Below are positions 1-64,000 of a DNA stretch of 64,000 bases, in pieces. A program made the position numbers and the translations under genes. The DNA is taken from assembly GCF_002149035.1 (NCBI RefSeq), contig NZ_NGFP01000002.1:1-64000 (forward strand), read 5' to 3'. The stretch comes from Streptosporangium minutum. GTDB taxonomy: Bacteria; Actinomycetota; Actinomycetes; Streptosporangiales; Streptosporangiaceae. Position 1 is the stretch's first letter. Each line of letters starts with the position of its first letter. The notes under the pieces are model-generated. The model had not been told where the DNA came from. It ran no database searches and saw only the letters and a program-made list of their open reading frames with translations.

Positions 1-2
1 CG

Positions 3-299
<297 letters not shown>

Positions 300-361
300 C
301 GGTCCCCATGCGCGACCTGCGGGTGCCGGCCCGCTGCCTGCCGGGTCCGGCGGCCGGGGCA

Positions 362-388
362 TGCCGGGCCCGCAGGGGCCCGTCGGCA
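362..388. terminator. Possible hairpin between convergent rpoB and cchI
   Basis: TGCCGGGCCC and GGCCCGTCGGCA can pair around a short loop with a two-base bulge. It lies between the stops of two convergent genes, where a bidirectional terminator is expected. There is no U-tract, as is usual in high-GC actinomycetes. Folding was judged by eye only. Confidence 0.35.
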
Positions 389-418
389 GCGTGGCCAGCG
401 AGGAATCACCCGTTCAGG

Positions 419-2119
419 TCACCGGGCCACGGCCAGGCGGTAGTTCTCGTCCGTGGTGAGGAGGTTCCGGTGGGTGTCCTCCGCGGTGATGACGCCGTCG
501 TCCAGGACGAGGACCCGGTCGGCGGCGTCCAGGAGGGCCGGGCTGCTGGTGATCACGATGGTGGTGCGGTTCCGGCGTAGCTCCGCGATGTTGCGCGCGA
601 TGAGCTGTTCGGTGACCGCGTCGACCGCTGTCGTCGGGTCGTGCAGGACCAGGATGTCGGCGTCGGCGGCGAGGGCGCGGGCCAGGGACAGCCGCTGGCG
701 CTGCCCGCCGGAAAGGTTCGCGCCCCGGTCGCGGACGCCGTAATCGAGTCCCTCGCGGTGGAGGGCGACGACGTCGGTCAGCATGGACGCCTCGACGGCC
801 TCGGAGACCATACGGCCGGCGCCCGCCGGGTCGATGTTCGTGCGGAGAGTGCCCGCGAAGATCTCCCCGTCGTACGGGTTCACCAGCATGTGCTCGCGGA
901 CCGCCTCGATCGACAGGTCCGCGATCTCCTGCCCGCCGACCCGCACCACCCCCTCATACGTGTCGGGCGGGACGTTCACGGCCAGGATCGACGCGAGATC
1001 GGCCGCCGCGCGCGGCTGGTAGACGGCGATCGCCACGAACTCGCCGGCGGGCACGTGGAACTTCAGCTCGCGCAGGGACCCGTACCGGACGCTGTCGACC
1101 TCCAGGTCTCCGCCTGCGGACGGGCGCCCCTGCCTCGGGGCCATCACTGGAGGCGCGGCCAGCACCAGCGCCATCCGCTCGGCCGACGCGCGCGCGATCA
1201 TCACGTACTTCGGCATCTCCGAGAACAACCTGAGCGGTTCCATGATGAACTGCGCCAGCCCCACGGCCATGACGAGCTGCCCGATGGTGATCTGTCCGTT
1301 GAACGCCAGCCAGCCCGCCGTCAGGGTCACAGCGGCGGCGAGGATCGCGTTGAGTGCCAGCGCGGTGCCGGCGTAGGCGCCGTTCACCTTGGCGACGGTG
1401 ATCGCCTGGCTTTTCGCCTCCGTGCTGACCTTCCGGTAGGACAGGAACCCGGCGTGGTTGCCGCCGAAGCCGTGCAGCGGGCGCAGGCCGGTGATCAGGT
1501 CGGCGACCTTCGCCCCCGCCCGCGCCACCCGGGCCTGCTGCTCCCGGGTGCTGGCACCGATCCGTCTGGACATCACGCTCAGGATCGACAGGATCGCGAC
1601 GGTTCCCACGATCACCAGCAGGCCGAGCTGGACGCTGGCCATGCCCAGCGCGACCGCTGTGATCAGCACCGCGACCAGCGAGCTGATCAGCAGCGGCACC
1701 ACCTCGATGATGTCGGCGGTCTGGTCGGCGTCCTCGGTGGCGATGGTCAGGACCTCGCCGGACTTGAGATCGACGTCCCTGGCCACCGGTTGGAGCCCGC
1801 AGGCCGCGACCCGCACCCGCCAACGGTGTGCCTCGGTCGTGTTGGCCTTCTGCAGGATGCGCATCCCGAACCGCCACGACAGTGACACGGTCGTGATGAT
1901 CACGGCCAGCGCGGCGATCGACAGGGCGAGGGAGCCGGTGCTGCGGTCCCGCATCGTGTGTTCGACTATCAGGCCGAGTGCGATGGGGAAGGCGGTCTCG
2001 CCGGCCTGGTACATGCCCATGAGGACGGTGCCCCAGGTCATGGCGCCCGCGTTGCGCCGCAGTGCGGTCCGGAGGATGTCGGGCCCCGTGCGGGGCCTCT
2101 GCTTGTCAGGAGTTGTCAT
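419..2119 (-). CDS. cchI: ABC half-exporter with degenerate nucleotide site (CchI-like)
   Basis: 566-residue half-transporter: an N-terminal six-helix membrane domain (to about residue 310) and a C-terminal ATPase domain. It probably exports the finished siderophore. The start at 2119 is chosen because its ATG overlaps the NRPS stop by 14 bases, implying translational coupling. The ATPase domain is odd. The Walker A position reads [12 protein letters not shown] with no GK(S/T), Walker B ends VLHDP instead of LDEP, and the switch histidine is Ser (VITSSP), yet the signature [15 protein letters not shown] is intact. This mirrors the half-transporter at 13030-14817, which has the opposite defects, so the two probably form a heterodimer with one working ATP site. 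Position after the NRPS matches cchI of the coelichelin cluster. Confidence 0.88.
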
Positions 2120-5100
2120 CGAGGTGTCGGGCAATCGCTTCCGGGGTTCGCAGGGTGAGCAGATCACGGATGGTGATCACGGGACCGTACTCGCGGCGGA
2201 GCAGCCCGATCAGCCGCACCGCCAGCATGGAGTGCCCCCCGAGGGACATGAAGTCGCTCACCGCGCTCACCTCGTCATCATCCAGGTCCAGTGCCTCGGC
2301 GAAGAACTCGCACACCACGGTCTCAGTCTCGGTCATCGGGCCGCGCTCGGCCGACGTGGTCAGCGCGCCCAGGGGTCTGGCCTCCGGCAGCGCCTTGGCG
2401 TCGGCTTTCCCGTTCACTGTCAGCGGGATGGCATCGACGTGGGCGTAATGCGTGGGGCGCAGGTAGTCCGGCAGCCCGGCGCCCACCTCGGTGGCGACCG
2501 TCGCCAGGTCGGAGCCGCCCAGTACGAGGTAGGCCGCCAGCCGGAACGCCCCGTCGACCTGCGGATCGGGTTGGGCGACCGCGGCGGCGAACCGCACCGC
2601 CGGGTGTGCCTCGAACGCGGCCTCGACTTCGCCCAGCTCGACCCGGTGCCCCCGGATCTTGACTTGCTGGTCGGTGCGGCCCAGGTACATCAGGTTCCCG
2701 TCGGGCCGCCGGAGCACGAGGTCCCCGGTGCGGTACATGCGCTCGCCGGGTTCGCCGAACGGGCACGCGACGAACCGGTGCGCGGTCTGGCCGGGCTGCC
2801 CGAGGTAGCCGCGCGCGATGCCGATACCCGACACGTACAGCTCACCGGGCACGCCGTCCGGCACGGGCCGCAGCCACGGGTCCAGCACGTACACGTCGGT
2901 GTTGTCGATCGCCACGCCCACCACCGGGTCCTGGCACTCGAAGGTGCCGACGCCGAGGGTGTTGATGGTGTACTCGGTGGGTCCGTACAGGTTGTAGCCG
3001 ACTGTCCCCTCGGTCTCGGCGAGCCGACGCCACAACGTCGGGGTGACCGCCTCACCGCCCAGCAGCACCAGCGCGGGTCGCCGCGCGGGGTCGTCGAGCA
3101 GCCCCTCGGCCACCAGCTGCTGGGCGTAGGTGGGGGTCACGTTGATGACGTCGATCCCGTGCTCAAGGCAGTACTCGACCAGCCGGGGCGCGTCGCGTCG
3201 CAGCTCCTCGTCGCAGATGTGCACCTCGTGGCCGTCGGCGAGCCACAGTAGTTCCTCCCACGACATGTCGAACGCGAACGACACGGTGTGCGCGATCCGG
3301 AAGACCCGGTGGGCGTGCTCCACCAGCACCGGCTCGAAGATGCGGCGCTGGTGGTTGATCAGCATGTTGGTGAGCCCGGCGTACTCGGTCACCACACCCT
3401 TGGGCTTCCCGGTCGATCCGGAGGTGTAGATCGTGTACGCAGGGTGCCGCAGGCGGGCCGGGTCGTCCGGCGCGAACGTCACGAACGGCTCGGCCTCGGG
3501 CAACGGGCGGTCCAGCTCGATCAGGTCGCCGGTCAGCCGGGGAGAGACGGCGCTCACGGTGAGGATCACGTCCGGGCGGGCGTCCGCGACGATCGCGGCG
3601 ATCCGCTCGTCCGGGTGGTCCAGCTCCAGCGGCACATACGCGGCGCCGGCGCGCAGCACGGCGAACAGCGCCACGATCGAGTCGAGAGAACGCGGGATCG
3701 CGAGACCCACGGTCGTCTCAGGGCCGATGCCGCGCTGGACGAGCAGACCCGCCACCGCGCGACTACGGTCCCGGAGCTGGGCGAACGTCATGGTCCGGCC
3801 GTGGGCGACGAGCGCGACCCGCTGTGGGCTGCGGTCCGCCGCCTGGTCGAACCGGTCGACCACGGTGTCCGTGCCGACGTCCGTACGCTCGGCCGGCTCG
3901 GGCTCCGGCCCCAGACCCCGCAGCGCGCCCACCGGCCCGGTCGAGCGGGCCAGGTCTCCGAGCACGCGCAGGTAGTCGTCCAGGAGACGACGGGCGCGCT
4001 CCGCGTCATCGTCGCGGTACTCCAGCTTGACCGTGAGCCGGTCGCCGGGCGTGACGACCCAGGTGAACGGGTAGTGCGTGGAGTCGTCGGCCCGCACCGC
4101 GGTGATGCCGTGCCTGGCGTTCATCCTGGCGAACGCGTCCATGTCCAGGAAGTTCTGGAGCACGAACAGGTTGTCGAACAGGGTGTCGTGCCCGCTGGCC
4201 CGCTGGATCTCGCCGAGCCCCAGGTGCTCGTGCTCCATCGCCGCGACTCTGTCCGCCTGCACGGCGGCCAGGTACTCCCGCACCGTGTCATCCGGCCGTG
4301 CCCGCGTCCACATGGGCACGGTGTTGAGCAGCACGCCGACGATGTCGGACAGGCCCTCGCCTTGTCGACCGGAGACGGTTACGCCGAACACGGCGTCACT
4401 CCGGCCTGTGTGCGCGCCCAACAGCAGGCCGAACGCGCCGGTCAGCACCGAGTTCAGCGTGACAGCGTGCGTCCTGGCCGCTTCTCGCAGCAGTTCCGAC
4501 TGTTCGGCGGACAGCGTGTGCACGAGTACGTGCGGCGGATCGTCCGGAAGTGACGGCGACGGTCCGGCGAGCAGCGTCGGGCCCGGGAGGCCGGTCAGGT
4601 GCTCGGCCCAGAAGCGTTCCGACACGGAGAAGTCCCTGGCGTCGAGCGCCCGCGCGTAGTCCTCGAAGCTCGGCGTGGCCGGGACCGGGGCCGGCGGTTC
4701 TCCCGTGACAACGGCCTGATAGGCGTCGAACAGGTCCCGCAGCACGATCTCGCGTGACCAGCCGTCCCACAGCAGCAGGTGGTAGCTCAGCAGCAGGCCG
4801 TCGCGGTCGCCGGGCAGGCGCACCACGGTCAACCGGATCAGCGGCGGCTCATCCAGGTCGAAGCCCGTGTCGCGGTCCTGGGCGCGCAGGGCTTCGACTT
4901 CCGCGTCCGTCGACAGTACGACCGTGCGGACACCGACCCGCCGGCCCGCCGCGAGGACCTGGACCGGGTTTCCGCCGGCGTCGGTGCTGAAACCGGCGCC
5001 CACGACCGGGTGCCGCGCGATCACGTACGCCATCGCCTCGGCCAGGGCGTCGGTGTCCAGCCGCCGGTCGAAGGCGAAGTAGTTCTGGGCGACGTAGTGC

Positions 5101-8100
5101 CCGGCCGAGCCCGCCAGCTGGGCCTGGAAGAACAGGCCCTTCTGGAGCGGGGTCACGGGTGCCGTCCACTCGGCCGTCGCGGAGGCGTCCGCGATCCGCT
5201 CCAGCGCGCGCCGCCAGTGCTCGGCAAGCTCGTCGGGGATGCCTTCGGCGAGGGTGAAGACCGCGCGCAGGCTTCCGGTGGCCGCGTCGATCCACGCGTT
5301 GACCTCGACAGCGTACGGGCTGCCCTGGTCACCGCCGGCGATGTGCAGCGCCTGGGACTCGCTGCCCCGGCCGAGGTAGTTGAACAGCACCTGTGGGCGC
5401 GCGTTCAGCAGCGGTGCCGTCTGCGGGTTGAGGTACCTGAGCTGGCCGTAGGCGACATGCCCGCGCTCGTCCGGCTGGCGTTCGGCGACCTCGCGCGCCG
5501 CCGCGACGGGGTCGGTGTGCGCCGTGAGCCGCACGGGCGCGACGGAGGTGAACCAGCCGACCGTGCGGGTGTAGTCGTGGTGCCCGAGCACCGGGACCCG
5601 GCCATGCCGCTCCAACTCGATCGCGAGATCGGCAGGCGACGGCTGGATGTGCGTCAGCGCGGTCCGCAGCGCGCCGCACAGCAGCTCGGTGAGGCCGACG
5701 CCCAGTACGGCGGGCGCGGTACGCGTCACGCGGGCGGTCAGCTCGGGCGCGATCTCCACAGTGGTCTCGCGCAATCCCTCGATCACGGGCAGCAGCACGG
5801 GCGCCTCGAGCGTGGTGACCCAGTGCCCGAGGTCGTCGATCACATGGGCGGACCGGGCCGTCAGCGCGTCGGCGTACTCGGCGTAGGACGTGGTCGGCGG
5901 CGCCAAGGGCGCCCCGCGCATGGCGGCGGCCAGGTCGTCCAGCAGGACCAGCCAGGACACCGAGTCGACGGCGAGGTGGTGCACGGTGACCACGAGGGTC
6001 CGGCTCGCCGCCAGCCACGAGAACGCGACCACCTCCCCGGACTCGGGATCGAGCCGTCCGGCGTCTCCGTCCGCCACGGCCGTCGCGTCGGTCGCGTCCG
6101 TCCGGACGACGGTGACCTCGCGGGCGGGTTCGGTGCGCAGTGCCCACACCCCGTGCTCGACGCGCAGCCGCAGCCGGAGGGCCGGGTGTGCGGCCACGAC
6201 GGCGTTCGCGGCGCGCTCGGCATCGGCGAACCCGGTTCCCTCGGGTGCCGCCACTGTCCTGGCCTGGGCGAACCGGGCGAGAGAGCCACCCAGTTTCCGT
6301 TGGCGCAGGATGATCGGAGTCGGTGCCAGCGGGCCGTCCTCGCGGCGGGCGGGCGCCGACGCCGTGGTCTGCGGCGTGCGCGCCTCCAGGTGCCCGGCGA
6401 GTGCGCGCGGCGTCCTGAACAGGAACACGTCCCGTGGGGCGATCGGCAGGCCGAGCGCCCTGGCCCGGTTGACCACGGTGATGGCGACGATGCTGTCGCC
6501 TCCGGCCCTGAAGAAGTCGGTGTCGCCGTCCGCGTCGCAGCCGGGTAGCGTCTCGGCGAAAATGCCGACCAGTGCGGCAAGCGTGGAATCACTCGCGGGC
6601 ACCGGGGTGTCGTCGTGCGCGGCGCGCTCGCTCAGGGCCTGCCGGTCCAGCTTGCCGTTGACCGTCAGCGGCAGGGCGTCGACCCGCAGCACCCGGCCCG
6701 GCACCATGTGCGCGGGCAGCTTCGCCGACAGCGGGCCGGTGACGTCGCCGGGCACCCGACCCACGACGTGCGCGACCAGGTGATCGCCGCTGTCGGCCAC
6801 GGTGACGGCCACATCGACCACGCCGTCGAGTTCCCTGACCGCGGCCTCCACCTCGCCGAGCTCGATGCGGAAACCCTTGAGCTGCACCTGATCGTCGGCG
6901 CGGCCGGTGAACTCCAGCTCGCCGCCGAGCGTGCGGCGGGCGAGGTCGCCCGTGTGGTACATCCGGGAGCCGTCGCCCGCGAACGGGTTCGCCACGAACC
7001 GGCTCGCGGTGAGCTCCGGCCTGCCCAGGTAGCCGAGCGACACCTGGTCGCCGGCGACGTAGATGGCGCCCACCCGGCCCGGCGGCACCGGCCGGAGCCG
7101 GTCGTCGAGCAGGTAGGTGACCAGGCCGGGGATCGGGCCGCCGATCGGGCTGACGTCGTCGCCGGAGACGAAATCCTCGTCGGTCAGCACCCGGTGCGTG
7201 ACGTGGACGGTGGTCTCGGTGATGCCGTACATGTTGACCAGCTCGGGCGAGCCGGTGCCGTGCCGCTCGACCCAGCCGCGCAGCCGCCCGAGATCCAGCG
7301 CCTCGCCGCCGAAGATGATCCGGCGTAGCGATGTGAGCGGTTCGCCGGCGTGCCGGTCGGCCTCGATGAACTGGTAGAACGCCGACGGGGTCTGGTTGAG
7401 CACGGTCACTCCGCGCTCGCGGACCAGCCGGTGGAAGTCGACAGGGGAGCGGGTCAACCCGTACTCCGGCACCAGCAGCTCACCGCCGTGCGCCAGCGCG
7501 CCCCACAGCTCCCACACCGCGAAGTCGAAGGAGTAGGAGTGGAACTGGACCCACACGTCGTGCGGACCGAAGTCCATGCCGGGCCGGGTGTTCGCGAGCA
7601 GCGTCACCACGCTGGAGTGCGGGACGACGACACCCTTGGGCCTGCCGGTCGATCCGGACGTGTAGATCACGTACGCCGGGTCGTGCCAGCCGACCTCGGG
7701 CGCGGCGGTGGCCGGCGGCGGCTCGTCCCCCGGTACGAGCAGGTGGGCCGGCACGCCCGCCCTGGCCGACAGCTCCGTGAAGCGGTCCCGCTGTTCCCGG
7801 TCCACGAGAACGACCTGCGGGGCGGCGTCAGCGAGGATGTACTCCAGCCGTTCATCCGGGTACGCCAGATCCAGCGGCACGTACGCGCCGCCCGCGGTGA
7901 CGATCGCGACCAGGGCGACGACCTGCTCGAGGGAGCGCGGGACGGCGACGGCGACCCGTTTGCCCGGTCCGACCCCGGCCGCGCGCAGCGCCGAGGCCAG
8001 CGCGTTCTTCGCGTCTGCCAGTTCGCCATAGGTGAGCGACCGGGTGCTGCCGTCGAGACCGCACTGGGTGACGGCGACGGCGGCCGGGTCGCGGTCCGCG

Positions 8101-11100
8101 GCGGCGTCGAACAGTCCGCCCAAGGTCGTCGGGGTGATCGGCGCGGGGTGTCCGGCGCCGTCGGGCACCGGGTCGTCCGGCCGGGTGAGCAGGCCGGTCA
8201 GGGTCCGGGTGAACGTGCGCAGGATCGCCTGGGCGTGCGTCTCCCGCAGCAGTTCGCTGTCGTAGATCAGGTTGAATCGCGGCCGGCCGTCGAGCGTGCG
8301 CTCCACCACGAGCGTCAAAGGGTAGTGCGGGGCGCCCTCGTTCACGATGTCGGTGATGACGAACTCGTCGCCAGGCCTCCGCAGACCGTCCACATCGGTC
8401 GCGACGTCGAACACCACCAGGGTGTCGAACAGGGGACCGCCACCGACCTGGCGGCCGATCCTGGTCAGGGAGACATGCTGGTGCGGCAGCACCGCGCTCT
8501 GGTGTTCCCGCACCGAGGCGAGCAGTTCGCGCGCCGTGGTGGTGCCGTCCCATCGGGCGCGCACGGGGATCGTGTTGATGAGCAGGCCCACCATGTCCTC
8601 GATGCCGGGCACATCCGCGTCACGCCCGGACACCGTGGAGCCGAACACCACGTCCTTGCCCTGCAGGACGCCGCCCAGCGTCACCGCCCACGCGCTGTGC
8701 ACGGCGACGCTCAGTGGCACACCCGCTGACCGGACGGCCGCGTCGATGCCGTCATCCGGCTCCACGGCGGTTTCGGCGAACCGGTCGGACGGGGTGTGCC
8801 CCTCGGCGACCAGCGAAGGGCCGGGCAGGCCGGCGAGCTGATCGCGCCATACCCGGTCGCTCTCGTCGTCGTCGCGTGCGGCGAGCCGGCGCACGTGGCC
8901 GGGGAAGTCGCCCTGCGGGTACACGGTCCCTGGCGCGTGATACTCGGCCAGCAGCGCGCGCAGCATCGGGGGCACCGACCAGCCGTCGGCGATGATGTGG
9001 TGCACGGTCTGCACCAGGACGTTCCGGCCGGCCCCCGTGCGGATGAGGGTGTACCGCATCAGCGGGCCGGCGGCCAGGTCGAACCCGGCGCGGCGATCCC
9101 GCTCGGCGTAGTCGCGGATCTCGTCGCCGGTGATGCCGGGGCGCTCCAGCGTGGTGAACGGCGCCTCCACACCGCTCTCCAGCACCGAGACCACGCGGCC
9201 GTCGGCGAGGGCCGTGAACCGCGCGGCCAGGTTCGGGTACAGCGCGAGCAGCCGGGTGGTCGCCGCCGCGAGCCGGTCGGCGTCCACATCGCCGTCCAGC
9301 GTCAGTATCTGCTGCTCGACGTAGCTGCCCGCCGAGCCGTCGTCGAAGACCGAGTGGAAGTACAGGCCCTCCTGCAGCGGGGTCAGCGGCAGGATGTCCC
9401 GCAGCGCCGGGCCGTCCAGGGCGTCGACATCGGCCTGTGTGAGAGACACCGCGCCGAAGTCGCTGGGGGAGTGGCCGCCGTGGTCGAGCGCGGCCAGCCC
9501 TGCCAAGGCCTCCCGGAAGTACTCGCCGATCGTCGCGATGTCCTCGTCGGCGAACACTCCGTCCGGCCACGAGATGGTGGTGACCAGCTCGTACTCGCCG
9601 GTCGCGCCGGGTTCGGCGATCGCGTTGAACTCCAGGGCGCGCGGCAGGCGCATCCTCGGGTCGCGCTTCTCTCCCAACTGCCCTGTGGCGCCTGCGAGCC
9701 GCCAGTCACCGGACGCGCCCGCGTCGAAGCGGCCCAGGTAGTTGAACAGCACCTGCGGGGCGGACGCGTCGAACCCGATGCCGGCCAGGTATCGCAGGGC
9801 GCCATAGGACACGCCGTTGCCCGGCATCCGGGCGAGGTCTTCCTTGACCGACTTGAGCGCGGCGGACAGGTACTCGGGGGTAGTGAGATCGGCCGCCGCG
9901 CCAGGGTCCACGGTCACCGGGAACAGCGTGGTGAACCAGCCCACGGTCCGCGACAGGTCCGGCTCGAAGCCGGCGGCGCCCGCCACGAACCGTCCTTCGC
10001 GGCCGTGGCCCTCGAGTTCGATGTGCGCGAACGTCTGATCCTGCCCGAGACCGCGGCGCCACCGGGCGAGGGCGACGGCGAGCGCGGTCAGCAGCACGTC
10101 GTTGACGCCCGCGTGGAACCTCGCGGGAATCTCACCCAGCAGTGCGGCTGTGACCTCCGGGCCGACTGAGACGGCCCGGACCCTCTCGCGCGCGACGGTG
10201 TCGGATCCGGACAGCGGACGCCTGCCCAACGGCCCGTCCGCCTTCGGCAGGGGACGCTGGAAGTAGTCGCGGTCCATGTCGAACGCCGCGCGCTCAAGCA
10301 ACTGTGTCCAGCGCCGGAACGACGTGCCCACCGGAGGCAACTCGATCGGCGTGCCCGAGGTGAGCTGCCGCCACGCCGTGGCCAGGTCCTCCATCAGGAC
10401 CCGCCATGACACGCCGTCGATCACCACGTGATGGACGACCATGACCAGTTGTCGTGCCTCGCGCCGCCAGACGGCACGGAGCATCACGCCGTTGTCCGGG
10501 TCGAGCCCGCCGGTGGCGAGCTCGACGCACTCGCCGAGCGGCCGGTCGCTCTTCTGCCACCCCGCGACGGCCTGGTCCGCCTCCGGGATGTCGAAGCCCC
10601 AGCGGGCGCCGCGCACCAGCTTGGCGCGCAGCATGTCGTGCCGCCTGACCACGGCGGTGAGCATCTCGTCGAGGGCGTCGGCGGTCAGGTCCGCCGGGGT
10701 GTTCAGCACCACCGACTGCACGAAGCCGTCGATCGCGTCCGTGCTCTCGCCGAGCCACTGCACGATGGGCGCCCCTACGACGGAACCGGTCGCGACATCC
10801 TCGCGGTCCACGGGGGAGACACCGTCACGGCTCGCCGCCGCCGCCAGCGCCCCCACGGTGCCGTTGGCGAAGATCTGCGCCGCCGTGACGTGGAGGCCCG
10901 CGTCGCGCAGCGCGCTCAGCAGCGAGATCGCCAGAATGCTGTCTCCGCCGAGTCTGAAGAAGTTCTGGTCGACACCGACCTCGTCCAGCCGTAACACCGA
11001 CGCGACCGCCGCGCACACCACGCGCTCGTTCTCGGTGGTGGGCGGGACGGACGGCCCCGCCTCGACCGCCGGCTCCGGCAGCGCGCCCCGGTCCAGCTTG

Positions 11101-12974
11101 CCGTTCGGAGTGAGCGGGAACTCCCTCATCACGACGAAGCGCGCGGGCACCATGTACTCGACCATGTGCTCGACGGCCCACGCCCTGACCTCGTCCGCCC
11201 GCAGGTCCTCGCTCCCGGCCACCGGGATCACGTACCCCACCAGGTATGTGCCGCCCGCCGCGTTCTTCTTCGCGACGACACAGGTATGCCGTACCCGGGG
11301 GTGCTCCGCGAGACCGACCTCGACGTCCTCGATCTCCAGCCGCATGCCGCGGATCTTGATCTGGTTGTCGGCCCGGCCGAGGAAGTCCAGCGACCCGTCC
11401 GGGGCGAACCGCGCGAGGTCACCGGTCCGGTACAGCCGGGACCCGTCCCCGGCGAAAGGATTCGCCACGAACCGGGATGCCGTCAGGCCGGGCGCGTTGA
11501 CGTACCCGCGGCCCAGGAGGAACCCGCCCACGTACAGCTCGCCGCCGACACCGACCGGGACCGGGCGCAGCTCCTCGTCCAGCACGTACAACTCGGTGTT
11601 GGGGTTGGCCCTGCCGATCGACGTCGACAGGCGTTCCGCCGCGCCCCGGTAGATGACGTGCGAGACACCGATCGTCGTCTCGGCCGGGCCGTAGCCGTGG
11701 TACATGGGGATGTCGAGCCGGGTACGGAACCGTTCGTACAGCTCCGGGGTCAGCACCTCGCCGCCGCACCACACGTGCCTCAGGCTGTCCAGCCGCCCGG
11801 AGTCGCCCGCGATCTCCAGCAGCACGTCCAGCATGGACGACACCAGGTACGTGAAGGTGACGCGCTGCTCGGTGATCACGCTCAGCAGGTGGTGCGGGTC
11901 GCGTTCGCCGCCCGGCCGCAGGACCACCAGCCTGCCGCCGCACACCAGCGGCAGGAAGATCTCGTTGATGGAGATGTCGAACGACAGCGGCGCCTTGAAC
12001 AGCGACGCGTCGTCGGGGCCGAAGCCCAGGATCTCGTCGACCTGCCACAGCAGGCGCTCGCTGATCGCCTCGTGCCGGATCATCGCGCCCTTGGGCCGCC
12101 CGGTCGAACCGGACGTGAAGATCACGTATGCCAGGGCGGGGCCGGGGACGGCCACCTCGGTGTTCTCGGTGGGATACGGGCCGAACCGCCACTCGTCGAG
12201 GTCGACGGCCACGGCTTCCGGTTCACCCGCGTCGTGCTCGCCGGAGTCGTTGAGCTGCACCACGACCCGGGCGTCGTCGATGACGACCGCTCTGCGCGCG
12301 GCGGGCCAGTGCGGATCGAGCGGCACGAACGCGCCCCCCGCCTGGAGCACGCCGAGCAGGCCGATCACCATCTCGGCGGAGCGCCCCAGCGAGACGCCGA
12401 CGACCTGTTCGGCGGTGAGCCCGCGTTCGATCAGGTGGTGGGCCAGCTGGTTGGACAGCTCGGCCGCCTCACGGTAGGTCAGGGACCGATGTTCGTCGAC
12501 GATGGCGACGGCGTCCGGCCTGGCGCGAACCTGCTCACGGAACATCTCCACGATGGTCGGGCGGATCCGGTCGGCCTTGTTGTCGTTCCACTCGGCCAGG
12601 GCTTCGAGCCGTGCCGGCACGCTGGAAGGGCCGATGGTTCCCACGGGCCGATCCGGGAAGTCGGCCAGGTCGTCCAGTGCGAGCTGCGCGTCGGTCAGCA
12701 CGACGCCTTCGGGGACGGTGATGCTCCGGCCGTCGGCGCCGACCTCCCAGCCGCCGACCCCCTCCCCGCCGTTGTCGACCCATCCGAGGACGTCGGCGAA
12801 CAGGGTGCCGGAGGTGAGGTCGAGGCTGCCGGGGCTCTGACCCGTCGCCCAGTAGGCCAGCCCGATGGCGCACGCTCCGGTGATGGTCCTGTCGGGATAT
12901 TCGCCGGTCCGCCGGCGCACATCGGCCAGGCGCGAGGGAGAAAGCAGTGCGAGACGAGGGCTCGGTTCCATCAT
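2106..12974 (-). CDS. cchH: Coelichelin-type siderophore NRPS (A-T-E-C-A-T-E-C-A-T)
   Basis: 3622-residue trimodular peptide synthetase with no loading C domain and no thioesterase, the architecture and length of CchH. Approximate domains: A1 150-645, T1 660-735 (LGGDSI), E1 745-1200, C2 1210-1650 (HHIIADG), A2 1660-2150, T2 2160-2230 (AGGDSI), E2 2240-2650, C3 2655-3080, A3 3100-3540, T3 3550-3622 (LGGHSM). Specificity codes read by alignment to GrsA are DINYWGGIG (A1, N5-formyl-N5-hydroxy-Orn), DFWNIGMVH (A2, Thr) and DMENLGLIN (A3, N5-hydroxy-Orn), as in coelichelin assembly. Both E domains keep their active-site motif (HHVVIDG, HHLAVDS). C3 is atypical (YHLLLWDG). The hydroxylase, formyltransferase and MbtH partner expected for this enzyme are not in the window. 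An iron box lies just upstream. Confidence 0.96.
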
Positions 12975-13001
12975 CGAAGACTCAGTCGCCCTTTCAGGTA
13001 T

Positions 13002-13020
13002 GAAAGTCAGCCAAACCTAA
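13002..13020 (-). promoter_or_regulatory. Iron box upstream of the NRPS
   Basis: On the minus strand the sequence reads TTAGGTTTGGCTGACTTTC. It matches the left two-thirds of the IdeR/DmdR consensus TTAGGTTAGGCTAACCTAA (13 of 19 by eye). It lies in the 55-base gap between the half-exporter stop and the NRPS start, so the NRPS probably has its own iron-repressed promoter in addition to read-through. Confidence 0.7.
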
Positions 13021-13029
13021 TTGAATTCC

Positions 13030-14817
13030 TCAACTGCCTTCTTGCCACGCGCGCCACAGCCGCGCGTACCGGCCGCCCAGAGCCACCAGTTCCTCGTGGG
13101 TGCCGTGCTCCACAACGCGTCCCGCGTCCAACACGGCGATGCGGTCCGCCGCCATCGCCTGGGTCAGCCGGTGCGCCACGAACAGCGTGGTGCGGCCCAG
13201 GCACACGGCCGACACGGCCCGCTCCAACTCGGCGGCGCCCTGGCTGCCCGCCTCCGCGGTCGACTCGTCCAGCACCACCACCGGCGACCGGCCCAGTACC
13301 AGCCGGGCCAGGGCGATCTGGGCGACCTTGGTGCCGTCCAGGCGCTCGCCGCCCTCGCCGACCATGGTGTTCAGCCCATCGGGCAGGGCCGCGACCCACG
13401 TCTCGGCGCCGGCCGTACGCAACGCGTCCATCAGCTCGGCGTCGGTCGCCTCCGGCGCGGCCAGCCGCAGGTCGTCGGCGAGCGGACCGGAGAACACGTG
13501 CGTCTCCTGCGTCAGGATGCTCACCAGGGCCCGTACCCCGGCCTCGTCCAGACCGGCGAGGTCGGTCGACCCGACGCGCACCGACCCGGCCTGAGGGGTC
13601 CCGATGCCCGCGATCAGCGCGGCCAGGGTCGTCTTGCCCGCGCCCGTCGCCCCCACCAGCGCGAGCGAACCGCCCGCCGGGATCACCAGGTTGACGTCCC
13701 GCAGGACCGGCTGCTCGGAATCGGGATAGCCGAACGTCAGCCCCTCCACCGTCACCGGGTACGGCCCGGCGTCCGCCGGGGCGACGGCCACCCGGCCCAC
13801 CAGCCTTTCCTCCGTGGCCTCGCCCAGCACCCCGACCAGCCGGGTCAGACTCGCGCCCGACTTCTGCGCCTCGTCGAAGGTGAACATGATGGCGCCCAGC
13901 GGAGTGAACAGCCGGTGGAACAGCAGTGGGGCCACCGACGCCTCACCCAAGGTGACGGCATCGGCCTCCAGCAGGACGTAGCCCACCACGATGATCAGGA
14001 CCAGCCCGATGAACTCGGCGCGGTTCTCCCTGCCGACGAACCGGCCGAAGAACCGGAACACTTCGACGCCGAGATCGCGCACCCGCCACGACTCGCGGGT
14101 GACCTGCTCGCGGAAGGCGTCCTCAAGGCGGTACGCCCGGACGGTGTCGATCCCGTTCAGGCCACTGATCAACGCCTGCGCGCGATCGGCCTGGGCTTCC
14201 CGCTGCTTCTGGTAGAGCGGTGCGGACCGGGGGAGATACCAGCGGAGGGCCAGCGCGTAGGCGGGCAGCGCGCCGGCACCCGCCAGGCCGAGCCGCCAGT
14301 CCAGCCCGAACATGCCGACCGTGGCGATGACGACCAGCACTCCCGCCGAGAACACCGTGGGGACGGCCGTCCGGATGCCCTTGGACACCACGGCCACATC
14401 GTCACCGACCCTGGACAGCACGTCGCCCCGGCCGACCTGCTCGATCCGCGCGCTCGGCATTCCCAGCACCGCCTGGACGGCGCCCTCCCGCAACCGCGCG
14501 AGCAGATCCGCGCCCAGCCGCCCGGTCAGGTACGTCGACGCCGCGGCGGCCGCCGAGCCGAGCAGCGCGGCGGCCACCAGCAGCGTCCCGATCGTGATCA
14601 GGATCGACTGCGGTTCGCCCCCGACCACCCCGTCGACCACCCGGCCGAGCAGGAGCACCGGCAGCACCTGGAACGCCGCCCCGGCCACCGTGGTGAGCAC
14701 GGTGGCGGCCGTCAGCCATGGCACCTCGCGGGAGTGCGCCGCGACCCATCGGGCGGCCTCGCGTCCGGTCGCCGTGCGCAGGATGGCCGGGGCGACGCGC
14801 GTGTCGGCGGTGCTCAC
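13030..14817 (-). CDS. cchG: ABC half-exporter with degenerate signature motif (CchG-like)
   Basis: 595-residue half-transporter with an N-terminal membrane domain (about residues 35-320) and a C-terminal ATPase. Walker A (GATGAGKTT), Walker B (VVVLDEST) and the switch His (FVAHR) are intact, but the ABC signature is ERLDGTKVAQIALARL instead of LSGGQ. It is the mirror image of the half-transporter at 419-2119, which keeps LSGGQ and loses the rest. The two should assemble into a heterodimeric siderophore exporter in which this subunit's Walker motifs and the partner's signature build the single active site. GTG start; the gene follows the binding protein by 46 bases and precedes the NRPS, the position of cchG in Streptomyces coelicolor. 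Confidence 0.9.
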   Translation of the reverse strand: MSTADTRVAPAILRTATGREAARWVAAHSREVPWLTAATVLTTVAGAAFQVLPVLLLGRVVDGVVGGEPQSILITIGTLLVAAALLGSAAAAASTYLTGRLGADLLARLREGAVQAVLGMPSARIEQVGRGDVLSRVGDDVAVVSKGIRTAVPTVFSAGVLVVIATVGMFGLDWRLGLAGAGALPAYALALRWYLPRSAPLYQKQREAQADRAQALISGLNGIDTVRAYRLEDAFREQVTRESWRVRDLGVEVFRFFGRFVGRENRAEFIGLVLIIVVGYVLLEADAVTLGEASVAPLLFHRLFTPLGAIMFTFDEAQKSGASLTRLVGVLGEATEERLVGRVAVAPADAGPYPVTVEGLTFGYPDSEQPVLRDVNLVIPAGGSLALVGATGAGKTTLAALIAGIGTPQAGSVRVGSTDLAGLDEAGVRALVSILTQETHVFSGPLADDLRLAAPEATDAELMDALRTAGAETWVAALPDGLNTMVGEGGERLDGTKVAQIALARLVLGRSPVVVLDESTAEAGSQGAAELERAVSAVCLGRTTLFVAHRLTQAMAADRIAVLDAGRVVEHGTHEELVALGGRYARLWRAWQEGS

Positions 14818-14863
14818 GCCCGGACCGCGGCGGGCCGGGGACGGAACACGTCTGCGGGCATCT

Positions 14864-15913
14864 CTAGCCGGCCGACTTGACGAGTTCGTCGATCGCGTAC
14901 GGCAGGGACAGCAGGGTGCCCTGCGACATGGCCGCGCCGATCGCCGGGCCCTCGCTGTCCAGCAGGTACGACACCTTGCCGTTCTTGACCGCGGGCAGGT
15001 TGGCGAACAACTTGAACTTCTTCAGCGCCTCCTGGTCCGCCTGGTCGGCGATGACGAAGATGCGGTCGACATCGATCAGGTCGATGCGCTCGGGGGACAG
15101 CACGGTGTAGAAGCTGCCGCCCGCGAGCTTGTCGATCTCCGTCGCGCCCTTGAAGCCGATGCCCGACACCAGTCGCCCGCGCACGTCGGTGGTGGTGAAC
15201 GGCGCGACCGAGTTCTTGTACCAGGACACCGCGACGGCGGTCCGGTCGGCGAACTCCGGGTGCGCCTTGCGGGCCGCGTCGAGCTTGTCCTGGATGCCCT
15301 GCACCAGCTTGGCGCCCTCGTCCGCCTTGCCGAGCGCCTTGGCGATGTGAACCGCGTTGTCCTGCCACGGCGCGCTGAACGGCTCCTTCTCGCCCTTGGT
15401 GCGGCCCACCGTCGGGGCGATCTTGGAGAGCCGGTCGTAGGCGGCCTGGTCGATCTCGGAGTAGACCGCGATGATCAGGTCGGGCCGCAGGGCGGCGATC
15501 TTCTCATAGTTCGGGCCGGGGTCCCCGTTGTTCATGATGACGTCGGGACGGGTGTCCCCCCACTTGTCCTTCACCCACGGCCACTGGGTGTTGACGTCGG
15601 GAGTCTTGCCCGGCGGGTTCGGGTACTGGTCGACCATGCCGACCGGCTTGATGCCGAAGGCCAGGATGGCCTGGTCGTCGGTGTAGCCGACGGAGACGAC
15701 CCGCTGGGGGGCCTTGGGGATCTGCGTGGACCCGAACGCGTGCTCCACGGTGAGCGGGAACGCGCCGCCCGTGGTGGCCGCGGTGTCGCCGCTCGGCTTG
15801 TCCGCCGAGCCGGAACCGCATCCCGCGAGGAGGCCGGCGCTGAGGGCCACAGCGGACAGTACCGCCGCGAAGCGCCGCAAGGTCTTCGTAACTGTGGTTC
15901 GGTGGGGGGGCAT
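14864..15913 (-). CDS. cchF: Ferric-siderophore binding lipoprotein
   Basis: 349-residue periplasmic-type binding protein of the FecB/FhuD class that should capture ferric coelichelin and deliver it to the two permeases upstream in the operon. It has a charged N-terminus, a hydrophobic stretch and the lipobox LLAGCG near residue 33, so it is a lipid-anchored surface protein. The body carries typical family features (PKAPQRVVSVGYTDDQAIL, LRPDLIIAVYSE). I chose the ATG at 15913, eight bases after AAGGGA; a TTG 24 bases upstream is a weaker alternative. An excellent iron box lies about 75 bases upstream. Position matches cchF. Confidence 0.93.
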   Translation of the reverse strand: MPPHRTTVTKTLRRFAAVLSAVALSAGLLAGCGSGSADKPSGDTAATTGGAFPLTVEHAFGSTQIPKAPQRVVSVGYTDDQAILAFGIKPVGMVDQYPNPPGKTPDVNTQWPWVKDKWGDTRPDVIMNNGDPGPNYEKIAALRPDLIIAVYSEIDQAAYDRLSKIAPTVGRTKGEKEPFSAPWQDNAVHIAKALGKADEGAKLVQGIQDKLDAARKAHPEFADRTAVAVSWYKNSVAPFTTTDVRGRLVSGIGFKGATEIDKLAGGSFYTVLSPERIDLIDVDRIFVIADQADQEALKKFKLFANLPAVKNGKVSYLLDSEGPAIGAAMSQGTLLSLPYAIDELVKSAG

Positions 15914-15985
15914 CCAGAATCCCTTGCTTCCGTGCAATCGGCTGCAACCCTTTATGAGGAGCAGGAAAACCGTAGCACGCGGGAA

Positions 15986-16004
15986 TTAGGTGAGGCTAAC
16001 CTTG
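15986..16004 (-). promoter_or_regulatory. Iron box upstream of cchF
   Basis: The plus strand reads TTAGGTGAGGCTAACCTTG, matching the IdeR/DmdR consensus at 16 of 19 positions by eye. It is the best of the three iron boxes here. It governs the binding protein and probably the exporter half downstream. It overlaps the stop codon of the ATPase remnant at 15986-16225, so the reading frame ends inside the operator. Confidence 0.85.
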
Positions 16005-16225
16005 CTTGTGGCGGGCCGGACACGGGTGCGGCCGATCGGCACGATGGGTGGCCGGTCGCTCACCCGGTCGCCGATGGCCCCGTGCGGCATCGTGACCCCC
16101 GCGCATCCCGGATCGTGCGGGTCGAGCCCCTCGCCCACGTCCTTGGCCGTGAGCTCGGGGATGTCCTCGCTGCCCGGCACGACCGTTCCCCCGGCGGGTT
16201 TGAGCGGCCGCCCGCCTGTCCTCAC
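15986..16225 (-). pseudogene. C-terminal remnant of the siderophore-import ATPase (CchE-like)
   Basis: 79-codon frame starting at a GTG that overlaps the upstream permease stop. It is not a complete domain, but its sequence follows the C-terminal end of FecE/CchE ATPases. GGTVVPGSEDIPELTAKDV matches the family pattern G-V-x-x-G-x-x-x-x-(V/L)-T-x-x-x-V, and DRVSDRPPIVPIGR matches the closing DPVSGTPLVVPIGR. Walker A, signature and Walker B, roughly the first 190 residues of the family, are missing. In the coelichelin cluster the ATPase gene sits exactly here, between the second permease and the binding protein, so this looks like an in-place deletion that kept the junction with the permease. 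Whether the stub is translated is unknown. Confidence 0.58.
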
Positions 16226-17292
16226 ATCCCCCTTCGGAGGTTCGCCCTCACCAGCAGGTAGACGAGGAAAGGGCCGCCGATCGCGGCGGTGACCACGCCG
16301 ACCGGGAGAGTGATCGGCAGCGCCGTACGCGCCACCAGGTCAGCGCCGATCAGCAGCAGCGCGCCCAGCAGCCCGGAGGCCACCAGCGGCGGCGTCGGAT
16401 ACCGCGCCAGACGCATCGCCACCTGCGGCGCCACCAGTGCGACGAACGGGACCGGGCCCGCCGCGCTCACCGCCACACCGGCCAGCAGCACCGCGCACAG
16501 CAGCAGGACCGCCCGCACCATCGAGTACCGGACGCCCAGTCCCGCCGCGACCTCGTCGCCGAAGTGCAGCGGCCTGAGGTGGAACGCGACGCACGACACG
16601 ACGGCCAGGAGGGCGAGCGTGCACCACAGCGCCACCCAGACCTCCTCCCACGACCGGTTGTCCAGCGAACCGACCAGCCATGCCTGGGCCCGGGCCACGT
16701 CCCGGATGTCGGCCGTGACCAGCAGCCAGGCCGTGATCGCCTCCATCACGGCGCTCACCGAGATGCCGATGAGGATGAGCCGGAGGCCGTCGATCCCGCG
16801 CCGCCAGGCCAGGAAATACACCAGCAGACCAGTGCCGAGACCGCCCGCGAGTGCCGCGGCGGACAGGCCCACGGAGCTGACGATCGCCGCGGCGGCCCCA
16901 CCCGACACCGTCACCAGGAACACCGCGACCGCGCTCGCGCCTCCGGTGATCCCCAGGATGTCCGGACTGGCCAACGGGTTGCGCGCGACGGACTGCGTGA
17001 TCGCCCCGGACACCCCCAGCGCGACCCCCACGATGAGCCCGGCCAGGGCGCGCGGCATCCGCAGATCCATGATCACGAACTCGTCGACCCGCTCACCCCG
17101 GCCGAGGAGCGTGGCGATCACCTGTGGCAGGCCGATGGGGAAGTCCCCGAGGCCGATGGACAGGCAGAACACCAGAAAGGCCGCCGCCGCCAGCAGCAGC
17201 GTGACGAACACCATCCATGGCCGCCACACGAACGACGCGTAGCCGAGCCGCACGCCCGGAGCCGACGACTGCTTCACCGCTGTCTTGTTCAT
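16222..17292 (-). CDS. cchD: Siderophore ABC transporter permease (FecCD family)
   Basis: 356-residue integral membrane protein with about nine to ten hydrophobic segments, one half of the inner-membrane channel for ferric siderophore. Family landmarks include RMPRALAGLIVGVALGVSG near residue 70, the NPLASPDILGI loop near 110 and VPFVALVAPQ near 300. The ATG at 17292 overlaps the preceding permease stop (ATGA) and is preferred to an in-frame start 24 bases upstream. Its natural ATPase partner, expected downstream, is reduced to a stub, so import would need an ATPase encoded elsewhere, for example the one at 43214-43966. Confidence 0.93.
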   Translation of the reverse strand: MNKTAVKQSSAPGVRLGYASFVWRPWMVFVTLLLAAAAFLVFCLSIGLGDFPIGLPQVIATLLGRGERVDEFVIMDLRMPRALAGLIVGVALGVSGAITQSVARNPLASPDILGITGGASAVAVFLVTVSGGAAAAIVSSVGLSAAALAGGLGTGLLVYFLAWRRGIDGLRLILIGISVSAVMEAITAWLLVTADIRDVARAQAWLVGSLDNRSWEEVWVALWCTLALLAVVSCVAFHLRPLHFGDEVAAGLGVRYSMVRAVLLLCAVLLAGVAVSAAGPVPFVALVAPQVAMRLARYPTPPLVASGLLGALLLIGADLVARTALPITLPVGVVTAAIGGPFLVYLLVRANLRRGM

Positions 17293-18344
17293 ACCGTCTT
17301 GAACTTTCCGCGCCACACCAGCGCCGCGAAGAACGGGGCGCCGACGAGAGCGACGACGACGCCTGCCTGCAACTCGCCCGGTCGTGTCACCACGCGCCCC
17401 ACGATGTCACAGGCCAGCAGGAGGACCGCGCCGAGCAGACCCGCGCACGGCACCAGCCAGCGATAGTCCGGTCCGGTGAGATACCGGGCCACGTGGGCCA
17501 CCATGAGCCCGAGAAACGCGATGGGGCCGCATGCCGCCGTCGTCGCGCCCGCCAGCAGGGTGATGGCGACGATGCCGACGGTCCGGCTCAGTGCGATGTT
17601 CACACCCAGCCCTCGCGCCATGTCGTCACCCAGGTTGAGCAGATTGATGGCGGGCAGTGTGGTCGACGCCAGCACCAACCCGGCCACGATGAACGCGGAC
17701 ACCGGCCAGATGACGTCGAATTCGACACCGGCCACAGAGCCCGCGTTCCAGAACCGCAGCGCGTTCAGCGAAGCCTGGTCCGACAGCGCGACCGCATTGG
17801 TCATCGCCGCCAGGAACACCGCGACCCCCTGCCCGGCCAGCGCGAGCGTCAACGGGCTGCCGGCGCCCCTGCCGAGGCTCGCCAGCCCGAACACGACGAC
17901 ACCGGCGACCGCCGCCCCCAGGAAGGCGAACCAGACGTATTGGTATGGATTGGTGAGCCCGAACAGGAGGGTCACCGACACCACGGCGAACGAGGCGCCG
18001 GAGTTCACCCCCAGCAACCCCGTGTCGGCGATCGGGTTACGCGTGTATCCCTGGATCAACGCCCCGCTGACCCCCAGGGCGATGCCCGCCACGACCGCGA
18101 GCACGGTCCGGGGCACCCGTACGGTCTGCACGATGAGCGTGATCTCGGTGAGCCGCTGGTCGGAGCCCGGCGCCGCGAACAATCCGTGCCACACCTCCGC
18201 GAGACTCAACGCGCGTGCGCCGACAGCCAATGACACCGCCCCCGTGACCAGGAGAATCACCACAAGCGCGCCCAAGCCCACAACCCGCCGCCAGCGGGCC
18301 ACTGTGGCCTCGGACGCGGGACGTTTCCCCACAGTCGTACTCAT
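17289..18344 (-). CDS. cchC: Siderophore ABC transporter permease (FecCD family)
   Basis: 351-residue FecCD permease, first gene of the siderophore import operon. After a short cytoplasmic N-terminus it has a series of hydrophobic helices and the family motifs VRVPRTVLAVVAGIALGVSGALIQG, NPIADTGLLGVNSGA and CGPIAFLGLMVAH. It should pair with the downstream permease, translated by ATGA coupling. The nearest upstream regulatory element is the iron box at 18644-18662, about 300 bases away, which may serve both divergent directions. Confidence 0.93.
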   Translation of the reverse strand: MSTTVGKRPASEATVARWRRVVGLGALVVILLVTGAVSLAVGARALSLAEVWHGLFAAPGSDQRLTEITLIVQTVRVPRTVLAVVAGIALGVSGALIQGYTRNPIADTGLLGVNSGASFAVVSVTLLFGLTNPYQYVWFAFLGAAVAGVVVFGLASLGRGAGSPLTLALAGQGVAVFLAAMTNAVALSDQASLNALRFWNAGSVAGVEFDVIWPVSAFIVAGLVLASTTLPAINLLNLGDDMARGLGVNIALSRTVGIVAITLLAGATTAACGPIAFLGLMVAHVARYLTGPDYRWLVPCAGLLGAVLLLACDIVGRVVTRPGELQAGVVVALVGAPFFAALVWRGKFKTV

Positions 18345-18643
18345 CGACGTACGTCATCCCTCTGATCCACCGGGAACACGCGGCCAGAGGGGCCGTCACG
18401 AGCCTCATGAGGAAACCCCATGTCCCGCCTCGGCGCCGACCGGCTTCGGACATGTCATCCGAGAAGACACGCCTGCCGTCGCCTCGGACTGTCCCGAGGA
18501 GACGACTCCGCCTCCGGCCGCCGCGCGCTCCGCCTTCCCGAGACCGCCTCGACCGGAAACGGCCCGGCCGGGGCGGACGGTCGGGACATGGTGAGCGGCC
18601 GCGGCTCGCGTGTTCTCCGAACCCGCCATTTCGATCAACAAAT

Positions 18644-18662
18644 TTAGGTAAGTCTATCCTTA
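18644..18662 (+). promoter_or_regulatory. Iron box in the divergent cchC/cchJ intergenic region
   Basis: TTAGGTAAGTCTATCCTTA matches the iron-box consensus at 15 of 19 positions by eye. It lies 36 bases upstream of the esterase start and in the 354-base gap between divergent genes. The rest of the gap (18345-18643) shows no supportable gene and could be a long leader for cchC. Confidence 0.75.
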
Positions 18663-18698
18663 GCTTCTGTTCGGCGGTAGGGACGGAGGAGGACCGCG

Positions 18699-19784
18699 AT
18701 GGAGAACATCTTCGCCCGGTTCGGGTGTGCAGGTGAACCCGGTACCGACGAGTTCTGGGCGGCGGCGGCGGGGGCACCCGCGTTCATATCCGCCGGCGAC
18801 GGCGGCGGCTGGACGACCCTGTTCCTGTGGCGCGGGTCCCCGGCGAGCATCGGCTTCGAGAGCTGGTCGGAGCCGGTCCCCCTGCGCCGGTGGGGCGGTA
18901 CGGACTGCTGGTACGCCGAGGTGGTCATGCCCGCGCGGCTGCGGGTGACCTACCAGTTCCTCACGGACGACGCGGCGTACGCCGACCCGCTCAACCCGGC
19001 CGGTGCGGGCGGTGACCGGTCCATCGCCGCGACCCCGGACGCCCCTGCCCAGCCGCACTGGCCTGCCATCGGCGCGGACGACGTCCTGCCCCTCCCTCGC
19101 ACCCGTTTCCGCTGGTCCAGCGAGAGGCTCGGCGGACGGCGCACTGTGCGAGTCCACCCGGCGGGCGGTGGCGGGCCGATGGTCCTGCTGCTCGACGGGG
19201 ACGACTGGCTGTACCTGCACCCGGCCGTGACCGCGTTCGACTCGGCCGTCGCCCACGGCGAGATGCCCGCCGTCACGCTCGTCTTCCTGCCTGCCCAGGC
19301 CAGGGACGCCGAATTCGGGTGCAGGCCCGAGCTGTGGGAGGCGGTCCGGGACGAACTGCTGCCGCTGGTGGCCGAAAGCGGCGTACCCGTCGACCGGGAC
19401 CGGCTGGTGGTCGCCGGGCAGAGTCTCGGCGGACTGAGCGCGATGTACGCGGCACTGGAGTTCCCGGGCCTGGTGTCCGGTGTCGCGTGCCAGTCGGGGT
19501 CGTTCTGGTGGACGCCCGACGCCGTGGACCTGGCCGACCCCATGGGCGGCCCGGCCGGCGGTGCCGTCGCCGCGCGCTTGCGGGAGCGTCCCGACCTGTC
19601 CGGTCTGCGGGTCGCGTTCGACGTGGGGGAGCACGAGACGCGGATGCTGCCGCACTGCGAGCTGGTCGAGACCCTGACCGAACAGGCCGGTGCGACCGTG
19701 CGGGTTTCACGCTCGGCCTCCGGCCACGATCGAGCGGGCTGGCGACACGCCCTGCTCAGGGATGTCGCCTGGGCGCTCGCCTAG
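18699..19784 (+). CDS. cchJ: Ferric-siderophore esterase, Fes/CchJ family
   Basis: 361-residue enterochelin-esterase-like alpha/beta hydrolase. An N-terminal sandwich-like part (about 1-130) resembles Fes, and the catalytic part carries the nucleophile elbow GQSLGG near residue 240, an acid candidate in DVGEHE and a late His in SGHDRAGW. In the coelichelin cluster the orthologous gene cchJ is thought to aid iron release. Here it is divergent from the import operon rather than last in the NRPS operon, with its own iron box 36 bases upstream and a GGAGGAGG ribosome site. Confidence 0.9.
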   Translation: MENIFARFGCAGEPGTDEFWAAAAGAPAFISAGDGGGWTTLFLWRGSPASIGFESWSEPVPLRRWGGTDCWYAEVVMPARLRVTYQFLTDDAAYADPLNPAGAGGDRSIAATPDAPAQPHWPAIGADDVLPLPRTRFRWSSERLGGRRTVRVHPAGGGGPMVLLLDGDDWLYLHPAVTAFDSAVAHGEMPAVTLVFLPAQARDAEFGCRPELWEAVRDELLPLVAESGVPVDRDRLVVAGQSLGGLSAMYAALEFPGLVSGVACQSGSFWWTPDAVDLADPMGGPAGGAVAARLRERPDLSGLRVAFDVGEHETRMLPHCELVETLTEQAGATVRVSRSASGHDRAGWRHALLRDVAWALA

Positions 19785-19916
19785 CGCTCGGCCGTCAGGC
19801 TGCATCGGTGAGAAGGGCTCCGGTGCGCGCCCGGCACTCGTGCGGCGCGATGGCCGAGCTGTGGTAGCCGGTCAGCGTCACGAGCCGAGGAGCGCGTACG
19901 GACAGCGGGAGCTACC

Positions 19917-20531
19917 TCACGGTCTCACGCCTCTGGGGAACCCGGTCCAGCGCAGGTCGGCCGGGAGATGGCTCATGTCGTTGAACATCACGATCGTGGG
20001 CGGCAGGGCGTCGCGGTACTCGATGACAGTCAGCGCGGTGTTGGCGCTGTTCAGTCCGAGCCACCGGGACGGCGGCGCGTCCAGTGCGTGCCGCACCAGC
20101 CACGCGATCGGATAGGCGTGCGTCACCAGGACCTCGTGCGTGTCGGGCCCGGCCCCTCCCGCGGTGGTGTCGGGGACCTTCGCGAACCGGGCGACCAGGG
20201 CCTCGGCGATCCTCTGGCCCGAGGCTGCCTCGGCGTCGTCGTAGCCGTCGAAGAAGCCGGTCCAGGACGGAGGTGTTTCGGCCGCGCCGGGAACGTAGGG
20301 CACGTGGTCGACGAGTTCGGCGGCCTCGGTCACGGGCACGTTCGGTAGATGCCGGGCGAGTTCGTGCGCGCTCGCTACGGCGCGTGGTAGCGGAGAGTGC
20401 CACACGGCGTCGACCGGTATGCCGGCGAGCCGTTCGCCCAGCAGGCCAGCCTGCCGGTGCCCGATGCCGGTGAGCTCCCCGAACGCGTCGGCCGCGCCGT
20501 GGCGTGCCAGGTAGAGGTGTCGTGTTGCCAT
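19917..20531 (-). CDS. Histidine phosphatase family protein (phosphoglycerate mutase-like)
   Basis: 204-residue member of the histidine phosphatase superfamily. The phospho-accepting RHG motif is at the N-terminus (LYLARHGAAD), a second-site arginine in SPLPRAVAS, and the second catalytic His in VLVTHAYPIAWLVRH. Such proteins dephosphorylate small phosphometabolites or proteins; no substrate can be read from the sequence. It stands alone between cchJ and the PEP-synthase-like gene. Confidence 0.92.
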   Translation of the reverse strand: MATRHLYLARHGAADAFGELTGIGHRQAGLLGERLAGIPVDAVWHSPLPRAVASAHELARHLPNVPVTEAAELVDHVPYVPGAAETPPSWTGFFDGYDDAEAASGQRIAEALVARFAKVPDTTAGGAGPDTHEVLVTHAYPIAWLVRHALDAPPSRWLGLNSANTALTVIEYRDALPPTIVMFNDMSHLPADLRWTGFPRGVRP

Positions 20532-20776
20532 AGGTGGTCAGGGGTGCGGTGCCCGTGCGGGCCCGCTTCCCCTCTCCTTTCGATCCGTAGGTGCGGGTTC
20601 GGTGGCGGAACGCTTGGGCGGGGCCGGTTCCTGGTCTGGCGGAGGCCGTGCGCGGCCGGGCGGCGCGACCATCGTCAGCGGACGGGACCCGTGCCGTTGC
20701 GACTGCCGGCATGCTTGCCACGTCGGCGGCGTGCGCCTTCCGGCGATGACCCCTGGCCGGGGACGGAAGTGATCAG

Positions 20777-22024
20777 TCACGCGTTCGTCGCCGTGACGGT
20801 GCCGGTGGTGCCGTCGACGGTGATGACGGTGTCGTCGTGGAGCCTGCTCGTCGCGTTCGGGATGCCGAGGACGGCGGGGATGGCGTGCTCGCGAGCGACG
20901 ATCGCGGCATGGGAGAGCACGCCTCCGGTCTCGGTGACGACGCCTGCGGCGATGCGCAGCAGCGGCGTCCAAGCGGGGTCGGTGAAGGGGCAGACGAGGA
21001 TGTCACCCGGGCGCACGCGCGCGAAGTCGCCGGGACCGCGGATGACCCTCGCGGTGCCGGTCACGGTCCCGCGGCTGCCCGGTGTCCCGGTGAGCGTCGC
21101 GGCCGGGGCGTCCGAGGCGCTGGAAGGCGACGCCGGCGGTGGGAGCGCGGCGGTGACCGGCCGTGCTTGCAGAACCCAAATGCGGCCGTCGACGATCGCC
21201 CACTCGATGTCCTGCGGCCCGCCGAATACGGCAGCGATCTCCTCGCCCAGCTTGGCGAGCCGCGTGGCGGTCGCGTCGTCGATCGTCGGTTGGTCCCGGG
21301 CGGAGGTGGGCACGTCGCGAATGACGAGCTCCGTGCCGCGCCGGTCAAGGCGGGTCCGTTTGTCCGCGACGGTGCGTGTGACCGACCCGTTCTCGGCGAC
21401 GCGGTAGGCGTCAGGGGTGACCGTGCCACCGACGACGCTGGGGCCGAGGCCCCAGGACGCCTCGATCCCGGTCGCGTCATCCGGGCCCGCGGGTGTGAAC
21501 ATGACCCCGGATACCTCGGCGTCCAGATGGCGTTGGACGATGACGGCCATCACAGGATCGTCGGAAGGGCGGCCGTCGCGGCCGCAGGCACCCCGGTAGT
21601 CGATGGCGCGGGGGGAGAACAGCGAGGCCCAGCAGGCACGTACGGCATCGGCGACCTCGCTGACTCCGCGCACAGCGAGAAAGCTCTCGTGCTGACCGGC
21701 CGCCGACGCCTGAGCGGTGTCTTCGCCTGCTGCCGATGACCTCACCGCCACGGGCGGATCGCCGAGCTCGTCGAGTGCGCGTCCCAGTGCGTCGATCACG
21801 GTGGCGCGGACCGGGCGGGCCTCGACCGTCCGCCGCGCCGCGTCAAGATCGTCCGACTCGCCGGTGAGTCGTGCGAGGTCCAGGTCGCGGACAGCGTCGA
21901 GGTAGGCGGCGAACGGGACGACGAAACCGTCGGGGACCGGCAGACCCGCGCGGAGCAGCGCGCCGAGTGCGCCGGCCTTGCCCCCGCAGGTATCCGCCAC
22001 AGCCTCCATGAGGGGAACGATCAT
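20777..22024 (-). CDS. Minimal PEP synthase / rifampin phosphotransferase-like protein
   Basis: 415-residue dikinase-type protein. An N-terminal ATP-grasp domain (about 1-310) has GGKAGALGALLRAGLPVPDGFVV, VAVRSSAAGEDTAQASAAGQ and a domain end at QDIEWAIVDGRIWVLQARPV. A C-terminal swivelling phosphohistidine domain has the catalytic His in TETGGVLSHAAIVAREH. Full PEP synthases and rifampin phosphotransferases are over 800 residues with a large substrate domain between or after these parts; that domain is absent here. The N-terminus at 22024 (MIVPLMEAVADTCGGKAG) gives the usual start of the ATP domain. Substrate is unknown; a swivel acting on a separate acceptor is possible. It is divergent from two small regulators at 22085-23112. 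Confidence 0.88.
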   Translation of the reverse strand: MIVPLMEAVADTCGGKAGALGALLRAGLPVPDGFVVPFAAYLDAVRDLDLARLTGESDDLDAARRTVEARPVRATVIDALGRALDELGDPPVAVRSSAAGEDTAQASAAGQHESFLAVRGVSEVADAVRACWASLFSPRAIDYRGACGRDGRPSDDPVMAVIVQRHLDAEVSGVMFTPAGPDDATGIEASWGLGPSVVGGTVTPDAYRVAENGSVTRTVADKRTRLDRRGTELVIRDVPTSARDQPTIDDATATRLAKLGEEIAAVFGGPQDIEWAIVDGRIWVLQARPVTAALPPPASPSSASDAPAATLTGTPGSRGTVTGTARVIRGPGDFARVRPGDILVCPFTDPAWTPLLRIAAGVVTETGGVLSHAAIVAREHAIPAVLGIPNATSRLHDDTVITVDGTTGTVTATNA

Positions 22025-22084
22025 CCACCCCTGCCTTTCAACGAAATGTTGACGATGCGTTGCCGATTGTGGATCATTACTTGT
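22025..22084. promoter_or_regulatory. Divergent promoter with inverted repeat
   Basis: The 60-base gap between divergent genes, together with the start of the plus-strand gene, holds a perfect inverted repeat: GCGTTGC at 22057-22063 and GCAACGC at 22087-22093. A TTGACG box at 22049 could serve the plus-strand gene, whose ATG would then be nearly leaderless. Confidence 0.45.
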
Positions 22085-22480
22085 ATGCAACGCAAGCAGG
22101 ACATCGCCCAAAGCATGCACGCCGACCACGCCCAGGCCCACCGGGAGCAGGACGCGCGCGCGCGTCTTCTGGACCTGGGCGCAGACGCGCTCGACGCCCG
22201 TCCGTGGCAACCCTCGTCCGTCCCGCCGTCGGCGGTCGACCTCACGCGGTTCGCCGTCTGGCGCTCCGCCGACCTGGACCCGGATGACATCCTGGGCGCG
22301 CTCGCTCTCCTGCCCGCCGCGCGCGCCGAGGTCGAAGGTGTCGAAACCGCCCTGCTGTTCACGGCCCGGAGCGCGGGACTGACCTGGGCGCAGATGGCGC
22401 ACGCGATGGGGTTCAACTCCCCGCAGGCGTGCCAGCAGCGGTACACCCGCCTGGTGACACGACAGGACGCCGACTCGTGA
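22085..22480 (+). CDS. Small helix-turn-helix DNA-binding protein
   Basis: 131-residue protein whose C-terminal half holds a helix-turn-helix of the type found in small actinobacterial regulators (AGLTWAQMAHAMGFNSPQACQQRYTRL). The N-terminal half is charged and helical. I start at the ATG at 22085; a longer frame from 22046 adds residues unlike the family. It overlaps the next regulator by four bases (GTGA), so the two are co-translated. Divergence from the PEP-synthase-like gene suggests it regulates that gene. No target or ligand is visible. Confidence 0.75.
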   Translation: MQRKQDIAQSMHADHAQAHREQDARARLLDLGADALDARPWQPSSVPPSAVDLTRFAVWRSADLDPDDILGALALLPAARAEVEGVETALLFTARSAGLTWAQMAHAMGFNSPQACQQRYTRLVTRQDADS

Positions 22481-23112
22481 CGCGGGACTCTCCGCACGAC
22501 CTCCTGGTCCTGCACGCCGTGCGCATCACCGGGTTCGCGGACACCCCGGTGATCGCTCATCGGTACGGGCTCGATGCGGCCGAGACGGAAGAGGCGCTGC
22601 GCGACGCCGAGGCACGTGGGTGGGTTGGGCACACCGCCTTCGCCGGCACCGGAGGCTGGTCGTTGACCGAATCGGGCCGAGTCGAGAACGAGCGCCTGCT
22701 CGCGGCCGAGCTCGCACGCGCCGACGGCGCCGACGAGGTCCGTGACGTCTACCGCGAGTTCCTCCCGCTGAACGCCCTCCTGCTGCAGGCCTGCACCGAC
22801 TGGCAACTCCGGCCCACCGCCGGCGATCGGCTCGCCGTCAACGACCACTCCGATCCCGCCTGGGACGCCAGGATCCTCCACGAGCTCGCCGGCATCGACC
22901 GCGCCCTCCTGCCCCTCGCGGGCAGGCTCGGGAGCGTCCTCGCGCGGTTCCGCGGATACGACACGCGATTCACCGCGGCCCTGGCTCGCGCCCGAGCCGG
23001 GGAGGGCGCCTGGGTCGACCGCACCGACGTCGACTCCTGCCATCGTGTCTGGTTCGAGCTCCATGAAGATCTCATCGCCACGCTCGGCCTCGACCGGCAC
23101 GCGGAACCCTGA
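22477..23112 (+). CDS. Winged-helix regulator-like protein
   Basis: 211-residue protein with an N-terminal winged-helix region (residues 1-70: HAVRITGFADTPVIAHRYGL, then GWVGHTAFAGTGGWSLTESGR) and a helical C-terminal part rich in Asp and Arg. The GTG start overlaps the stop of the preceding small HTH gene. The pair faces the PEP-synthase-like gene, an arrangement I infer to be a regulatory module for it. Not assignable to a named family from sequence alone. Confidence 0.7.
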   Translation: MTRDSPHDLLVLHAVRITGFADTPVIAHRYGLDAAETEEALRDAEARGWVGHTAFAGTGGWSLTESGRVENERLLAAELARADGADEVRDVYREFLPLNALLLQACTDWQLRPTAGDRLAVNDHSDPAWDARILHELAGIDRALLPLAGRLGSVLARFRGYDTRFTAALARARAGEGAWVDRTDVDSCHRVWFELHEDLIATLGLDRHAEP

Positions 23113-23339
23113 ACCCATGCTCCGCCGGCCCTCGCCCGACGGTCACCTCGCCGTCAGCCGGGACCCGGTAGACGCCGGCCACCGGCGGATGCCCGCCCCT
23201 GTTCTTGCCGGTGGGGATGGCCTGCTTGCGGGCGGTGGGTACGGCGAGGACCTCCAGGCGGGCCGTACGGCGGTGTCGCCGCCGTCGGCCCGTGGCGCGG
23301 ACCGGCCCCCTCGCCGGCTGAGTGCGCTGATCGGCCGGC

Positions 23340-23939
23340 TCAGCGGACGCGGTCGTAGACCATGGCGATCTCGCCCAGCTCGCCGGTCTCCTGGTGGGTG
23401 AGCGTCCACTTCGAGGCCGGCAGGCCGTCGTCGAACAGTCGCCGCCCACCCCCGGCGATCTCGGGGAAGATCATGAGGTTCAGCCGGTCGAGCAGGTCCG
23501 CCGACAGGAGCGGCTTGATGATGCTGGCGCTGCTGTTGACGAGGATGTCGCCCTCACCGGTGGCCTTGAGTTCGGCGACGACGTCGGCGGCCGGGGCGTT
23601 CACCACGCGGGTGCGTTCCCACGGCGCTTCGGTCAAGGTGGTCGAGAAGACCACCTTTTCGGTGTCGACCAGCCACTTCGCGTATCCGCGATCACGCGGA
23701 TCGGCGTTCTCGTCTTCGGCGACAGACGGCCAGTACCCCAGGAATCCCTCGGCATTGATGCGGCCGAGCAGCGCCGTCGTCGCGCCCTCCCAGATGCCGG
23801 TCATGTGGTCTCGCGCGACCTCGCTGGTCACATACGGGGCGAACGCCCCGAAATCGCCGGGCCCGCCGGGGCCGTTGTAACGCCCGTCGAGGGTGAGGCT
23901 CAGGTTCGCGGTCACCCTGCGGCCGGTCGAGCTGGTCAT
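23340..23939 (-). CDS. Dihydrofolate reductase / RibD C-terminal domain family protein
   Basis: 199-residue protein of the DHFR-like RibD C-terminal superfamily. It begins RRVTANLSLTLDGRYNGPGG and carries the NADPH-binding-type segment GDILVNSSASIIKPLL followed by LDRLNLMIFPEIAGGGRRLFDDG. These small stand-alone proteins are predicted reductases of unknown substrate. Its ATG overlaps the stop of the ArsR-SRPBCC gene upstream, so the two are expressed together. Confidence 0.92.
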   Translation of the reverse strand: MTSSTGRRVTANLSLTLDGRYNGPGGPGDFGAFAPYVTSEVARDHMTGIWEGATTALLGRINAEGFLGYWPSVAEDENADPRDRGYAKWLVDTEKVVFSTTLTEAPWERTRVVNAPAADVVAELKATGEGDILVNSSASIIKPLLSADLLDRLNLMIFPEIAGGGRRLFDDGLPASKWTLTHQETGELGEIAMVYDRVR

Positions 23940-24793
23940 TTCGTGCTCCTTTTATTGGTGTCGTGCTCGGTGTCGTGCGAGTCCGCGGCGAGGGTCGCCG
24001 CGAGTTTGTCGAGGCTCTGGCCGAAGCCGATCTCGATGCCTGCGATGAAGTCCGCGGAGTCGACGGTGCTGTCGGTGATCCGGTAATGGACGTCGAGGTC
24101 GGTGCCGGTGCCGGTGGGCCGCAGGCCCATATCGACGTGGGCGGTGAAGGCGAGGCCGCCGCCGGGAAGCAGTGGGGAGAGCCGGTAGGCGAGGCGCTCA
24201 CCGGGGCACACGTCGTCGACGACCCCCTCCGCGCGCCCGGCGACCAGGTCGGAGCCGTCGGCGTCCTCGGCATCGCGGTACTCATGGAGGATCCGCCCGC
24301 CCGGTCGCGCCTCGAAGACGAGCTCGGAGACGCGGAGGTCGTCGGGTGTCCACCACCGGGTGAGCAGGGAGGTCTCGGTCAGGTGGCGCCAGACCAGCTC
24401 GGGGCGCCCCGCCAGCGACCGGAGGAACCGGAACGAGCGGCCGTCGGCCCACCCCGGCTCTGTCGCGGCGAGCCGCTCTGCCTGGAGGCTGTGCCCATAG
24501 CGGTTGTAGGTCCCGCGCGGGCCGCCGGCCTGGTCCGCGGTGTCGGCGAGCCGGCTGAGCGCAGCCGCCAGGTCTCGCAGCGGAGCGGACCGAAGCGCGT
24601 AGACGCGGCGCTGGCCGGCGCGCTGGGAGGTGACGACGCCGGCGCGCTCAAGGGTCTGCAGGTGCTTGGTCGTCTGCGGCTGGCGCGCCCCGGTGAGCTG
24701 GGCGAGGACACCGACCGGCCGGGGCCGTTCGGCCAGCAGGTTCACGAGCCGCCAGCGGGCCGGGTCGGCCAGTGCGGTGAGGAGTGCGTCCAT
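23936..24793 (-). CDS. ArsR-type regulator fused to an SRPBCC (AHSA1-like) domain
   Basis: 285-residue two-domain protein. Residues 1-90 form an ArsR winged helix (ALADPARWRLVNLLAERPRPVGVLAQ, then RQPQTTKHLQTLERAGVV). Residues about 115-265 form a START/SRPBCC fold of the AHSA1 type (RPELVWRHLTETSLLTRWWTPDDLRVS). This fusion is common in actinomycetes, often beside DHFR-like proteins, as here. The SRPBCC part probably binds a hydrophobic ligand that controls DNA binding; this is inference. An AT-rich inverted repeat immediately upstream is the probable autoregulatory operator. Confidence 0.92.
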   Translation of the reverse strand: MDALLTALADPARWRLVNLLAERPRPVGVLAQLTGARQPQTTKHLQTLERAGVVTSQRAGQRRVYALRSAPLRDLAAALSRLADTADQAGGPRGTYNRYGHSLQAERLAATEPGWADGRSFRFLRSLAGRPELVWRHLTETSLLTRWWTPDDLRVSELVFEARPGGRILHEYRDAEDADGSDLVAGRAEGVVDDVCPGERLAYRLSPLLPGGGLAFTAHVDMGLRPTGTGTDLDVHYRITDSTVDSADFIAGIEIGFGQSLDKLAATLAADSHDTEHDTNKRSTK

Positions 24794-24800
24794 AGGAGCA

Positions 24801-24836
24801 AGTATTCCTGATGAAGAATATTCGTGTCAAGGAATA
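24801..24836. promoter_or_regulatory. Candidate ArsR-type operator
   Basis: An AT-rich island just upstream of the ArsR-SRPBCC start contains TATTC (24803-24807) and GAATA (24816-24820) as inverted arms, the palindrome GAATATTC, and a further GGAATA. This suits an ArsR winged-helix site. Nothing supportable was seen in the 270 bases beyond it. Confidence 0.55.
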
Positions 24837-25110
24837 AATGCTGGATCGGTCGGCCCGGCTCGGGGCCGACCGGCCCCGAGCCGGACCCATCGTCACCCGG
24901 CCTCTCCAGCCGTCATGCGAGGCGAGCCGGGCGAACGGTGTCCGGCGGCGAGGCAGCCGCGAGGATCGGGCAGTGTGCCCGTTGCCGGGCGATCACGTTC
25001 GCTTCGGTGCTGGAGCGGAGGGCGACCAGCCGGTACGGCGGCGCGGTCAGCATGGCGTCCGACATCGCCATGACAGATGCGGCCGGCCACTCCGATGAAG
25101 GTCCGGGCTG

Positions 25111-26061
25111 TCAGGAGGCGTTGGTCCGGAAGGCGGAGCGGTAGGACTGCGGCGTGACGCCGACGACGCGTTTGAACCGCTCCCGGAACGCGGTGGGCGA
25201 ACCGAAACCGGCCTGTGCGGCAATGCGCTCCACGCCGTGGTCGGTGGTCTCCAGCAGGAACTGCGAACGCCGTACGCGGGCTCGCAGCAGCCACTGCAGC
25301 GGGGTGGTGCCCGTCTGCTCCCGGAAGCGGCGGCTGAAGGTCCTCTCGCTCAGCCCGCTGCGCGCGGCCATCTCTGCCAGGGTCACCTCCTGGGCCAGGT
25401 TGTCCTCGATCCACGACAGCACCGGCTCCAGCAGCGAGCCCTGCGGTACCGGCGGCTGGGCGTGCACGATGAACTGCGCCTGCCCGCCCTCCCGTTCCAG
25501 CGGCGTCACCGACAGCCGGGCCAGGTCCGCGGCGACCGCCGAGCCGAGGTCGCGCCGGATGATGTGCAGGCACAGGTCCAGGCCGGCGGCGGCCCCGGCC
25601 GAGGTCAGGATCTGGCCGTTGTCGACGTACAGCACGTCCGGTCGCACATCGACCAGCGGGAACATCGTGGCCAGCCGGTGGGCCGCCGCCCAGTGCGTGG
25701 TCGCGCTCAGCCCGTCCAGCAGGCCGGCCGCGCCCAGGATGAACGCTCCCGCGCAGATGGACGCGATCCGGGTGCCGGCGGCCGCTGCCGCGCGCAGAGC
25801 GTCGAGCACCTCCTCCCCGGGAGGGGAGGCTCGCTCCGAACAGCCCGGCACGACGATCGTGTCGGCCTGCCGCAGTGCCTCCAGGCCGTGCGGGGCGATG
25901 AGCGTGAAGGCCTCGCTGACCACCTGCGGTGTCGCCGCACAGACCTGGACCCGGTACGGGCGGCGCCCGTCCGCCAGTCGGGCACGCCCGAACACCTCGA
26001 TCGGGGTCGCCATGTCGGCCGCCACCACATGGTCCAGAGCCAGGACCGCCACCGTGTGCAT
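25111..26061 (-). CDS. GlxA-family AraC-type regulator with DJ-1/PfpI domain
   Basis: 316-residue transcription factor. The N-terminal half is a DJ-1/PfpI-like domain (HTVAVLALDHVVAADMATPIEVFG, with the elbow Cys in SICAGAFILG). The C-terminal 100 residues are an AraC double helix-turn-helix (LAEMAARSGLSERTFSRRF, then IAAQAGFGSPTAFRERFK and VGVTPQSYR). I favour the ATG at 26061, where the DJ-1 domain begins; a GTG 33 bases upstream is also in frame. Such regulators usually activate adjacent genes; the divergent DUF6010 gene and the tandem repeats before it are natural candidates. Confidence 0.93.
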   Translation of the reverse strand: MHTVAVLALDHVVAADMATPIEVFGRARLADGRRPYRVQVCAATPQVVSEAFTLIAPHGLEALRQADTIVVPGCSERASPPGEEVLDALRAAAAAGTRIASICAGAFILGAAGLLDGLSATTHWAAAHRLATMFPLVDVRPDVLYVDNGQILTSAGAAAGLDLCLHIIRRDLGSAVAADLARLSVTPLEREGGQAQFIVHAQPPVPQGSLLEPVLSWIEDNLAQEVTLAEMAARSGLSERTFSRRFREQTGTTPLQWLLRARVRRSQFLLETTDHGVERIAAQAGFGSPTAFRERFKRVVGVTPQSYRSAFRTNAS

Positions 26062-26448
26062 GGGGGACACGGTAAAGGAGAGCTCGCCAGCCACGGACGA
26101 GCGGTTCAGAGGGTCGGTGCGGCCATCTTCGCAGGCAGCGTCGGATGGCGAGAACCCGTTGGAAATTGTCGATCCAGCTCATGGGGCCCGGCGGCCGGTC
26201 GGCCTAGCCTTGCGCTGCGAGATTCCGAGCATATGGAGAAGGAGCGGTATCCGATGCACGCGTAGTCCGTCTTGTCCGACGGTTCCGACCTGCTGGATGT
26301 CATCGCCCCCATGAGGTCCCGCACGCCGCGGGGATGGCCACCGACGGCGCGGGGACCGCCGAACCGGTCACCGCGGAAGGCGTCTGACCAGGGCGCCGAA
26401 GCGGGCCGGCCAGGTCCGCGCCGGCTGGAACCGGGCGTATCTCCACCG

Positions 26449-26518
26449 TGTCCGGACGCCGTCAACGCAACGTGCACGTTCTCCATGTCCGGACACCGTC
26501 AATCCAACGTGCACGTTC
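26449..26518. repeat. Two 33-base direct repeats upstream of the DUF6010 gene
   Basis: Two copies (26449-26481 and 26486-26518) differ at three positions with a period of 37 bases. Each contains two palindromes: TGTCCGGAC(A/G) and the perfect AACGTGCACGTT in copy one's core CAACGTGCACGTTC. They lie 23 bases before the DUF6010 start in the otherwise gene-less interval 26062-26540, downstream of the divergent GlxA-type regulator. AraC-family proteins often bind direct repeats, so this is a plausible operator. Confidence 0.6.
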
Positions 26519-26540
26519 GCAGAACGGATCACCACGCCTC

Positions 26541-26978
26541 ATGTCCATCTTCATGCCGATCCTGATCGGTCTGATCGCCGTCTCCCTCATGTCTCTGATC
26601 CCTGAGCCGCATCGGCGCCGCGTCAATGCCGTGGTGGTCGCCGGTGCAGGCGCCGCCTACCTCAGCGGAGGCGGGCTCGGCCACTGGGAGTTCGTGCTGC
26701 CGGTCGTCATGAGCTACGTCGCCTACCGAGGGCTCGAGAGCTGGACGTTCATCGGCATCGGCTGGCTGCTCCACACCGCCTGGGACGTGCTGCACCATCT
26801 GAAGGGCAGTCCCATCCTCCCCTTCGCCGAGCACTCCTCCTTCGGCTGCGCCATCTGCGACCCGGTGATAGCGCTGTGGTGTTTCGCGGGCGGACCGTCG
26901 ATCATCGGCTGGGCTCGCACACGTCTCTCCCGCAGACCGGTGGTGCCGATCGGCGCCCCCAGCGGGCAACCCGAATAG
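26541..26978 (+). CDS. DUF6010 family membrane protein
   Basis: 145-residue integral membrane protein with about four hydrophobic helices (PILIGLIAVSLMSLIP, VVVAGAGAAYLSGG, FVLPVVMSYVAYRG, FIGIGWLLHTAWDVLHH). Histidines in the third and fourth segments and two cysteines in GCAICDPVIALWCF are typical of DUF6010 proteins, whose function is unknown. I start at the ATG at 26541; in-frame sequence upstream runs through the direct repeats and is unlikely to be coding. Confidence 0.85.
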   Translation: MSIFMPILIGLIAVSLMSLIPEPHRRRVNAVVVAGAGAAYLSGGGLGHWEFVLPVVMSYVAYRGLESWTFIGIGWLLHTAWDVLHHLKGSPILPFAEHSSFGCAICDPVIALWCFAGGPSIIGWARTRLSRRPVVPIGAPSGQPE

Positions 26979-27060
26979 GGCCTCGATCGGCCGAGGTCAC
27001 GCACAACCCCCGCGTACGGGCCGAAGCGAAACGCCCCGCGCATGTGCGAGGAAGGTACTG

Positions 27061-27240
27061 ATGACCGCTGCCCCGTCCGACGCGGCCTGCGCCGAGCGGC
27101 AGACGCACGACGGTGCCATCTTCGCCGACCCGCGCAGCGCGGCAGCAAGGACGCCGCGCGCCAAGGATCGGCCCCGCAGCTGCGAGTTGACGTTCTTCGG
27201 CTACGGAGTGCTGCCGCCGACCTTTTCCCACCGGTGGTGA
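27061..27240 (+). CDS. Possible 59-residue hypothetical protein
   Basis: Short frame with an AGGAAGG ribosome-binding site five bases before its ATG. The product is rich in Ala, Arg and Pro and matches no family I recognise. It could be a gene remnant. Apart from this, the 430-base interval 26979-27411 shows nothing supportable. Confidence 0.25.
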   Translation: MTAAPSDAACAERQTHDGAIFADPRSAAARTPRAKDRPRSCELTFFGYGVLPPTFSHRW

Positions 27241-27411
27241 GCGGGGGAGAGGCGGCTCCCGCCGACCCGGCGTTCCGGGGGACGATTCGCACAGGGCGCC
27301 GCCCTCGTCATCGATCTCGTGGACGCGTACTCGTTCCGCCGTCCGGGCGGCGGCCTGGCGGCACAACGCCGCCCGGACAGCCCCTCGCCGCATACGGGCT
27401 CACCGGCGGCG

Positions 27412-28008
27412 TCAGGATGACCGCGGTAGCTGCAGTCCCCGGAGGAGCAGTTCGACCAACCGGCGGGGGTCGTAGCGGGGGTCGCTGTCACGCCCGATGC
27501 AGAGGTTGCCGACGCCGCGCATCAGTTCGTAGGCGTGCGTACCGGGCCTGATCTCGCCGGCGTCGACTGCGGCGTCGAGCAACTGCGCGCAGACGGGCAC
27601 CAGGCGGTCGAGGAAGTAGGTGTGCAGCGTGTCGAAGCCGCTGCTGTCCGATTGCAACGCGTTGGCGAGTCCGTGCTTCGTGACCAGGAAGTCGACGAAG
27701 AGGGCGACCCACTGACGGAGTGCCGCGAGCGGAGAGTCGGCACTGCCCAGCAGGCTCGGGCCGGCCTCGGCGCATGCCTCGACCTGGTGGCGGTAGACGG
27801 CGACGACGAGATCCGCCCGGGTCGGGAAGTGGCGGTAGATCGTCCCCATTCCGACGCCCGCTCTGGCCGCGATCTCACGGATCGGCGCGTCGACGCCGGA
27901 GGTGACGAACACCGCGGCGGCGGCGGAAAGCAGCGTCTGCTGGTTGCGCAGCGCGTCAGCCCGCTTGCTCCGGGCCGGCACCTCCCCGGACTGGCCTGTA
28001 GTGGGCAC
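27412..28008 (-). CDS. TetR-family repressor
   Basis: 198-residue TetR regulator. The N-terminal helix-turn-helix is clear (IREIAARAGVGMGTIYRHFPTRADLVVAVY). The C-terminal ligand domain is typical of the clade with TetR_C_33-like ends (YELMRGVGNLCIGRDSD). GTG start at 28008, placed six bases after AAGGAG; a second GTG three bases upstream is possible. It is divergent from the hydrolase at 28175, and two matching palindromes in the shared promoter make it the probable repressor of both genes. Confidence 0.93.
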   Translation of the reverse strand: MPTTGQSGEVPARSKRADALRNQQTLLSAAAAVFVTSGVDAPIREIAARAGVGMGTIYRHFPTRADLVVAVYRHQVEACAEAGPSLLGSADSPLAALRQWVALFVDFLVTKHGLANALQSDSSGFDTLHTYFLDRLVPVCAQLLDAAVDAGEIRPGTHAYELMRGVGNLCIGRDSDPRYDPRRLVELLLRGLQLPRSS

Positions 28009-28030
28009 CACGCTCTCCTTCCGGCAGCCG

Positions 28031-28080
28031 TTGACAAAACGGAACAGCGCTCCGTATATTAATCGGAGCAACGCTCCGAT
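28031..28080 (+). promoter_or_regulatory. Hydrolase promoter with two TetR operators
   Basis: A sigma-70-type promoter reads TTGACA (28031-28036), 18 bases, TATATT (28055-28060). One operator (28038-28056, CGGAACAGCGCTCCG core) fills the spacer. A second (28062-28080) is a perfect palindrome, ATCGGAGC-AAC-GCTCCGAT, over the expected start point. The two centres are 24 bases apart. This is a textbook TetR-blocked promoter for the hydrolase gene. Confidence 0.85.
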
Positions 28081-28174
28081 TTCAGCGTAGCTGAAGCCGG
28101 ACACTCCTGCCCGCCTCACCCGCCGCCGGTCGAATGAGACCGGTGGCAGAGGCCATCGAACGGAACTACGCATC

Positions 28175-29134
28175 ATGAGTGAATCGACTTACACAGCCGG
28201 CACCCTCGGCTCGCCCGCCCCCGTCCTCTCGGTCCGTCCGGTAGTGCTGCCGGCTCCCGGCCGAGCCGTGGACCTGGAGGTGCGAGTCTCCGCGCCCGTG
28301 ACCGGGAGCGAGCTGCCGGTCATCCTCCTCTCGCACGGCCAGGGCTACTCGAACAACCTCTCCTCACTGAACGGCTACGCGCCACTCGCCGACTTCTGGG
28401 CGGCGCACGGCTTCGTCGTGATCCAGCCCACCCATCTGAGCTCCACGACGCTGAGCCTCGATCCCGGCACCCCCGGGGCCCCGCTGTACTGGCGATCGCG
28501 GGCCGAGGACATGAAGCGCATCCTCGACCAGTTCGACGTGATCGAGGCCGCCGTCCCGCAGCTCCTCGGGCGCCTGGACCGGAGCAAGGTCGCCGTGGCC
28601 GGGCACTCGATGGGCGGGCACACCGCGAGCCTGCTGCTGGGCGCCCGGCTCACCGATCCGCAGGACGGAACGGAAGTGAACCTGGCCGAGCCCCGGATCA
28701 AGGCGGGTGTGCTGCTCGCCGCGCCCGGCAGAGGCGGCGACGCCCTCACCGAGTCCGTGGCCGAGAGCCTTCCTTTCCTTCTGACCACGGATTTCTCCGA
28801 GATGACGACGCCCGCGCTCGTGGTCGCCGGCGACAAGGACATCTCCGCCCACCTGACGGTTCGGGGCCCGGACTGGCACGCCGATCCGTACTTCCTCTCT
28901 CCGGGCCCAAAGTCCCTGCTCACCCTGTTCGGCGCGGAGCACGGGCTCGGCGGGGTCTCCGGATATGACGTCGCCGAGACCACGGACGAGAGCCCCGCGC
29001 GAGTGTCTGTGGTCCAGCGGCTCACCTGGGCCTACCTCCGCGCCGAGCTCTACCCCGGGGATCCCGCCTGGCAGGCGGCGTGTGACGCGCTGACGGCCGG
29101 CCCCGACCCGCTCGGACAGGTCGAATCCAAGTAA
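28175..29134 (+). CDS. Alpha/beta hydrolase, chlorophyllase/PET-hydrolase-like
   Basis: 319-residue alpha/beta hydrolase. The oxyanion region is VILLSHGQGYSNN, the nucleophile elbow is AGHSMGGHT near residue 148, a likely acid is in VVAGDKDISAH, and the catalytic His is in FGAEHGLGG. There is no signal peptide, so it acts in the cytoplasm. Substrate cannot be read. The TetR repressor and its double operator directly upstream imply induction by a small ligand, perhaps the ester substrate itself. Confidence 0.88.
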   Translation: MSESTYTAGTLGSPAPVLSVRPVVLPAPGRAVDLEVRVSAPVTGSELPVILLSHGQGYSNNLSSLNGYAPLADFWAAHGFVVIQPTHLSSTTLSLDPGTPGAPLYWRSRAEDMKRILDQFDVIEAAVPQLLGRLDRSKVAVAGHSMGGHTASLLLGARLTDPQDGTEVNLAEPRIKAGVLLAAPGRGGDALTESVAESLPFLLTTDFSEMTTPALVVAGDKDISAHLTVRGPDWHADPYFLSPGPKSLLTLFGAEHGLGGVSGYDVAETTDESPARVSVVQRLTWAYLRAELYPGDPAWQAACDALTAGPDPLGQVESK

Positions 29135-29154
29135 GCCGAAGAGGAGCCATCTCT

Positions 29155-29313
29155 GTGGCGGACCGAATGGTCACCGCGCCGGCCGCGCCTCAAGGTCTGG
29201 CCTGCCGGCCCTGCCGGGAATCTTGCCGCGCGACACGCGCACCCGCTCAGGTGCGGATGTCGTCGAACATCGGCTCCGGTCACATCGCGTTCGATGCCGC
29301 GAAGGTTCCCTGA
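29155..29313 (+). CDS. Possible 52-residue hypothetical protein
   Basis: Short GTG-initiated frame with GAGGAG nine bases upstream, immediately after the hydrolase gene. It holds four cysteines in its first half and resembles no family I know. It may be a 5' remnant of a lost gene. Otherwise the 350-base interval 29135-29487 holds nothing I can support. Confidence 0.25.
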   Translation: MADRMVTAPAAPQGLACRPCRESCRATRAPAQVRMSSNIGSGHIAFDAAKVP

Positions 29314-29487
29314 CGCGCCCAGCCCGTCCCGACCTGACCACGTCCTGCTGGACCGCGTCGACCAGGCGCGAGGCCGCCCGGGAGGGACTCGAACGGCGGA
29401 GCGCCGGGGAGAGTCTGGCCGAATGGGGGATGGCGGGTCGGTCGGATGACCGATGGCGGAGGGTCGGCGCTGGGCCACGATCATGGC

Positions 29488-30219
29488 ATGAGGCGAATCG
29501 TGGTGGTAGCGGTGGCGGCTCTGGCTGCTGCGGGTGTAGCGGGTTGCGGTGTGGAACTGGACGCGAAGGAGGTGCATTCCACTCAGGGGTTTGCTTTCTC
29601 CGGTGATGCACTCACCATCAAGTCCTCGCTCGGCGGGCTGAGGGTCATGCCGGGAACCACGGGGAGCGTGCAGGTGGAGCGGTGGGTGCGGGGCAAGGCG
29701 GCCACGGAAGGGAACGCGTCGTGGTCGCTCAAGGGCGACACGCTGCGCCTCAGCGGGAACTGCACCGCAGTTTTCGGCGATTGCGGCGCCCGGTACCACG
29801 TCAAGGTGCCGCCGGGGGTCAGGCTCGTGGTCGACGGCGGGGACGACGGAGTGATCCTCAACCGGCTGGCCCAGGACGTGGATGTGTTCGCCTCGGGCCC
29901 CATCAGGGTTTACGAGACGGAAGGCAGGCTGCGGCTACGGGGGAACGATGACGTGATCACGGGAGATGGGCTCAGGTCGGCGGATGTCAGGGCACGCACC
30001 ACAGCCGGAAACATCACCCTGTCGTTCGCCGCCCCGCCGTCCAAGGTGGACGTGCTGTCCGGCGACGGCCGGGTGACGGCGACCGTGCCCGACGGCGCCT
30101 ATGACGTTACCGCCAAGAGCACGCACGGCAGCGAACGGTCCCAGATCAAGGACACCGAGAGCGACAAGATCATCATTGCCAGGAGCACGACCGGAGATGT
30201 CCGGATAAACGCGAGCTAG
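29488..30219 (+). CDS. DUF4097-like lipoprotein
   Basis: 243-residue exported lipoprotein: MRRIVVVAVAALAAAGVAGCG is a signal peptide ending in the lipobox VAGC. The mature part is a repetitive beta structure of the DUF4097 adhesin-like type, with repeating phrases such as GDALTIKSSLGGLRV, RLRLRGNDDVIT, ADVRARTTAGNITL, VDVLSGDGRVTATV and SDKIIIARSTTGDVRI. Such beta-helix proteins sit on the cell surface with unknown role. I begin at 29488, where the signal peptide starts, not at the longer frame. Confidence 0.85.
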   Translation: MRRIVVVAVAALAAAGVAGCGVELDAKEVHSTQGFAFSGDALTIKSSLGGLRVMPGTTGSVQVERWVRGKAATEGNASWSLKGDTLRLSGNCTAVFGDCGARYHVKVPPGVRLVVDGGDDGVILNRLAQDVDVFASGPIRVYETEGRLRLRGNDDVITGDGLRSADVRARTTAGNITLSFAAPPSKVDVLSGDGRVTATVPDGAYDVTAKSTHGSERSQIKDTESDKIIIARSTTGDVRINAS

Positions 30220-30225
30220 TGCATG

Positions 30226-30345
30226 CCTGCTGACGCCTCCGATCCCGAAACCATGCGCCAGGCCGTGGCTGACACCGTGGCCAGGTTCGGGGACTCCAGT
30301 ACGCCGTCAGCAACGCTGCCAGTCAGTACAGCCAGGCGGCGCCGG
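30226..30345 (+). pseudogene. N-terminal remnant of a short-chain dehydrogenase
   Basis: ADASDPETMRQAVADTVARFG matches the segment of SDR enzymes between the second strand and the NNAG motif. After a one-base frameshift the next frame reads LQYAVSNAA, which fits the expected GLxxxVNNAG. The Rossmann start, the YxxxK site and the rest are gone. The remaining sequence to 30624 holds nothing recognisable. Confidence 0.42.
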
Positions 30346-30624
30346 AGGCCGCGGTTCTCCGACAGCTCGGCCGGATCGACCGTTCACCATGGCGGACAGG
30401 CGACCCCGCGTTCGGGGTCGCCTGGCTCACCGCGCACCACGGCGAGCTCGTGACGCGCGTCGCAGACCCTTCCCGCCGGATGTGATCGCCCACGTCATGC
30501 CTGTCCGTGCGGGCTCTGCGCGGGCGACGACAACGGCGGGGTCCATGGAGTGGCCGGGCTGCGCGCTCGCACAGGCAACGACCACATCGTCTTGTACCGG
30601 CCGAACTCCCGGCCGTATCCGGAC

Positions 30625-31326
30625 TCAATCCGGGGGGCCGGTGGGTTCCAACATGGGCACGAGGAACTGCCGGGCCACTCCGGCCAGTTGCTCGTCGTCG
30701 TCGAGGTCGATGACGTGACTGGGGATCGCCAGGAAGGACGCAGAGATCCGGACCATCAGTTCGGCCGCGAGGTCGGTGTCCAAGTCGCTCGACACGTTGC
30801 CCGCGCGTTGCTCGCGGCGGAGCTGACCCGCGACGAACTGCCGCACGGTTGCGAGGGTCCGGCCCCCGTCATTGATCATGGAGGGCACGAGCAGGTCCGG
30901 TTCTGTGGCGATCAGACCGCCGATCAGCGGGTTGCGCCGGATGGCGCGTAACGAGCTCACGAAGCCCAGAACCACCCGATCGGCGGCGGTGCGGGCTTGT
31001 TCTATGTCAATGAGGAACCGGTCGAAATACCGGCGAAACTCTCGACGTACGACGTGTTCAACCAGCGCGTCCTTCGTGGCGAACCGCCGGTAGACCGTGA
31101 TCCGTGACACCCCGGCACGGCGGGCCACGTCCTCCATCGTGGAGCGCCGGATACCCATACGGCAGAACTGCTCATACGCCGCATCGAGTATGCGTGCACG
31201 GAGCTCGTCCGTGTCGTCAACCTGTTCGACGGCATCGATGTACGCGCGCTCCAGCAACGACTCCGAGTTCGACGGCGCCATGAGCACGGACAGCGCAGAT
31301 TCCACGATCACCTCCGGTGAATTCAT
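30625..31326 (-). CDS. TetR-family regulator, probable repressor of lcp
   Basis: 233-residue TetR regulator with a 45-residue N-terminal extension before the helix-turn-helix (STMEDVARRAGVSRITVYRRFATKDALVEHV). The C-terminal domain is all-helical. It is divergent from the rubber oxygenase gene; in other polyisoprene degraders (for example LcpR in Gordonia) a divergent TetR protein represses lcp. The ATG at 31326 is chosen over an upstream in-frame start because the longer form has no conserved residues. A 7-base inverted repeat lies in the shared promoter. Confidence 0.9.
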   Translation of the reverse strand: MNSPEVIVESALSVLMAPSNSESLLERAYIDAVEQVDDTDELRARILDAAYEQFCRMGIRRSTMEDVARRAGVSRITVYRRFATKDALVEHVVRREFRRYFDRFLIDIEQARTAADRVVLGFVSSLRAIRRNPLIGGLIATEPDLLVPSMINDGGRTLATVRQFVAGQLRREQRAGNVSSDLDTDLAAELMVRISASFLAIPSHVIDLDDDEQLAGVARQFLVPMLEPTGPPD

Positions 31327-31391
31327 TCTGCCCAATCCCCAACAGCCGCTGCCACGGTCTTGTGATGACCGACACAGTGTGCTGTGATAAA

Positions 31392-31426
31392 TGATACACA
31401 GACCCATTCAGTGTTTCTTTGTATCA
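31392..31426. promoter_or_regulatory. Inverted repeat in the lcp promoter region
   Basis: TGATACA (31392-31398) and TGTATCA (31420-31426) are perfect inverted arms 21 bases apart, in an AT-rich stretch between the TetR gene and lcp. The second arm lies 33 bases before the lcp start. It is the best operator candidate for the divergent TetR protein. Confidence 0.6.
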
Positions 31427-31459
31427 ACGCTCGGCCTCGACCTGAGGAGGAACGAAGGC

Positions 31460-32683
31460 ATGGGCAAACTCAGCAGGCGCAACATGTTGAAGGCGGGTGG
31501 GGCGCTGGGCGCACTTGGTGCGCTGGGCGTCGCCTCGCCGGCACAGGCACACTCGCTGTGGACATGGTCACCCCAGGGCTCCGTGGCGGGCGCAGGGGCA
31601 GGTCTCGACCCGCGGTGGGTCTGGGACGAGGAGGCCGACTCGCTGGTCGCCTCGGTGATCGACAGGGGTGAGGTGCCCAGGGTCAACGAGCTGTTACGGA
31701 CCTGGACCAAGAACGGCCAGCCGTTACCGGCCGGGCTGCCGGCGGACCTGCGGGACTTCATGGAGCGCGCCCGTCAACTGCCGTCATGGACCGACCAGCG
31801 CAAACTGGCCACCGTGGTCGAGTTCAACCAGAAGCGAGGGCTCTACCTCGGCCTCCTGTACGGGCTGGCCAGCGGCATGATGAGCACGGTCATCCCCAAG
31901 GAGGCGCTCGCGGTCTACTACTCCCAGGGCGGCGCGGACATGAAGGACCGCATCTCCAAAACCGCCAAACTCGGGTACGACATCATGTCCCAGACCGCCT
32001 ACCAGCCCGATGGCGAAATGATCGTGACCTGCGTCAAGACCCGGCTGGTGCATGCGGCGGTGCGGCACCTGCTGCCGCAGTCACCGTACTGGTCGGAGGT
32101 CGCCGAGGAAGAGATCCCGATCAGCCAGCGAGACATGATGGTCACCTGGCACAGCCTGCCCACGACCGTCATGCAGAAGCTGACCACGTGGAAGGTGCCG
32201 ATCCCCGCTGCCGAGTCCGCAGCCTTCCTGCACTCGTGGCAGCTGTGCGCGCACATGCTCGGCATCAAGGACGAGTACATCCCCGCATCGTGGACCGAGG
32301 CCAACACCCAGGCCGGGCAGGTCCTGAACCCCGTGCTGGCCCCGACGGCCGAGGGGATCAAGCTGGCCGACATTCTTCTCAACCTCGGCTCCTCGGTCGA
32401 TGGCGCCATCCTCAGCAAGCCCGTACTCGGCGCGTTCACGCGCTTCATGCTCGGTGATGAGATCGCCGCATGGCTGAAGATTCCCAGGGAGCCGGTCTGG
32501 GACCCGCTTCTCAAGGTGTCCTGGAAACCCTTCATCGCCGTCCGCGAAGGCCTGCTTCCGTTCCCCCTGGCGCCGGAGGCCTACTGGCTCTTCGACGAGT
32601 TCCTCCGCAAAGCAGCCCTGCTCTTCCTGTCCGAAGCGCGACCGATCAGCATCGAGATCCCAGATTCCAACCGCCCGTCCTGA
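31460..32683 (+). CDS. lcp: Latex clearing protein (rubber oxygenase Lcp)
   Basis: 407-residue secreted b-type cytochrome that cleaves double bonds of cis-1,4-polyisoprene to oligo-isoprenoids with keto and aldehyde ends. The start MGKLSRRNMLKAGG is a Tat signal, with an AHA-type cleavage region near residue 31. The DUF2236 core carries every residue studied in Lcp of Streptomyces K30 at the same numbers: Glu148 (VIPKEAL), Arg164, Lys167 and Thr168 (DRISKT) and haem ligand His198 (RLVHAAVRH). A strong GAGGAGG ribosome site precedes the ATG at 31460. It is followed by oxiB and oxiA, the gene order of the K30 rubber locus, and faces a TetR gene. Confidence 0.96.
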   Translation: MGKLSRRNMLKAGGALGALGALGVASPAQAHSLWTWSPQGSVAGAGAGLDPRWVWDEEADSLVASVIDRGEVPRVNELLRTWTKNGQPLPAGLPADLRDFMERARQLPSWTDQRKLATVVEFNQKRGLYLGLLYGLASGMMSTVIPKEALAVYYSQGGADMKDRISKTAKLGYDIMSQTAYQPDGEMIVTCVKTRLVHAAVRHLLPQSPYWSEVAEEEIPISQRDMMVTWHSLPTTVMQKLTTWKVPIPAAESAAFLHSWQLCAHMLGIKDEYIPASWTEANTQAGQVLNPVLAPTAEGIKLADILLNLGSSVDGAILSKPVLGAFTRFMLGDEIAAWLKIPREPVWDPLLKVSWKPFIAVREGLLPFPLAPEAYWLFDEFLRKAALLFLSEARPISIEIPDSNRPS

Positions 32684-32763
32684 TCAGGACCGCCTGAGCC
32701 GGACCTGCGGCGCCACGAGCGGAGGAAGGACTCCGGCCCGGCCTGCCCTCCGCGGGCCGGGGC

Positions 32764-33054
32764 GTGGCCACAAATTATCGGGTCAGCCGGCCCCTGTGTG
32801 ATGCGCTCGCCGGCCACCTGGTCGGCGACCAGGTGGCCGACTGGGACGGCATCAGGCGCCAGCCGGTGTGGGACCCGCTGATCAGCTCCGCCTGGCCGAA
32901 AGCGGTGAAATTCCGCGAGGGCCTCATCCCGCTGCCGCTGGTGCCCCAGGTCGCCTGGGGTATCGACGGAGCCGCGCGGCGATACATCCTGTTCTATCTC
33001 ACCAAGGGCAAGGAGACCAAGATCGAAACCCCGACGACCAACCGTCCGGGCTGA
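32764..33054 (+). pseudogene. C-terminal remnant of a second Lcp
   Basis: 96-codon frame beginning GTG. From residue 10 on it parallels the last 85 residues of the intact Lcp upstream: QPVWDPLISSAWPKAVKFREGL versus EPVWDPLLKVSWKPFIAVREGL, and the shared TTNRPG / DSNRPS end. The haem-binding core is absent. It is probably the residue of a tandem lcp duplication whose 5' three-quarters were deleted. It might still be translated, but it cannot bind haem as Lcp does. Confidence 0.8.
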
Positions 33055-33059
33055 GCCGG

Positions 33060-35360
33060 ATGATGACAGGATCGAACGGCGACGGGCTGGACGAGGCCAT
33101 CGGGCGGCGGCGGTTCCTCGGGTACGTGCTGGCGGCTCCGACCCTGGTGGCTGCTGCCGAACTCGTTCCTCCGGCACCGGCGGCCGACGCCCAGCTGCCT
33201 TCGCCGGAACTCACGGAATTGCTCGACCTCAACGACGTGATGACCGCGGCGGCGCTGCCGACCTCGGGCCTGATCTCGGTCGAGGTCAACCCGGACGGCA
33301 CGGTGTCGTTCGCGTTGCCGCGGGTCGAGGTGGGGCAGGGCATCACCACCTCGACGGCCATGTTGATCGCCGAGGAACTGGCCGTGCCGCTGGAACGGGT
33401 GCGGGTCACACTGGCCGACGCCCGGCCGGAGCTGGTGTTCAACCAGCTCACCGGCGGGTCGAACACGACCATCGCGACCTACACCCCGATCCGGGTCGCC
33501 GCCGCCATCGCCCGGCTCCGCCTGCTGGCAGCCGCAGCGGCCGAACTCGGCTCGGCGGTCACCGATCTGACGATGAAGGCCGGGATGATCATCGATCGCT
33601 CCGGCGGCGGCATCGACATCGGAGCGCTCGCCGAGAAGGCCGCGAGCACAGAGACCAGGCGGGTGTCCGTAGAGCTCGCGCCACGCGGGAACTTCACCGT
33701 CATCGGCAAAGCCCACAACCGCATCGACGCGCTGGACGCGGTGACCGGGCGCAAGAAGTTCACGATGGACCTCGATATCCCGGACGCGAAGCCGACGATG
33801 GTGTGCCGCCCGCCGACCATCAACGGCACAGTCGGCTCGGTGGCCAACCTCGCAGAGGTCCGTAGCATGCCGGGCGTCACCGATGTCGTGGTGATCTCCA
33901 CCGGGGTGGTGGTGCGCGCCGGGACCTTCGGCCAGTGCGTCGACGCCATACGCGCCCTGAAGGTCGCCTGGAGACCCGGTACCGCAGAAGGAAAGTCCGA
34001 CGAGAGCGTGCTCCGGGAGCTGGAAGCCGCGGAGTTGCCGCTCGGGCTCCGGCCGCCGGCTCCGGTCGTCGAAGGCAAGTTCACGTTCTACTTCCGCAGC
34101 AACAGCGCGCTGGAACCCAACTGCGCGGTCGCCGACGTGGGGGCCGACCGCGCCGAGATCTGGTCGGCGTTGAAATCGCCGATCGTCGCCCAGCGGGCCA
34201 TCGCCGCCAAGCTCGGGCTGCCGCCCGGCAGGGTCATCGTGCACGTCACCGAAGGCGGTGGTTCCTTCGGGCGCAAGCTGTTCTTTGACGCCGCGCTGGA
34301 AGCGGCCGAGGTGTCCCAGAAGATCGGCAAACCGGTCAAACTCATGTGGCACCGCGCCGACGACTCCCGTCAGGGCCGCACCCACCCGATGGCCACCTCG
34401 CGGGTGCGCGCCGCCTACGTCGGCGGCACCGTGCTGAGCTACAAGCAGCGGCACACCAGCGTCTCCACGGACCTCGGCCACGGGCTCGGCGAGATCATCA
34501 CCGCCATGGCTGCGCGGCTTCCGGTGGGCGACATCGGTTTCTCCCAGACATTTTTCCATCTCAGCCAGGCGATGTCCTACCGGTTCGGCGCCAGCAGCCA
34601 GTTGCTCAGCGAAACGGACAGGGGCTTCAACACCGGCAGCATGCGCAACGTCTACTCGCCCGACGTCACCTGTGCCCGCGAGCTCATCGTCGACCAGCTC
34701 GCCGCGAGGATGGGCAAGGACCCTTACCGGTTCCGGCATGACTTCCTCCGCGATGACCGCTCCCGGGCGGTGCTGGCGAAGGCGGCCGAGGCCGGCGACT
34801 GGGGTCGGCCGATGCCGGTCGGCACCGCGCAGGGCATCGCGTTCCACGCCGAGTACAAGGCCGTCAGCGCCGCGCTGGTCGAGATCGACTGCCGGCCCGA
34901 AACCGTCAACCGCCCCATCCGCGACGGTGTGACCGGACCACGCGTCACCAAGGCCGTATTCGCTGTGGACGTCGGCCTCGCCGTCAACCCGAGGGGTCTG
35001 GAAGCGCAGATGATGGGCTGCATCATGGACGGCATCGCGCTGGCCCTGACCTCCAGCCTGCACCTGGACGACGGCTACTTCCTCGAAGCGAGCTGGGACA
35101 ACTACTTCTACACCCGGCAGTGGAACACCCCGCCCGAACTCCAGATCATCATCATGCCCAGCACCTCCGAGGAGCCCGGTGGTGCCGGGGAACTGGGCGT
35201 CGCCGCGTCGATGGCCGCCGTCGCCTGTGCGTACGGCCGCGCGACCGGGACGATGCCCACCAGCTTCCCGATCAACCACGGCACGCTCTCCTTCGTTCCT
35301 AAACCGACTGTCCCGCCCGTTCCCCAGTCCCCGGTCGACGGCCTGAACGACGCCCGCTGA
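33060..35360 (+). CDS. oxiB: Molybdenum hydroxylase large subunit (OxiB-like aldehyde oxidase)
   Basis: 766-residue molybdopterin-binding subunit of the xanthine dehydrogenase / isoquinoline oxidoreductase family. A twin-arginine stretch IGRRRFLGYVLAAPTLVAAA suggests Tat export. Cofactor-binding phrases include PRVEVGQGITTSTAMLIAEEL, EGGGSFGRKLFFDAA and the C-terminal active-site Glu region GGAGELGVAASMAAVACA. In Streptomyces K30 oxiB and oxiA lie directly after lcp and oxidise the aldehyde ends of rubber cleavage products. The ATG at 33060 follows the lcp remnant by five bases. The small [2Fe-2S] subunit follows 15 bases on. Confidence 0.92.
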   Translation: MMTGSNGDGLDEAIGRRRFLGYVLAAPTLVAAAELVPPAPAADAQLPSPELTELLDLNDVMTAAALPTSGLISVEVNPDGTVSFALPRVEVGQGITTSTAMLIAEELAVPLERVRVTLADARPELVFNQLTGGSNTTIATYTPIRVAAAIARLRLLAAAAAELGSAVTDLTMKAGMIIDRSGGGIDIGALAEKAASTETRRVSVELAPRGNFTVIGKAHNRIDALDAVTGRKKFTMDLDIPDAKPTMVCRPPTINGTVGSVANLAEVRSMPGVTDVVVISTGVVVRAGTFGQCVDAIRALKVAWRPGTAEGKSDESVLRELEAAELPLGLRPPAPVVEGKFTFYFRSNSALEPNCAVADVGADRAEIWSALKSPIVAQRAIAAKLGLPPGRVIVHVTEGGGSFGRKLFFDAALEAAEVSQKIGKPVKLMWHRADDSRQGRTHPMATSRVRAAYVGGTVLSYKQRHTSVSTDLGHGLGEIITAMAARLPVGDIGFSQTFFHLSQAMSYRFGASSQLLSETDRGFNTGSMRNVYSPDVTCARELIVDQLAARMGKDPYRFRHDFLRDDRSRAVLAKAAEAGDWGRPMPVGTAQGIAFHAEYKAVSAALVEIDCRPETVNRPIRDGVTGPRVTKAVFAVDVGLAVNPRGLEAQMMGCIMDGIALALTSSLHLDDGYFLEASWDNYFYTRQWNTPPELQIIIMPSTSEEPGGAGELGVAASMAAVACAYGRATGTMPTSFPINHGTLSFVPKPTVPPVPQSPVDGLNDAR

Positions 35361-35375
35361 ATCAAGGAGGTCTGA

Positions 35376-35852
35376 GTGCCTGAGCACACTTTCCGCGTCA
35401 ACGGGGAGCAGGTCACCGTCGACGTCGCCGGCGACGTGCGCCTGCTGTGGGTCCTGCGCGACATCCTCGGCATCACCGGCCCGAAGTACGGCTGCGGCAT
35501 CAACGTCTGCAAGGCCTGCACCAGCCACATCAACGGCAGAGCGGTCAACCCCTGCGCGATCCCCGTCAAAGATCTCCAGCCGACCGATGAGGTCACGACC
35601 ATCGAAGGGCTTCCGGCCACGGTCGGCGAGGACCTGCACCCCATGCAGCAGGCATGGCTCGACCACGACGTCGCCCAGTGTGGCTACTGCCAGCCCGGTC
35701 AGATCATGGCCGCCGTGGCGCTGGTCCGCCGTGTCGCCGTCGAAGGCCGCGAAATCACCGACGTCGACCTCGACGGCCTCCGCAACATCTGCCGCTGCGG
35801 CACCTACTTCCGTATCCGCGAAGCCGTCAAAGCCGGCGCCGAGCACATGTGA
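35376..35852 (+). CDS. oxiA: Molybdenum hydroxylase [2Fe-2S] subunit (OxiA-like)
   Basis: 158-residue electron-transfer subunit. The plant-ferredoxin-type cluster is bound by Cys40, Cys45, Cys48 and Cys60 (YGCGINVCKACTS). The second cluster, in the helical domain, is bound by Cys102, Cys105, Cys139 and Cys141 (QCGYCQPGQ, NICRCGTY). All eight ligands are present. It starts at a GTG seven bases after AAGGAGG and is co-transcribed with oxiB. It has no signal peptide and may be exported with OxiB by the Tat route. Confidence 0.94.
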   Translation: MPEHTFRVNGEQVTVDVAGDVRLLWVLRDILGITGPKYGCGINVCKACTSHINGRAVNPCAIPVKDLQPTDEVTTIEGLPATVGEDLHPMQQAWLDHDVAQCGYCQPGQIMAAVALVRRVAVEGREITDVDLDGLRNICRCGTYFRIREAVKAGAEHM

Positions 35853-35913
35853 GGTCCCTGTGGGCGCGGTAGTCCCTCCGGGCTGGGACCCGGGGGACAC
35901 CCCCAAGGACACG

Positions 35914-36058
35914 TCAGAGTCCATGGGACTTTCCGATGATGTCGCGCTGGACCCCGCTCGTGCCGCCGTACACGGTGGACACCACCGTGGATCGCAACGG
36001 GCGTTCCAAGCCATGCTCCATGGCATGGTTGATCGCATCGATCAACGAGCTGCTGTGG
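35914..36058 (-). pseudogene. C-terminal remnant of an acyl-CoA dehydrogenase
   Basis: On the minus strand a frame reads SSLIDAINHAMEHGLERPL, then TVYGGTSGVQRDIIGKSHGL and a stop at 35914-35916. The last 20 residues match the conserved end of acyl-CoA dehydrogenases (YGGTSEVxRxIIGxSLGL). Nothing of the flavin domain remains upstream. Beta-oxidation enzymes accompany rubber loci, so this may be a lost catabolic gene of the same island. The rest of the interval 35853-36201 holds no gene. Confidence 0.72.
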
Positions 36059-36201
36059 CCGGTACTTTCGCGCCCAGGCCGACTACCGTGCCTGATCTTC
36101 CTGCGTCACCGCATCGGCCGGGGGCGAGGCGTTCCGAGACGCGTTCGTGATCAAGGTCCGGCAGGATTTCCTCTCCCGTACCAGGCTGAGAGGAAACCAC
36201 C

Positions 36202-37026
36202 GTGAAGCGAGTGATCGCGGGCATCGCCGCGACCACGGTCACCGTGTCCGTCGCCACGGCACCCGTACAGGCCGCCTCCGCGGATCCGGTCACGGCGTTG
36301 AAGAGCCAGTTCGTCGCGGGTGAGGGGGTGAAGTTCACCGACGTCGCCACTCTGGTCGAGTTCACCGGGAACACCTCCTTCCTCAAGCGCACAGGTTCCT
36401 TCCAGTTCGGCAAAACCGGGATCGTCGCCTCCGACGTCAACGCGAAGCGCACCAGCGACGACCCCGAGATGCCCAGCAGCTTCCCGGGGATGCTGGCCAG
36501 GCCGGAGCGGACGATCAGGATCGGTACCACCAGTTACTACTCCGGCGGTGCCTGGGCGCCGTCGAAGGGCAAGACCTGGATCAAGCATCCACACGGCATG
36601 AACGCCGGCTTCAGCGGCTGGTACGGCCAGCTGGTGAACATCGCCGAGCCGGCGACCCTGAAGGCCCTGATCACGAAGGGGAAGCGAACGGGACGCACCT
36701 ACGCAGGAACGATCAGCTTCGGCGCGCTGGAGAAGGTCTCCCCGTGGTTGCGCGACGCCGGCCTGACCGGGCTGTCCAGTGGAGACAAGGCCGCGGTGCT
36801 GCGCTTCAGGCTCACCCTGGGCTCCGACCAGCTTCCCCAGCGATTGGTCACTGTTTACCCGGGGAGCACCCACATCAGTGCGGCAGTGGCGGAGGACAGG
36901 CGAGTCAGCATCGAGACCCATTACACCGGGTGGGGCAGCCGGGTGAGCGTCAAGGCGCCTGCGGCGAGCGAGGTGGAGAACATGGGAAAGCGTGAGCCGT
37001 CCGACCGGGGCGGCGGCCGGGGTTAA
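36202..37026 (+). CDS. Secreted hypothetical protein
   Basis: 274-residue exported protein: MKRVIAGIAATTVTVSVATAPVQAASA is a classical Sec signal with cleavage near AQA/AAS. The mature part alternates beta strands (KRTGSFQFGKTGIVASDV, TIRIGTTSYYSGGAW, ISFGALEKVSPWLR, HYTGWGSRVSVKAP) in a pattern reminiscent of LolA/LppX-like lipid-carrier folds common in actinomycetes. That is a resemblance, not an assignment. GTG start after GAGAGGAAA. A strong hairpin follows at 37092-37126. Confidence 0.78.
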   Translation: MKRVIAGIAATTVTVSVATAPVQAASADPVTALKSQFVAGEGVKFTDVATLVEFTGNTSFLKRTGSFQFGKTGIVASDVNAKRTSDDPEMPSSFPGMLARPERTIRIGTTSYYSGGAWAPSKGKTWIKHPHGMNAGFSGWYGQLVNIAEPATLKALITKGKRTGRTYAGTISFGALEKVSPWLRDAGLTGLSSGDKAAVLRFRLTLGSDQLPQRLVTVYPGSTHISAAVAEDRRVSIETHYTGWGSRVSVKAPAASEVENMGKREPSDRGGGRG

Positions 37027-37091
37027 GGCGGGAGACTCCCCGCCGGGCCGGGATCGCCGGTGAACCAGGCCCGGCCGCTCCCCGCCGGGCA

Positions 37092-37126
37092 CTTCTCCCA
37101 CCCCGATCTCGCCGGGGTGAGAGAAG
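37092..37126 (+). terminator. Strong hairpin after the secreted protein gene
   Basis: CTTCTCCCACCCCG (37092-37105) pairs with CGGGGTGAGAGAAG (37113-37126) with one mismatch around a 7-base loop. It lies 66 bases after the stop of the upstream gene and before a gene-less stretch. Confidence 0.65.
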
Positions 37127-37220
37127 GCCGGAGCGATCTCCCCGGCCTTGGACGACACAGCCGGCTGTCTGTGCGCCCGTGCCTGGATCCAGACGAAGTA
37201 CCACTGAGCGCACGCAGCAC

Positions 37221-37340
37221 GTCCGTACCAGCCAGATGACCTTCTCGGTGCCCGAGCCGATCGAGAGGCCGTCGGTGGTGACTCCGGTGCTCCCCGGCGA
37301 TGTGATCCTCACCGGCACCCCGGGCGGGATCGGCGGCGCC
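37221..37340 (+). pseudogene. Remnant of a fumarylacetoacetate hydrolase family gene
   Basis: RTSQMTFSVPEPIERPSVVT followed by VLPGDVILTGTPGGIGG reproduces the C-terminal active-site stretch of FAH-family proteins (the LxPGDVIxTGTPxGVG motif). There is no start, no metal-binding N-terminal part and no normal C-terminus. It lies in the 367-base gap before the ECF sigma gene. Confidence 0.68.
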
Positions 37341-37393
37341 CCTGCCCCGGCTCGCTCCTGCCTGATCCAGGAGACACGCTTTAGGATCGGGCC

Positions 37394-38344
37394 ATGCCCT
37401 TGAGCGCGAGCGACGTCGACCGGTTCGAGGACTCCAGGCCGCGGCTGGAGGCCATCGCCTACCGCCTCCTCGGTTCCGCCGGGGAGGCCGAGGACGCCGT
37501 GCAGGAGACGTTCCTGCGCTGGCAGGCCGCCGACGTCGACCGCATCGAGGTTCCCGAGGCCTGGCTGACGAAGGTCCTCACCAACCTGTGTCTCAACCAG
37601 CTCACCTCCGCGCGGGCGCGCCGCGAGACCTACGTGGGCCAATGGCTTCCCGAGCCGCTGCTCGCCGGGGACCCGATGCTCGGCCCGGCCGACACCGCCG
37701 AGCAGCGCGAATCGGTCTCGTACGCGGTCCTCACCCTCATGGAGCGCCTCTCCTCCAACGAGCGGGCGGTGTACGTGCTGCGGGAGGCCTTCGACTACCC
37801 GCACCGGGAGATCGCCGAGATCCTCGGCATCACCGAGGCCGCCAGCCAGCAGATCTTCCACCGCGCCAAGAAGCACATCGCGGCCGGCAAGGCCCGGGCC
37901 CGCACCGAGATCGACGAGGTCGCCGCCCGGCGGATCGTCGAGGAGTTCCTGGCGGCCGCCGCCAGCGGCCAGACCGAGCCGCTCGTGCGCCTGCTCACCG
38001 AGGACGCCATCTCGATCGGTGACGGCGGCGGGAAGGTCCCGGCCCGCGCCAAGGCGTTCGAGGGAGCCGTCGCGGTCGCGAAGTTCCTGCGGGGCCTGTT
38101 CAAACCCGGCGAGGCCAAGCGCGCCCTGGTCGGCGGCGCGCCCGAGGTCTACGTCTGGACCGCCAACGGCGGCCCCGCCGTCGTGGCCGTCGTGGACGGC
38201 CGGGTCGTCGGTGTCATGTGCCTGGAGGTCACCGCCGAGGGCATCGCCGCGTTGCGCAACCAGGTCAACCCCGACAAGCTCGAACGCGCGACCGCGCACT
38301 GGGCGGTCGCTGACCACGGGGAGCCCCTGTTCAACGCCTTCTGA
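37394..38344 (+). CDS. ECF41-family RNA polymerase sigma factor (SigJ-like)
   Basis: 316-residue ECF sigma factor with sigma-2 (RFEDSRPRLEAIAYRLLGSAGEAEDAVQETFLRW, split here at 20 in the family), sigma-4 (LSSNERAVYVLREAFDYPHREIAEIL) and a C-terminal SnoaL-like domain. All three ECF41 signatures are present: WLPEP in the linker, DGGGK in the extension and NPDKL near the end. In this group the SnoaL extension replaces an anti-sigma factor and tunes activity in cis. ECF41 genes usually sit beside one target oxidoreductase-type gene, which fits the FAD protein starting 91 bases downstream. Confidence 0.96.
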   Translation: MPLSASDVDRFEDSRPRLEAIAYRLLGSAGEAEDAVQETFLRWQAADVDRIEVPEAWLTKVLTNLCLNQLTSARARRETYVGQWLPEPLLAGDPMLGPADTAEQRESVSYAVLTLMERLSSNERAVYVLREAFDYPHREIAEILGITEAASQQIFHRAKKHIAAGKARARTEIDEVAARRIVEEFLAAAASGQTEPLVRLLTEDAISIGDGGGKVPARAKAFEGAVAVAKFLRGLFKPGEAKRALVGGAPEVYVWTANGGPAVVAVVDGRVVGVMCLEVTAEGIAALRNQVNPDKLERATAHWAVADHGEPLFNAF

Positions 38345-38435
38345 GCGCTGTGAGGTGCTTCACATCGCGTTCCTGTCAGGAAACGGCGGGCCGCCCGGTT
38401 CAAGTGGCGAACCCGCCCAGGACAGGAGCAAGGAA

Positions 38436-39632
38436 ATGCAGCACCGCATCATCGTCCTCGGAGCCGGATACACCGGAGCCATCGCCGCCGGCCGACTCGC
38501 CAAGCGGCTCCGCCGCGAGGACGTCGCCATCACCCTCGTCAACGCCGAGCCCGACTTCGTCGAACGCGTCCGCATGCACCAGCTGGCGGCCGGTCAGGAC
38601 CTCAGGCCCCGGCCGTTCAGCGAGATGTTCGCGGGCACCGGCGTCGAACTGAGGATCGCGAAGGTCACCGGCATCGACGTCGACCGCAAGACCGTCGCGG
38701 TGATCGACGCGAACGGTGCCGAAGAGCTCGCCTACGACATACTCGTCTACGCCCTCGGCAGCGGCTGGAACGCCCAAGGCGTCCCCGGGACCGCCGAGCA
38801 CGCCTACGAGATCGCCGGCCGCCCCGGAGCACTCCGGCTGCGCGAGCGTCTGGCCCGCCTCGACGCCGGGCAGAGCGTGGTCGTCGTCGGCGGCGGGCTC
38901 ACCGGCCTGGAGGCCGCGACCGAGATCGCCGAGGCCCGCCCGGACCTCGACGTCGCCCTCGCCGCCCGCGGCGGCCTCGGCGACTGGCTCTCGCCCAAGG
39001 GCCGCGAGCACCTGCGGAAGGTCTTCGGCAAGCTCAGGATCACCGTGCACGAGCACACCGCCGTCACCGGCGTCGAAGCCGACCGCGTCGCCACCGCCGA
39101 CGGCAGGGCCATCCCGGCCGCGGTCACCGTGTGGACCACCGGCTTCGCGGTTCACCCGACCGCGAACGCGACCGCCCTGGAGGTCACCGGAACCGGCCAG
39201 ATCGTGGTCGACGGGACCATGCGCTCGGTCTCGCACCCGGACGTGTACGCCGTCGGCGACGCGGCCATGGTGATGGGCCCCGGGGACAAGCCGCTGCGGA
39301 TGTCGTGCGCCTCGGGAACTCCGGCCGCGTGGCAGGCCGCCGACGCGATCGCGGCGCGCCTGACCGGCGGGAGGGTCCCGAACACGCCGATCCGCTATTT
39401 CAACCAGTGCATCTCACTGGGCCGCAAGGAGGGGTTGATCCAGTACGTCACCGCCGACGACCGCGCCGTGCGGGCGGTCCTGACCGGACGGCTCGCCGCC
39501 GTCTACAAGGAGCTGATCTGCAAGGGCGCCGCCTGGGGCGTCGCCAACCCGACGCTCGGGCTGCCGACCCGGCGCCGCCGCGTCGCGCGGGATCGGGCCG
39601 CGGCGGGTTCGGCCGTCAAGGCGCCGGCGTAG
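38436..39632 (+). CDS. FAD-dependent NAD(P)H oxidoreductase (NDH-2-like)
   Basis: 398-residue flavoprotein of the pyridine-nucleotide-disulfide / NDH-2 type. The N-terminal FAD fold is IIVLGAGYTGAIAAGRLA, a second Rossmann motif SVVVVGGGLTGLEAATEIA binds NAD(P)H, and the distal FAD contact is HPDVYAVGDAAMVMG. There is no clear membrane segment apart from an amphipathic end. It probably reduces a quinone or small acceptor. The neighbouring ECF41 sigma factor very likely controls it; I saw no unambiguous ECF41 promoter in the short gap. ATG at 38436 after AAGGA. Confidence 0.92.
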   Translation: MQHRIIVLGAGYTGAIAAGRLAKRLRREDVAITLVNAEPDFVERVRMHQLAAGQDLRPRPFSEMFAGTGVELRIAKVTGIDVDRKTVAVIDANGAEELAYDILVYALGSGWNAQGVPGTAEHAYEIAGRPGALRLRERLARLDAGQSVVVVGGGLTGLEAATEIAEARPDLDVALAARGGLGDWLSPKGREHLRKVFGKLRITVHEHTAVTGVEADRVATADGRAIPAAVTVWTTGFAVHPTANATALEVTGTGQIVVDGTMRSVSHPDVYAVGDAAMVMGPGDKPLRMSCASGTPAAWQAADAIAARLTGGRVPNTPIRYFNQCISLGRKEGLIQYVTADDRAVRAVLTGRLAAVYKELICKGAAWGVANPTLGLPTRRRRVARDRAAAGSAVKAPA

Positions 39633-39645
39633 AGCACGGAGCGGA

Positions 39646-39674
39646 GCGGGCGCCCTCGACGCGAGGGCGCCCGC
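39646..39674. terminator. Bidirectional terminator between convergent genes
   Basis: GCGGGCGCCCTCG (39646-39658) and CGAGGGCGCCCGC (39662-39674) form a perfect 13-base-pair stem with a 3-base loop. It lies between the FAD oxidoreductase stop and the stop of the convergent ABC operon. Confidence 0.85.
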
Positions 39675-39771
39675 CTCGCTGCCGGTCCACGCGGTGACGA
39701 TTCGTGTCACCACCGGATCGAGTCCGTCGGCGGGGACCTCCGCTCACTGCGTGCCCTGATGGCGGATCCCT

Positions 39772-41514
39772 TCACCAGGCCCGTTCGGATCCGGCGAGCT
39801 GGGCGGCCATCAGGGTGGTGTAGGCGCCAGGCCGCTCGACCAGCTCCTGGTGGGTGCCCGCCTCGGCGACGCGTCCGCCTTCCAGGACCACGATCCGGTC
39901 GGCGGTGAGGATGGTCGACAGCCGGTGGGCGATGACCAGGGTGGTGCGGTTACGGCGCACGCCGGCCATGGCCGCGGAGACCTCTTGCTCGCTCTCGGTG
40001 TCGAGGTTCGAGACGGCCTCGTCCATGATGAGGATCGGCGCGTCCTTGAGGATGGCGCGCGCGATGGCGATGCGCTGGCGCTGGCCACCCGACAGGCGGG
40101 CGCCCAGCTCGCCGGGCAGGGTGTCGTAGCCGTCCGGGAGGCCGGTGATGAACTCGTCGGCCTGGGCGGCCCGGGTCGCGGCGATGACCTCCTCGCGGCT
40201 CGCCTCGGGCCTGCCCAGGCGGATGTTGTCGATCAGCGGGATGTTGAAGAGGTAGACGTCCTGCGGGACCAGGGTGATGAGCCCGCGGAGGTCGTCCTGG
40301 GGGAAGTCGCGGATGTCGTGGCCGCCGATGGTGATCGATCCCGCGTCCACGTCCCATAGCCGCATGAGCAGGCTGGCGCAGGTGGACTTGCCCGCGCCGG
40401 AGTGGCCGACCAGAGCCACGGTCTCGCCGGGGGCGATGTCGAAGGAGACGTCGCTGATCGCGTCGGGCAGGGCCGTGCCGTACCGGAAACGCACGCCGGA
40501 GAAGGCGACGTGTGGCGAGATGGGGCCGGGCGGTGGTTCGGTGACGTGGTCGGTGACGGGGGCGGGGGTGTTGAGGATCGTCATGATGCGGTCGCCGGCG
40601 GCGATGACGAGGTTGAGGTCGCGGGCGACATCGGTGACGGCGATGACGGGTGCGAAGGTGGTCGCGGCCAGCACGACGGCGACGGGGTACAGCACGGCGT
40701 CGAGGCCGCCGTCAGTGACGAGCAGGGCCGCGGTGAGCAGTACGGCGAGCAGGCCGAAGGTGGTGAGCGCGTTGGTGACGGAGTGCTCCAGGCCGGAACG
40801 GCGGCCGTGGGCGAGCTTGGCGGCCAGGAGCCGGTCGTCCTGTTCGGCGAGGCGCTCGAGTTGCCGGTCGCCGGCACCCGAGGTGATCAGCTCGCGCAGG
40901 CCCTGGAGGGTGTCGACGGCTTCGGCGTTGAGCTCGCCGACGCGGGCGCGCAGCTCGGCGCCGTGGGCTTCGGCGCGGCGGCGCAGCCAGGCGGGCACCA
41001 GGGCCAGCAGGACGAGCGCGGGCGCCAGGGCCAGGGCCAGGGCGGGGTGGAAGACGCCGAGCGAGGTGAGCGCCGCGACCGGGACGGTGGCCGCGCTGAC
41101 CAACGGGCTGAGCGTGTGGGCGAACCACAGCTCCAGCTGCTCGACGTCGGAGACGGCGGCGGCGCCGAGGTCGCCGGAGCGGCGTTCGAGCAGGTAGCCG
41201 GGGGCAAGGCGGTCGAAAGCGCTGTAGACCCTTCCACGTACGTCGGCCAGGACGCGGAAGGCGGCCATGTGGGCGAGGTAGGACTCCAGCCAGGGCGTGA
41301 CGGCGAGCAGCGGCAGTAGCAGGCCGAGCACGATCAGGCCGCCGCGCAGGTCGTCGGGCGAGGCGCCGGTGACGGCCCGGCTGACCACCCAGGCGCCGAC
41401 GCCCGCTGAGGCGAGGACGACCACGTGGTGGGCGATGCCGCTGAGGATCGCCGTGATCAGCAACCAGCGGTGGGGGCCGAGCAGTCGGGCCAGCGGCAGC
41501 AGACGGGCGATCAT
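39772..41514 (-). CDS. ABC half-transporter (IrtB/YbtQ-like), last gene of uptake operon
   Basis: 580-residue half-transporter: a six-helix membrane domain (about 1-310) fused to an ATPase with intact Walker A (GHSGAGKST), signature [15 protein letters not shown], Walker B (ILIMDEAV) and switch His (VIAHR). It overlaps the preceding half-transporter by ATGA and so probably pairs with it. Exporter-fold pairs of this kind import metallophores in IrtAB and YbtPQ. Being at the end of an operon with a FecBCD-type importer fits such a role, but export is not excluded. Unlike the cch halves, both partners here have complete ATP sites. Confidence 0.88.
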   Translation of the reverse strand: MIARLLPLARLLGPHRWLLITAILSGIAHHVVVLASAGVGAWVVSRAVTGASPDDLRGGLIVLGLLLPLLAVTPWLESYLAHMAAFRVLADVRGRVYSAFDRLAPGYLLERRSGDLGAAAVSDVEQLELWFAHTLSPLVSAATVPVAALTSLGVFHPALALALAPALVLLALVPAWLRRRAEAHGAELRARVGELNAEAVDTLQGLRELITSGAGDRQLERLAEQDDRLLAAKLAHGRRSGLEHSVTNALTTFGLLAVLLTAALLVTDGGLDAVLYPVAVVLAATTFAPVIAVTDVARDLNLVIAAGDRIMTILNTPAPVTDHVTEPPPGPISPHVAFSGVRFRYGTALPDAISDVSFDIAPGETVALVGHSGAGKSTCASLLMRLWDVDAGSITIGGHDIRDFPQDDLRGLITLVPQDVYLFNIPLIDNIRLGRPEASREEVIAATRAAQADEFITGLPDGYDTLPGELGARLSGGQRQRIAIARAILKDAPILIMDEAVSNLDTESEQEVSAAMAGVRRNRTTLVIAHRLSTILTADRIVVLEGGRVAEAGTHQELVERPGAYTTLMAAQLAGSERAW

Positions 41515-43217
41515 CGGGCGGCTCCTTCCTGGGCGGCGACCAGGCGGGCGTAGGCGCCTCGCCGGCTGAGCAGGCTGGTGTGGTCGCCCTCTTCGACGAT
41601 CTGGCCGTCGGCCATGACGATGACGTGGTCGGCGTCGCGGACCGTGGACAGGCGGTGGGCGATCATGAGGGTGGTCCGGCCGCCGGTCAGCGCGTCGAGC
41701 GCCTGCTGGATGCCGGATTCGTTGGCTGCGTCCACGCTGGAGGTGGCCTCGTCCAGCACGAGGATCGGGGCGTCCTTGAGCAGGGCTCGGGCGATGGCGA
41801 TGCGTTGTCGTTCGCCGCCCGACAACCTCAACCCGCGTTCGCCGACGATCGTGGCGAGGCCCTGGGGCAGATCATGGACGAAGTCCGCGCGGGCAGCCCG
41901 GATGGCGGCGTCGATCTCGGCCTCGGTCGCGTCGGGCTTGGCCAGGGTGAGGTTGTGCCGGACGGTCCCGTGGAAGAGGTAGGTGTCCTGGGAGACCACG
42001 GCGATGAGTGAGCGCAGCACGTCGAGTGGGAGGTCGCAGATGTCGGTGCCGTCGATGCTGATCCGGCCGTCGGTTGTGTCGAAGAAGCGCAGGAGCAGGG
42101 CGGAAACGGTGGTCTTGCCCGCGCCCGAGCGGCCGACCAGGGCGACGCGCTCGCCGGGGGCGATGTCCAGCGTGAAGTGGTGGAGGGCGGGCTTGTCCCG
42201 ATCCCGGTAGGAGAAGGTCACATCGTGGAACGACACTCCGGAGCCCGTCACGACCTGGGCGCCCTCCGACCGCGCCGGGGCATCCAGGACCTCGAAGATC
42301 GCGGTCAGTGAGGGGACGGCGTTGTAGCTGGAGTGGTAGGCGGACTCCAGCTCGCGTAGCGGCCGGAAGCACTCGGCGGTCAGCATGAGGATGAGCAGCA
42401 GCTCGGTCACGGTGAGCTCGCCCGCGGCCAGCCGCATCGCGCCCACACCCAACGCCACCGCCGTGCCCAGCCCGATGACGAAGGCCACTCCGCCCAGGTA
42501 GAGCACGACGACGGCCATCAGCCGGATCGAGTCGCGGCAGAAGGCTTCCGCCAGCTTGGCGAGCTCGGCACCCCGGCGCCCGCTGGCGTTGAAGGCTTTC
42601 AAAGTGGCCATGCCCTGCAGGGCGTCCAGGTTCTCCGCGTACAAGCCCTTGTAGCCGCGGAGCCAGGCGGCGTTGCGCCCCCTGAGCACCCGCTTCGAGA
42701 CCAGGGGCAGCACCGGCATCAGCACCGCGCACAGCAGGACGACCACCCCGATGATCGGGTCGAGCAGGAACAGGAACGCGGTCACCCCGACGGAACCGAC
42801 CAGGGCGGCCACCATCTGCGGCAGGAACCTGCCGACGTAGGCGTCCACGGTCTCGACTCCGTCGACCAGCGAGGTCTGGGTGGACCCGGTCCGTCCCTGC
42901 TGCGCCCAAGAGGGCCCGAGCAGCAGCAGCTTGGCCGTCAGCCGCCGCCGCAGCTCCTTCTTGATGCCGCCCGACGCGCGCAGGGCGACGCTCTCCCGTA
43001 CGGCAAGCGCCAGGCTGCGCACGAGCTGCAGGACGGCGATTCCCGCGATGGGCCAGATGATGGCGGCCACCGGCCGGCCGGAGAAGATCCGGGCGAGCGA
43101 CTGAGCGATCAGCACGCCCTGGCCGACATAGGTCGCGGTGATGGCCAGCAGCAGGCCGACCAGCCCGGCCAGGCGCCGGCGGACGGGCGGTGACAGGCTC
43201 AGCAGCCGGGTGATCAC
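41511..43217 (-). CDS. ABC half-transporter (IrtA/YbtP-like)
   Basis: 568-residue half-transporter, membrane domain first (about 1-320), then an ATPase with Walker A (GRSGAGKTT), signature LSGGERQRIAIARAL, Walker B (ILVLDEATSSVD) and switch His (MIAHR). The GTG start overlaps the ATPase stop upstream (GTGA) and the stop overlaps the next half-transporter's ATG. It lacks the siderophore-interacting reductase domain that mycobacterial IrtA carries. It is the probable partner of the protein at 39772-41514. Confidence 0.88.
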   Translation of the reverse strand: MITRLLSLSPPVRRRLAGLVGLLLAITATYVGQGVLIAQSLARIFSGRPVAAIIWPIAGIAVLQLVRSLALAVRESVALRASGGIKKELRRRLTAKLLLLGPSWAQQGRTGSTQTSLVDGVETVDAYVGRFLPQMVAALVGSVGVTAFLFLLDPIIGVVVLLCAVLMPVLPLVSKRVLRGRNAAWLRGYKGLYAENLDALQGMATLKAFNASGRRGAELAKLAEAFCRDSIRLMAVVVLYLGGVAFVIGLGTAVALGVGAMRLAAGELTVTELLLILMLTAECFRPLRELESAYHSSYNAVPSLTAIFEVLDAPARSEGAQVVTGSGVSFHDVTFSYRDRDKPALHHFTLDIAPGERVALVGRSGAGKTTVSALLLRFFDTTDGRISIDGTDICDLPLDVLRSLIAVVSQDTYLFHGTVRHNLTLAKPDATEAEIDAAIRAARADFVHDLPQGLATIVGERGLRLSGGERQRIAIARALLKDAPILVLDEATSSVDAANESGIQQALDALTGGRTTLMIAHRLSTVRDADHVIVMADGQIVEEGDHTSLLSRRGAYARLVAAQEGAAR

Positions 43218-43966
43218 TGGTCCTCCTTGAGCTCGAAGACGAGCTGGGCGCGCTGTACGGCACGCACGCCGTACACCTGGGAGATCCGTTCGGGGGTCAG
43301 CACCTCGGCCGGAGATCCGCCGGCGACGATGCGACCGCCGTCCATGAGGTAGAGGCGATCGCAGTACTCGGCGGCCTGGTTGAGGTCGTGCAACGCGGCC
43401 AGCGTGCTGATGCCCAGCCCACGTACCAGCCGGAGGATCTCCAGCTGGTGGCGGATGTCGAGGTGGTTGGTGGGCTCGTCCAGCAGGAGCAGGCGGCTCT
43501 GCTGGGCCAGGGCGCGGGCGATGAGCACGCGCTGCTTCTCGCCGCCCGAGAGCGTGGTGAAGCCGCGCTCGCGCAGATGTCCCGCCGCCACCCGTTCGAG
43601 GGCCTGGGCGCAGATGAGCTCGTCGGCCGTGGTGGTGCGGTCGAGTGGCTTCTTGTGCGGGGTGCGGCCCATGGCCACTACTTCGGCCACGGTGAAGTCG
43701 AGCTCCGCCGGGGTTTCTTGGGCGACGACCGCCGTGCGCCTGGCGGATTCGCGTGGCGTGAGCCGTACCAGGTCGTCGCCTTCGACGGTGATGAGGCCGG
43801 CGGACGGGCGGAGGGCGCGGTAGGCACTGCGCAGCAGCGTCGACTTGCCGCAGCCGTTGGGGCCGAGCAGGCCGACGAACTCGCCTGCGCCGATCTCCAA
43901 ATCGGCTCCGTGGACGATCGGCCGGCCGTCGATCCGGAGGGAGACGCCGTGGAGTGTGAGGGTCAT
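43214..43966 (-). CDS. Metallophore ABC transporter ATPase (FecE family)
   Basis: 250-residue ATPase with Walker A (GPNGCGKST), Q-loop, signature LSGGEKQRVLIARAL, Walker B (LLLLDEPTNHLD) and switch His (ALHDLNQA), ending QVYGVRAVQ. It energises the FecCD-type permease translated just before it. I take the ATG at 43966, which overlaps the permease stop (ATGA), over a start 21 bases upstream. It is the only intact FecE-type ATPase in the window and could in principle also serve the ATPase-less coelichelin-type permeases 27 kb away; that is inference. Confidence 0.94.
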   Translation of the reverse strand: MTLTLHGVSLRIDGRPIVHGADLEIGAGEFVGLLGPNGCGKSTLLRSAYRALRPSAGLITVEGDDLVRLTPRESARRTAVVAQETPAELDFTVAEVVAMGRTPHKKPLDRTTTADELICAQALERVAAGHLRERGFTTLSGGEKQRVLIARALAQQSRLLLLDEPTNHLDIRHQLEILRLVRGLGISTLAALHDLNQAAEYCDRLYLMDGGRIVAGGSPAEVLTPERISQVYGVRAVQRAQLVFELKEDQ

Positions 43967-45021
43967 CCGCGCCTCCGCAGCAGCCACAGGAAGAACGGGA
44001 CGCCGAAGACGGCGGTGACGATGCTCAGGGCCAGCTCCTGCGGGGCGGCGATGGTGCGCGCCGCCACGTCGACGAGTTGCAGGAACACCGCGCCCAGCAG
44101 GGCTGAGACCGGCAGCACCCGGCGGTGGTCGGCGCCGACGAGCATTCGCGCCGTGTGCGGGACGATCAGGCCGACGAAGGCGATGGCGCCACTCGTGGCC
44201 ACCAGGACACCGACCAGCAGCGAGGTCAACAGGAACAGCCGCACCCGCAGGGCGGTCACGTTGATACCGAGGGAGATCGCACTCTCCTCACCGGAACTCA
44301 AGGCGTTGAGCGGCCGGTGCTGGAAGAGCAGGTAGGCGACCCCGGCGAGCAGGACGACGGTGGGGATCGGCAGCATCTCCCAGCGGGCACCGCCGAGGCT
44401 GCCCATCAGCCAGAACAGCACCTGCTGCGCGGCCCTGCCGCTCTGCGCCTGCTGCAGGACGTAGCTGTAGACGGCCTGGAACAGGTAGGCCAGGGCGACT
44501 CCCGCCAGTACCAGGCGTGCCGGGGTGATCCGGCCCGAGCGCTGGGCCAGGACGTACACCAGCACCAAGGCGAGCAGCGCGCCGAGGAAGGCGGCCACCG
44601 ACAGGGAGAGCCCGCCGAGCACCGATGAGCCGAGGATGAAGACCAGCACCGCGCCCAGCGACGCGCCGGAGGAGACGCCGAGCAGGAACGGGTCGGCCAG
44701 CGGGTTGCGGACCAACGCCTGCAGCACCGCGCCGACCACCGCCAGACCGGCCCCGACCAGGAGCGCCAGCAGGGCTCTGGGCAGGCGGAAGTCCCAGACG
44801 ATCTGGGCTTGCGCGGGCGTCCAGGTAGGGGCGGCAGAGCCGGGCACGAGGCGGTCGGCGACGATGCCCCAGACCTGAGCCGGGCCGACCTGGACCGCGC
44901 CGATGGTCACCGCGAACAGTGTCGATGCGACGGTGGCGAGGACGAGCACGGCGATGACCGGCCACAGCCGATCGGACACGCGTGCCGCATACCCCCGTCG
45001 CAGCGCCTTCGCCTGACTCAT
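43963..45021 (-). CDS. Metallophore ABC transporter permease (FecCD family)
   Basis: 352-residue FecCD permease with about ten hydrophobic helices and the family phrases RLPRALLALLVGAGLAVVGAVLQALVR (read in two parts), NPLADPFLLGVSSGASLGA, and SGAIAFVGLIVPH. As a single permease it should work as a homodimer. The ATG at 45021 shares one base with the stop of the binding-protein gene, and the much longer frame upstream is only antisense shadow. Position two of the five-gene operon. Confidence 0.93.
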   Translation of the reverse strand: MSQAKALRRGYAARVSDRLWPVIAVLVLATVASTLFAVTIGAVQVGPAQVWGIVADRLVPGSAAPTWTPAQAQIVWDFRLPRALLALLVGAGLAVVGAVLQALVRNPLADPFLLGVSSGASLGAVLVFILGSSVLGGLSLSVAAFLGALLALVLVYVLAQRSGRITPARLVLAGVALAYLFQAVYSYVLQQAQSGRAAQQVLFWLMGSLGGARWEMLPIPTVVLLAGVAYLLFQHRPLNALSSGEESAISLGINVTALRVRLFLLTSLLVGVLVATSGAIAFVGLIVPHTARMLVGADHRRVLPVSALLGAVFLQLVDVAARTIAAPQELALSIVTAVFGVPFFLWLLRRRG

Positions 45022-46034
45022 CAGGCGAAGGCTTCGGGGTGGAGGAACGCGGCGATCTCCACGACGGCCAGGATGTTGCGGTAGCCGGGGTGCTGGGCGG
45101 CGGCGGGAAGGGCCAGGTAGCGCTTGTCCTTCGCGGCGGCGCTGTTCTTGGCGATGGAGAGGGCGTCCTCTGCCTTGGCGGGTGCCGTGGGCATCTGCTT
45201 GCCCATCAGCGTGGCGTATTCGGTGACGAGCAGCGCCTGGGGATCGGTGGCGGCGATCTTCTCGGCGTTCACCTCGGTGTAGTCGGCCTTGACGTCGGCG
45301 AGGACGTTCTCGCCGCCTGCCAGGGCCACCATCTGGTTGGTCAGCCCGGCTCCGCCGTACGCGTTGACCGGCCCTCTGCCGCCGTCGGTGGCCAGGACCC
45401 TGACCTTGGGACGGCCGGCGACCCGCTTGGCGGCGTCGTCCAGGGTGCCGCGCAGCTCGGTGATCAGCTTGTCGGCGCGGTCGGGGACGCCGAAGATCGC
45501 TCCGAGCTTGCGCAGATCGGTGAAGGTCTGGTCGATCTTGAATTCGAGCTGCTTCTCCGGGCTGCACCAGCCGCCCAGCAGATAGACGGGCGCTCCCGCC
45601 GTTCCCAGTTCCTCAACGGTGGCGTAACCGCCGGCGGCGTCGAAGCTGGCCGAGGAGTTGTCGAGCACGAAGTCGGCGCCCTGGGTGAGCATGACCTCCT
45701 TCTGCGGCAGCATGATCGTCGGTGAGATCTCCGGGATCTTGTCGTAGCGCTCTTTCTGGCCGGGCAGGAAGGCGCTCTCGGAGAAGTCGGTACGGCCGGC
45801 GATCCGGTCCTGCAGGCCGAGCGCGAGCAGGGTCTCCAGGGCGGGCTGATAGCCGGTGACCACCTTGGCGGGAGGCTTGTCGAAGGTCAGCTTCCGGCCG
45901 CAGTTCTCGACGGTGACGGGGAAGCCCGCCTGCTGCGCGGCGGACGGCCGGGTGGTGGCTGCCTGGGGGGTCACGGGCTGGGCGCCGCAGCCCGCCAGGG
46001 CAAGCGCGGACAACAACAGGGCGAACAGCCTCAT
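45021..46034 (-). CDS. Metallophore-binding lipoprotein (FecB/BtuF-like)
   Basis: 337-residue binding lipoprotein, first gene of the uptake operon. The signal peptide MRLFALLLSALALAGCG ends in the lipobox LAGC. The mature part has the class III binding-protein pattern: VENCGRKLTFDKPPAKVVTGYQ, PALETLLALGLQDRIAG, ADFVLDNSSASF, and ALLVTEYATLMG near the end. Ligand is unknown. A Fur/Zur-type 7-1-7 palindrome 33 bases upstream suggests zinc-responsive control rather than the iron boxes used by the coelichelin-like locus, so a zincophore is the leading guess. Confidence 0.9.
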   Translation of the reverse strand: MRLFALLLSALALAGCGAQPVTPQAATTRPSAAQQAGFPVTVENCGRKLTFDKPPAKVVTGYQPALETLLALGLQDRIAGRTDFSESAFLPGQKERYDKIPEISPTIMLPQKEVMLTQGADFVLDNSSASFDAAGGYATVEELGTAGAPVYLLGGWCSPEKQLEFKIDQTFTDLRKLGAIFGVPDRADKLITELRGTLDDAAKRVAGRPKVRVLATDGGRGPVNAYGGAGLTNQMVALAGGENVLADVKADYTEVNAEKIAATDPQALLVTEYATLMGKQMPTAPAKAEDALSIAKNSAAAKDKRYLALPAAAQHPGYRNILAVVEIAAFLHPEAFA

Positions 46035-46066
46035 GGGTGCCTGGCTCCTTGCAAAGTCATATCAGG

Positions 46067-46081
46067 TGCAAATCATTCGCA
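46067..46081 (-). promoter_or_regulatory. Zur/Fur-like 7-1-7 palindrome upstream of the uptake operon
   Basis: TGCAAAT-C-ATTCGCA has 7-base arms matching at six positions. It fits the actinobacterial Zur core TGAAAATCATTTTCA at 12 of 15 bases by eye and is unlike the IdeR iron box. It lies in an AT-rich patch (46040-46165) 33 bases upstream of the operon. A second inverted repeat, GTTGCA and TGCAAC, occurs at 46144-46162. Confidence 0.6.
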
Positions 46082-46169
46082 AATTAGGCCAGAGGGGATG
46101 CGGAGGTCAAGACTGTCTCCGTTCTTGTTGCAGAATTATTGCTGTTGCATATAAGTTGCAACTATCGCG

Positions 46170-46378
46170 CATGGCGCGGAACAGGTCCGCGCCCGGGCGG
46201 TGCTCACGCTGGTCTTCACCCGGCTGACCCTCGCCTACGTCGTGCGGGCCCGCAGGTGGGCCTTCGGACGAGGCCGGCGGCGCGGCCGCACGGTCCTGGT
46301 CGCGGTCGCCGCCACCGCGCTGCTCCGGACGCTCGTCACCCTCGTGCCGTCACTCGGCGCCACGCCCTCCTGGCAAGC
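46170..46378 (+). pseudogene. C-terminal remnant of a cation-transporting P-type ATPase
   Basis: The frame GAEQVRARAVLTLVFTRLTL, AYVVRARRWAFGRG, then RTVLVAVAATALLRTLVTLVP follows the last two membrane helices of calcium-type P-ATPases (an arginine-rich loop between helices 9 and 10). There is no start codon context and nothing of the phosphorylation or nucleotide domains. Frame runs on without a natural end into the hairpin at 46385. Confidence 0.55.
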
Positions 46379-46384
46379 GGAAAA

Positions 46385-46424
46385 CAGGGCGGAAGGTCCC
46401 ACGCCGGTGGGACCTTCCGCCCTG
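46385..46424. promoter_or_regulatory. 18-base perfect inverted repeat upstream of the first stress-protein gene
   Basis: CAGGGCGGAAGGTCCCAC (46385-46402) is exactly complementary to GTGGGACCTTCCGCCCTG (46407-46424) with a 4-base loop. It could be a strong terminator. However, each arm carries GGGACCTTCCGCCC, which resembles the DosR/OsdR-like boxes before other stress-protein genes here, and it lies 48 bases before the ATG, so an operator role is equally possible. Confidence 0.6.
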
Positions 46425-46471
46425 CCACGCTGTGGCCTGCGCCACCGATCCTGGGAAGGGAGGTGGAAGCG

Positions 46472-47380
46472 ATGACTGATTCCCACGGCATCGTCGTCGG
46501 CTATGACGGCTCCGACTTCTCCATGCAGGCCTTGGAGTGGGCGATGGACGAGGCCGAACTGAGGAAGCTGCCGCTGACGGTGGCCCACGCGTGGCGGTGG
46601 CCCTACGGCGAGGCCGACGAGGAGGCCAAAGGTCACCTGCGCAAGGCCGCCGAGCACGTGCTGTACCACGGGGGCGAGTGCGCCCGCTCGTGCAGCACGA
46701 TCACCGACGTCGCCGTCGATCTGCATGAGGGGGCCGCCGCCGAGCGGCTGGTGGAGCTGTCGGCCCACGCGCCGCTGATCGTGCTGGGCTCACGCGGGAT
46801 GGGCGCCCTGGCCAGGACGGTTGTGGGGTCGGTGGCCGGCTATGTGGCGGCGCACGCGCGCTGCCCGGTGATCGTCGTGCGCGGACCCGGCCCGATCCCC
46901 GTCCCGCGACACCGCGGGGCCGTGGTGATGGGCATGACCGGGCACACACCTGACGCGGCGATCGAGTTCGCCTTCGCCGAGGCCGAAATCCGGAGGCTGC
47001 CCCTGGTCGCGGTGCACGCCGGACACCTGCAGCCGATGGCGTGGAGCGCGCCGATGCCGCTGGTGCCCGACACGCGGGCCATCACGACGGCGGCCGAGGA
47101 CGACATGCTCGAACGGTTGCAGCCGTGGCAGGCCAAGCATCCCACGGTGCCGGTGCGCACCTACTTCGTCGCCGCGTCACCCAGAGAAGCACTGTTGGAC
47201 CTGTCGAAGGAGGCCGCTTTGATGGTGGTCGGCGGCGCACGCGGGCGCGGCAGGCTCGGCTCGGTGACCGCCTCGACCCTTCAGCACGCGTCCTGTGCCG
47301 TCGCGGTCGTCCCCGTCCTGAAGGAGAACCCGCCGCAGGCCGAGGCCCCGCTTTCCGCCTCCCATACCTCCGAATGCTGA
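46472..47380 (+). CDS. Universal stress protein, tandem UspA domains
   Basis: 302-residue protein with two UspA domains (about 5-140 and 152-290). Domain one begins IVVGYDGSDFSMQALEWA and ends with the ATP-binding pattern GSRGMGALARTVVGS (G-x2-G-x9-GS). Domain two begins AVVMGMTGHTPDAAIEFAF, where the usual VGVDGS is altered, and its ATP motif is also degenerate. Tandem Usp proteins of this size are DosR-regulon markers in actinomycetes. ATG at 46472 after GGGAGGTGGAAG. First member of the stress island. Confidence 0.93.
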   Translation: MTDSHGIVVGYDGSDFSMQALEWAMDEAELRKLPLTVAHAWRWPYGEADEEAKGHLRKAAEHVLYHGGECARSCSTITDVAVDLHEGAAAERLVELSAHAPLIVLGSRGMGALARTVVGSVAGYVAAHARCPVIVVRGPGPIPVPRHRGAVVMGMTGHTPDAAIEFAFAEAEIRRLPLVAVHAGHLQPMAWSAPMPLVPDTRAITTAAEDDMLERLQPWQAKHPTVPVRTYFVAASPREALLDLSKEAALMVVGGARGRGRLGSVTASTLQHASCAVAVVPVLKENPPQAEAPLSASHTSEC

Positions 47381-47420
47381 TCAGAGCATCGTCACCGATG
47401 CGGAAGACAAGGAACAGATC

Positions 47421-48089
47421 ATGGTGACGCAGGTGAAAGACGTCATGGGTGTGGTGGCCATCGCGGTTCACCGGCAAGCGACGTGCACCGAGCTGATGGC
47501 GACCATGCGCCGCTTCAAGGTGAACGCCGTCGCCGTGATCGACACCGACGGGCGCCCGGTCGGGATGGTGTCGGAAGACGACCTGCTGTCGAAGGAGGCG
47601 GGTGCCTCTTGCGGCGAGCCTCTTTTCGAGGGGCGCCGGCGGCTCCAGGAGGCCGAGAGAACCGCCGGGCCGACCGCCCAGGAGATCATGACCAGTCCGG
47701 CGTTGACGGTCGGCGCGGAAACCCCTATCCGGGAGGCGGCCCGGCTGATGAGCGATCATCGGATCAAGCAGTTACCGGTGGTCGACCCCACCAGTGGGAA
47801 GATCACCGGTACCGTGCACCAGGTCGACCTGCTGAAGGTCTTCAGCCGGTGGGCACCCGACATCCTGGCGGACGTGGCCGCGGCCATCGCACGCCTGCGC
47901 CTGGACATGCGGACGCTGGCGATCACGGTGGACGACGGCGTGGTGCGCATCGAGGGCAGGCTGGCCCGACGCTCGCAGATCGCCCAGCTCACCGAAGCCG
48001 GCCGCCGGATCAAAGGAGTGGTGGACCTACAGGTCGAGGCCACCTACGGTCAAGACGATCATGCGGAGACCCGGGTCCTCCATGCCTGA
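47421..48089 (+). CDS. CBS-pair protein with C-terminal BON domain
   Basis: 222-residue protein. Two CBS motifs (MGVVAIAVHRQATCTELMATM to GMVSEDDLL, and MTSPALTVGAETPIREAARLM to GTVHQVDLLKVF) form a nucleotide-sensing pair, followed by a BON domain (LDMRTLAITVDDGVVRIEG, GVVDLQVEATY) that may bind membranes or proteins. It follows the first Usp gene by 40 bases and is probably co-transcribed. A paralogue of the same layout is at 59785-60444. The partner regulated by the CBS pair is not evident. Confidence 0.93.
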   Translation: MVTQVKDVMGVVAIAVHRQATCTELMATMRRFKVNAVAVIDTDGRPVGMVSEDDLLSKEAGASCGEPLFEGRRRLQEAERTAGPTAQEIMTSPALTVGAETPIREAARLMSDHRIKQLPVVDPTSGKITGTVHQVDLLKVFSRWAPDILADVAAAIARLRLDMRTLAITVDDGVVRIEGRLARRSQIAQLTEAGRRIKGVVDLQVEATYGQDDHAETRVLHA

Positions 48090-48348
48090 GAAGTCTCGGC
48101 CACGGTGGTCGATGTCCGATGCGGGTGCGGCGTTCTCGGGGACATCCGCGATGGCGGTCTGAGGGCCTCCCGGTCCGGCGCAAGCCGTACTCCGAGCCGG
48201 ATCCGAGATCGCATGTCCGGATCGGGCGTGCGCGGTGGCCGCGATCTCCACCGGCTCCACCGGCCGTTACGGTGGAGGCGAAGGAACGGTCATGAGTCGT
48301 TCTTCGGGGCGGCTCCTCGGGAGGCGCCGCCAGGGGGAGGACGCGACG

Positions 48349-48816
48349 ATGCACGCGAAGGACACGACGTCGTTCACAGGTGGAGGTCAGGCCGAGGTCC
48401 TGGACCGCGACACCTGCATGGCGTTGCTGCGGACCGTCAAAGTCGGCAGGGTCGCATGGTCGGCCCCGAGCGGTGAAGTGATGGTGTTGCCGGTCAACTT
48501 CGTGGTGGACCGCGACGGTGTCGTGTTCACGTCCTCACAGGGCGGCAAACTTGACGCTGTGCACCGGGGCGGCCCCCTGTCGTTCGAGGCCGACGACATG
48601 GAACCCGCGCTACGCGTGGGCTGGAGCGTGCTGCTGGTCGGCGTCGGCGAAATCGTCACCGACCCCGACCAGGTGCGACGCCTGAAGGAACTGCCCGCCC
48701 CCTGGGTGGCGGCGGCCGAGCCGGTGTTCGTCCGCCTGACGGCTCGGCAGGTGACCGGCAGGCGTCTGCCGCTGCAGCCGGGGGGAGTCGCCGTCGAACG
48801 GGTCGGCGGCGCCTGA
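48349..48816 (+). CDS. Pyridoxamine 5'-phosphate oxidase-like flavin-binding protein
   Basis: 155-residue split-barrel protein of the PNPOx-like family. Characteristic parts are LDRDTCMALLRTVKVGRVAW, VMVLPVNFVVDRDGVVFTSS and VGWSVLLVGVGEIV. Members bind FMN or F420 and act as reductases; related proteins belong to the DosR regulon. I prefer the ATG at 48349 (GGGGAGG eight bases before); an ATG at 48292 with AAGGAAC would add 19 residues. The gene closes the left part of the stress island. Confidence 0.88.
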   Translation: MHAKDTTSFTGGGQAEVLDRDTCMALLRTVKVGRVAWSAPSGEVMVLPVNFVVDRDGVVFTSSQGGKLDAVHRGGPLSFEADDMEPALRVGWSVLLVGVGEIVTDPDQVRRLKELPAPWVAAAEPVFVRLTARQVTGRRLPLQPGGVAVERVGGA

Positions 48817-49123
48817 GCGGGTGCCCGGACCCGGCCGATCTCGGGTGCAGGGTGACGGCGGCGCGCTCGGCGAGTCCGTAGGCGACCCGGACGGCGGAGC
48901 TGCCGGCGCCGCGCCTTGAACAATGCCGCCACCTGGCTCCGGCCTCGGCGGCGCCGCGGGTTTCGTGGAGGGCGGAGGCGCGGCAGACGGTCATCGGGTG
49001 CCTCCATCCCGGTCCGGACGAGTCGCCGAGGTGGATGGAGCCGGACCGGTAGGGACGCGCGTCACAAGTTAGGCACTCCTCTAATTTGACATACCTCTAA
49101 TCAGCGGGGCAAGCTACTGACTA
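48817..49123. other. Gene-less stretch before the ArsR-controlled operon
   Basis: No frame on either strand is supportable up to about 49050. The right end turns AT-rich and carries two copies of CCTCTAAT (49077-49084 and 49094-49101) and a TTGACA box at 49086, the likely promoter of the operon that follows. Confidence 0.5.
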
Positions 49124-49142
49124 CTTCGACAAACTTCTAAAC
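49124..49142 (+). promoter_or_regulatory. Candidate ArsR operator of the flavoprotein operon
   Basis: CTTCGACAAACTTCTAAAC shares 13 of 19 bases with the minus-strand sequence at 52284-52302, just upstream of the arsR-type gene at the other end of the cluster. It lies 12 bases before the first start codon. A shared site at both promoters is what autoregulation by the ArsR protein predicts. Confidence 0.55.
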
Positions 49143-49154
49143 AGGAGGTGTGCG

Positions 49155-49292
49155 GTGCGCGCTCTGTTCCGCCGATCCCGCCGGGTCCGGCACGTCTCGT
49201 TCAACGAGGCCACCGGCGAGGTCTGCGACGCCGCCTGCCGGGCGGACGCCGCTGCCGACCGCGCCCGCACCACCTTCCTGCTGTTCCGCTGA
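49155..49292 (+). CDS. Small Arg-rich protein with two cysteines
   Basis: 45-residue protein from a GTG with AGGAGGTG nearby upstream. It reads RHVSFNEATGEVCDAACRAD in its middle, giving a CxxxC pair. No family name can be given, but its firm ribosome site and its place as first gene in an ArsR-controlled operon support it as real. Cysteines could bind metalloid or metal; this is inference. The flavoprotein starts 25 bases downstream. Confidence 0.6.
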   Translation: MRALFRRSRRVRHVSFNEATGEVCDAACRADAAADRARTTFLLFR

Positions 49293-49317
49293 CCCCCGAG
49301 GCCCAGGAGAGACAACC

Positions 49318-50715
49318 ATGAGTGACAGCTGCTGCGGCACCGCCACCTCCCTTGAACTCGAGCAGACCCTGACCGCGGGCGACGCCGGCGCTCTGCCCGT
49401 CGTCGTGATCGGCGCCGGTCCGATCGGCCTGGCCGCCGCCGCGCACCTCGCCGAGCGCGGCCAGGACTTCCTGGTCCTGGAGGCCGGTGAGCAGGTGGCC
49501 TCCTCGGTCGCCCAGTGGGGCCACGTCCGGGTGTTCAGCCCGTGGAAGTACGACATCGACGCCGCCGCCCGGCGCCTGCTGCAGGCCGACGGCTGGACCG
49601 AGCCGGACCCCGAGTGGCTGCCCACCGGCGCCGAGCTGATCGGCGACTACCTGGCCCCGCTGGCCGAGCTGTTCGGCACGCGGGTACGGCTGGGCGCCCG
49701 GGTGAGCGCGATCAGCCGCCTCGGCTACGACCGGGTGCGGACCGGCGGCCGCGAAGACGCCCCGTTCCTGATCCGCCTCGCCGGCGGCGAGGAGCTCCAG
49801 GCTCGCGCGATCATCGACGCCTCCGGCACCTATGCCAGCCCGAACGTCCTGGGCGCCTGCGGCCTGCCCGCCTACGGCGAGGCGGAGGCGGGCGAGCTGA
49901 TCGACCACGCCCTGCCCGACACGCTCGGCGCCGACCGCGAAGCCTACGAGGGCAAGCACACCCTCGTCGTCGGCGCGGGCCACTCGGCCGCCACCACCCT
50001 GCTGGCCCTGGCCGAGCTGGCCGACACCCCGATCACCTGGGCGATCCGCGCCGGCAACGCCACCCGCACCTACGGAGGCGGCGCAGCCGACGCTCTGCCC
50101 GCCCGCGGCGCACTCGGCACCCGCCTGCGCGCGCACGTCGACTCCGGTCGCATCCAGTTGCTGACCGGCTTCTTCGCCTATTCCGTCACCACGGACGGCG
50201 GCCAGGCCACCGTGATCAGCCGTGACCCGTCCGGAGCCGAGCAGTCCGTCACCGTGGATCGCATCGTGGTCGCGACCGGCTACCGCCCCGACCACTCCAT
50301 CGCCTCCGAGCTGCGCCTGGACCTGGATGCGATCCTCGGCTCCACCCGCGCCCTCGCCCCGCTGATCGACCCCAACCAGCACTCCTGCGGCACCGTCCCC
50401 GCCCATGGCGTCGACGAGCTCGCCCACCCCGAGCCCGGCTACTACGCGGTCGGCGTCAAGAGCTACGGCCGCGCCCCGACCTTCCTGATGGCCACCGGCT
50501 ACGAGCAGGTCCGCTCCGTCGTCGCCGCCCTGGCCGGTGACTGGGAGGCTGCCCGCGACGTGCGGCTCGACCTGCCCGAGACCGGCGTGTGCTCCTCCAA
50601 CCTGGCCGAGGCCCAGGAGGCGCGCGTGGGCCTGGCCACCGGCATCAGCGGCGGCCTGCTCGCCACACCGTTGCCCCTGGTGACTGCCGACGCCGGTGGC
50701 GGTTGCTGCGGCTGA
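49318..50715 (+). CDS. FAD/NAD(P)-binding flavoprotein, probable ArsO-type metalloid-linked
   Basis: 465-residue flavin-dependent oxidoreductase. The FAD fold is VVVIGAGPIGLAAAAHLAERG near residue 30, the monooxygenase-like HVRVFSPWKYDID follows, a second nucleotide fold is HTLVVGAGHSAATTL near 220, and IVVATGYRPD is the FAD end. Its ends are unusual: MSDSCCG at the N-terminus and GGGCCG at the C-terminus. Vicinal cysteines at both ends suggest capture of a thiophilic ion such as arsenite. Similar proteins occur in actinobacterial ars operons beside an MFS exporter and ArsR, as here. The reaction is not known. Confidence 0.85.
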   Translation: MSDSCCGTATSLELEQTLTAGDAGALPVVVIGAGPIGLAAAAHLAERGQDFLVLEAGEQVASSVAQWGHVRVFSPWKYDIDAAARRLLQADGWTEPDPEWLPTGAELIGDYLAPLAELFGTRVRLGARVSAISRLGYDRVRTGGREDAPFLIRLAGGEELQARAIIDASGTYASPNVLGACGLPAYGEAEAGELIDHALPDTLGADREAYEGKHTLVVGAGHSAATTLLALAELADTPITWAIRAGNATRTYGGGAADALPARGALGTRLRAHVDSGRIQLLTGFFAYSVTTDGGQATVISRDPSGAEQSVTVDRIVVATGYRPDHSIASELRLDLDAILGSTRALAPLIDPNQHSCGTVPAHGVDELAHPEPGYYAVGVKSYGRAPTFLMATGYEQVRSVVAALAGDWEAARDVRLDLPETGVCSSNLAEAQEARVGLATGISGGLLATPLPLVTADAGGGCCG

Positions 50716-50773
50716 CCCGCACCACGTACCAGACTGTGGCTGACCCGTACCACGCACCGGAAAGGAGCCCGAG

Positions 50774-51049
50774 ATGTCTGAGGGACACCCCGCCGCGGCC
50801 CAGGGGGAGGCGCTGCGCCTCATCTGCGGTCACGGGCCGCTGGAGGCCGGGCGGCTCGGTGAGCGCCTGGTCGCCGCGAGGCGCCTCAGCACCGATCCGG
50901 ACTTCGGCCCGGTGATCACCCGCATGGCGGGAACGTTGACCTGGCGGCTGCACGCTCAAGGGTTCATCGCCCAAGCGGAGTCCGGGAACGGCTGGACGGT
51001 GACGGCGGACGGCCGTGAGCTGATCGCCTGCGCCGGGACGCGCGGGTGA
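50774..51049 (+). CDS. Small winged-helix-like protein
   Basis: 91-residue protein. The first part (EALRLICGHGPLEAGRLGERLVAARR) and the last (LHAQGFIAQAESGNGWTVTADGRELI) look like the helices and wing of a winged-helix domain. Its stop overlaps the GTG of the MFS gene, so it belongs to the operon. No family can be named. Confidence 0.65.
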   Translation: MSEGHPAAAQGEALRLICGHGPLEAGRLGERLVAARRLSTDPDFGPVITRMAGTLTWRLHAQGFIAQAESGNGWTVTADGRELIACAGTRG

Positions 51050-52284
51050 GCTCCACCGCCCCGGCCGCCGCCTCCCTGACAGGGGGCGGCGGCCAGTCGC
51101 GTTTCACGAGGGGCTGGCGGATCGTCGCCGCGCTGGCCGTCACCCAGACCATCGGCTACGGCGTGCTCTACTACGCCTTCTCCGTCTTCCTCACCCCCAT
51201 GGCCCGCGACCTGAATGCGAGCGGCGCCCAGATCGCCGCCGCGCTCACCGGCTCGATCCTGATCGCCGCGCTGTGCGCCCCGCTGGTGGGCCGCCGGCTG
51301 GACGCCCACGGCGGCCGGAACCTGATGACCGCCGGCTCGATCCTCGGAACGGGCGCCGTGCTGGCCTGGTCACGGGTGGACAGCCTGCCGCAGCTGTATG
51401 CGGTGTTCGCCGCGATCGGCATCGCGTGTTCGATGGTGCTGTACGAGAGCGCCTTCGCCGTCATCGTGAGCTGGTTCGACGGCCCCGTCCACGGGCGCGG
51501 CCGGGCAGGTGCGCTGCTCGCGCTCACCGTCGTCGCCGGGTTCGCCTCCTCGATCTTCCTTCCGCTGACCGGGCTGCTGGTGGACTCCTACGGCTGGCGC
51601 CACGCCCTGGTGGTCCTGGCCCTGACCTACGGGGTGGCGGCCATCCCGCTGCACGCGCTCATCGTGCGCCGCCCCGCCCGTGCCGACCGCCAGGGCGCCA
51701 CGACCGAAGAGCGGGCCGGGATCGTCAGAGCCGCCACCCGCCGGCGGCCGTTCTGGCTGCTGGTGATCGCCTTCACCGCCAACGGCGGGGCGGTGGCCGT
51801 GATGGCGGTCCTGCTGATCACCTACCTCATCCACCTGGGCCACTCACCCGTCCTGGCCGCCACCCTGGCCGGGCTGCTGGGCGTGCTGTCGGTGACCGGA
51901 CGCCTGCTCACCACCGGCCTGCAACGCCGTATGCCCGCCGCGCTCATCGCGGCGGCGATCTTCACCCTGCAGGGCGTCGCCGCCGCGCTGCTGCCCCTGG
52001 CCGGGCGGACGGTGCCGGGCGCCGTCGGCTGCGTGCTGGGATTCGGGATCGGATTCGGCATCGCCTCCATCACCCTGCCGCATCTGCTGGTCGAGCGGTA
52101 CGGCACGGCGGCGTATGCCTCGTTGTCGGGCCGCATCGCCGCCTTCTCCGTCGCCGACAAGGCCTTGGCCCCGCTGGGAGCGGTCGCGCTCGCGCAGGCG
52201 GCCGGATATGTGTGGGTCATGGCAGCGGTGGCCCTCGCCTGCGTGGTCGCCGCGGTCGCACTGCTGGCCTACCATCGCGTATAA
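51046..52284 (+). CDS. Major facilitator superfamily transporter
   Basis: 412-residue membrane protein with 12 predicted helices in two halves joined by an Arg-rich loop near residue 210. Typical parts are the first helix (IVAALAVTQTIGYGVLYYAF), a loop-2/3 motif RRLDAHGGRNLMTAG close to the MFS motif A, and WRHALVVLALTYGVAAIP. In ArsR-controlled operons such MFS proteins export the toxic ion or an oxidised or methylated product. GTG start, translationally coupled to the small protein before it. Substrate is inferred from context only. Confidence 0.9.
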   Translation: MSSTAPAAASLTGGGGQSRFTRGWRIVAALAVTQTIGYGVLYYAFSVFLTPMARDLNASGAQIAAALTGSILIAALCAPLVGRRLDAHGGRNLMTAGSILGTGAVLAWSRVDSLPQLYAVFAAIGIACSMVLYESAFAVIVSWFDGPVHGRGRAGALLALTVVAGFASSIFLPLTGLLVDSYGWRHALVVLALTYGVAAIPLHALIVRRPARADRQGATTEERAGIVRAATRRRPFWLLVIAFTANGGAVAVMAVLLITYLIHLGHSPVLAATLAGLLGVLSVTGRLLTTGLQRRMPAALIAAAIFTLQGVAAALLPLAGRTVPGAVGCVLGFGIGFGIASITLPHLLVERYGTAAYASLSGRIAAFSVADKALAPLGAVALAQAAGYVWVMAAVALACVVAAVALLAYHRV

Positions 52285-52302
52285 TTTAGATAGATTTCGA
52301 AG
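52280..52302. promoter_or_regulatory. Promoter and candidate operator of the arsR-type gene
   Basis: A perfect TATAAT (52280-52285) overlaps the stop codon of the MFS gene. It runs into 52284-52302, whose minus strand (CTTCGAAATCTATCTAAAT) resembles the site at 49124-49142. The arsR-type gene therefore probably has its own autoregulated promoter. Confidence 0.6.
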
Positions 52303-52316
52303 TAAGGAGCGCCGTC

Positions 52317-52664
52317 TTGACCGCCGTCACCACCTCGTGCTGCGCGCCGATCGCACGCGAGCCGCTGAGCGAGCCCGATGCGGCCGAGCTCGCGGTGCTG
52401 CTCAAGGCGGTCGCCGACCCGGTCCGGCTGCGGCTGCTGTCGATGATCGGCTCCCACGCCGGCGGTGAAGCCTGCGTGTGCGACCTGACCGCCGCCTTCG
52501 ACCTGACCGCGCCCACCATCTCCCACCACCTCAAAGTGCTGCGCACCGCCAATTTGATCGACTCCGAGCGGCGCGGCACCTGGGTGTACTACTGGATCGT
52601 CCCGACCACCGTCGCCCGCCTGGGCGCGCTGTTCACCCCGCTGGCGGAGTCCGTGAGCGTCTGA
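52317..52664 (+). CDS. ArsR-family metalloregulator
   Basis: 115-residue winged-helix repressor. DNA-binding helices are LTAAFDLTAPTISHHLKVLRTANLI, preceded by the metal-box segment GGEACVCDL whose CVC lies at the classical ArsR position. An additional CC pair is near the N-terminus (TSCCAPI). These thiols suit arsenite or a similar soft metal. It starts at TTG, eight bases after AAGGAG; no ATG or GTG is better placed. It should repress the operon from 49155 and itself. Confidence 0.93.
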   Translation: MTAVTTSCCAPIAREPLSEPDAAELAVLLKAVADPVRLRLLSMIGSHAGGEACVCDLTAAFDLTAPTISHHLKVLRTANLIDSERRGTWVYYWIVPTTVARLGALFTPLAESVSV

Positions 52665-52870
52665 GCGTGCCGGGCCGGACGTACCCGCCGAGCCGCCCCG
52701 TCAGACCTGAGGCCGCCAGTGGCGGCGATCACGGTGGACGTGGTGTCGGCCCGGCCGATGATCATAGGGGAGTGGCCGGGATCAGTCATGACCGCTGAAT
52801 CCGTGTCCGTCCGCAACCACATCCAGGGCGCCTGGATCGCCTGACACACCGACGTCTGAGGAGCCCCGTC

Positions 52871-53749
52871 ATGAACAGATCCGTAATCGCCGGCACCGAC
52901 GGCTCTCCCGCCGCGTCGGATGCGGTGCTGTGGGCCGCGCGTGAGGCCGTACTGCGTGCCAGGCCCCTGAGGATCGTTCACGTTCGCGAGCAGTGGGCCG
53001 GCGACGTCCCCGTCCACACGATGAAGAACTACCGGGATCCAGAGGCGAAGCACTGCGGGGCGATGCTCGCGGACGCGGCTGAGGCTGCGCGGGCGAGTGC
53101 GCCTGGACTGGAGGTCACCACCGCACTCGTTGACGGAGACCTCGTCCAAAGGCTCCTGGAGGAGTCCGAAGCTGCCGATCAGCTCGTGATCGGCAGCCGG
53201 GGCCAGGGCGGGTTCGCCGGGCTGCTGCTGGGCTCGGTCGGCATGGGCGTCGCAGGCCACGCCGGCTGTCCCGTCGTCGTCGTCCGAGGCGACTCCGCGA
53301 CACGCCACGGCCGGATCGTGGTCGGGGTCGACGGATCGGAGGGGGCGGAGGCCGCGCTCGCTCATGCCTTCGCCGAGGCCGAGATCCGAGGTGCCGTCCT
53401 GCACGCCGTCCATGCCTGGCAGCCCCCTGGCCTGTCCACGCCGGCCGTCGAGAGCGGATCGATGGGGGAGGGGATCGGCGCTGAAAGAAGTGCGTTCCTC
53501 CGGCGGGTGCTGGCTCCATGGCGGGAGCGGTTCCCCCGTGCCACGGTGACCGAGTCGGTCGTCTGCGGTCACCCGGCCGGAGCCCTCCGCGACGCCTCCA
53601 CCGAGGCCGACATGGTCGTCGTCGGCTCCCGCGGCCACGGCCTGATCGCCTCCGCCGTCTTCGGCTCGGTCAGCCACGGCGTCCTTCACCACGCCCACTG
53701 TCCCGTCGCCGTCGTCCGTCCGAAGGGGCCGGCTCCGGAGCCGGCGTAG
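52871..53749 (+). CDS. Universal stress protein, tandem UspA domains
   Basis: 292-residue two-domain Usp. Domain one starts VIAGTDGSPAASDAVLWAA and has the ATP motif GSRGQGGFAGLLLGS. Domain two starts IVVGVDGSEGAEAALAHAF and has GSRGHGLIASAVFGS. Both motifs fit G-x2-G-x9-GS, so both domains may bind ATP. ATG at 52871 after GAGGAGC. It begins the right part of the stress island. No DosR-like block was recognised in its upstream 200 bases. Confidence 0.94.
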   Translation: MNRSVIAGTDGSPAASDAVLWAAREAVLRARPLRIVHVREQWAGDVPVHTMKNYRDPEAKHCGAMLADAAEAARASAPGLEVTTALVDGDLVQRLLEESEAADQLVIGSRGQGGFAGLLLGSVGMGVAGHAGCPVVVVRGDSATRHGRIVVGVDGSEGAEAALAHAFAEAEIRGAVLHAVHAWQPPGLSTPAVESGSMGEGIGAERSAFLRRVLAPWRERFPRATVTESVVCGHPAGALRDASTEADMVVVGSRGHGLIASAVFGSVSHGVLHHAHCPVAVVRPKGPAPEPA

Positions 53750-53804
53750 TCCCCCGGACGGGGCAGGCGCCCGGACTCGGTCGGCGGGAGAAGACGGTGC
53801 GGTG

Positions 53805-53882
53805 GCGCGCCTGATCGGCTGCGGCGCCGGAGAATCCTCAGCCGCGCGCCTGATCGGCTGCGGCGTCGGAGAATCCTCAGCC
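53805..53882. repeat. 39-base tandem duplication
   Basis: Two adjacent 39-base units (53805-53843 and 53844-53882) differ at one base. The unit contains GCCTGATCGGCTGCGGCG and GGAGAATCCTCAGCC. They lie between two stress-protein genes, outside coding sequence. One unit length is 13 codons, and the frame through it is open, but no gene is supported. Confidence 0.85.
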
Positions 53883-53908
53883 ACACGTCCGGACTCCCCG
53901 GCGGGGGA

Positions 53909-53949
53909 AAGGGCGAAGGTCCTGTTCATGCCGGGACGATCGCCCCTGG
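53909..53949 (+). promoter_or_regulatory. DosR/OsdR-like double box upstream of a stress-protein gene
   Basis: Box one, AAGGGCGAAGGTCCTG, reads CAGGACCTTCGCCCTT on the other strand. Box two is CCGGGACGATCGCCCCTGG, a near-palindrome around CGATCG. Both recall GGGAC-N4-GTCCC sites of DevR-type regulators. The same pair in the same order precedes the gene at 57584. Box two ends 57 bases before the ATG. Confidence 0.6.
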
Positions 53950-54006
53950 GGAAAACGCCGGCGCCGCAGTCGGATGGAAGCGCAGCAGAAGCGAGAGGAG
54001 CATGTC

Positions 54007-54858
54007 ATGAGCGAATCGATCACCGCTGCGACGGACGGCTCGCCCGCCGCCCTGGCGGCCGTGAAATGGGCGGCTGATGACGCCGCCCGCAGAGGGTTGC
54101 CGTTGAGGATCGTCCACGTTGTGGACCGCTGGCCGTATGGCGTCGCCGCGTTCCCTCCGCCCGACTGGGCCGAGCTCGCGGCGCGCGCCGGCGAGCAGGT
54201 GCTCGCCGAAGCGATCACCGTGGCCACGAGATACCGGCCGGACGTCCGGGTGACGACCGAACTGATCGAGGGATCACCGGCCAAGGTTCTGCGGGAGCAG
54301 GCCGGCACGGCCACCGAGCTCGTGATCGGCAGCCGCGGCCTGGGCGGCTTCGTCGGCGCCCTGCTGGGCTCAATGGTCCTCCACGTGGCCGGTCATGTGC
54401 CCGGCACCGTCGTGGTCGTCAGGGCGGACGCGGGCCAGCCGCACGGTGAGATCGTCGTGGGTGTCGACGGCTCCGCCGAATGCGAGCCCGCGCTGGCCTA
54501 CGCCTTCGAGCAGGCCAGGCTGCGCGGCTGCGCCCTGCGCGCCGTCAACGCCTGGCAGCGGCCGGTGTACGGCCTCATACCGGAGATCCCGTCCGACATA
54601 GAAGAAGTTCACCGTTTCCACCAGCGTATGGTGCGGGACAAGCTCGGCACCTGGCGGGAGAAGTTTCCCGAGGTGGAAGTGGTGGAGGACGTTCAGGACG
54701 CGCATCCGGTCAAGGCCCTGACCGACGCCTCGGCCAGGGCCGGCCTGGTCGTCGTGGGCTCGCGGGGGGTGGGCGCGGTCGGCTCGGTGCTGCTGGGCTC
54801 CGTCAGCCGCGGCGTGCTGCACCACGCCTACAGCCCGGTGGCGGTGGTCCACTCGTGA
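54007..54858 (+). CDS. Universal stress protein, tandem UspA domains
   Basis: 283-residue two-domain Usp: ITAATDGSPAALAAVKWAAD with ATP motif GSRGLGGFVGALLGS, then IVVGVDGSAECEPALAYAF with GSRGVGAVGSVLLGS. The interdomain region is closest to the paralogue at 58700-59599; an 80-base stretch is nearly identical at DNA level. ATG at 54007 follows GAGAGGAG by eight bases. A DosR/OsdR-like double box lies directly upstream, suggesting induction by low oxygen or stasis. Confidence 0.94.
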   Translation: MSESITAATDGSPAALAAVKWAADDAARRGLPLRIVHVVDRWPYGVAAFPPPDWAELAARAGEQVLAEAITVATRYRPDVRVTTELIEGSPAKVLREQAGTATELVIGSRGLGGFVGALLGSMVLHVAGHVPGTVVVVRADAGQPHGEIVVGVDGSAECEPALAYAFEQARLRGCALRAVNAWQRPVYGLIPEIPSDIEEVHRFHQRMVRDKLGTWREKFPEVEVVEDVQDAHPVKALTDASARAGLVVVGSRGVGAVGSVLLGSVSRGVLHHAYSPVAVVHS

Positions 54859-54864
54859 CCACCG

Positions 54865-54890
54865 GGCTCGTACGGCCGGCCTGACGAGCC
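54865..54890. terminator. Hairpin between convergent Usp and GH65 genes
   Basis: GGCTCGT (54865-54871) pairs with ACGAGCC (54884-54890), with a further GGCCGGCC palindrome in the loop. It lies six bases after the Usp stop and before the stop of the convergent phosphorylase gene. Confidence 0.5.
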
Positions 54891-54953
54891 GCCGACCGGC
54901 CGTTCACATCCATCGGCCGCCCGGGACCGCTGCCCGGCCGCACCGGCCGGCGA

Positions 54954-57095
54954 TCACGGTCGCGCCTGTGCCTCGAACAGGCAGACGACCCCGGCCATCG
55001 CGCCGAGATGGATCCCCTCGGCGGTGGTGCCTCCCTGGAGGTCCTTCACGTCGTTGTTCAGCGCCTCCACCAAGAAGGGGTGGGAGGCGCCGGGGCGCAG
55101 GCGTGCCAGCACCCCGGCGTGGACGACCGCGCTCAGCGTGGAGCCGTGGCAGGTGCGGGCGAGGTAGTAGTCCACCGTCCGTGCCGCCATCTCGGCGTTC
55201 CACCCGTAGCCGAGGCCGGTCAGGATCTCACCGACCCCTTCCTGCCCCAGCAGGTGCAACAGCATGAGCACGTCGGCCTGCTTGGAGACCTTGTACCTGT
55301 TCGACGTGTCCCCTTCGGCCTCCAGGATGCGGTCCAGCCGCCGGATGTCCGTGTACTTCTCCCGGTAGGCGGCCCAGTCCAGCTCCTCCAGCTCCGCATA
55401 TCCCTCGAACTGGCTGATCACCCCGTCATGGAAGTCCACCCGCATCCGCCGGGACATGCCGGTGAAGAGGTCGATCTCCTGTCGGCTGACCCCTTCGGCG
55501 CCGACCAGATCGATCATGTCCAGGACCCGGCGCATCAGCCATGCGGTCATGATGTTGGTGTAGGCGTTGTTGTCGAGGCCCGGCCCGGTGCGGCCCGGGT
55601 AGCCGTCGTGGTACTCGTCCGGGCCCATCACACCGCGGATCGCGTAACGCCCCTGCTCGCAGGTCGCGATCGAGGCGAAGAACCGGGCAACCTCCAGCAG
55701 CAGCTCCCCGCCGAAGCCCGCCAGGAAAGCGGTGTCCTCGGTCGCCCGGTAGTGCTGCCACACGTTGTAGGCGACGGCCAGGCCGACGTGGCGCTGCAGG
55801 TGCGAGCGGTCGGGCAGCCAGCGGCCGGAGCGGGGGTTGAAGTGCAGGCGCGGTGTCTCCTCCCGGCCGTCGCTGCCGCTCTGCCAGGGGAACATCGCTC
55901 CGGTGTGCCCGGCGGCGCGGGCGGCCCAGCGTGCCTCGGGCAGGCGGCGCCACCGGTATCTGAGCAGCGCCCGGGTGATGTCCGCGAAGCGCGGGGCGAG
56001 GAAAGGGAAGACGAACAGGTCGTCCCAGAAAACGTGGCCCCGGTAGGCCTCGCCGTGCAGGCCGCGGGCGGGTAGCCCGGCGTCGAGTTCCGCGACGTGC
56101 GGGGAGGCCGTCTGCAGCAGGTGGAAGAGGTACAGGTTGAGGATCTGCTGCACCTCGGTGTCCTCGGCGGTGACATGCGCCCGCTGCCACAGCCGGTCCC
56201 AGGCTCGGGCGTGCCGCTTGAGCAGGCAGGGAAAGCCGCCCGCGCGCACGACCGCGGTTCTGGCCGCGGCCTCGCTCTCGGCGACGGCCCGGTCCCGGGA
56301 GGTGTACAGGGCGACGACCTTCTCCACGGTGACCCCTTCGCCCGCTTTCACCTCGACGGCCCGCTCATCGCTCACCCAGCCCTCTTGGACGGCCTGGTCA
56401 TCACCGGACGCGCTCTCCGCGACGCCGGTACGGCTGCGCCCGCCGGCCAGCGTGGTGCGGGCGGCGAGCGCGATCTCCACCCGGGAGGTCGCGGTGCGCG
56501 TCAGCAGTTCGATCACACTGTGGGCGGCGTGCCCGCGGATCGGGACGAGATGCCGATCGGCCAGCCCGCGGTAACGGGCGACCCCGGCGTTGGTGACGCG
56601 CCCGTCGAGCGCCGAGCGGATCTCCAGCGTCCCGCTCCAGTTCTCCGGAACGATCGTCATGGTCAGGGCGGCCAGGTGCGGGTCGTCCATCGAGACCAGG
56701 CGGTGCTGCTCCAGGCGGGTGATCCGGCCGCGGGAGTCGCGGGTCCGCAGGAGCCGGGTGAGCACCCCCCGGCGCATGTCGAGCGTGCGGCGGTCGGCCA
56801 GGATCTCGACACCGTCGGGGGCGAACCAGTCGCCGCCGTCGGCACGGAAGGTGAGGGGCAGCCAGTTCGGCGCGTTGACGAGATCCTCGTTCTCCGCCGA
56901 GTGGCCGGCGACCTGGGAGACGAGCCGGTCGTAGCAGCCGGCGACGTAGGTGCCGGGATAGTGCACCTCATCGGCGCGTGACTCCGGCGCGGCACCCCGG
57001 GTGGCGAAGTAGCCGTTGCCGAGCGCGGTCAGAGCCTCCCTCAGCCCCTCCTGGGCGGGGTCGAAGCCGTCATAGACGAGGAGCCAGGGGTTCAC
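54954..57095 (-). CDS. Glycoside hydrolase family 65 (disaccharide phosphorylase-type)
   Basis: 713-residue GH65 enzyme, which cleaves trehalose, maltose or kojibiose-type disaccharides, usually with phosphate to give beta-glucose 1-phosphate. An N-terminal beta-sandwich domain (to about 260) precedes an (alpha/alpha)6 barrel. The general acid Glu is in GVMGPDEYHDG near 475; HVFWDDLFVFPFL, SKQADVLMLLHL and GTTAEGIHLGAMAG are family signatures. The GTG at 57095 (VNPWLLVYDGFDP) is the usual N-terminus. Its normal partner, a beta-phosphoglucomutase gene, overlaps upstream but is internally deleted, so the product sugar phosphate would need another mutase. Confidence 0.94.
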   Translation of the reverse strand: MNPWLLVYDGFDPAQEGLREALTALGNGYFATRGAAPESRADEVHYPGTYVAGCYDRLVSQVAGHSAENEDLVNAPNWLPLTFRADGGDWFAPDGVEILADRRTLDMRRGVLTRLLRTRDSRGRITRLEQHRLVSMDDPHLAALTMTIVPENWSGTLEIRSALDGRVTNAGVARYRGLADRHLVPIRGHAAHSVIELLTRTATSRVEIALAARTTLAGGRSRTGVAESASGDDQAVQEGWVSDERAVEVKAGEGVTVEKVVALYTSRDRAVAESEAAARTAVVRAGGFPCLLKRHARAWDRLWQRAHVTAEDTEVQQILNLYLFHLLQTASPHVAELDAGLPARGLHGEAYRGHVFWDDLFVFPFLAPRFADITRALLRYRWRRLPEARWAARAAGHTGAMFPWQSGSDGREETPRLHFNPRSGRWLPDRSHLQRHVGLAVAYNVWQHYRATEDTAFLAGFGGELLLEVARFFASIATCEQGRYAIRGVMGPDEYHDGYPGRTGPGLDNNAYTNIMTAWLMRRVLDMIDLVGAEGVSRQEIDLFTGMSRRMRVDFHDGVISQFEGYAELEELDWAAYREKYTDIRRLDRILEAEGDTSNRYKVSKQADVLMLLHLLGQEGVGEILTGLGYGWNAEMAARTVDYYLARTCHGSTLSAVVHAGVLARLRPGASHPFLVEALNNDVKDLQGGTTAEGIHLGAMAGVVCLFEAQARP

Positions 57096-57390
57096 GCCTT
57101 CTCCCGTGGAGTCGTGGTCGCGCCAGGTCGGTGACGACGAGGTCGGCTCCGGCGGCTCGCGGGGAACCTCCGTTCCCGTGCCGGTCGACGCCGACGACGA
57201 CGCCGAAGCGACCTGCCCCGGCGAACGGCCGGAACCGCTCGCCGGACCGCTCGGCGCGCCCGCGCAGGAAGGCGTCGAAGCCCCGCTTCCACGCGGCGGC
57301 GTGCACCCTGGCCGTATCGGTGATGCCCCCATCGGTGTCGAAGATCATCGCGGCTGTCCGTCCGAGGTCCATGACCGTCGGGAGCGTCAT
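57070..57390 (-). pseudogene. Internally deleted beta-phosphoglucomutase (HAD family)
   Basis: 106-codon frame. It begins like HAD beta-phosphoglucomutases (MIFDTDGGITDTARVHAAAW, KRGFDAFLRGRA), keeping the nucleophile Asp of DxD. It then jumps at about residue 57 to the family's C-terminal stretch (GRFGVVVGVDRHGNGG, AAGADLVVTDLA). The cap domain and most of the core, roughly 150 residues, are missing, while the frame stays open and overlaps the GH65 start as an intact gene would. It cannot be an active mutase. Confidence 0.8.
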
Positions 57391-57500
57391 GGAGCACCCC
57401 CTTCCACCTGCACGGTACGGCGCGGCTCGCGGCCGCCGTCAGGGCTGATCGGCCCCATTGCCCAGGGACCTTCGTCGGAAGCGCGGGCCCCGCGGCCACA

Positions 57501-57540
57501 GAGGGCGAAGGTCCCCCTGGTCGGGGACGATCGCCCCTGG
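57501..57540 (+). promoter_or_regulatory. DosR/OsdR-like double box upstream of a stress-protein gene
   Basis: GAGGGCGAAGGTCCCC (minus strand GGGGACCTTCGCCCTC) is followed nine bases on by TCGGGGACGATCGCCCCTGG. This is the same pair, order and near-equal spacing as at 53909-53949, and both are followed by GGGGAAA. A third look-alike, AGGGACCTTCGTCGG, is at 57464. Box two ends 43 bases before the Usp ATG. Confidence 0.62.
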
Positions 57541-57583
57541 GGAAACCACCCGTGTCGCGGTCCGATGGGTGGCGGGGGAAGTC

Positions 57584-58492
57584 ATGACCGAATCGATCGC
57601 CGTCGGGACGGACGGCTCGACCGCCGCGACCGCGGCCCTGGAATGGGCGGTCGACGACGCCGCCCGCAGCGGGCTGTCCTTGCGGATCGTCCACGCCGTG
57701 GACCGGTGGCCGTACGAGATCCTTGAATTTCCCGCACCGGGCCGGCCCGACCACTTGACGCGCCTCGGTAAGCAGGTGCTCGCCGAGGCGGCCAGGGCAG
57801 CCGCGGAACGCGGGCCGGACGTCTGCGTGACCACCGAGCTGATCGAAGGGACGCCGGTCGAAGTCCTGTGGGAGCAGGCCGAGACGGCCGTCGAATTGGT
57901 GATCGGCAGCCGCGGCCTGGGCGGTTCCGTCGGATCGCTGCTCGGCTCGGTCCCCATCCGCCTGGCGGGTCACGTGCGCGGCGCCGTGGTGGTCGTGAGA
58001 CCGGGCGTCGGAGAGCCACACGGTGAGGTGGTCGTGGGCATCGGCGGTTCCGCCGAATGCGAGCCCGCTCTGGGCTTCGCCTTCGAACAGGCTCGACTGC
58101 GAGGACGCCCGTTGCGGGCGGTCCACGCCTGGCGAGCACCGGTTCACGGGTTCACGCCTGAGGCCGCCCACGACATGGACGAGGTCCGGCAGGGACACCG
58201 CCGGGTGGCCGCGGACCGGCTCGCCGGCTGGCAGGAGAAATTCCCGACGGTCGACGTGGTGCAAGACGTGACATGTGCGGACCCGGTGCCGACTCTCGTG
58301 GCCGCCTCGGCACGAGCCGGCCTGCTCGTCGTGGGGTCCCGCGGTCTCGGCGCCGTCGGCTCGGCCGTACTGGGGTCGGTCAGCCGCGGGGTCCTGCACC
58401 ACGCCCCCTGCCCCGTCGCGGTCGTACGGCACGATCCGGCATCGCCGCCGTCTCCGGGGAACGTCGTGGTGGGGCTCAAACAGCACGACTGA
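57584..58492 (+). CDS. Universal stress protein, tandem UspA domains
   Basis: 302-residue two-domain Usp. Domain one: IAVGTDGSTAATAALEWAVD with GSRGLGGSVGSLLGS. Domain two: VVVGIGGSAECEPALGFAF, where the usual Asp of VGVDGS is Gly, with GSRGLGAVGSAVLGS intact. A C-terminal tail (SPPSPGNVVVGLKQHD) is longer than in its paralogues. Start at 57584 after GGGGGAA, because all sister proteins begin at this point. Divergent from the phosphorylase locus and preceded by a DosR-like double box. Confidence 0.94.
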   Translation: MTESIAVGTDGSTAATAALEWAVDDAARSGLSLRIVHAVDRWPYEILEFPAPGRPDHLTRLGKQVLAEAARAAAERGPDVCVTTELIEGTPVEVLWEQAETAVELVIGSRGLGGSVGSLLGSVPIRLAGHVRGAVVVVRPGVGEPHGEVVVGIGGSAECEPALGFAFEQARLRGRPLRAVHAWRAPVHGFTPEAAHDMDEVRQGHRRVAADRLAGWQEKFPTVDVVQDVTCADPVPTLVAASARAGLLVVGSRGLGAVGSAVLGSVSRGVLHHAPCPVAVVRHDPASPPSPGNVVVGLKQHD

Positions 58493-58699
58493 CAGCGAAA
58501 GCTACGTGAAATCGTCGCGTTCGCAGCGCGTACCCGCAGCCTGCTCACTCCATCCATGGACATAACGGGTAGCTCGCTTACCAGCACCTGTCGGGAAACA
58601 GGCCGAAAGTCCCTGCGCGGATGGTCCAGCGCCTCTGGGATCTCCCGATCCCCATGTCCGACGCTTGAACGGACAGGAACCCTACGTGGGGAGAAGAAC

Positions 58700-59599
58700 A
58701 TGTCCTCCAACGACACCAGTCAGCCGGTCGGTCCGGACGCGCACGAGGGCTCCTCGCCGATCGTCGTCGCGGTGGACGGCTCGGCCGATGCGGGCAGAGC
58801 GGTGAGATGGGCCGCCGACGACGCCTTCCGCAGGCGGTCGCCGCTGCGGATCGTGCACGTCGTGGAGCGCGGCCCCTATGACATTCACCGGTTCGCCGCC
58901 CCCGAGCGGCCCGACACGATGGTCATGAACGGGTGGAAAGTATTGGCCGAGGCCGAGCAGACGGCGCGAAGGCGCCAGCCGTCCGTCGAGGTGGGCACCG
59001 AACTGGTCGAGGGAAACCTGACCAGGACCCTGTGCGACCAGGCTGTGGGCGCCACCGCGATCGTGCTCGGCAGCAGAGGCCTGGGCGGCTTCGCCGGAGC
59101 ACTGCTCGGGTCGGTGAGCACGCACGTGGCCGGCCATGCCCACGGCCCAGTGGTCGTCGTCCGCCCCGGCGACGAGGAAGCGCACCGTGAGGTGGTCGTC
59201 GGCGTCGACGACTCCTCGCAGTGCGAGCCCGCGCTGGCCTATGCCTTCGAGCAGGCCAGGCTGCGCGGCTGCGCCCTGCGCGCCGTCCACGCCTGGCAGG
59301 TGCCGGTGTACGCCTTCGCGCCCGAGATCTCCTACGACATGGACGAGATCCGCCAGGCACAGTACCGGGCGGTCCAGGAACGGCTCGCGGCCTGGCAGGA
59401 GAAGTTCCCCGAGGTGGAAGTGGTCGAGGACGCCCACAGCGCGCACCCCGTCGACGCTCTCACCAACGCCTCCACCAGAGCCGACCTGGTCGTCGTGGGG
59501 TCACGGGGGAGGGGGGCGGTCGGCTCGATATTGCTGGGCTCCGTCAGCCGGGGCGTGCTGCACCACGCCCACTGCCCCGTGGCGGTGGTCCGATCCTGA
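58700..59599 (+). CDS. Universal stress protein, tandem UspA domains
   Basis: 299-residue two-domain Usp with a 20-residue polar N-terminal extension (MSSNDTSQPVGPDAHEGSSP) before IVVAVDGSADAGRAVRWAAD. ATP motifs are GSRGLGGFAGALLGS and GSRGRGAVGSILLGS. Domain two starts VVVGVDDSSQCEPALAYAF. Its central 80 bases are nearly identical to those of the gene at 54007, pointing to recent duplication or gene conversion. ATG at 58700 after GGGGAGAAG. No DosR-like double box is evident upstream. Confidence 0.94.
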   Translation: MSSNDTSQPVGPDAHEGSSPIVVAVDGSADAGRAVRWAADDAFRRRSPLRIVHVVERGPYDIHRFAAPERPDTMVMNGWKVLAEAEQTARRRQPSVEVGTELVEGNLTRTLCDQAVGATAIVLGSRGLGGFAGALLGSVSTHVAGHAHGPVVVVRPGDEEAHREVVVGVDDSSQCEPALAYAFEQARLRGCALRAVHAWQVPVYAFAPEISYDMDEIRQAQYRAVQERLAAWQEKFPEVEVVEDAHSAHPVDALTNASTRADLVVVGSRGRGAVGSILLGSVSRGVLHHAHCPVAVVRS

Positions 59600-59784
59600 G
59601 CACCGAGCCGTCCAGGGGCCGGATGCCCTGATCGGAGCAGATCTCTGCTTCCGGGGCGACTCAGCCCGCCGCAGGAGGCCGAGGACATGAGGCGGTCGCG
59701 GCCGGAGAGGGGGGCTTTCGCCGCTGATGCTCTCGACATCACTACAGGATCGTCGTGATTGAGGGGTCTTTGAGGAGGTCAATC

Positions 59785-60444
59785 ATGAAGGTTTCAGACG
59801 TCATGGGCACCAGAGCGGTCGCGGTGCGACCGGAGGCGCCCTTCACCGAGATCGTCGAGGCCATGCGGCGTTTCAAGGTCGGTGCGCTCACCGTCATCGA
59901 CGCCGATGAACACCCCATCGGCGTGGTCTCCGACGATGACCTGCTGCTCAAGGAGACCGACTCCACGTCTGCGGGCGGGGCCTTCGACAGCCCCCGCAGA
60001 CGCGAGGAGCACCACAAAGCCGCAGGCGTCACGGCGCGAGAGATGATGACCAGTCCCGCGATCACGGTCACGAAGGACACCGCCGTCCGGGACGCGGCGC
60101 GGCTGATGCACCGCTACCGGATCAAGCAGCTTCCCGTGATCGAGTCGGCCACCGGACGTCTCGTCGGAACCGTGCAGCAGAGCGATCTGCTGAAGGTGTT
60201 CACCCGTCCGGTCGAGGAGATCGACCGCGAGATCACCGAGATCTGCAATCACCTCTACGTCGACCGGGAGCACCTGACGGTCGACGTGGAGGCGGGTGTG
60301 GTCACGCTGACGGGTCACGTCGGTTTCCGCTCGCAGATCTCCCGCCTGGTCGCGGCCGTCCATGGGATCGACGGTGTCCTCGACGTGGAGAACCGCCTGG
60401 CCTACCGATCCGACGACCTGACCCCCACCCTGCCCCTTCCGTGA
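59785..60444 (+). CDS. CBS-pair protein with C-terminal BON domain
   Basis: 219-residue paralogue of the protein at 47421. CBS pair: VMGTRAVAVRPEAPFTEIVEAM to GVVSDDDLL, and MTSPAITVTKDTAVRDAARLM to GTVQQSDLLKVF. BON domain: LTVDVEAGVVTLTGHVGF and GVLDVENRLAYRS. The ATG at 59785 follows GAGGAGG by six bases and gives the family start MKVSDVM. A GGGGGGCTTTCGCCG sequence 60 bases upstream may be a further regulator box. It is followed by the nitroreductase remnant. Confidence 0.93.
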   Translation: MKVSDVMGTRAVAVRPEAPFTEIVEAMRRFKVGALTVIDADEHPIGVVSDDDLLLKETDSTSAGGAFDSPRRREEHHKAAGVTAREMMTSPAITVTKDTAVRDAARLMHRYRIKQLPVIESATGRLVGTVQQSDLLKVFTRPVEEIDREITEICNHLYVDREHLTVDVEAGVVTLTGHVGFRSQISRLVAAVHGIDGVLDVENRLAYRSDDLTPTLPLP

Positions 60445-60457
60445 CGGAGGTGAAGTC

Positions 60458-60640
60458 ATGAGCGCTCGCACCACCGAGGAGATCGCCCCACCCGGGCGCT
60501 GGAGATGTTCCACCTGCGGGAGTTCCTGCGGCAGGAGCCGCTGTCGGGCCGGTATCCCCAGATGATCATGCGTCTGGGCCGCACCTCCGGCGACAGCGAG
60601 GGCGTCCGGCGGCCGGTCACCGACCTGCTGGAAGAACGCC
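60458..60640 (+). pseudogene. Internally deleted Acg-type nitroreductase
   Basis: GGAGG and an ATG at 60458 open a frame MSARTTEEIA. After a break and frame change the sequence reads MFHLREFLRQEPLSGRYPQM, IMRLGRTSGDSEGVRRPVTD, which matches the C-terminal end of Acg-family nitroreductases (GxPQMxxRxG ... RRPVxxxL). The flavin-binding body is gone. Acg is a DosR-regulon protein, consistent with its place in this stress island. Confidence 0.68.
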
Positions 60641-60694
60641 GGCCCAATGGTGCGCCACCGTCGCGGCGCGGGGGGACGCCAGTGCGAGGAGCGG

Positions 60695-62350
60695 CTACGT
60701 CGTCGGGAGGCCGACCGCGTTGGACGCGTCGGCCTCGAAGTATTCCGTTGTGGCGAAGGGGCCGACGTGATCCTCGAAGAAGCTCCTGACGCCGTCGATC
60801 GAGTCATGGACGATGACGTTCACCGCCTTGGTCCCGTCGGTGCCCGCCACCGCCAGCGTCCACTTGGCACCCTTGGGAAGCCGGCCGTACGCCTTCTTCA
60901 CGGAATCCCAGAAACCGTCGTTGTCGGAAATCGTGGAAACAGCCATGACATGCACCGTGGCGCCCTCCTCGTTGACTCTCGGATTCACTCGGCAATTGAT
61001 ATGGAGATACTGTGCGGCACCGTTCTTGAAGTCGTAGATCGCGACGGTCTGAGGGTCCTCGAGCGGATCGTCCGAAGGCATCAGGAAGTGGGTCTCGCTG
61101 ATCGGGAACAGCTTGTGGTCGAGCTGTTCCGGTTTATCGAGGAGTCGCGCCTCCATGGGGTTCAGGGTGAATTTGAGGTGGAGCTTCCCGTGGTCGGCCA
61201 CCACTTCGTAGCGGGTGCCGGGGCGCTCGTAGGAGCCTTCGTACCTGGACAGATCGAGGGCCAGGGCCGGGTCGGGCTCCGGCAGGCCGGGGATCGTGAC
61301 CGCGCCGAGATCGGCCAGGATTTCGTTGAACACCTTCCGGTAGAAGCTGTCGCGCGGCCCGGCGTTCGCCAGCATCGAGACGGCGATGTTCGATTCCGGC
61401 AGGATCCGCAGGCGGGCGCTCTGGCTGACTGCGCTGCCGTCGTGGGCGTAGACGGTCCGGCCGTGCCAATCGCAGACGATGAGGCCGAGTGCCCATTCCG
61501 GCCCGAACATGTACGGGTCAGGTATGGGCACCCGCGACTCCGTCATCTCACGGATGACGCCGGGGGAGACGATCCTGGTCCCGTTCGGCGCCTTTCCCCC
61601 GTTGAGGAAGACGTGCGCCATCATCAGCAGTTCCCGCGCCGTCGTGCTGACGTTGCCTCCGGGGCCGAAGGAGCGCGGCAGATGACCCAGCGGTGAGAGG
61701 ACGGGTCCCTCTTCGAGGGATCGGATCAGGTATCCGGTCGCGGCCCGGTCCCGGTCCGCGTGTTCACGCCGGCTGCTCGTCGAGGTCAGTCCCAAGGGGG
61801 CGAACAGACGATCCTTCATGATGTCGTCCCACCGCTTGCCGTCGATCACCTCCATGATGCGGGCGAGGATCGCGTAGCCCAGGGCCGCGCTGTAGCCGTG
61901 AGTGTGGCCCAAGGGGTGGACCTGGCGTGCGCCGGCGATGTTCTCCACCATGCGCTCGTACACGTCGTCGTCCTCGCCCGGATCTCCGTAGCTCTCCTCG
62001 ATGCCGTTGGTGTGGTTGAGGAGATGGCGGGGTGTGACCTTGGCGCTGACGCCGGGGTCGGCGACCCGGAAATCAGGGAGGTAGGTCCGCACCGGCTCGT
62101 CCAGGGCGACTTTCCCCTCGTCGACGAGTTGCATGAAGGCGAGAGCGGTCCATGTCTTGGATACGGAGCCGCACTGGTAGACGCTGTCGGTCGTCGCGGG
62201 CTCCCGCGTGGAGATGTCCTTGACGCCGACCGCGAAGTCGGTGATCCCCCCGTCGTGGAGGACGCCGATCACGGCACTCGGGATCCGGTATTCCGCCAGC
62301 AGCTCGGAGACGCGCGCTCGCATCCGGGTCACATCCAACGCTCTTGCCAT
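60695..62350 (-). CDS. Serine hydrolase, class C beta-lactamase family
   Basis: 551-residue penicillin-binding-protein-like hydrolase. The catalytic SxxK is in CGSVSKTWTALAF near residue 60, the YxN equivalent is YSA (HTHGYSAALGYAIL) near 150, and the KTG-box region is replaced by HDGSAVSQ. Residues 1-360 are this fold; the C-terminal 190 residues add a beta domain and a small tail (KKAYGRLPKGAKWTLAVAG). No signal peptide, so it is probably a cytoplasmic esterase or peptidase. ATG at 62350, after AGGA; an upstream in-frame start is not supported. Divergent regulator at 62571. Confidence 0.88.
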   Translation of the reverse strand: MARALDVTRMRARVSELLAEYRIPSAVIGVLHDGGITDFAVGVKDISTREPATTDSVYQCGSVSKTWTALAFMQLVDEGKVALDEPVRTYLPDFRVADPGVSAKVTPRHLLNHTNGIEESYGDPGEDDDVYERMVENIAGARQVHPLGHTHGYSAALGYAILARIMEVIDGKRWDDIMKDRLFAPLGLTSTSSRREHADRDRAATGYLIRSLEEGPVLSPLGHLPRSFGPGGNVSTTARELLMMAHVFLNGGKAPNGTRIVSPGVIREMTESRVPIPDPYMFGPEWALGLIVCDWHGRTVYAHDGSAVSQSARLRILPESNIAVSMLANAGPRDSFYRKVFNEILADLGAVTIPGLPEPDPALALDLSRYEGSYERPGTRYEVVADHGKLHLKFTLNPMEARLLDKPEQLDHKLFPISETHFLMPSDDPLEDPQTVAIYDFKNGAAQYLHINCRVNPRVNEEGATVHVMAVSTISDNDGFWDSVKKAYGRLPKGAKWTLAVAGTDGTKAVNVIVHDSIDGVRSFFEDHVGPFATTEYFEADASNAVGLPTT

Positions 62351-62398
62351 AAGGGGTTCCTCGTCCTGTCCGATTCTTTCCAAGTGGGAAAAGGCTAC

Positions 62399-62537
62399 GT
62401 TGCATTTCAAGATGCGTCAACGAAAAACCCCACTGGTGTGCTTGAAATGCTGGGCTTTCAGTCGATCGTTGCAACGGTATTGTTGATAAATGCAATCCAC
62501 GCCAACCATCCGTTGCAATGTACTGTTGGTGAACGCA
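62399..62537. promoter_or_regulatory. Intergenic direct repeats for the divergent hydrolase/regulator pair
   Basis: Two related 27-28-base copies, CGTTGCAA(C/T)G followed by GTTG and AA(T/C)GCA, lie at 62467-62494 and 62511-62537, 44 bases apart. A third partial copy, CGTTGCATTTC, is at 62399, closed by CAACG to form an inverted repeat. The region is more AT-rich than its surroundings and is the natural operator of the regulator at 62571. Confidence 0.65.
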
Positions 62538-62570
62538 CCCGTGAACCCGCACCGACAGGAGGGCGATCCG

Positions 62571-63521
62571 ATGCCCGGAGGCAGGCTGACCCACGAGGAT
62601 CGCCGGCAGATCGCGACCTGGCTGGCCGAAGGGCTGGGATACGCCGAGATCGCCAGGCGGCTGGGCAGACCCACGTCCACAATCAGCCGCGAAGTGGCAC
62701 GCAACAGCGCGCCCAGCGGCTACCTGGCCGACCGCGCCCAGCAGGTCGCCGGGCAGCGCGCCCACCGCCGCAGACCGGTTCAAGCCACGGAGCCGCCGGT
62801 CGACGGGCGGCCGGCCGAGTCCGTGCGCGGTTTCGTGGAGCAGTTCGCGACGCTGCTGGTCGGGACCGGCCTTCCCCGGATGCCCGCTCGCGTGTTCGTC
62901 TGCCTGCTCACCTCCGACTCCGGGGGCCTGACGTCCGCCGAGCTCGTACGCCGGCTACGGGTCAGCCCGGCGTCGGTGTCCAAGGCCATCGGCTACCTCG
63001 AGGAGATGGAGCTGGTCAGGCGCACACAGGGTTCCGGCCGCCGCGAACGGTACATCATCGAGGACGACGTCTGGCTCCGGGCGTTCAAAGCGGACACCGG
63101 GGCACACGCCGAGGTCGCGATGGCCGCGCGGCACGGGATCGAGATCTTCGGCGCCGGCACGCCCGCCGCCACCCGGCTGGGCCAGATGGCTCAGTTCTTC
63201 ACCTGGATCAGCGAGCAGATGAACGACAGCGGCCTCACCGACGCCGTCGTCCGCGACGCGCTGACAGTGCTGGCCGCGCTGGTGTACGCCGCTCGGCCAC
63301 TCACCGTCGACGGACTCGCCACGGCACTGGGCTGGCCCGTCCAGCGGGCGGCCGACGCCCTGGACGCGATCAGCCGTCGTCCGATCCTCTCCGACCCGCT
63401 CACCGTGGAGCAGGTCAGGCGCGGCGCGTACGCCGTCACCCCGAGGCCGGACCGCCTGAGCTCCGCACAACGCGACGCACTGATCGTCAGTCCGCGCGGC
63501 CTGCGCGACTACCGCATGTAG
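62571..63521 (+). CDS. HTH regulator with IS30-type HTH and MarR/GbsR-like domain
   Basis: 316-residue transcription factor. The first 50 residues are a helix-turn-helix of the IS30 transposase class (LTHEDRRQIATWLAEGLGYAEIARRLGRP, STISREVARN). The middle (about 100-190) is a MarR/GbsR-like winged helix (LTSAELVRRLRVSPASVSKAIGYLEEMELV, GRRERYIIEDD). The C-terminal third is another possible winged-helix region (PLTVDGLATALGWPVQRAADALDAI). ATG at 62571 after AGGAGGG. It faces the serine hydrolase and likely controls it through the direct repeats between them. Confidence 0.88.
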   Translation: MPGGRLTHEDRRQIATWLAEGLGYAEIARRLGRPTSTISREVARNSAPSGYLADRAQQVAGQRAHRRRPVQATEPPVDGRPAESVRGFVEQFATLLVGTGLPRMPARVFVCLLTSDSGGLTSAELVRRLRVSPASVSKAIGYLEEMELVRRTQGSGRRERYIIEDDVWLRAFKADTGAHAEVAMAARHGIEIFGAGTPAATRLGQMAQFFTWISEQMNDSGLTDAVVRDALTVLAALVYAARPLTVDGLATALGWPVQRAADALDAISRRPILSDPLTVEQVRRGAYAVTPRPDRLSSAQRDALIVSPRGLRDYRM

Positions 63522-63585
63522 GTGATCGGAAGAGGAGGCTCTGATAATCGCCGTGCCTCTCACATGGTGACCGGAGGTCCTGTGG

Positions 63586-63603
63586 GGAAAGGACTTTCGC
63601 CGG
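63586..63603 (+). promoter_or_regulatory. DosR-like box upstream of the last stress-protein gene
   Basis: GGAAAGGACTTTCGCCGG resembles the (G)GGAC(C/T)TTCG(C/G)CC boxes found before other stress genes here. It lies 54 bases before the ATG at 63657. A second partial copy, GGAGGTCCTGTGG, precedes it. Confidence 0.42.
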
Positions 63604-63656
63604 TGTCGCCGCCGTGCCGTCCAGCGATGTGATGAGGGCGAGGAAGGGAGAACGCC

Positions 63657-64000
63657 ATGATCCTGGTAGGAGTCGACGGCTCACAGGCCGCGCTTGAGGC
63701 CGTGAGCTGGGCGGTACGAGAAGCCCGGCTCCGCGACGCCGGGCTGCGCGTCGTGCACGTCATGCCGGCCTGGCCGCTGGAGATGTCCGAGGACGCGCCG
63801 TACGCCGACGCGGGCCGGTGGATGCGCGACGGGGCCGCCTCCATGCTGACGGAGGGGGTGGAGCGGGCCCGGGAAGAGGACGGCCGTGTCAGGGTGGAGT
63901 CGCAGTTGCTCCCGGGCGACCCCCGGCTCGTCCTGATCGAGGCGGCCAAGGAAGCGGACCTCCTGGTGGTCGGCAGTCACGGGCTGGGCGGATTCTCCGG
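63657..64000 (+). CDS. Universal stress protein (partial, runs off the window)
   Basis: The first 114 codons of a sixth Usp. It begins MILVGVDGSQAALEAVSWAV and continues to ADLLVVGSHGLGGFSG, the start of the ATP-binding motif. It lacks the N-terminal extension of its paralogues. ATG at 63657 after GAGGAAGGGAG. Whether it has one domain or two cannot be seen. Confidence 0.93.
   Translation, partial: MILVGVDGSQAALEAVSWAVREARLRDAGLRVVHVMPAWPLEMSEDAPYADAGRWMRDGAASMLTEGVERAREEDGRVRVESQLLPGDPRLVLIEAAKEADLLVVGSHGLGGFS

Follow-up and report, generated by a model that had tools for sequence, protein, structure and literature searches.

Paired DevR/OsdR-type boxes upstream of Usp genes in Streptosporangium minutum

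The window analysed here is a 64,000-nucleotide stretch of the Streptosporangium minutum genome (positions 1 to 64,000 of contig NZ_NGFP01000002.1, assembly GCF_002149035.1), in which several Usp genes are preceded by short conserved boxes (Table 1). An earlier note on this DNA had described a block of about 45 bases recurring before two stress-protein genes, with 9-10 variable bases in its middle. Both copies lie within one base of the places it gave, and both genes downstream encode tandem-domain Usp proteins. All 35 non-spacer bases match between 53910-53954 and 57502-57545 when the copies are compared within the 64-kb window: AGGGCGAAGGTCC starts at 53910 and 57502, GGGACGATCGCCCCTGGGGAAA starts at 53933 and 57524, and the spacers measure 10 and 9 bases. 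In each copy a pair of DevR/OsdR-type boxes stands in inverted orientation, at a spacing of 22-23 bp, 5' of the Usp gene. Shuffled versions of the window (n=40) contain a mean of 0.025 repeated 20-mers and zero repeated 22-mers. Between the first Usp gene and the second block lie a GH65 gene, whose longest ORF reaches 57332, and a shortened HAD gene that lacks about 0.44 kb of interior sequence as compared with four relatives (tblastn matches in two pieces: L051, L057, L062 and L065).

Table 1. Boxes, candidate promoter elements and genes in the window
Feature	Position	Strand	Details
Perfect inverted pair of two GGGACCTTCCGCCC boxes	46387..46422	.	22 bp apart; profile E 1.9e-6; before Usp gene starting 46472
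Block 1	53910..53954	+	profile match C112:53908-53949, E 0.00125
Block 1 reverse box	53910-53923	-	AGGACCTTCGCCCT; then 10-base spacer
Block 1 forward box	53933-53946		GGGACGATCGCCCC, then TGGGGAAA; box starts 23 bp apart
Candidate -10 region, block 1	53970..53977	+	TCGGATGG; 37 bp after forward-box start
Tandem-domain Usp gene of block 1	54007..54858	+	Pfam Usp 4e-48
GH65 family glycoside hydrolase/phosphorylase gene	54954..57122	-	Pfam Glyco_hydro_65m 8.9e-116, 65N 4.3e-74
Shortened HAD (beta-phosphoglucomutase-like) gene, before GH65	57070..57390	-	TIGR02009 2.8e-7, below its cut-off
Box AGGGCTGATCGGCCCC, HAD-GH65 side	57441..57456	.	conserved in five genomes
Box AGGGACCTTCGTCGGA	57464..57479	+	23 bp from 57441 box; conserved in five genomes; score 9.0
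Block 2	57502..57545	+	profile match C112:57500-57540, E 4.4e-7
Block 2 boxes	reverse 57502-57515, forward 57524-57537		9-base spacer; forward box then TGGGGAAA; starts 22 bp apart
Candidate -35, block 2	57538-57543		TGGGGA
Candidate -10 region, block 2	57561..57568	+	TCCGATGG; 37 bp after forward-box start
Tandem-domain Usp gene of block 2	57584..58492	+	Pfam Usp 2.4e-49
Strong single box GGGACTTTCGGCCT	58600..58613	-	score 20.5; before Usp gene starting 58700
Weak two-box pair	63570..63603	.	E 0.008; before Usp gene starting 63657

Four related single boxes had also been proposed in the window. Those at 46385 and 63586 mark sites that are present, but neither is single: the former belongs to a perfect inverted pair (pairs resembling it are found in G002, G006, G011 and G012) and the latter to a weak pair. 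The box at 57464 is a conserved site whose partner at 57441 had been overlooked, and the box at 59709 is unsupported, with a score of -5.2 and no partner. The strong box at 58600, 5' of another Usp gene, is absent from the earlier note; no significant partner for it was found.

The 57.5-kb promoter, which is divergent between usp and HAD-GH65, can be aligned in four further genomes from this genus, and its four boxes are conserved in all five. The AGGGCTGATCGGCCCC box at 57441 agrees at 14 of 16 bases with the S. coelicolor OsdR consensus AGGGCCGATCGGCCCT (excerpts of PMC5069765). A TCSGATGG-type element, a candidate -10 region, is found at an equal distance of 37 bp in both paralog promoters, in the four other genomes (5/5 aligned genomes for the 57.5-kb promoter) and upstream of the usp gene that neighbours devR; it is absent at the 46-kb pair.

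The presence of a devRS pair, suggested earlier as something to look for, is borne out by the genome: it encodes, side by side, a DevR-like regulator whose closest PDB entry is DevR (E 6.5e-81; next VraR, 9.5e-44) and a DevS-like kinase, and a box starts 51 bp before devR. The regulator has Pfam Response_reg and GerE domains (a NarL-type receiver and a LuxR-type HTH), and its ungapped alignment to DevR (214 residues) keeps Asp54, Thr82 and Lys182, which in DevR are the phosphorylation site, the cooperativity residue and a DNA contact, respectively (excerpts of PMC3029386 and PMC4973870). No NCBIfam model for a named regulator reaches its cut-off with this protein (best MadR, 194 of 300 bits). 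The kinase, a predicted haem protein, has a pair of GAF domains and, after them, HisKA_3 and HATPase_c; its alignment to the DevS GAF-A structure keeps the equivalents of His149 and Tyr171, in DevS the proximal haem ligand and the distal residue, respectively (excerpts of PMC4082495). Operators of the GGGAC-N4-G-N-CCC type are present before devR itself as well as before the Usp genes.

A genome-wide matrix scan, proposed earlier as a check, led to the same genes. Using a two-box profile trained on other genomes only (21 of 23 pairs, omitting one duplicate and L065:15870), we found six places with E<0.01 in the 9.58-Mb genome among the 150 of 15780 first-look candidates that were scored in full; four are at Usp promoters of the window and two are at devRS. 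Patterns for single boxes discriminate weakly: GGGACNNTNGNCCC has 42 matches (37 for the reversed pattern) and GGGACNNTCSNCCY has 70 (44 for the reversed pattern). Among the GGGACNNTCSNCCY matches the GGGACYTTCSGCCY form occurs 12 times (2.47 expected); three of these 12 lie inside predicted genes (C16:1377, C109:5809 and C164:11894) and two more inside the long form of an ORF (C518:5851 and C520:24473). A 16-site matrix omits five of 21 sites as weak (57464, 63584, 59710, L010:15266 and L013:2745), and its enrichment in its own loci is partly circular because the sites were chosen from pattern matches by position.

Across the family, 80 loci selected by the DevS protein alone contain 205 boxes with a score of at least 12, as compared with 22 and 21 in two controls (about ninefold), and the spacing of box pairs in these loci peaks at 22 bp; in L051-L070 the spacing is biased because those loci were picked with a fixed-gap pattern. 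A DevR ortholog is found in 43 of the 80 loci, 40 of them with at least 200 bp upstream, and a box lies upstream of devR in 32 of these 40 genes, as compared with 194 of 2000 random segments; in 30 of the 32 cases the box begins 49-53 bp ahead of devR, as autoregulation would predict. As supporting evidence only, 14 of 28 genomes have, among the matches listed, a pattern match no more than 10 kb from devR (0.2 expected), a count assembled by hand for genomes found in both listings (pattern matches and DevR). Strict two-box pairs do not clearly follow the presence of DevR over 200 family genomes (15 candidates scored per genome): they are found in 103 of 182 genomes with DevR and in nine of 18 without. 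Genomes G005 and G010 have DevR and few or no pairs. Genome G008 has kept the boxes, and no recognisable DevR was found there (all 99 candidates scored, with 43% identity at most); its devR may fall in an assembly gap, since the sole DevS piece sits at a contig end.

These last observations, the boxes of G008 and the strict pairs of the nine DevR-negative genomes, would fit sites at which a NarL-type response regulator other than DevR, or a group of them to which DevR belongs, recognises the same box, and in S. coelicolor OsdK reportedly has SCO3818 as a further partner (excerpts of PMC5069765). We nevertheless consider this reading improbable: only one protein of the S. minutum genome matches DevR at E<=1e-45 (74 of 171 candidates scored), and the boxes stand at a near-constant distance before devR.

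Two further explanations are very unlikely. The block repeat alone is no proof of selection, because the downstream usp genes are paralogs with exact 24-mers in common in their coding parts (e.g. 54322/57899); being in one cluster, each with the block, they could owe it to a recent duplication of a DNA piece. Upstream, however, identity between the copies is 47.8% over 53700-53900, as compared with 84.4% over the 45 aligned positions of the block, 67.6% from block to ATG and 72.7% in the coding sequence. The duplication is old, since the Usp proteins are 65.0% identical (184/283) and third codon positions 61.5%, and the recent segmental duplication that the earlier note named as a refutation is contradicted; moreover, four other genomes have an alignable promoter, and comparable pairs stand before other genes too. 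That the inverted repeat works in RNA, as a terminator or leader hairpin, has about as little chance. The inversion of the boxes makes the two arms partly complementary; pairing is seen in 77.4% of cells (six of 500 shuffles are as high) and the covariation score is matched by 11 of 500 shuffles, but inverted DNA boxes of one protein would yield an equal excess of pairing. Two-sided pair changes number six, against a shuffled mean of 6.0, pairing is broken in at least 10 of 21 sequences at five of 16 positions, and same-direction pairs also occur at 22-23 bp (6/28, DevS-chosen loci), so we do not favour this reading.

Judging from sequence, we therefore take the block to be, with a probability of about 0.87, a DevR/OsdR-type operator pair, i.e. 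head-to-head DevR sites 22-23 bp (about two helical turns) apart, just 5' of a Usp core promoter. The DosR/OsdR reading of the earlier note is supported by the match of the box to both consensus sequences, by the devRS pair and by the profile places at Usp promoters and devRS. Most likely, the haem-GAF kinase DevS would sense low O2 or NO and phosphorylate DevR at Asp54; DevR would then occupy both sites together, presumably cooperatively, and bring RNA polymerase to a weak promoter, in which 17 bp separate the candidate -35 TGGGGA from the candidate -10 TCSGAT. With its two pairs, the intergenic region at 57.4-57.6 kb would serve usp in one direction and HAD-GH65 in the opposite one. Likely targets include devR and the gene preceding devS, as well as several Usp genes, pyridoxamine-oxidase-like genes and a cytochrome bd oxidase. 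A broader proposal, which we hold tentatively and at somewhat less than even odds, is that the Streptosporangiaceae DevR operator is a stereotyped module: two asymmetric head-to-head boxes with a spacing of 22-23 bp, to which usp promoters add TGGGGAAA and, at a fixed 37 bp, TCSGATGG. The module would be present twice in divergent usp/HAD-GH65 promoters, which would tie disaccharide breakdown to oxygen sensing and, via the GH65 copy directly before devR, to the regulator's own expression.

With the block as an operator pair, the dormancy/low-oxygen regulon of mycobacteria and Streptomyces would extend to Streptosporangium and its relatives, with Usp, GH65, cytochrome bd, pyridoxamine-oxidase-like genes and devR as targets, and the operator geometry would suggest testable promoter designs. 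Among the open-access titles listed in a literature search, none dealt with a DevR regulon in Streptosporangiaceae.

The OsdR/OsdK regulon of S. coelicolor, as the excerpts of PMC5069765 present it, has a like box type (predicted sites include AGGGACCTTCGGCCCC and GGGGACGATCGTCCCC) and, as here, sites predicted for the gene of the regulator and for Usp and pyridoxamine-oxidase genes clustered close to it; the signal itself is unconfirmed for the Streptomyces ortholog. In comparison with these excerpts, strong sites in Streptosporangium are mostly GGGAC[C/T]TTCGGCC and often form head-to-head pairs at a 22-23 bp spacing. Sites are also present at GH65 and cytochrome bd genes, and a shortened GH65 ORF stands before devR.

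The Streptosporangium box also fits the M. smegmatis DosR consensus GGGACTTNNGNCCCT (excerpts of PMC3029386, PMC7018068, PMC6448022, PMC2867773 and PMC4082495). M. tuberculosis DevR binds cooperatively to at least two close sites, the proximal one overlapping the -35 (excerpts of PMC3029386), and the close box sets seen here, with the proximal box at the candidate -35, may be bound likewise. The divergent narK2-Rv1738 promoter with its four sites resembles usp/HAD-GH65 (excerpts of the same five papers). What we describe is clearly a new example of the known DevR/DosR low-oxygen control circuit, not a new kind of system. We take Rv2005c to be Usp-type and Rv2006/otsB1 to be HAD/GH65-containing, like the predicted targets usp and HAD-GH65. 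Both are documented DevR targets, Rv2006/otsB1 as a 'putative trehalose/maltose hydrolase' (excerpts of the five papers above). In S. minutum devR and devS lie on opposite strands and point towards each other, with usp divergent upstream, whereas Rv3134c-devR-devS of M. tuberculosis, as described in the excerpts, form one operon.

The earlier note described a two-box block repeated before two stress-protein genes. The repeat is present, one base off the coordinates it gave (53910-53954 and 57502-57545), with a tandem-domain Usp gene downstream of each copy. The copies are identical at all 35 non-spacer bases, and repeated 22-mers occur in none of 40 shuffled windows. GGACCTTCGCCC is the left half of the block on the opposite strand and GGGACGATCGCCCC its right half; each block thus consists of one box type twice, in inverted orientation, with box starts 23 bp (block 1) or 22 bp (block 2) apart. 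The coding parts of the two usp genes also have exact 24-mers in common, so the block repeat alone shows only paralogy. A recent segmental duplication is ruled out as its source by the identity of the two Usp proteins (65.0%, 184/283) and of third codon positions (61.5%). Aligned copy to copy, identity is 47.8% across 53700-53900, 84.4% in the block and 72.7% in the coding sequence. A short direct repeat (53805-53865; exact 22-mer at 53805 and 53844) lies just upstream of block 1.

A devRS pair, proposed as a check, is found on contig C520 (locus L013), where a DevR-like gene faces a DevS-like kinase gene. The best solved relative of the regulator is M. tuberculosis DevR (6.5e-81; next VraR, 9.5e-44), and Asp54, Thr82 and Lys182 are kept; it reaches the NCBIfam cut-off for no named regulator. 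With 74 of 171 candidates scored, no other protein of this genome reaches E<=1e-45 against DevR. The kinase GAF-A domain has DevS as its best match (5.6e-51), with the residues equivalent to His149 and Tyr171 retained. Another DevS-like kinase, at 63% identity, is encoded 39 kb beyond the window end (C112:103030-104742). About 5 kb from devRS are a flavohaemoprotein gene (Pfam Globin) and, by reading, an Rrf2/NsrR-like gene (L013:11455-13136), which suggests NO handling nearby.

Boxes, box pairs and associated genes (C112 is the contig of the window; pairs at E<0.01 are from the profile scan)
Feature	Location	Context
devR-like gene	L013:4266-4910	C520; strand opposite DevS-like gene
DevS-like kinase gene	L013:5028-6803	C520; strand opposite devR-like gene
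Shortened GH65 ORF	L013:2953-4269	C520; directly before devR
Four boxes of 57.5-kb promoter	57441, 57464, 57502 (reverse), 57524	five aligned genomes
Pair, E<0.01	C112:46385	
Pair, E<0.01	C112:53908	
Pair, E<0.01	C112:57500	
Pair, E<0.01	C112:63570	
Pair, E<0.01	C520:19741	usp/GH65 promoter before devR
Pair, E<0.01	C520:24452	start region of ORF without Pfam match preceding devS
Pair	C112:98243	no clear downstream gene
Single box	C16:2358	before pyridoxamine-oxidase-like gene
Single box	C101:6685	before pyridoxamine-oxidase-like gene
Single box	C368:32795	between HTH/pyridoxamine-oxidase and cytochrome bd subunit I genes
Single box	C16:6713	before Usp gene
Single box	L010:14586	before hemerythrin gene

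The suggested genome-wide scan was run with a two-box profile (42 columns) built from 21 pairs of five other genomes: the six distinct places at E<0.01 in the 548 contigs are confined to the window (four) and devRS (two). Boxes noted as single at 46385 and 63586 exist, but both belong to two-box pairs; the box at 57464 is kept in five genomes, but pairs with 57441 at offset 23; that at 59709 fails on scoring. The 46-kb pair (46387-46422) is a perfect palindrome of two boxes, with Usp and CBS genes downstream; its counterparts in G011 and G012 have a second DevS-like gene ~1.8-2.5 kb downstream, unlike this genome, where the ORFs that follow are, by reading, PNPOx-like and flavin-monooxygenase-like. 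Elsewhere in the window, a 3622-codon ORF with transporter-like neighbours (2106-18344, by reading ORFs) possibly marks a siderophore cluster.

The closest DevS to that of this genome is from S. canum (98%), and the source organism is, judging by sequence, a member of the Streptosporangium group. The 57.5-kb usp promoter is alignable across five genomes of the genus, with an offset-23 pair on the HAD-GH65 side and an offset-22 pair on the usp side. TGGGGAAA, which differs in G012 and G009, directly follows the last box, and TCCGATGG is kept exactly 37 bp after the start of that box; TCGGATGG stands at the same distance in the 54-kb paralog and in the usp gene beside devR, and the element is absent from the 46-kb pair. 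The candidate core promoter would comprise -35-like TGGGGA and -10-like TCSGAT, 17 bp apart. The HAD gene before GH65 (57070-57390) is shortened here, with longer copies in G002, G008, G011 and G012.

The region before devR is a second copy of the divergent usp/GH65 module: its shortened GH65 ORF, preceded by two box pairs (L013 2743/2765 and 2887/2910), is 70% identical (272/390 residues) to about the first half of the window's GH65 and shares four bases with the start of devR. In G009, the GH65 match is full-length and stops 104 bp short of devR.

In 80 loci selected by DevS protein alone, 205 boxes score >=12 with a 16-site single-box matrix, versus 22 after shuffling and 21 after reversing the sequence. 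Pairs at score >=8 peak at offset 22 (23 pairs, 19 head-to-head), with five at offset 23 and at most three at any other; 22 of the 80 loci have a pair at offset 22-23, and neither control has any. The strongest link of box to regulator is the boxes upstream of devR genes: 32 of 40 with upstream DNA have one (score >=8) within 250 bp (random segments: 194/2000), starting 49-53 bp before devR in 30 of the 32. Across 200 family genomes, the strict pair does not follow DevR presence (103/182 with DevR, 9/18 without). G005 and G010 have DevR and few or no pairs. G008, of the same genus, carries boxes; no recognisable DevR was found there (99/99 candidates scored, none >43%) and its only DevS piece is at a contig end, so the absence is either real loss or an assembly gap.

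The reading as a DevR/OsdR operator pair is thus supported by devRS, the profile scan and the boxes before devR, with binding predicted; the strict operator geometry is its most interesting detail. The usp/HAD-GH65 arrangement would parallel M. tuberculosis Rv2005c and Rv2006/otsB1, which are Usp-type and HAD/GH65-containing. Both are among the listed DosR targets (PMC2867773); the S. coelicolor OsdR consensus is AGGGCCGATCGGCCCT (listed sites AGGGACCTTCGGCCCC and GGGGACGATCGTCCCC), with OsdR's own signal unconfirmed in Streptomyces (PMC5069765); and the M. smegmatis DosR consensus is GGGACTTNNGNCCCT (PMC6448022). Published work describes cooperative binding of M. tuberculosis DevR to two or more close sites, the proximal one overlapping the -35 (PMC3029386; PMC5360333), and a common narK2-Rv1738 promoter with four sites (PMC7018068).
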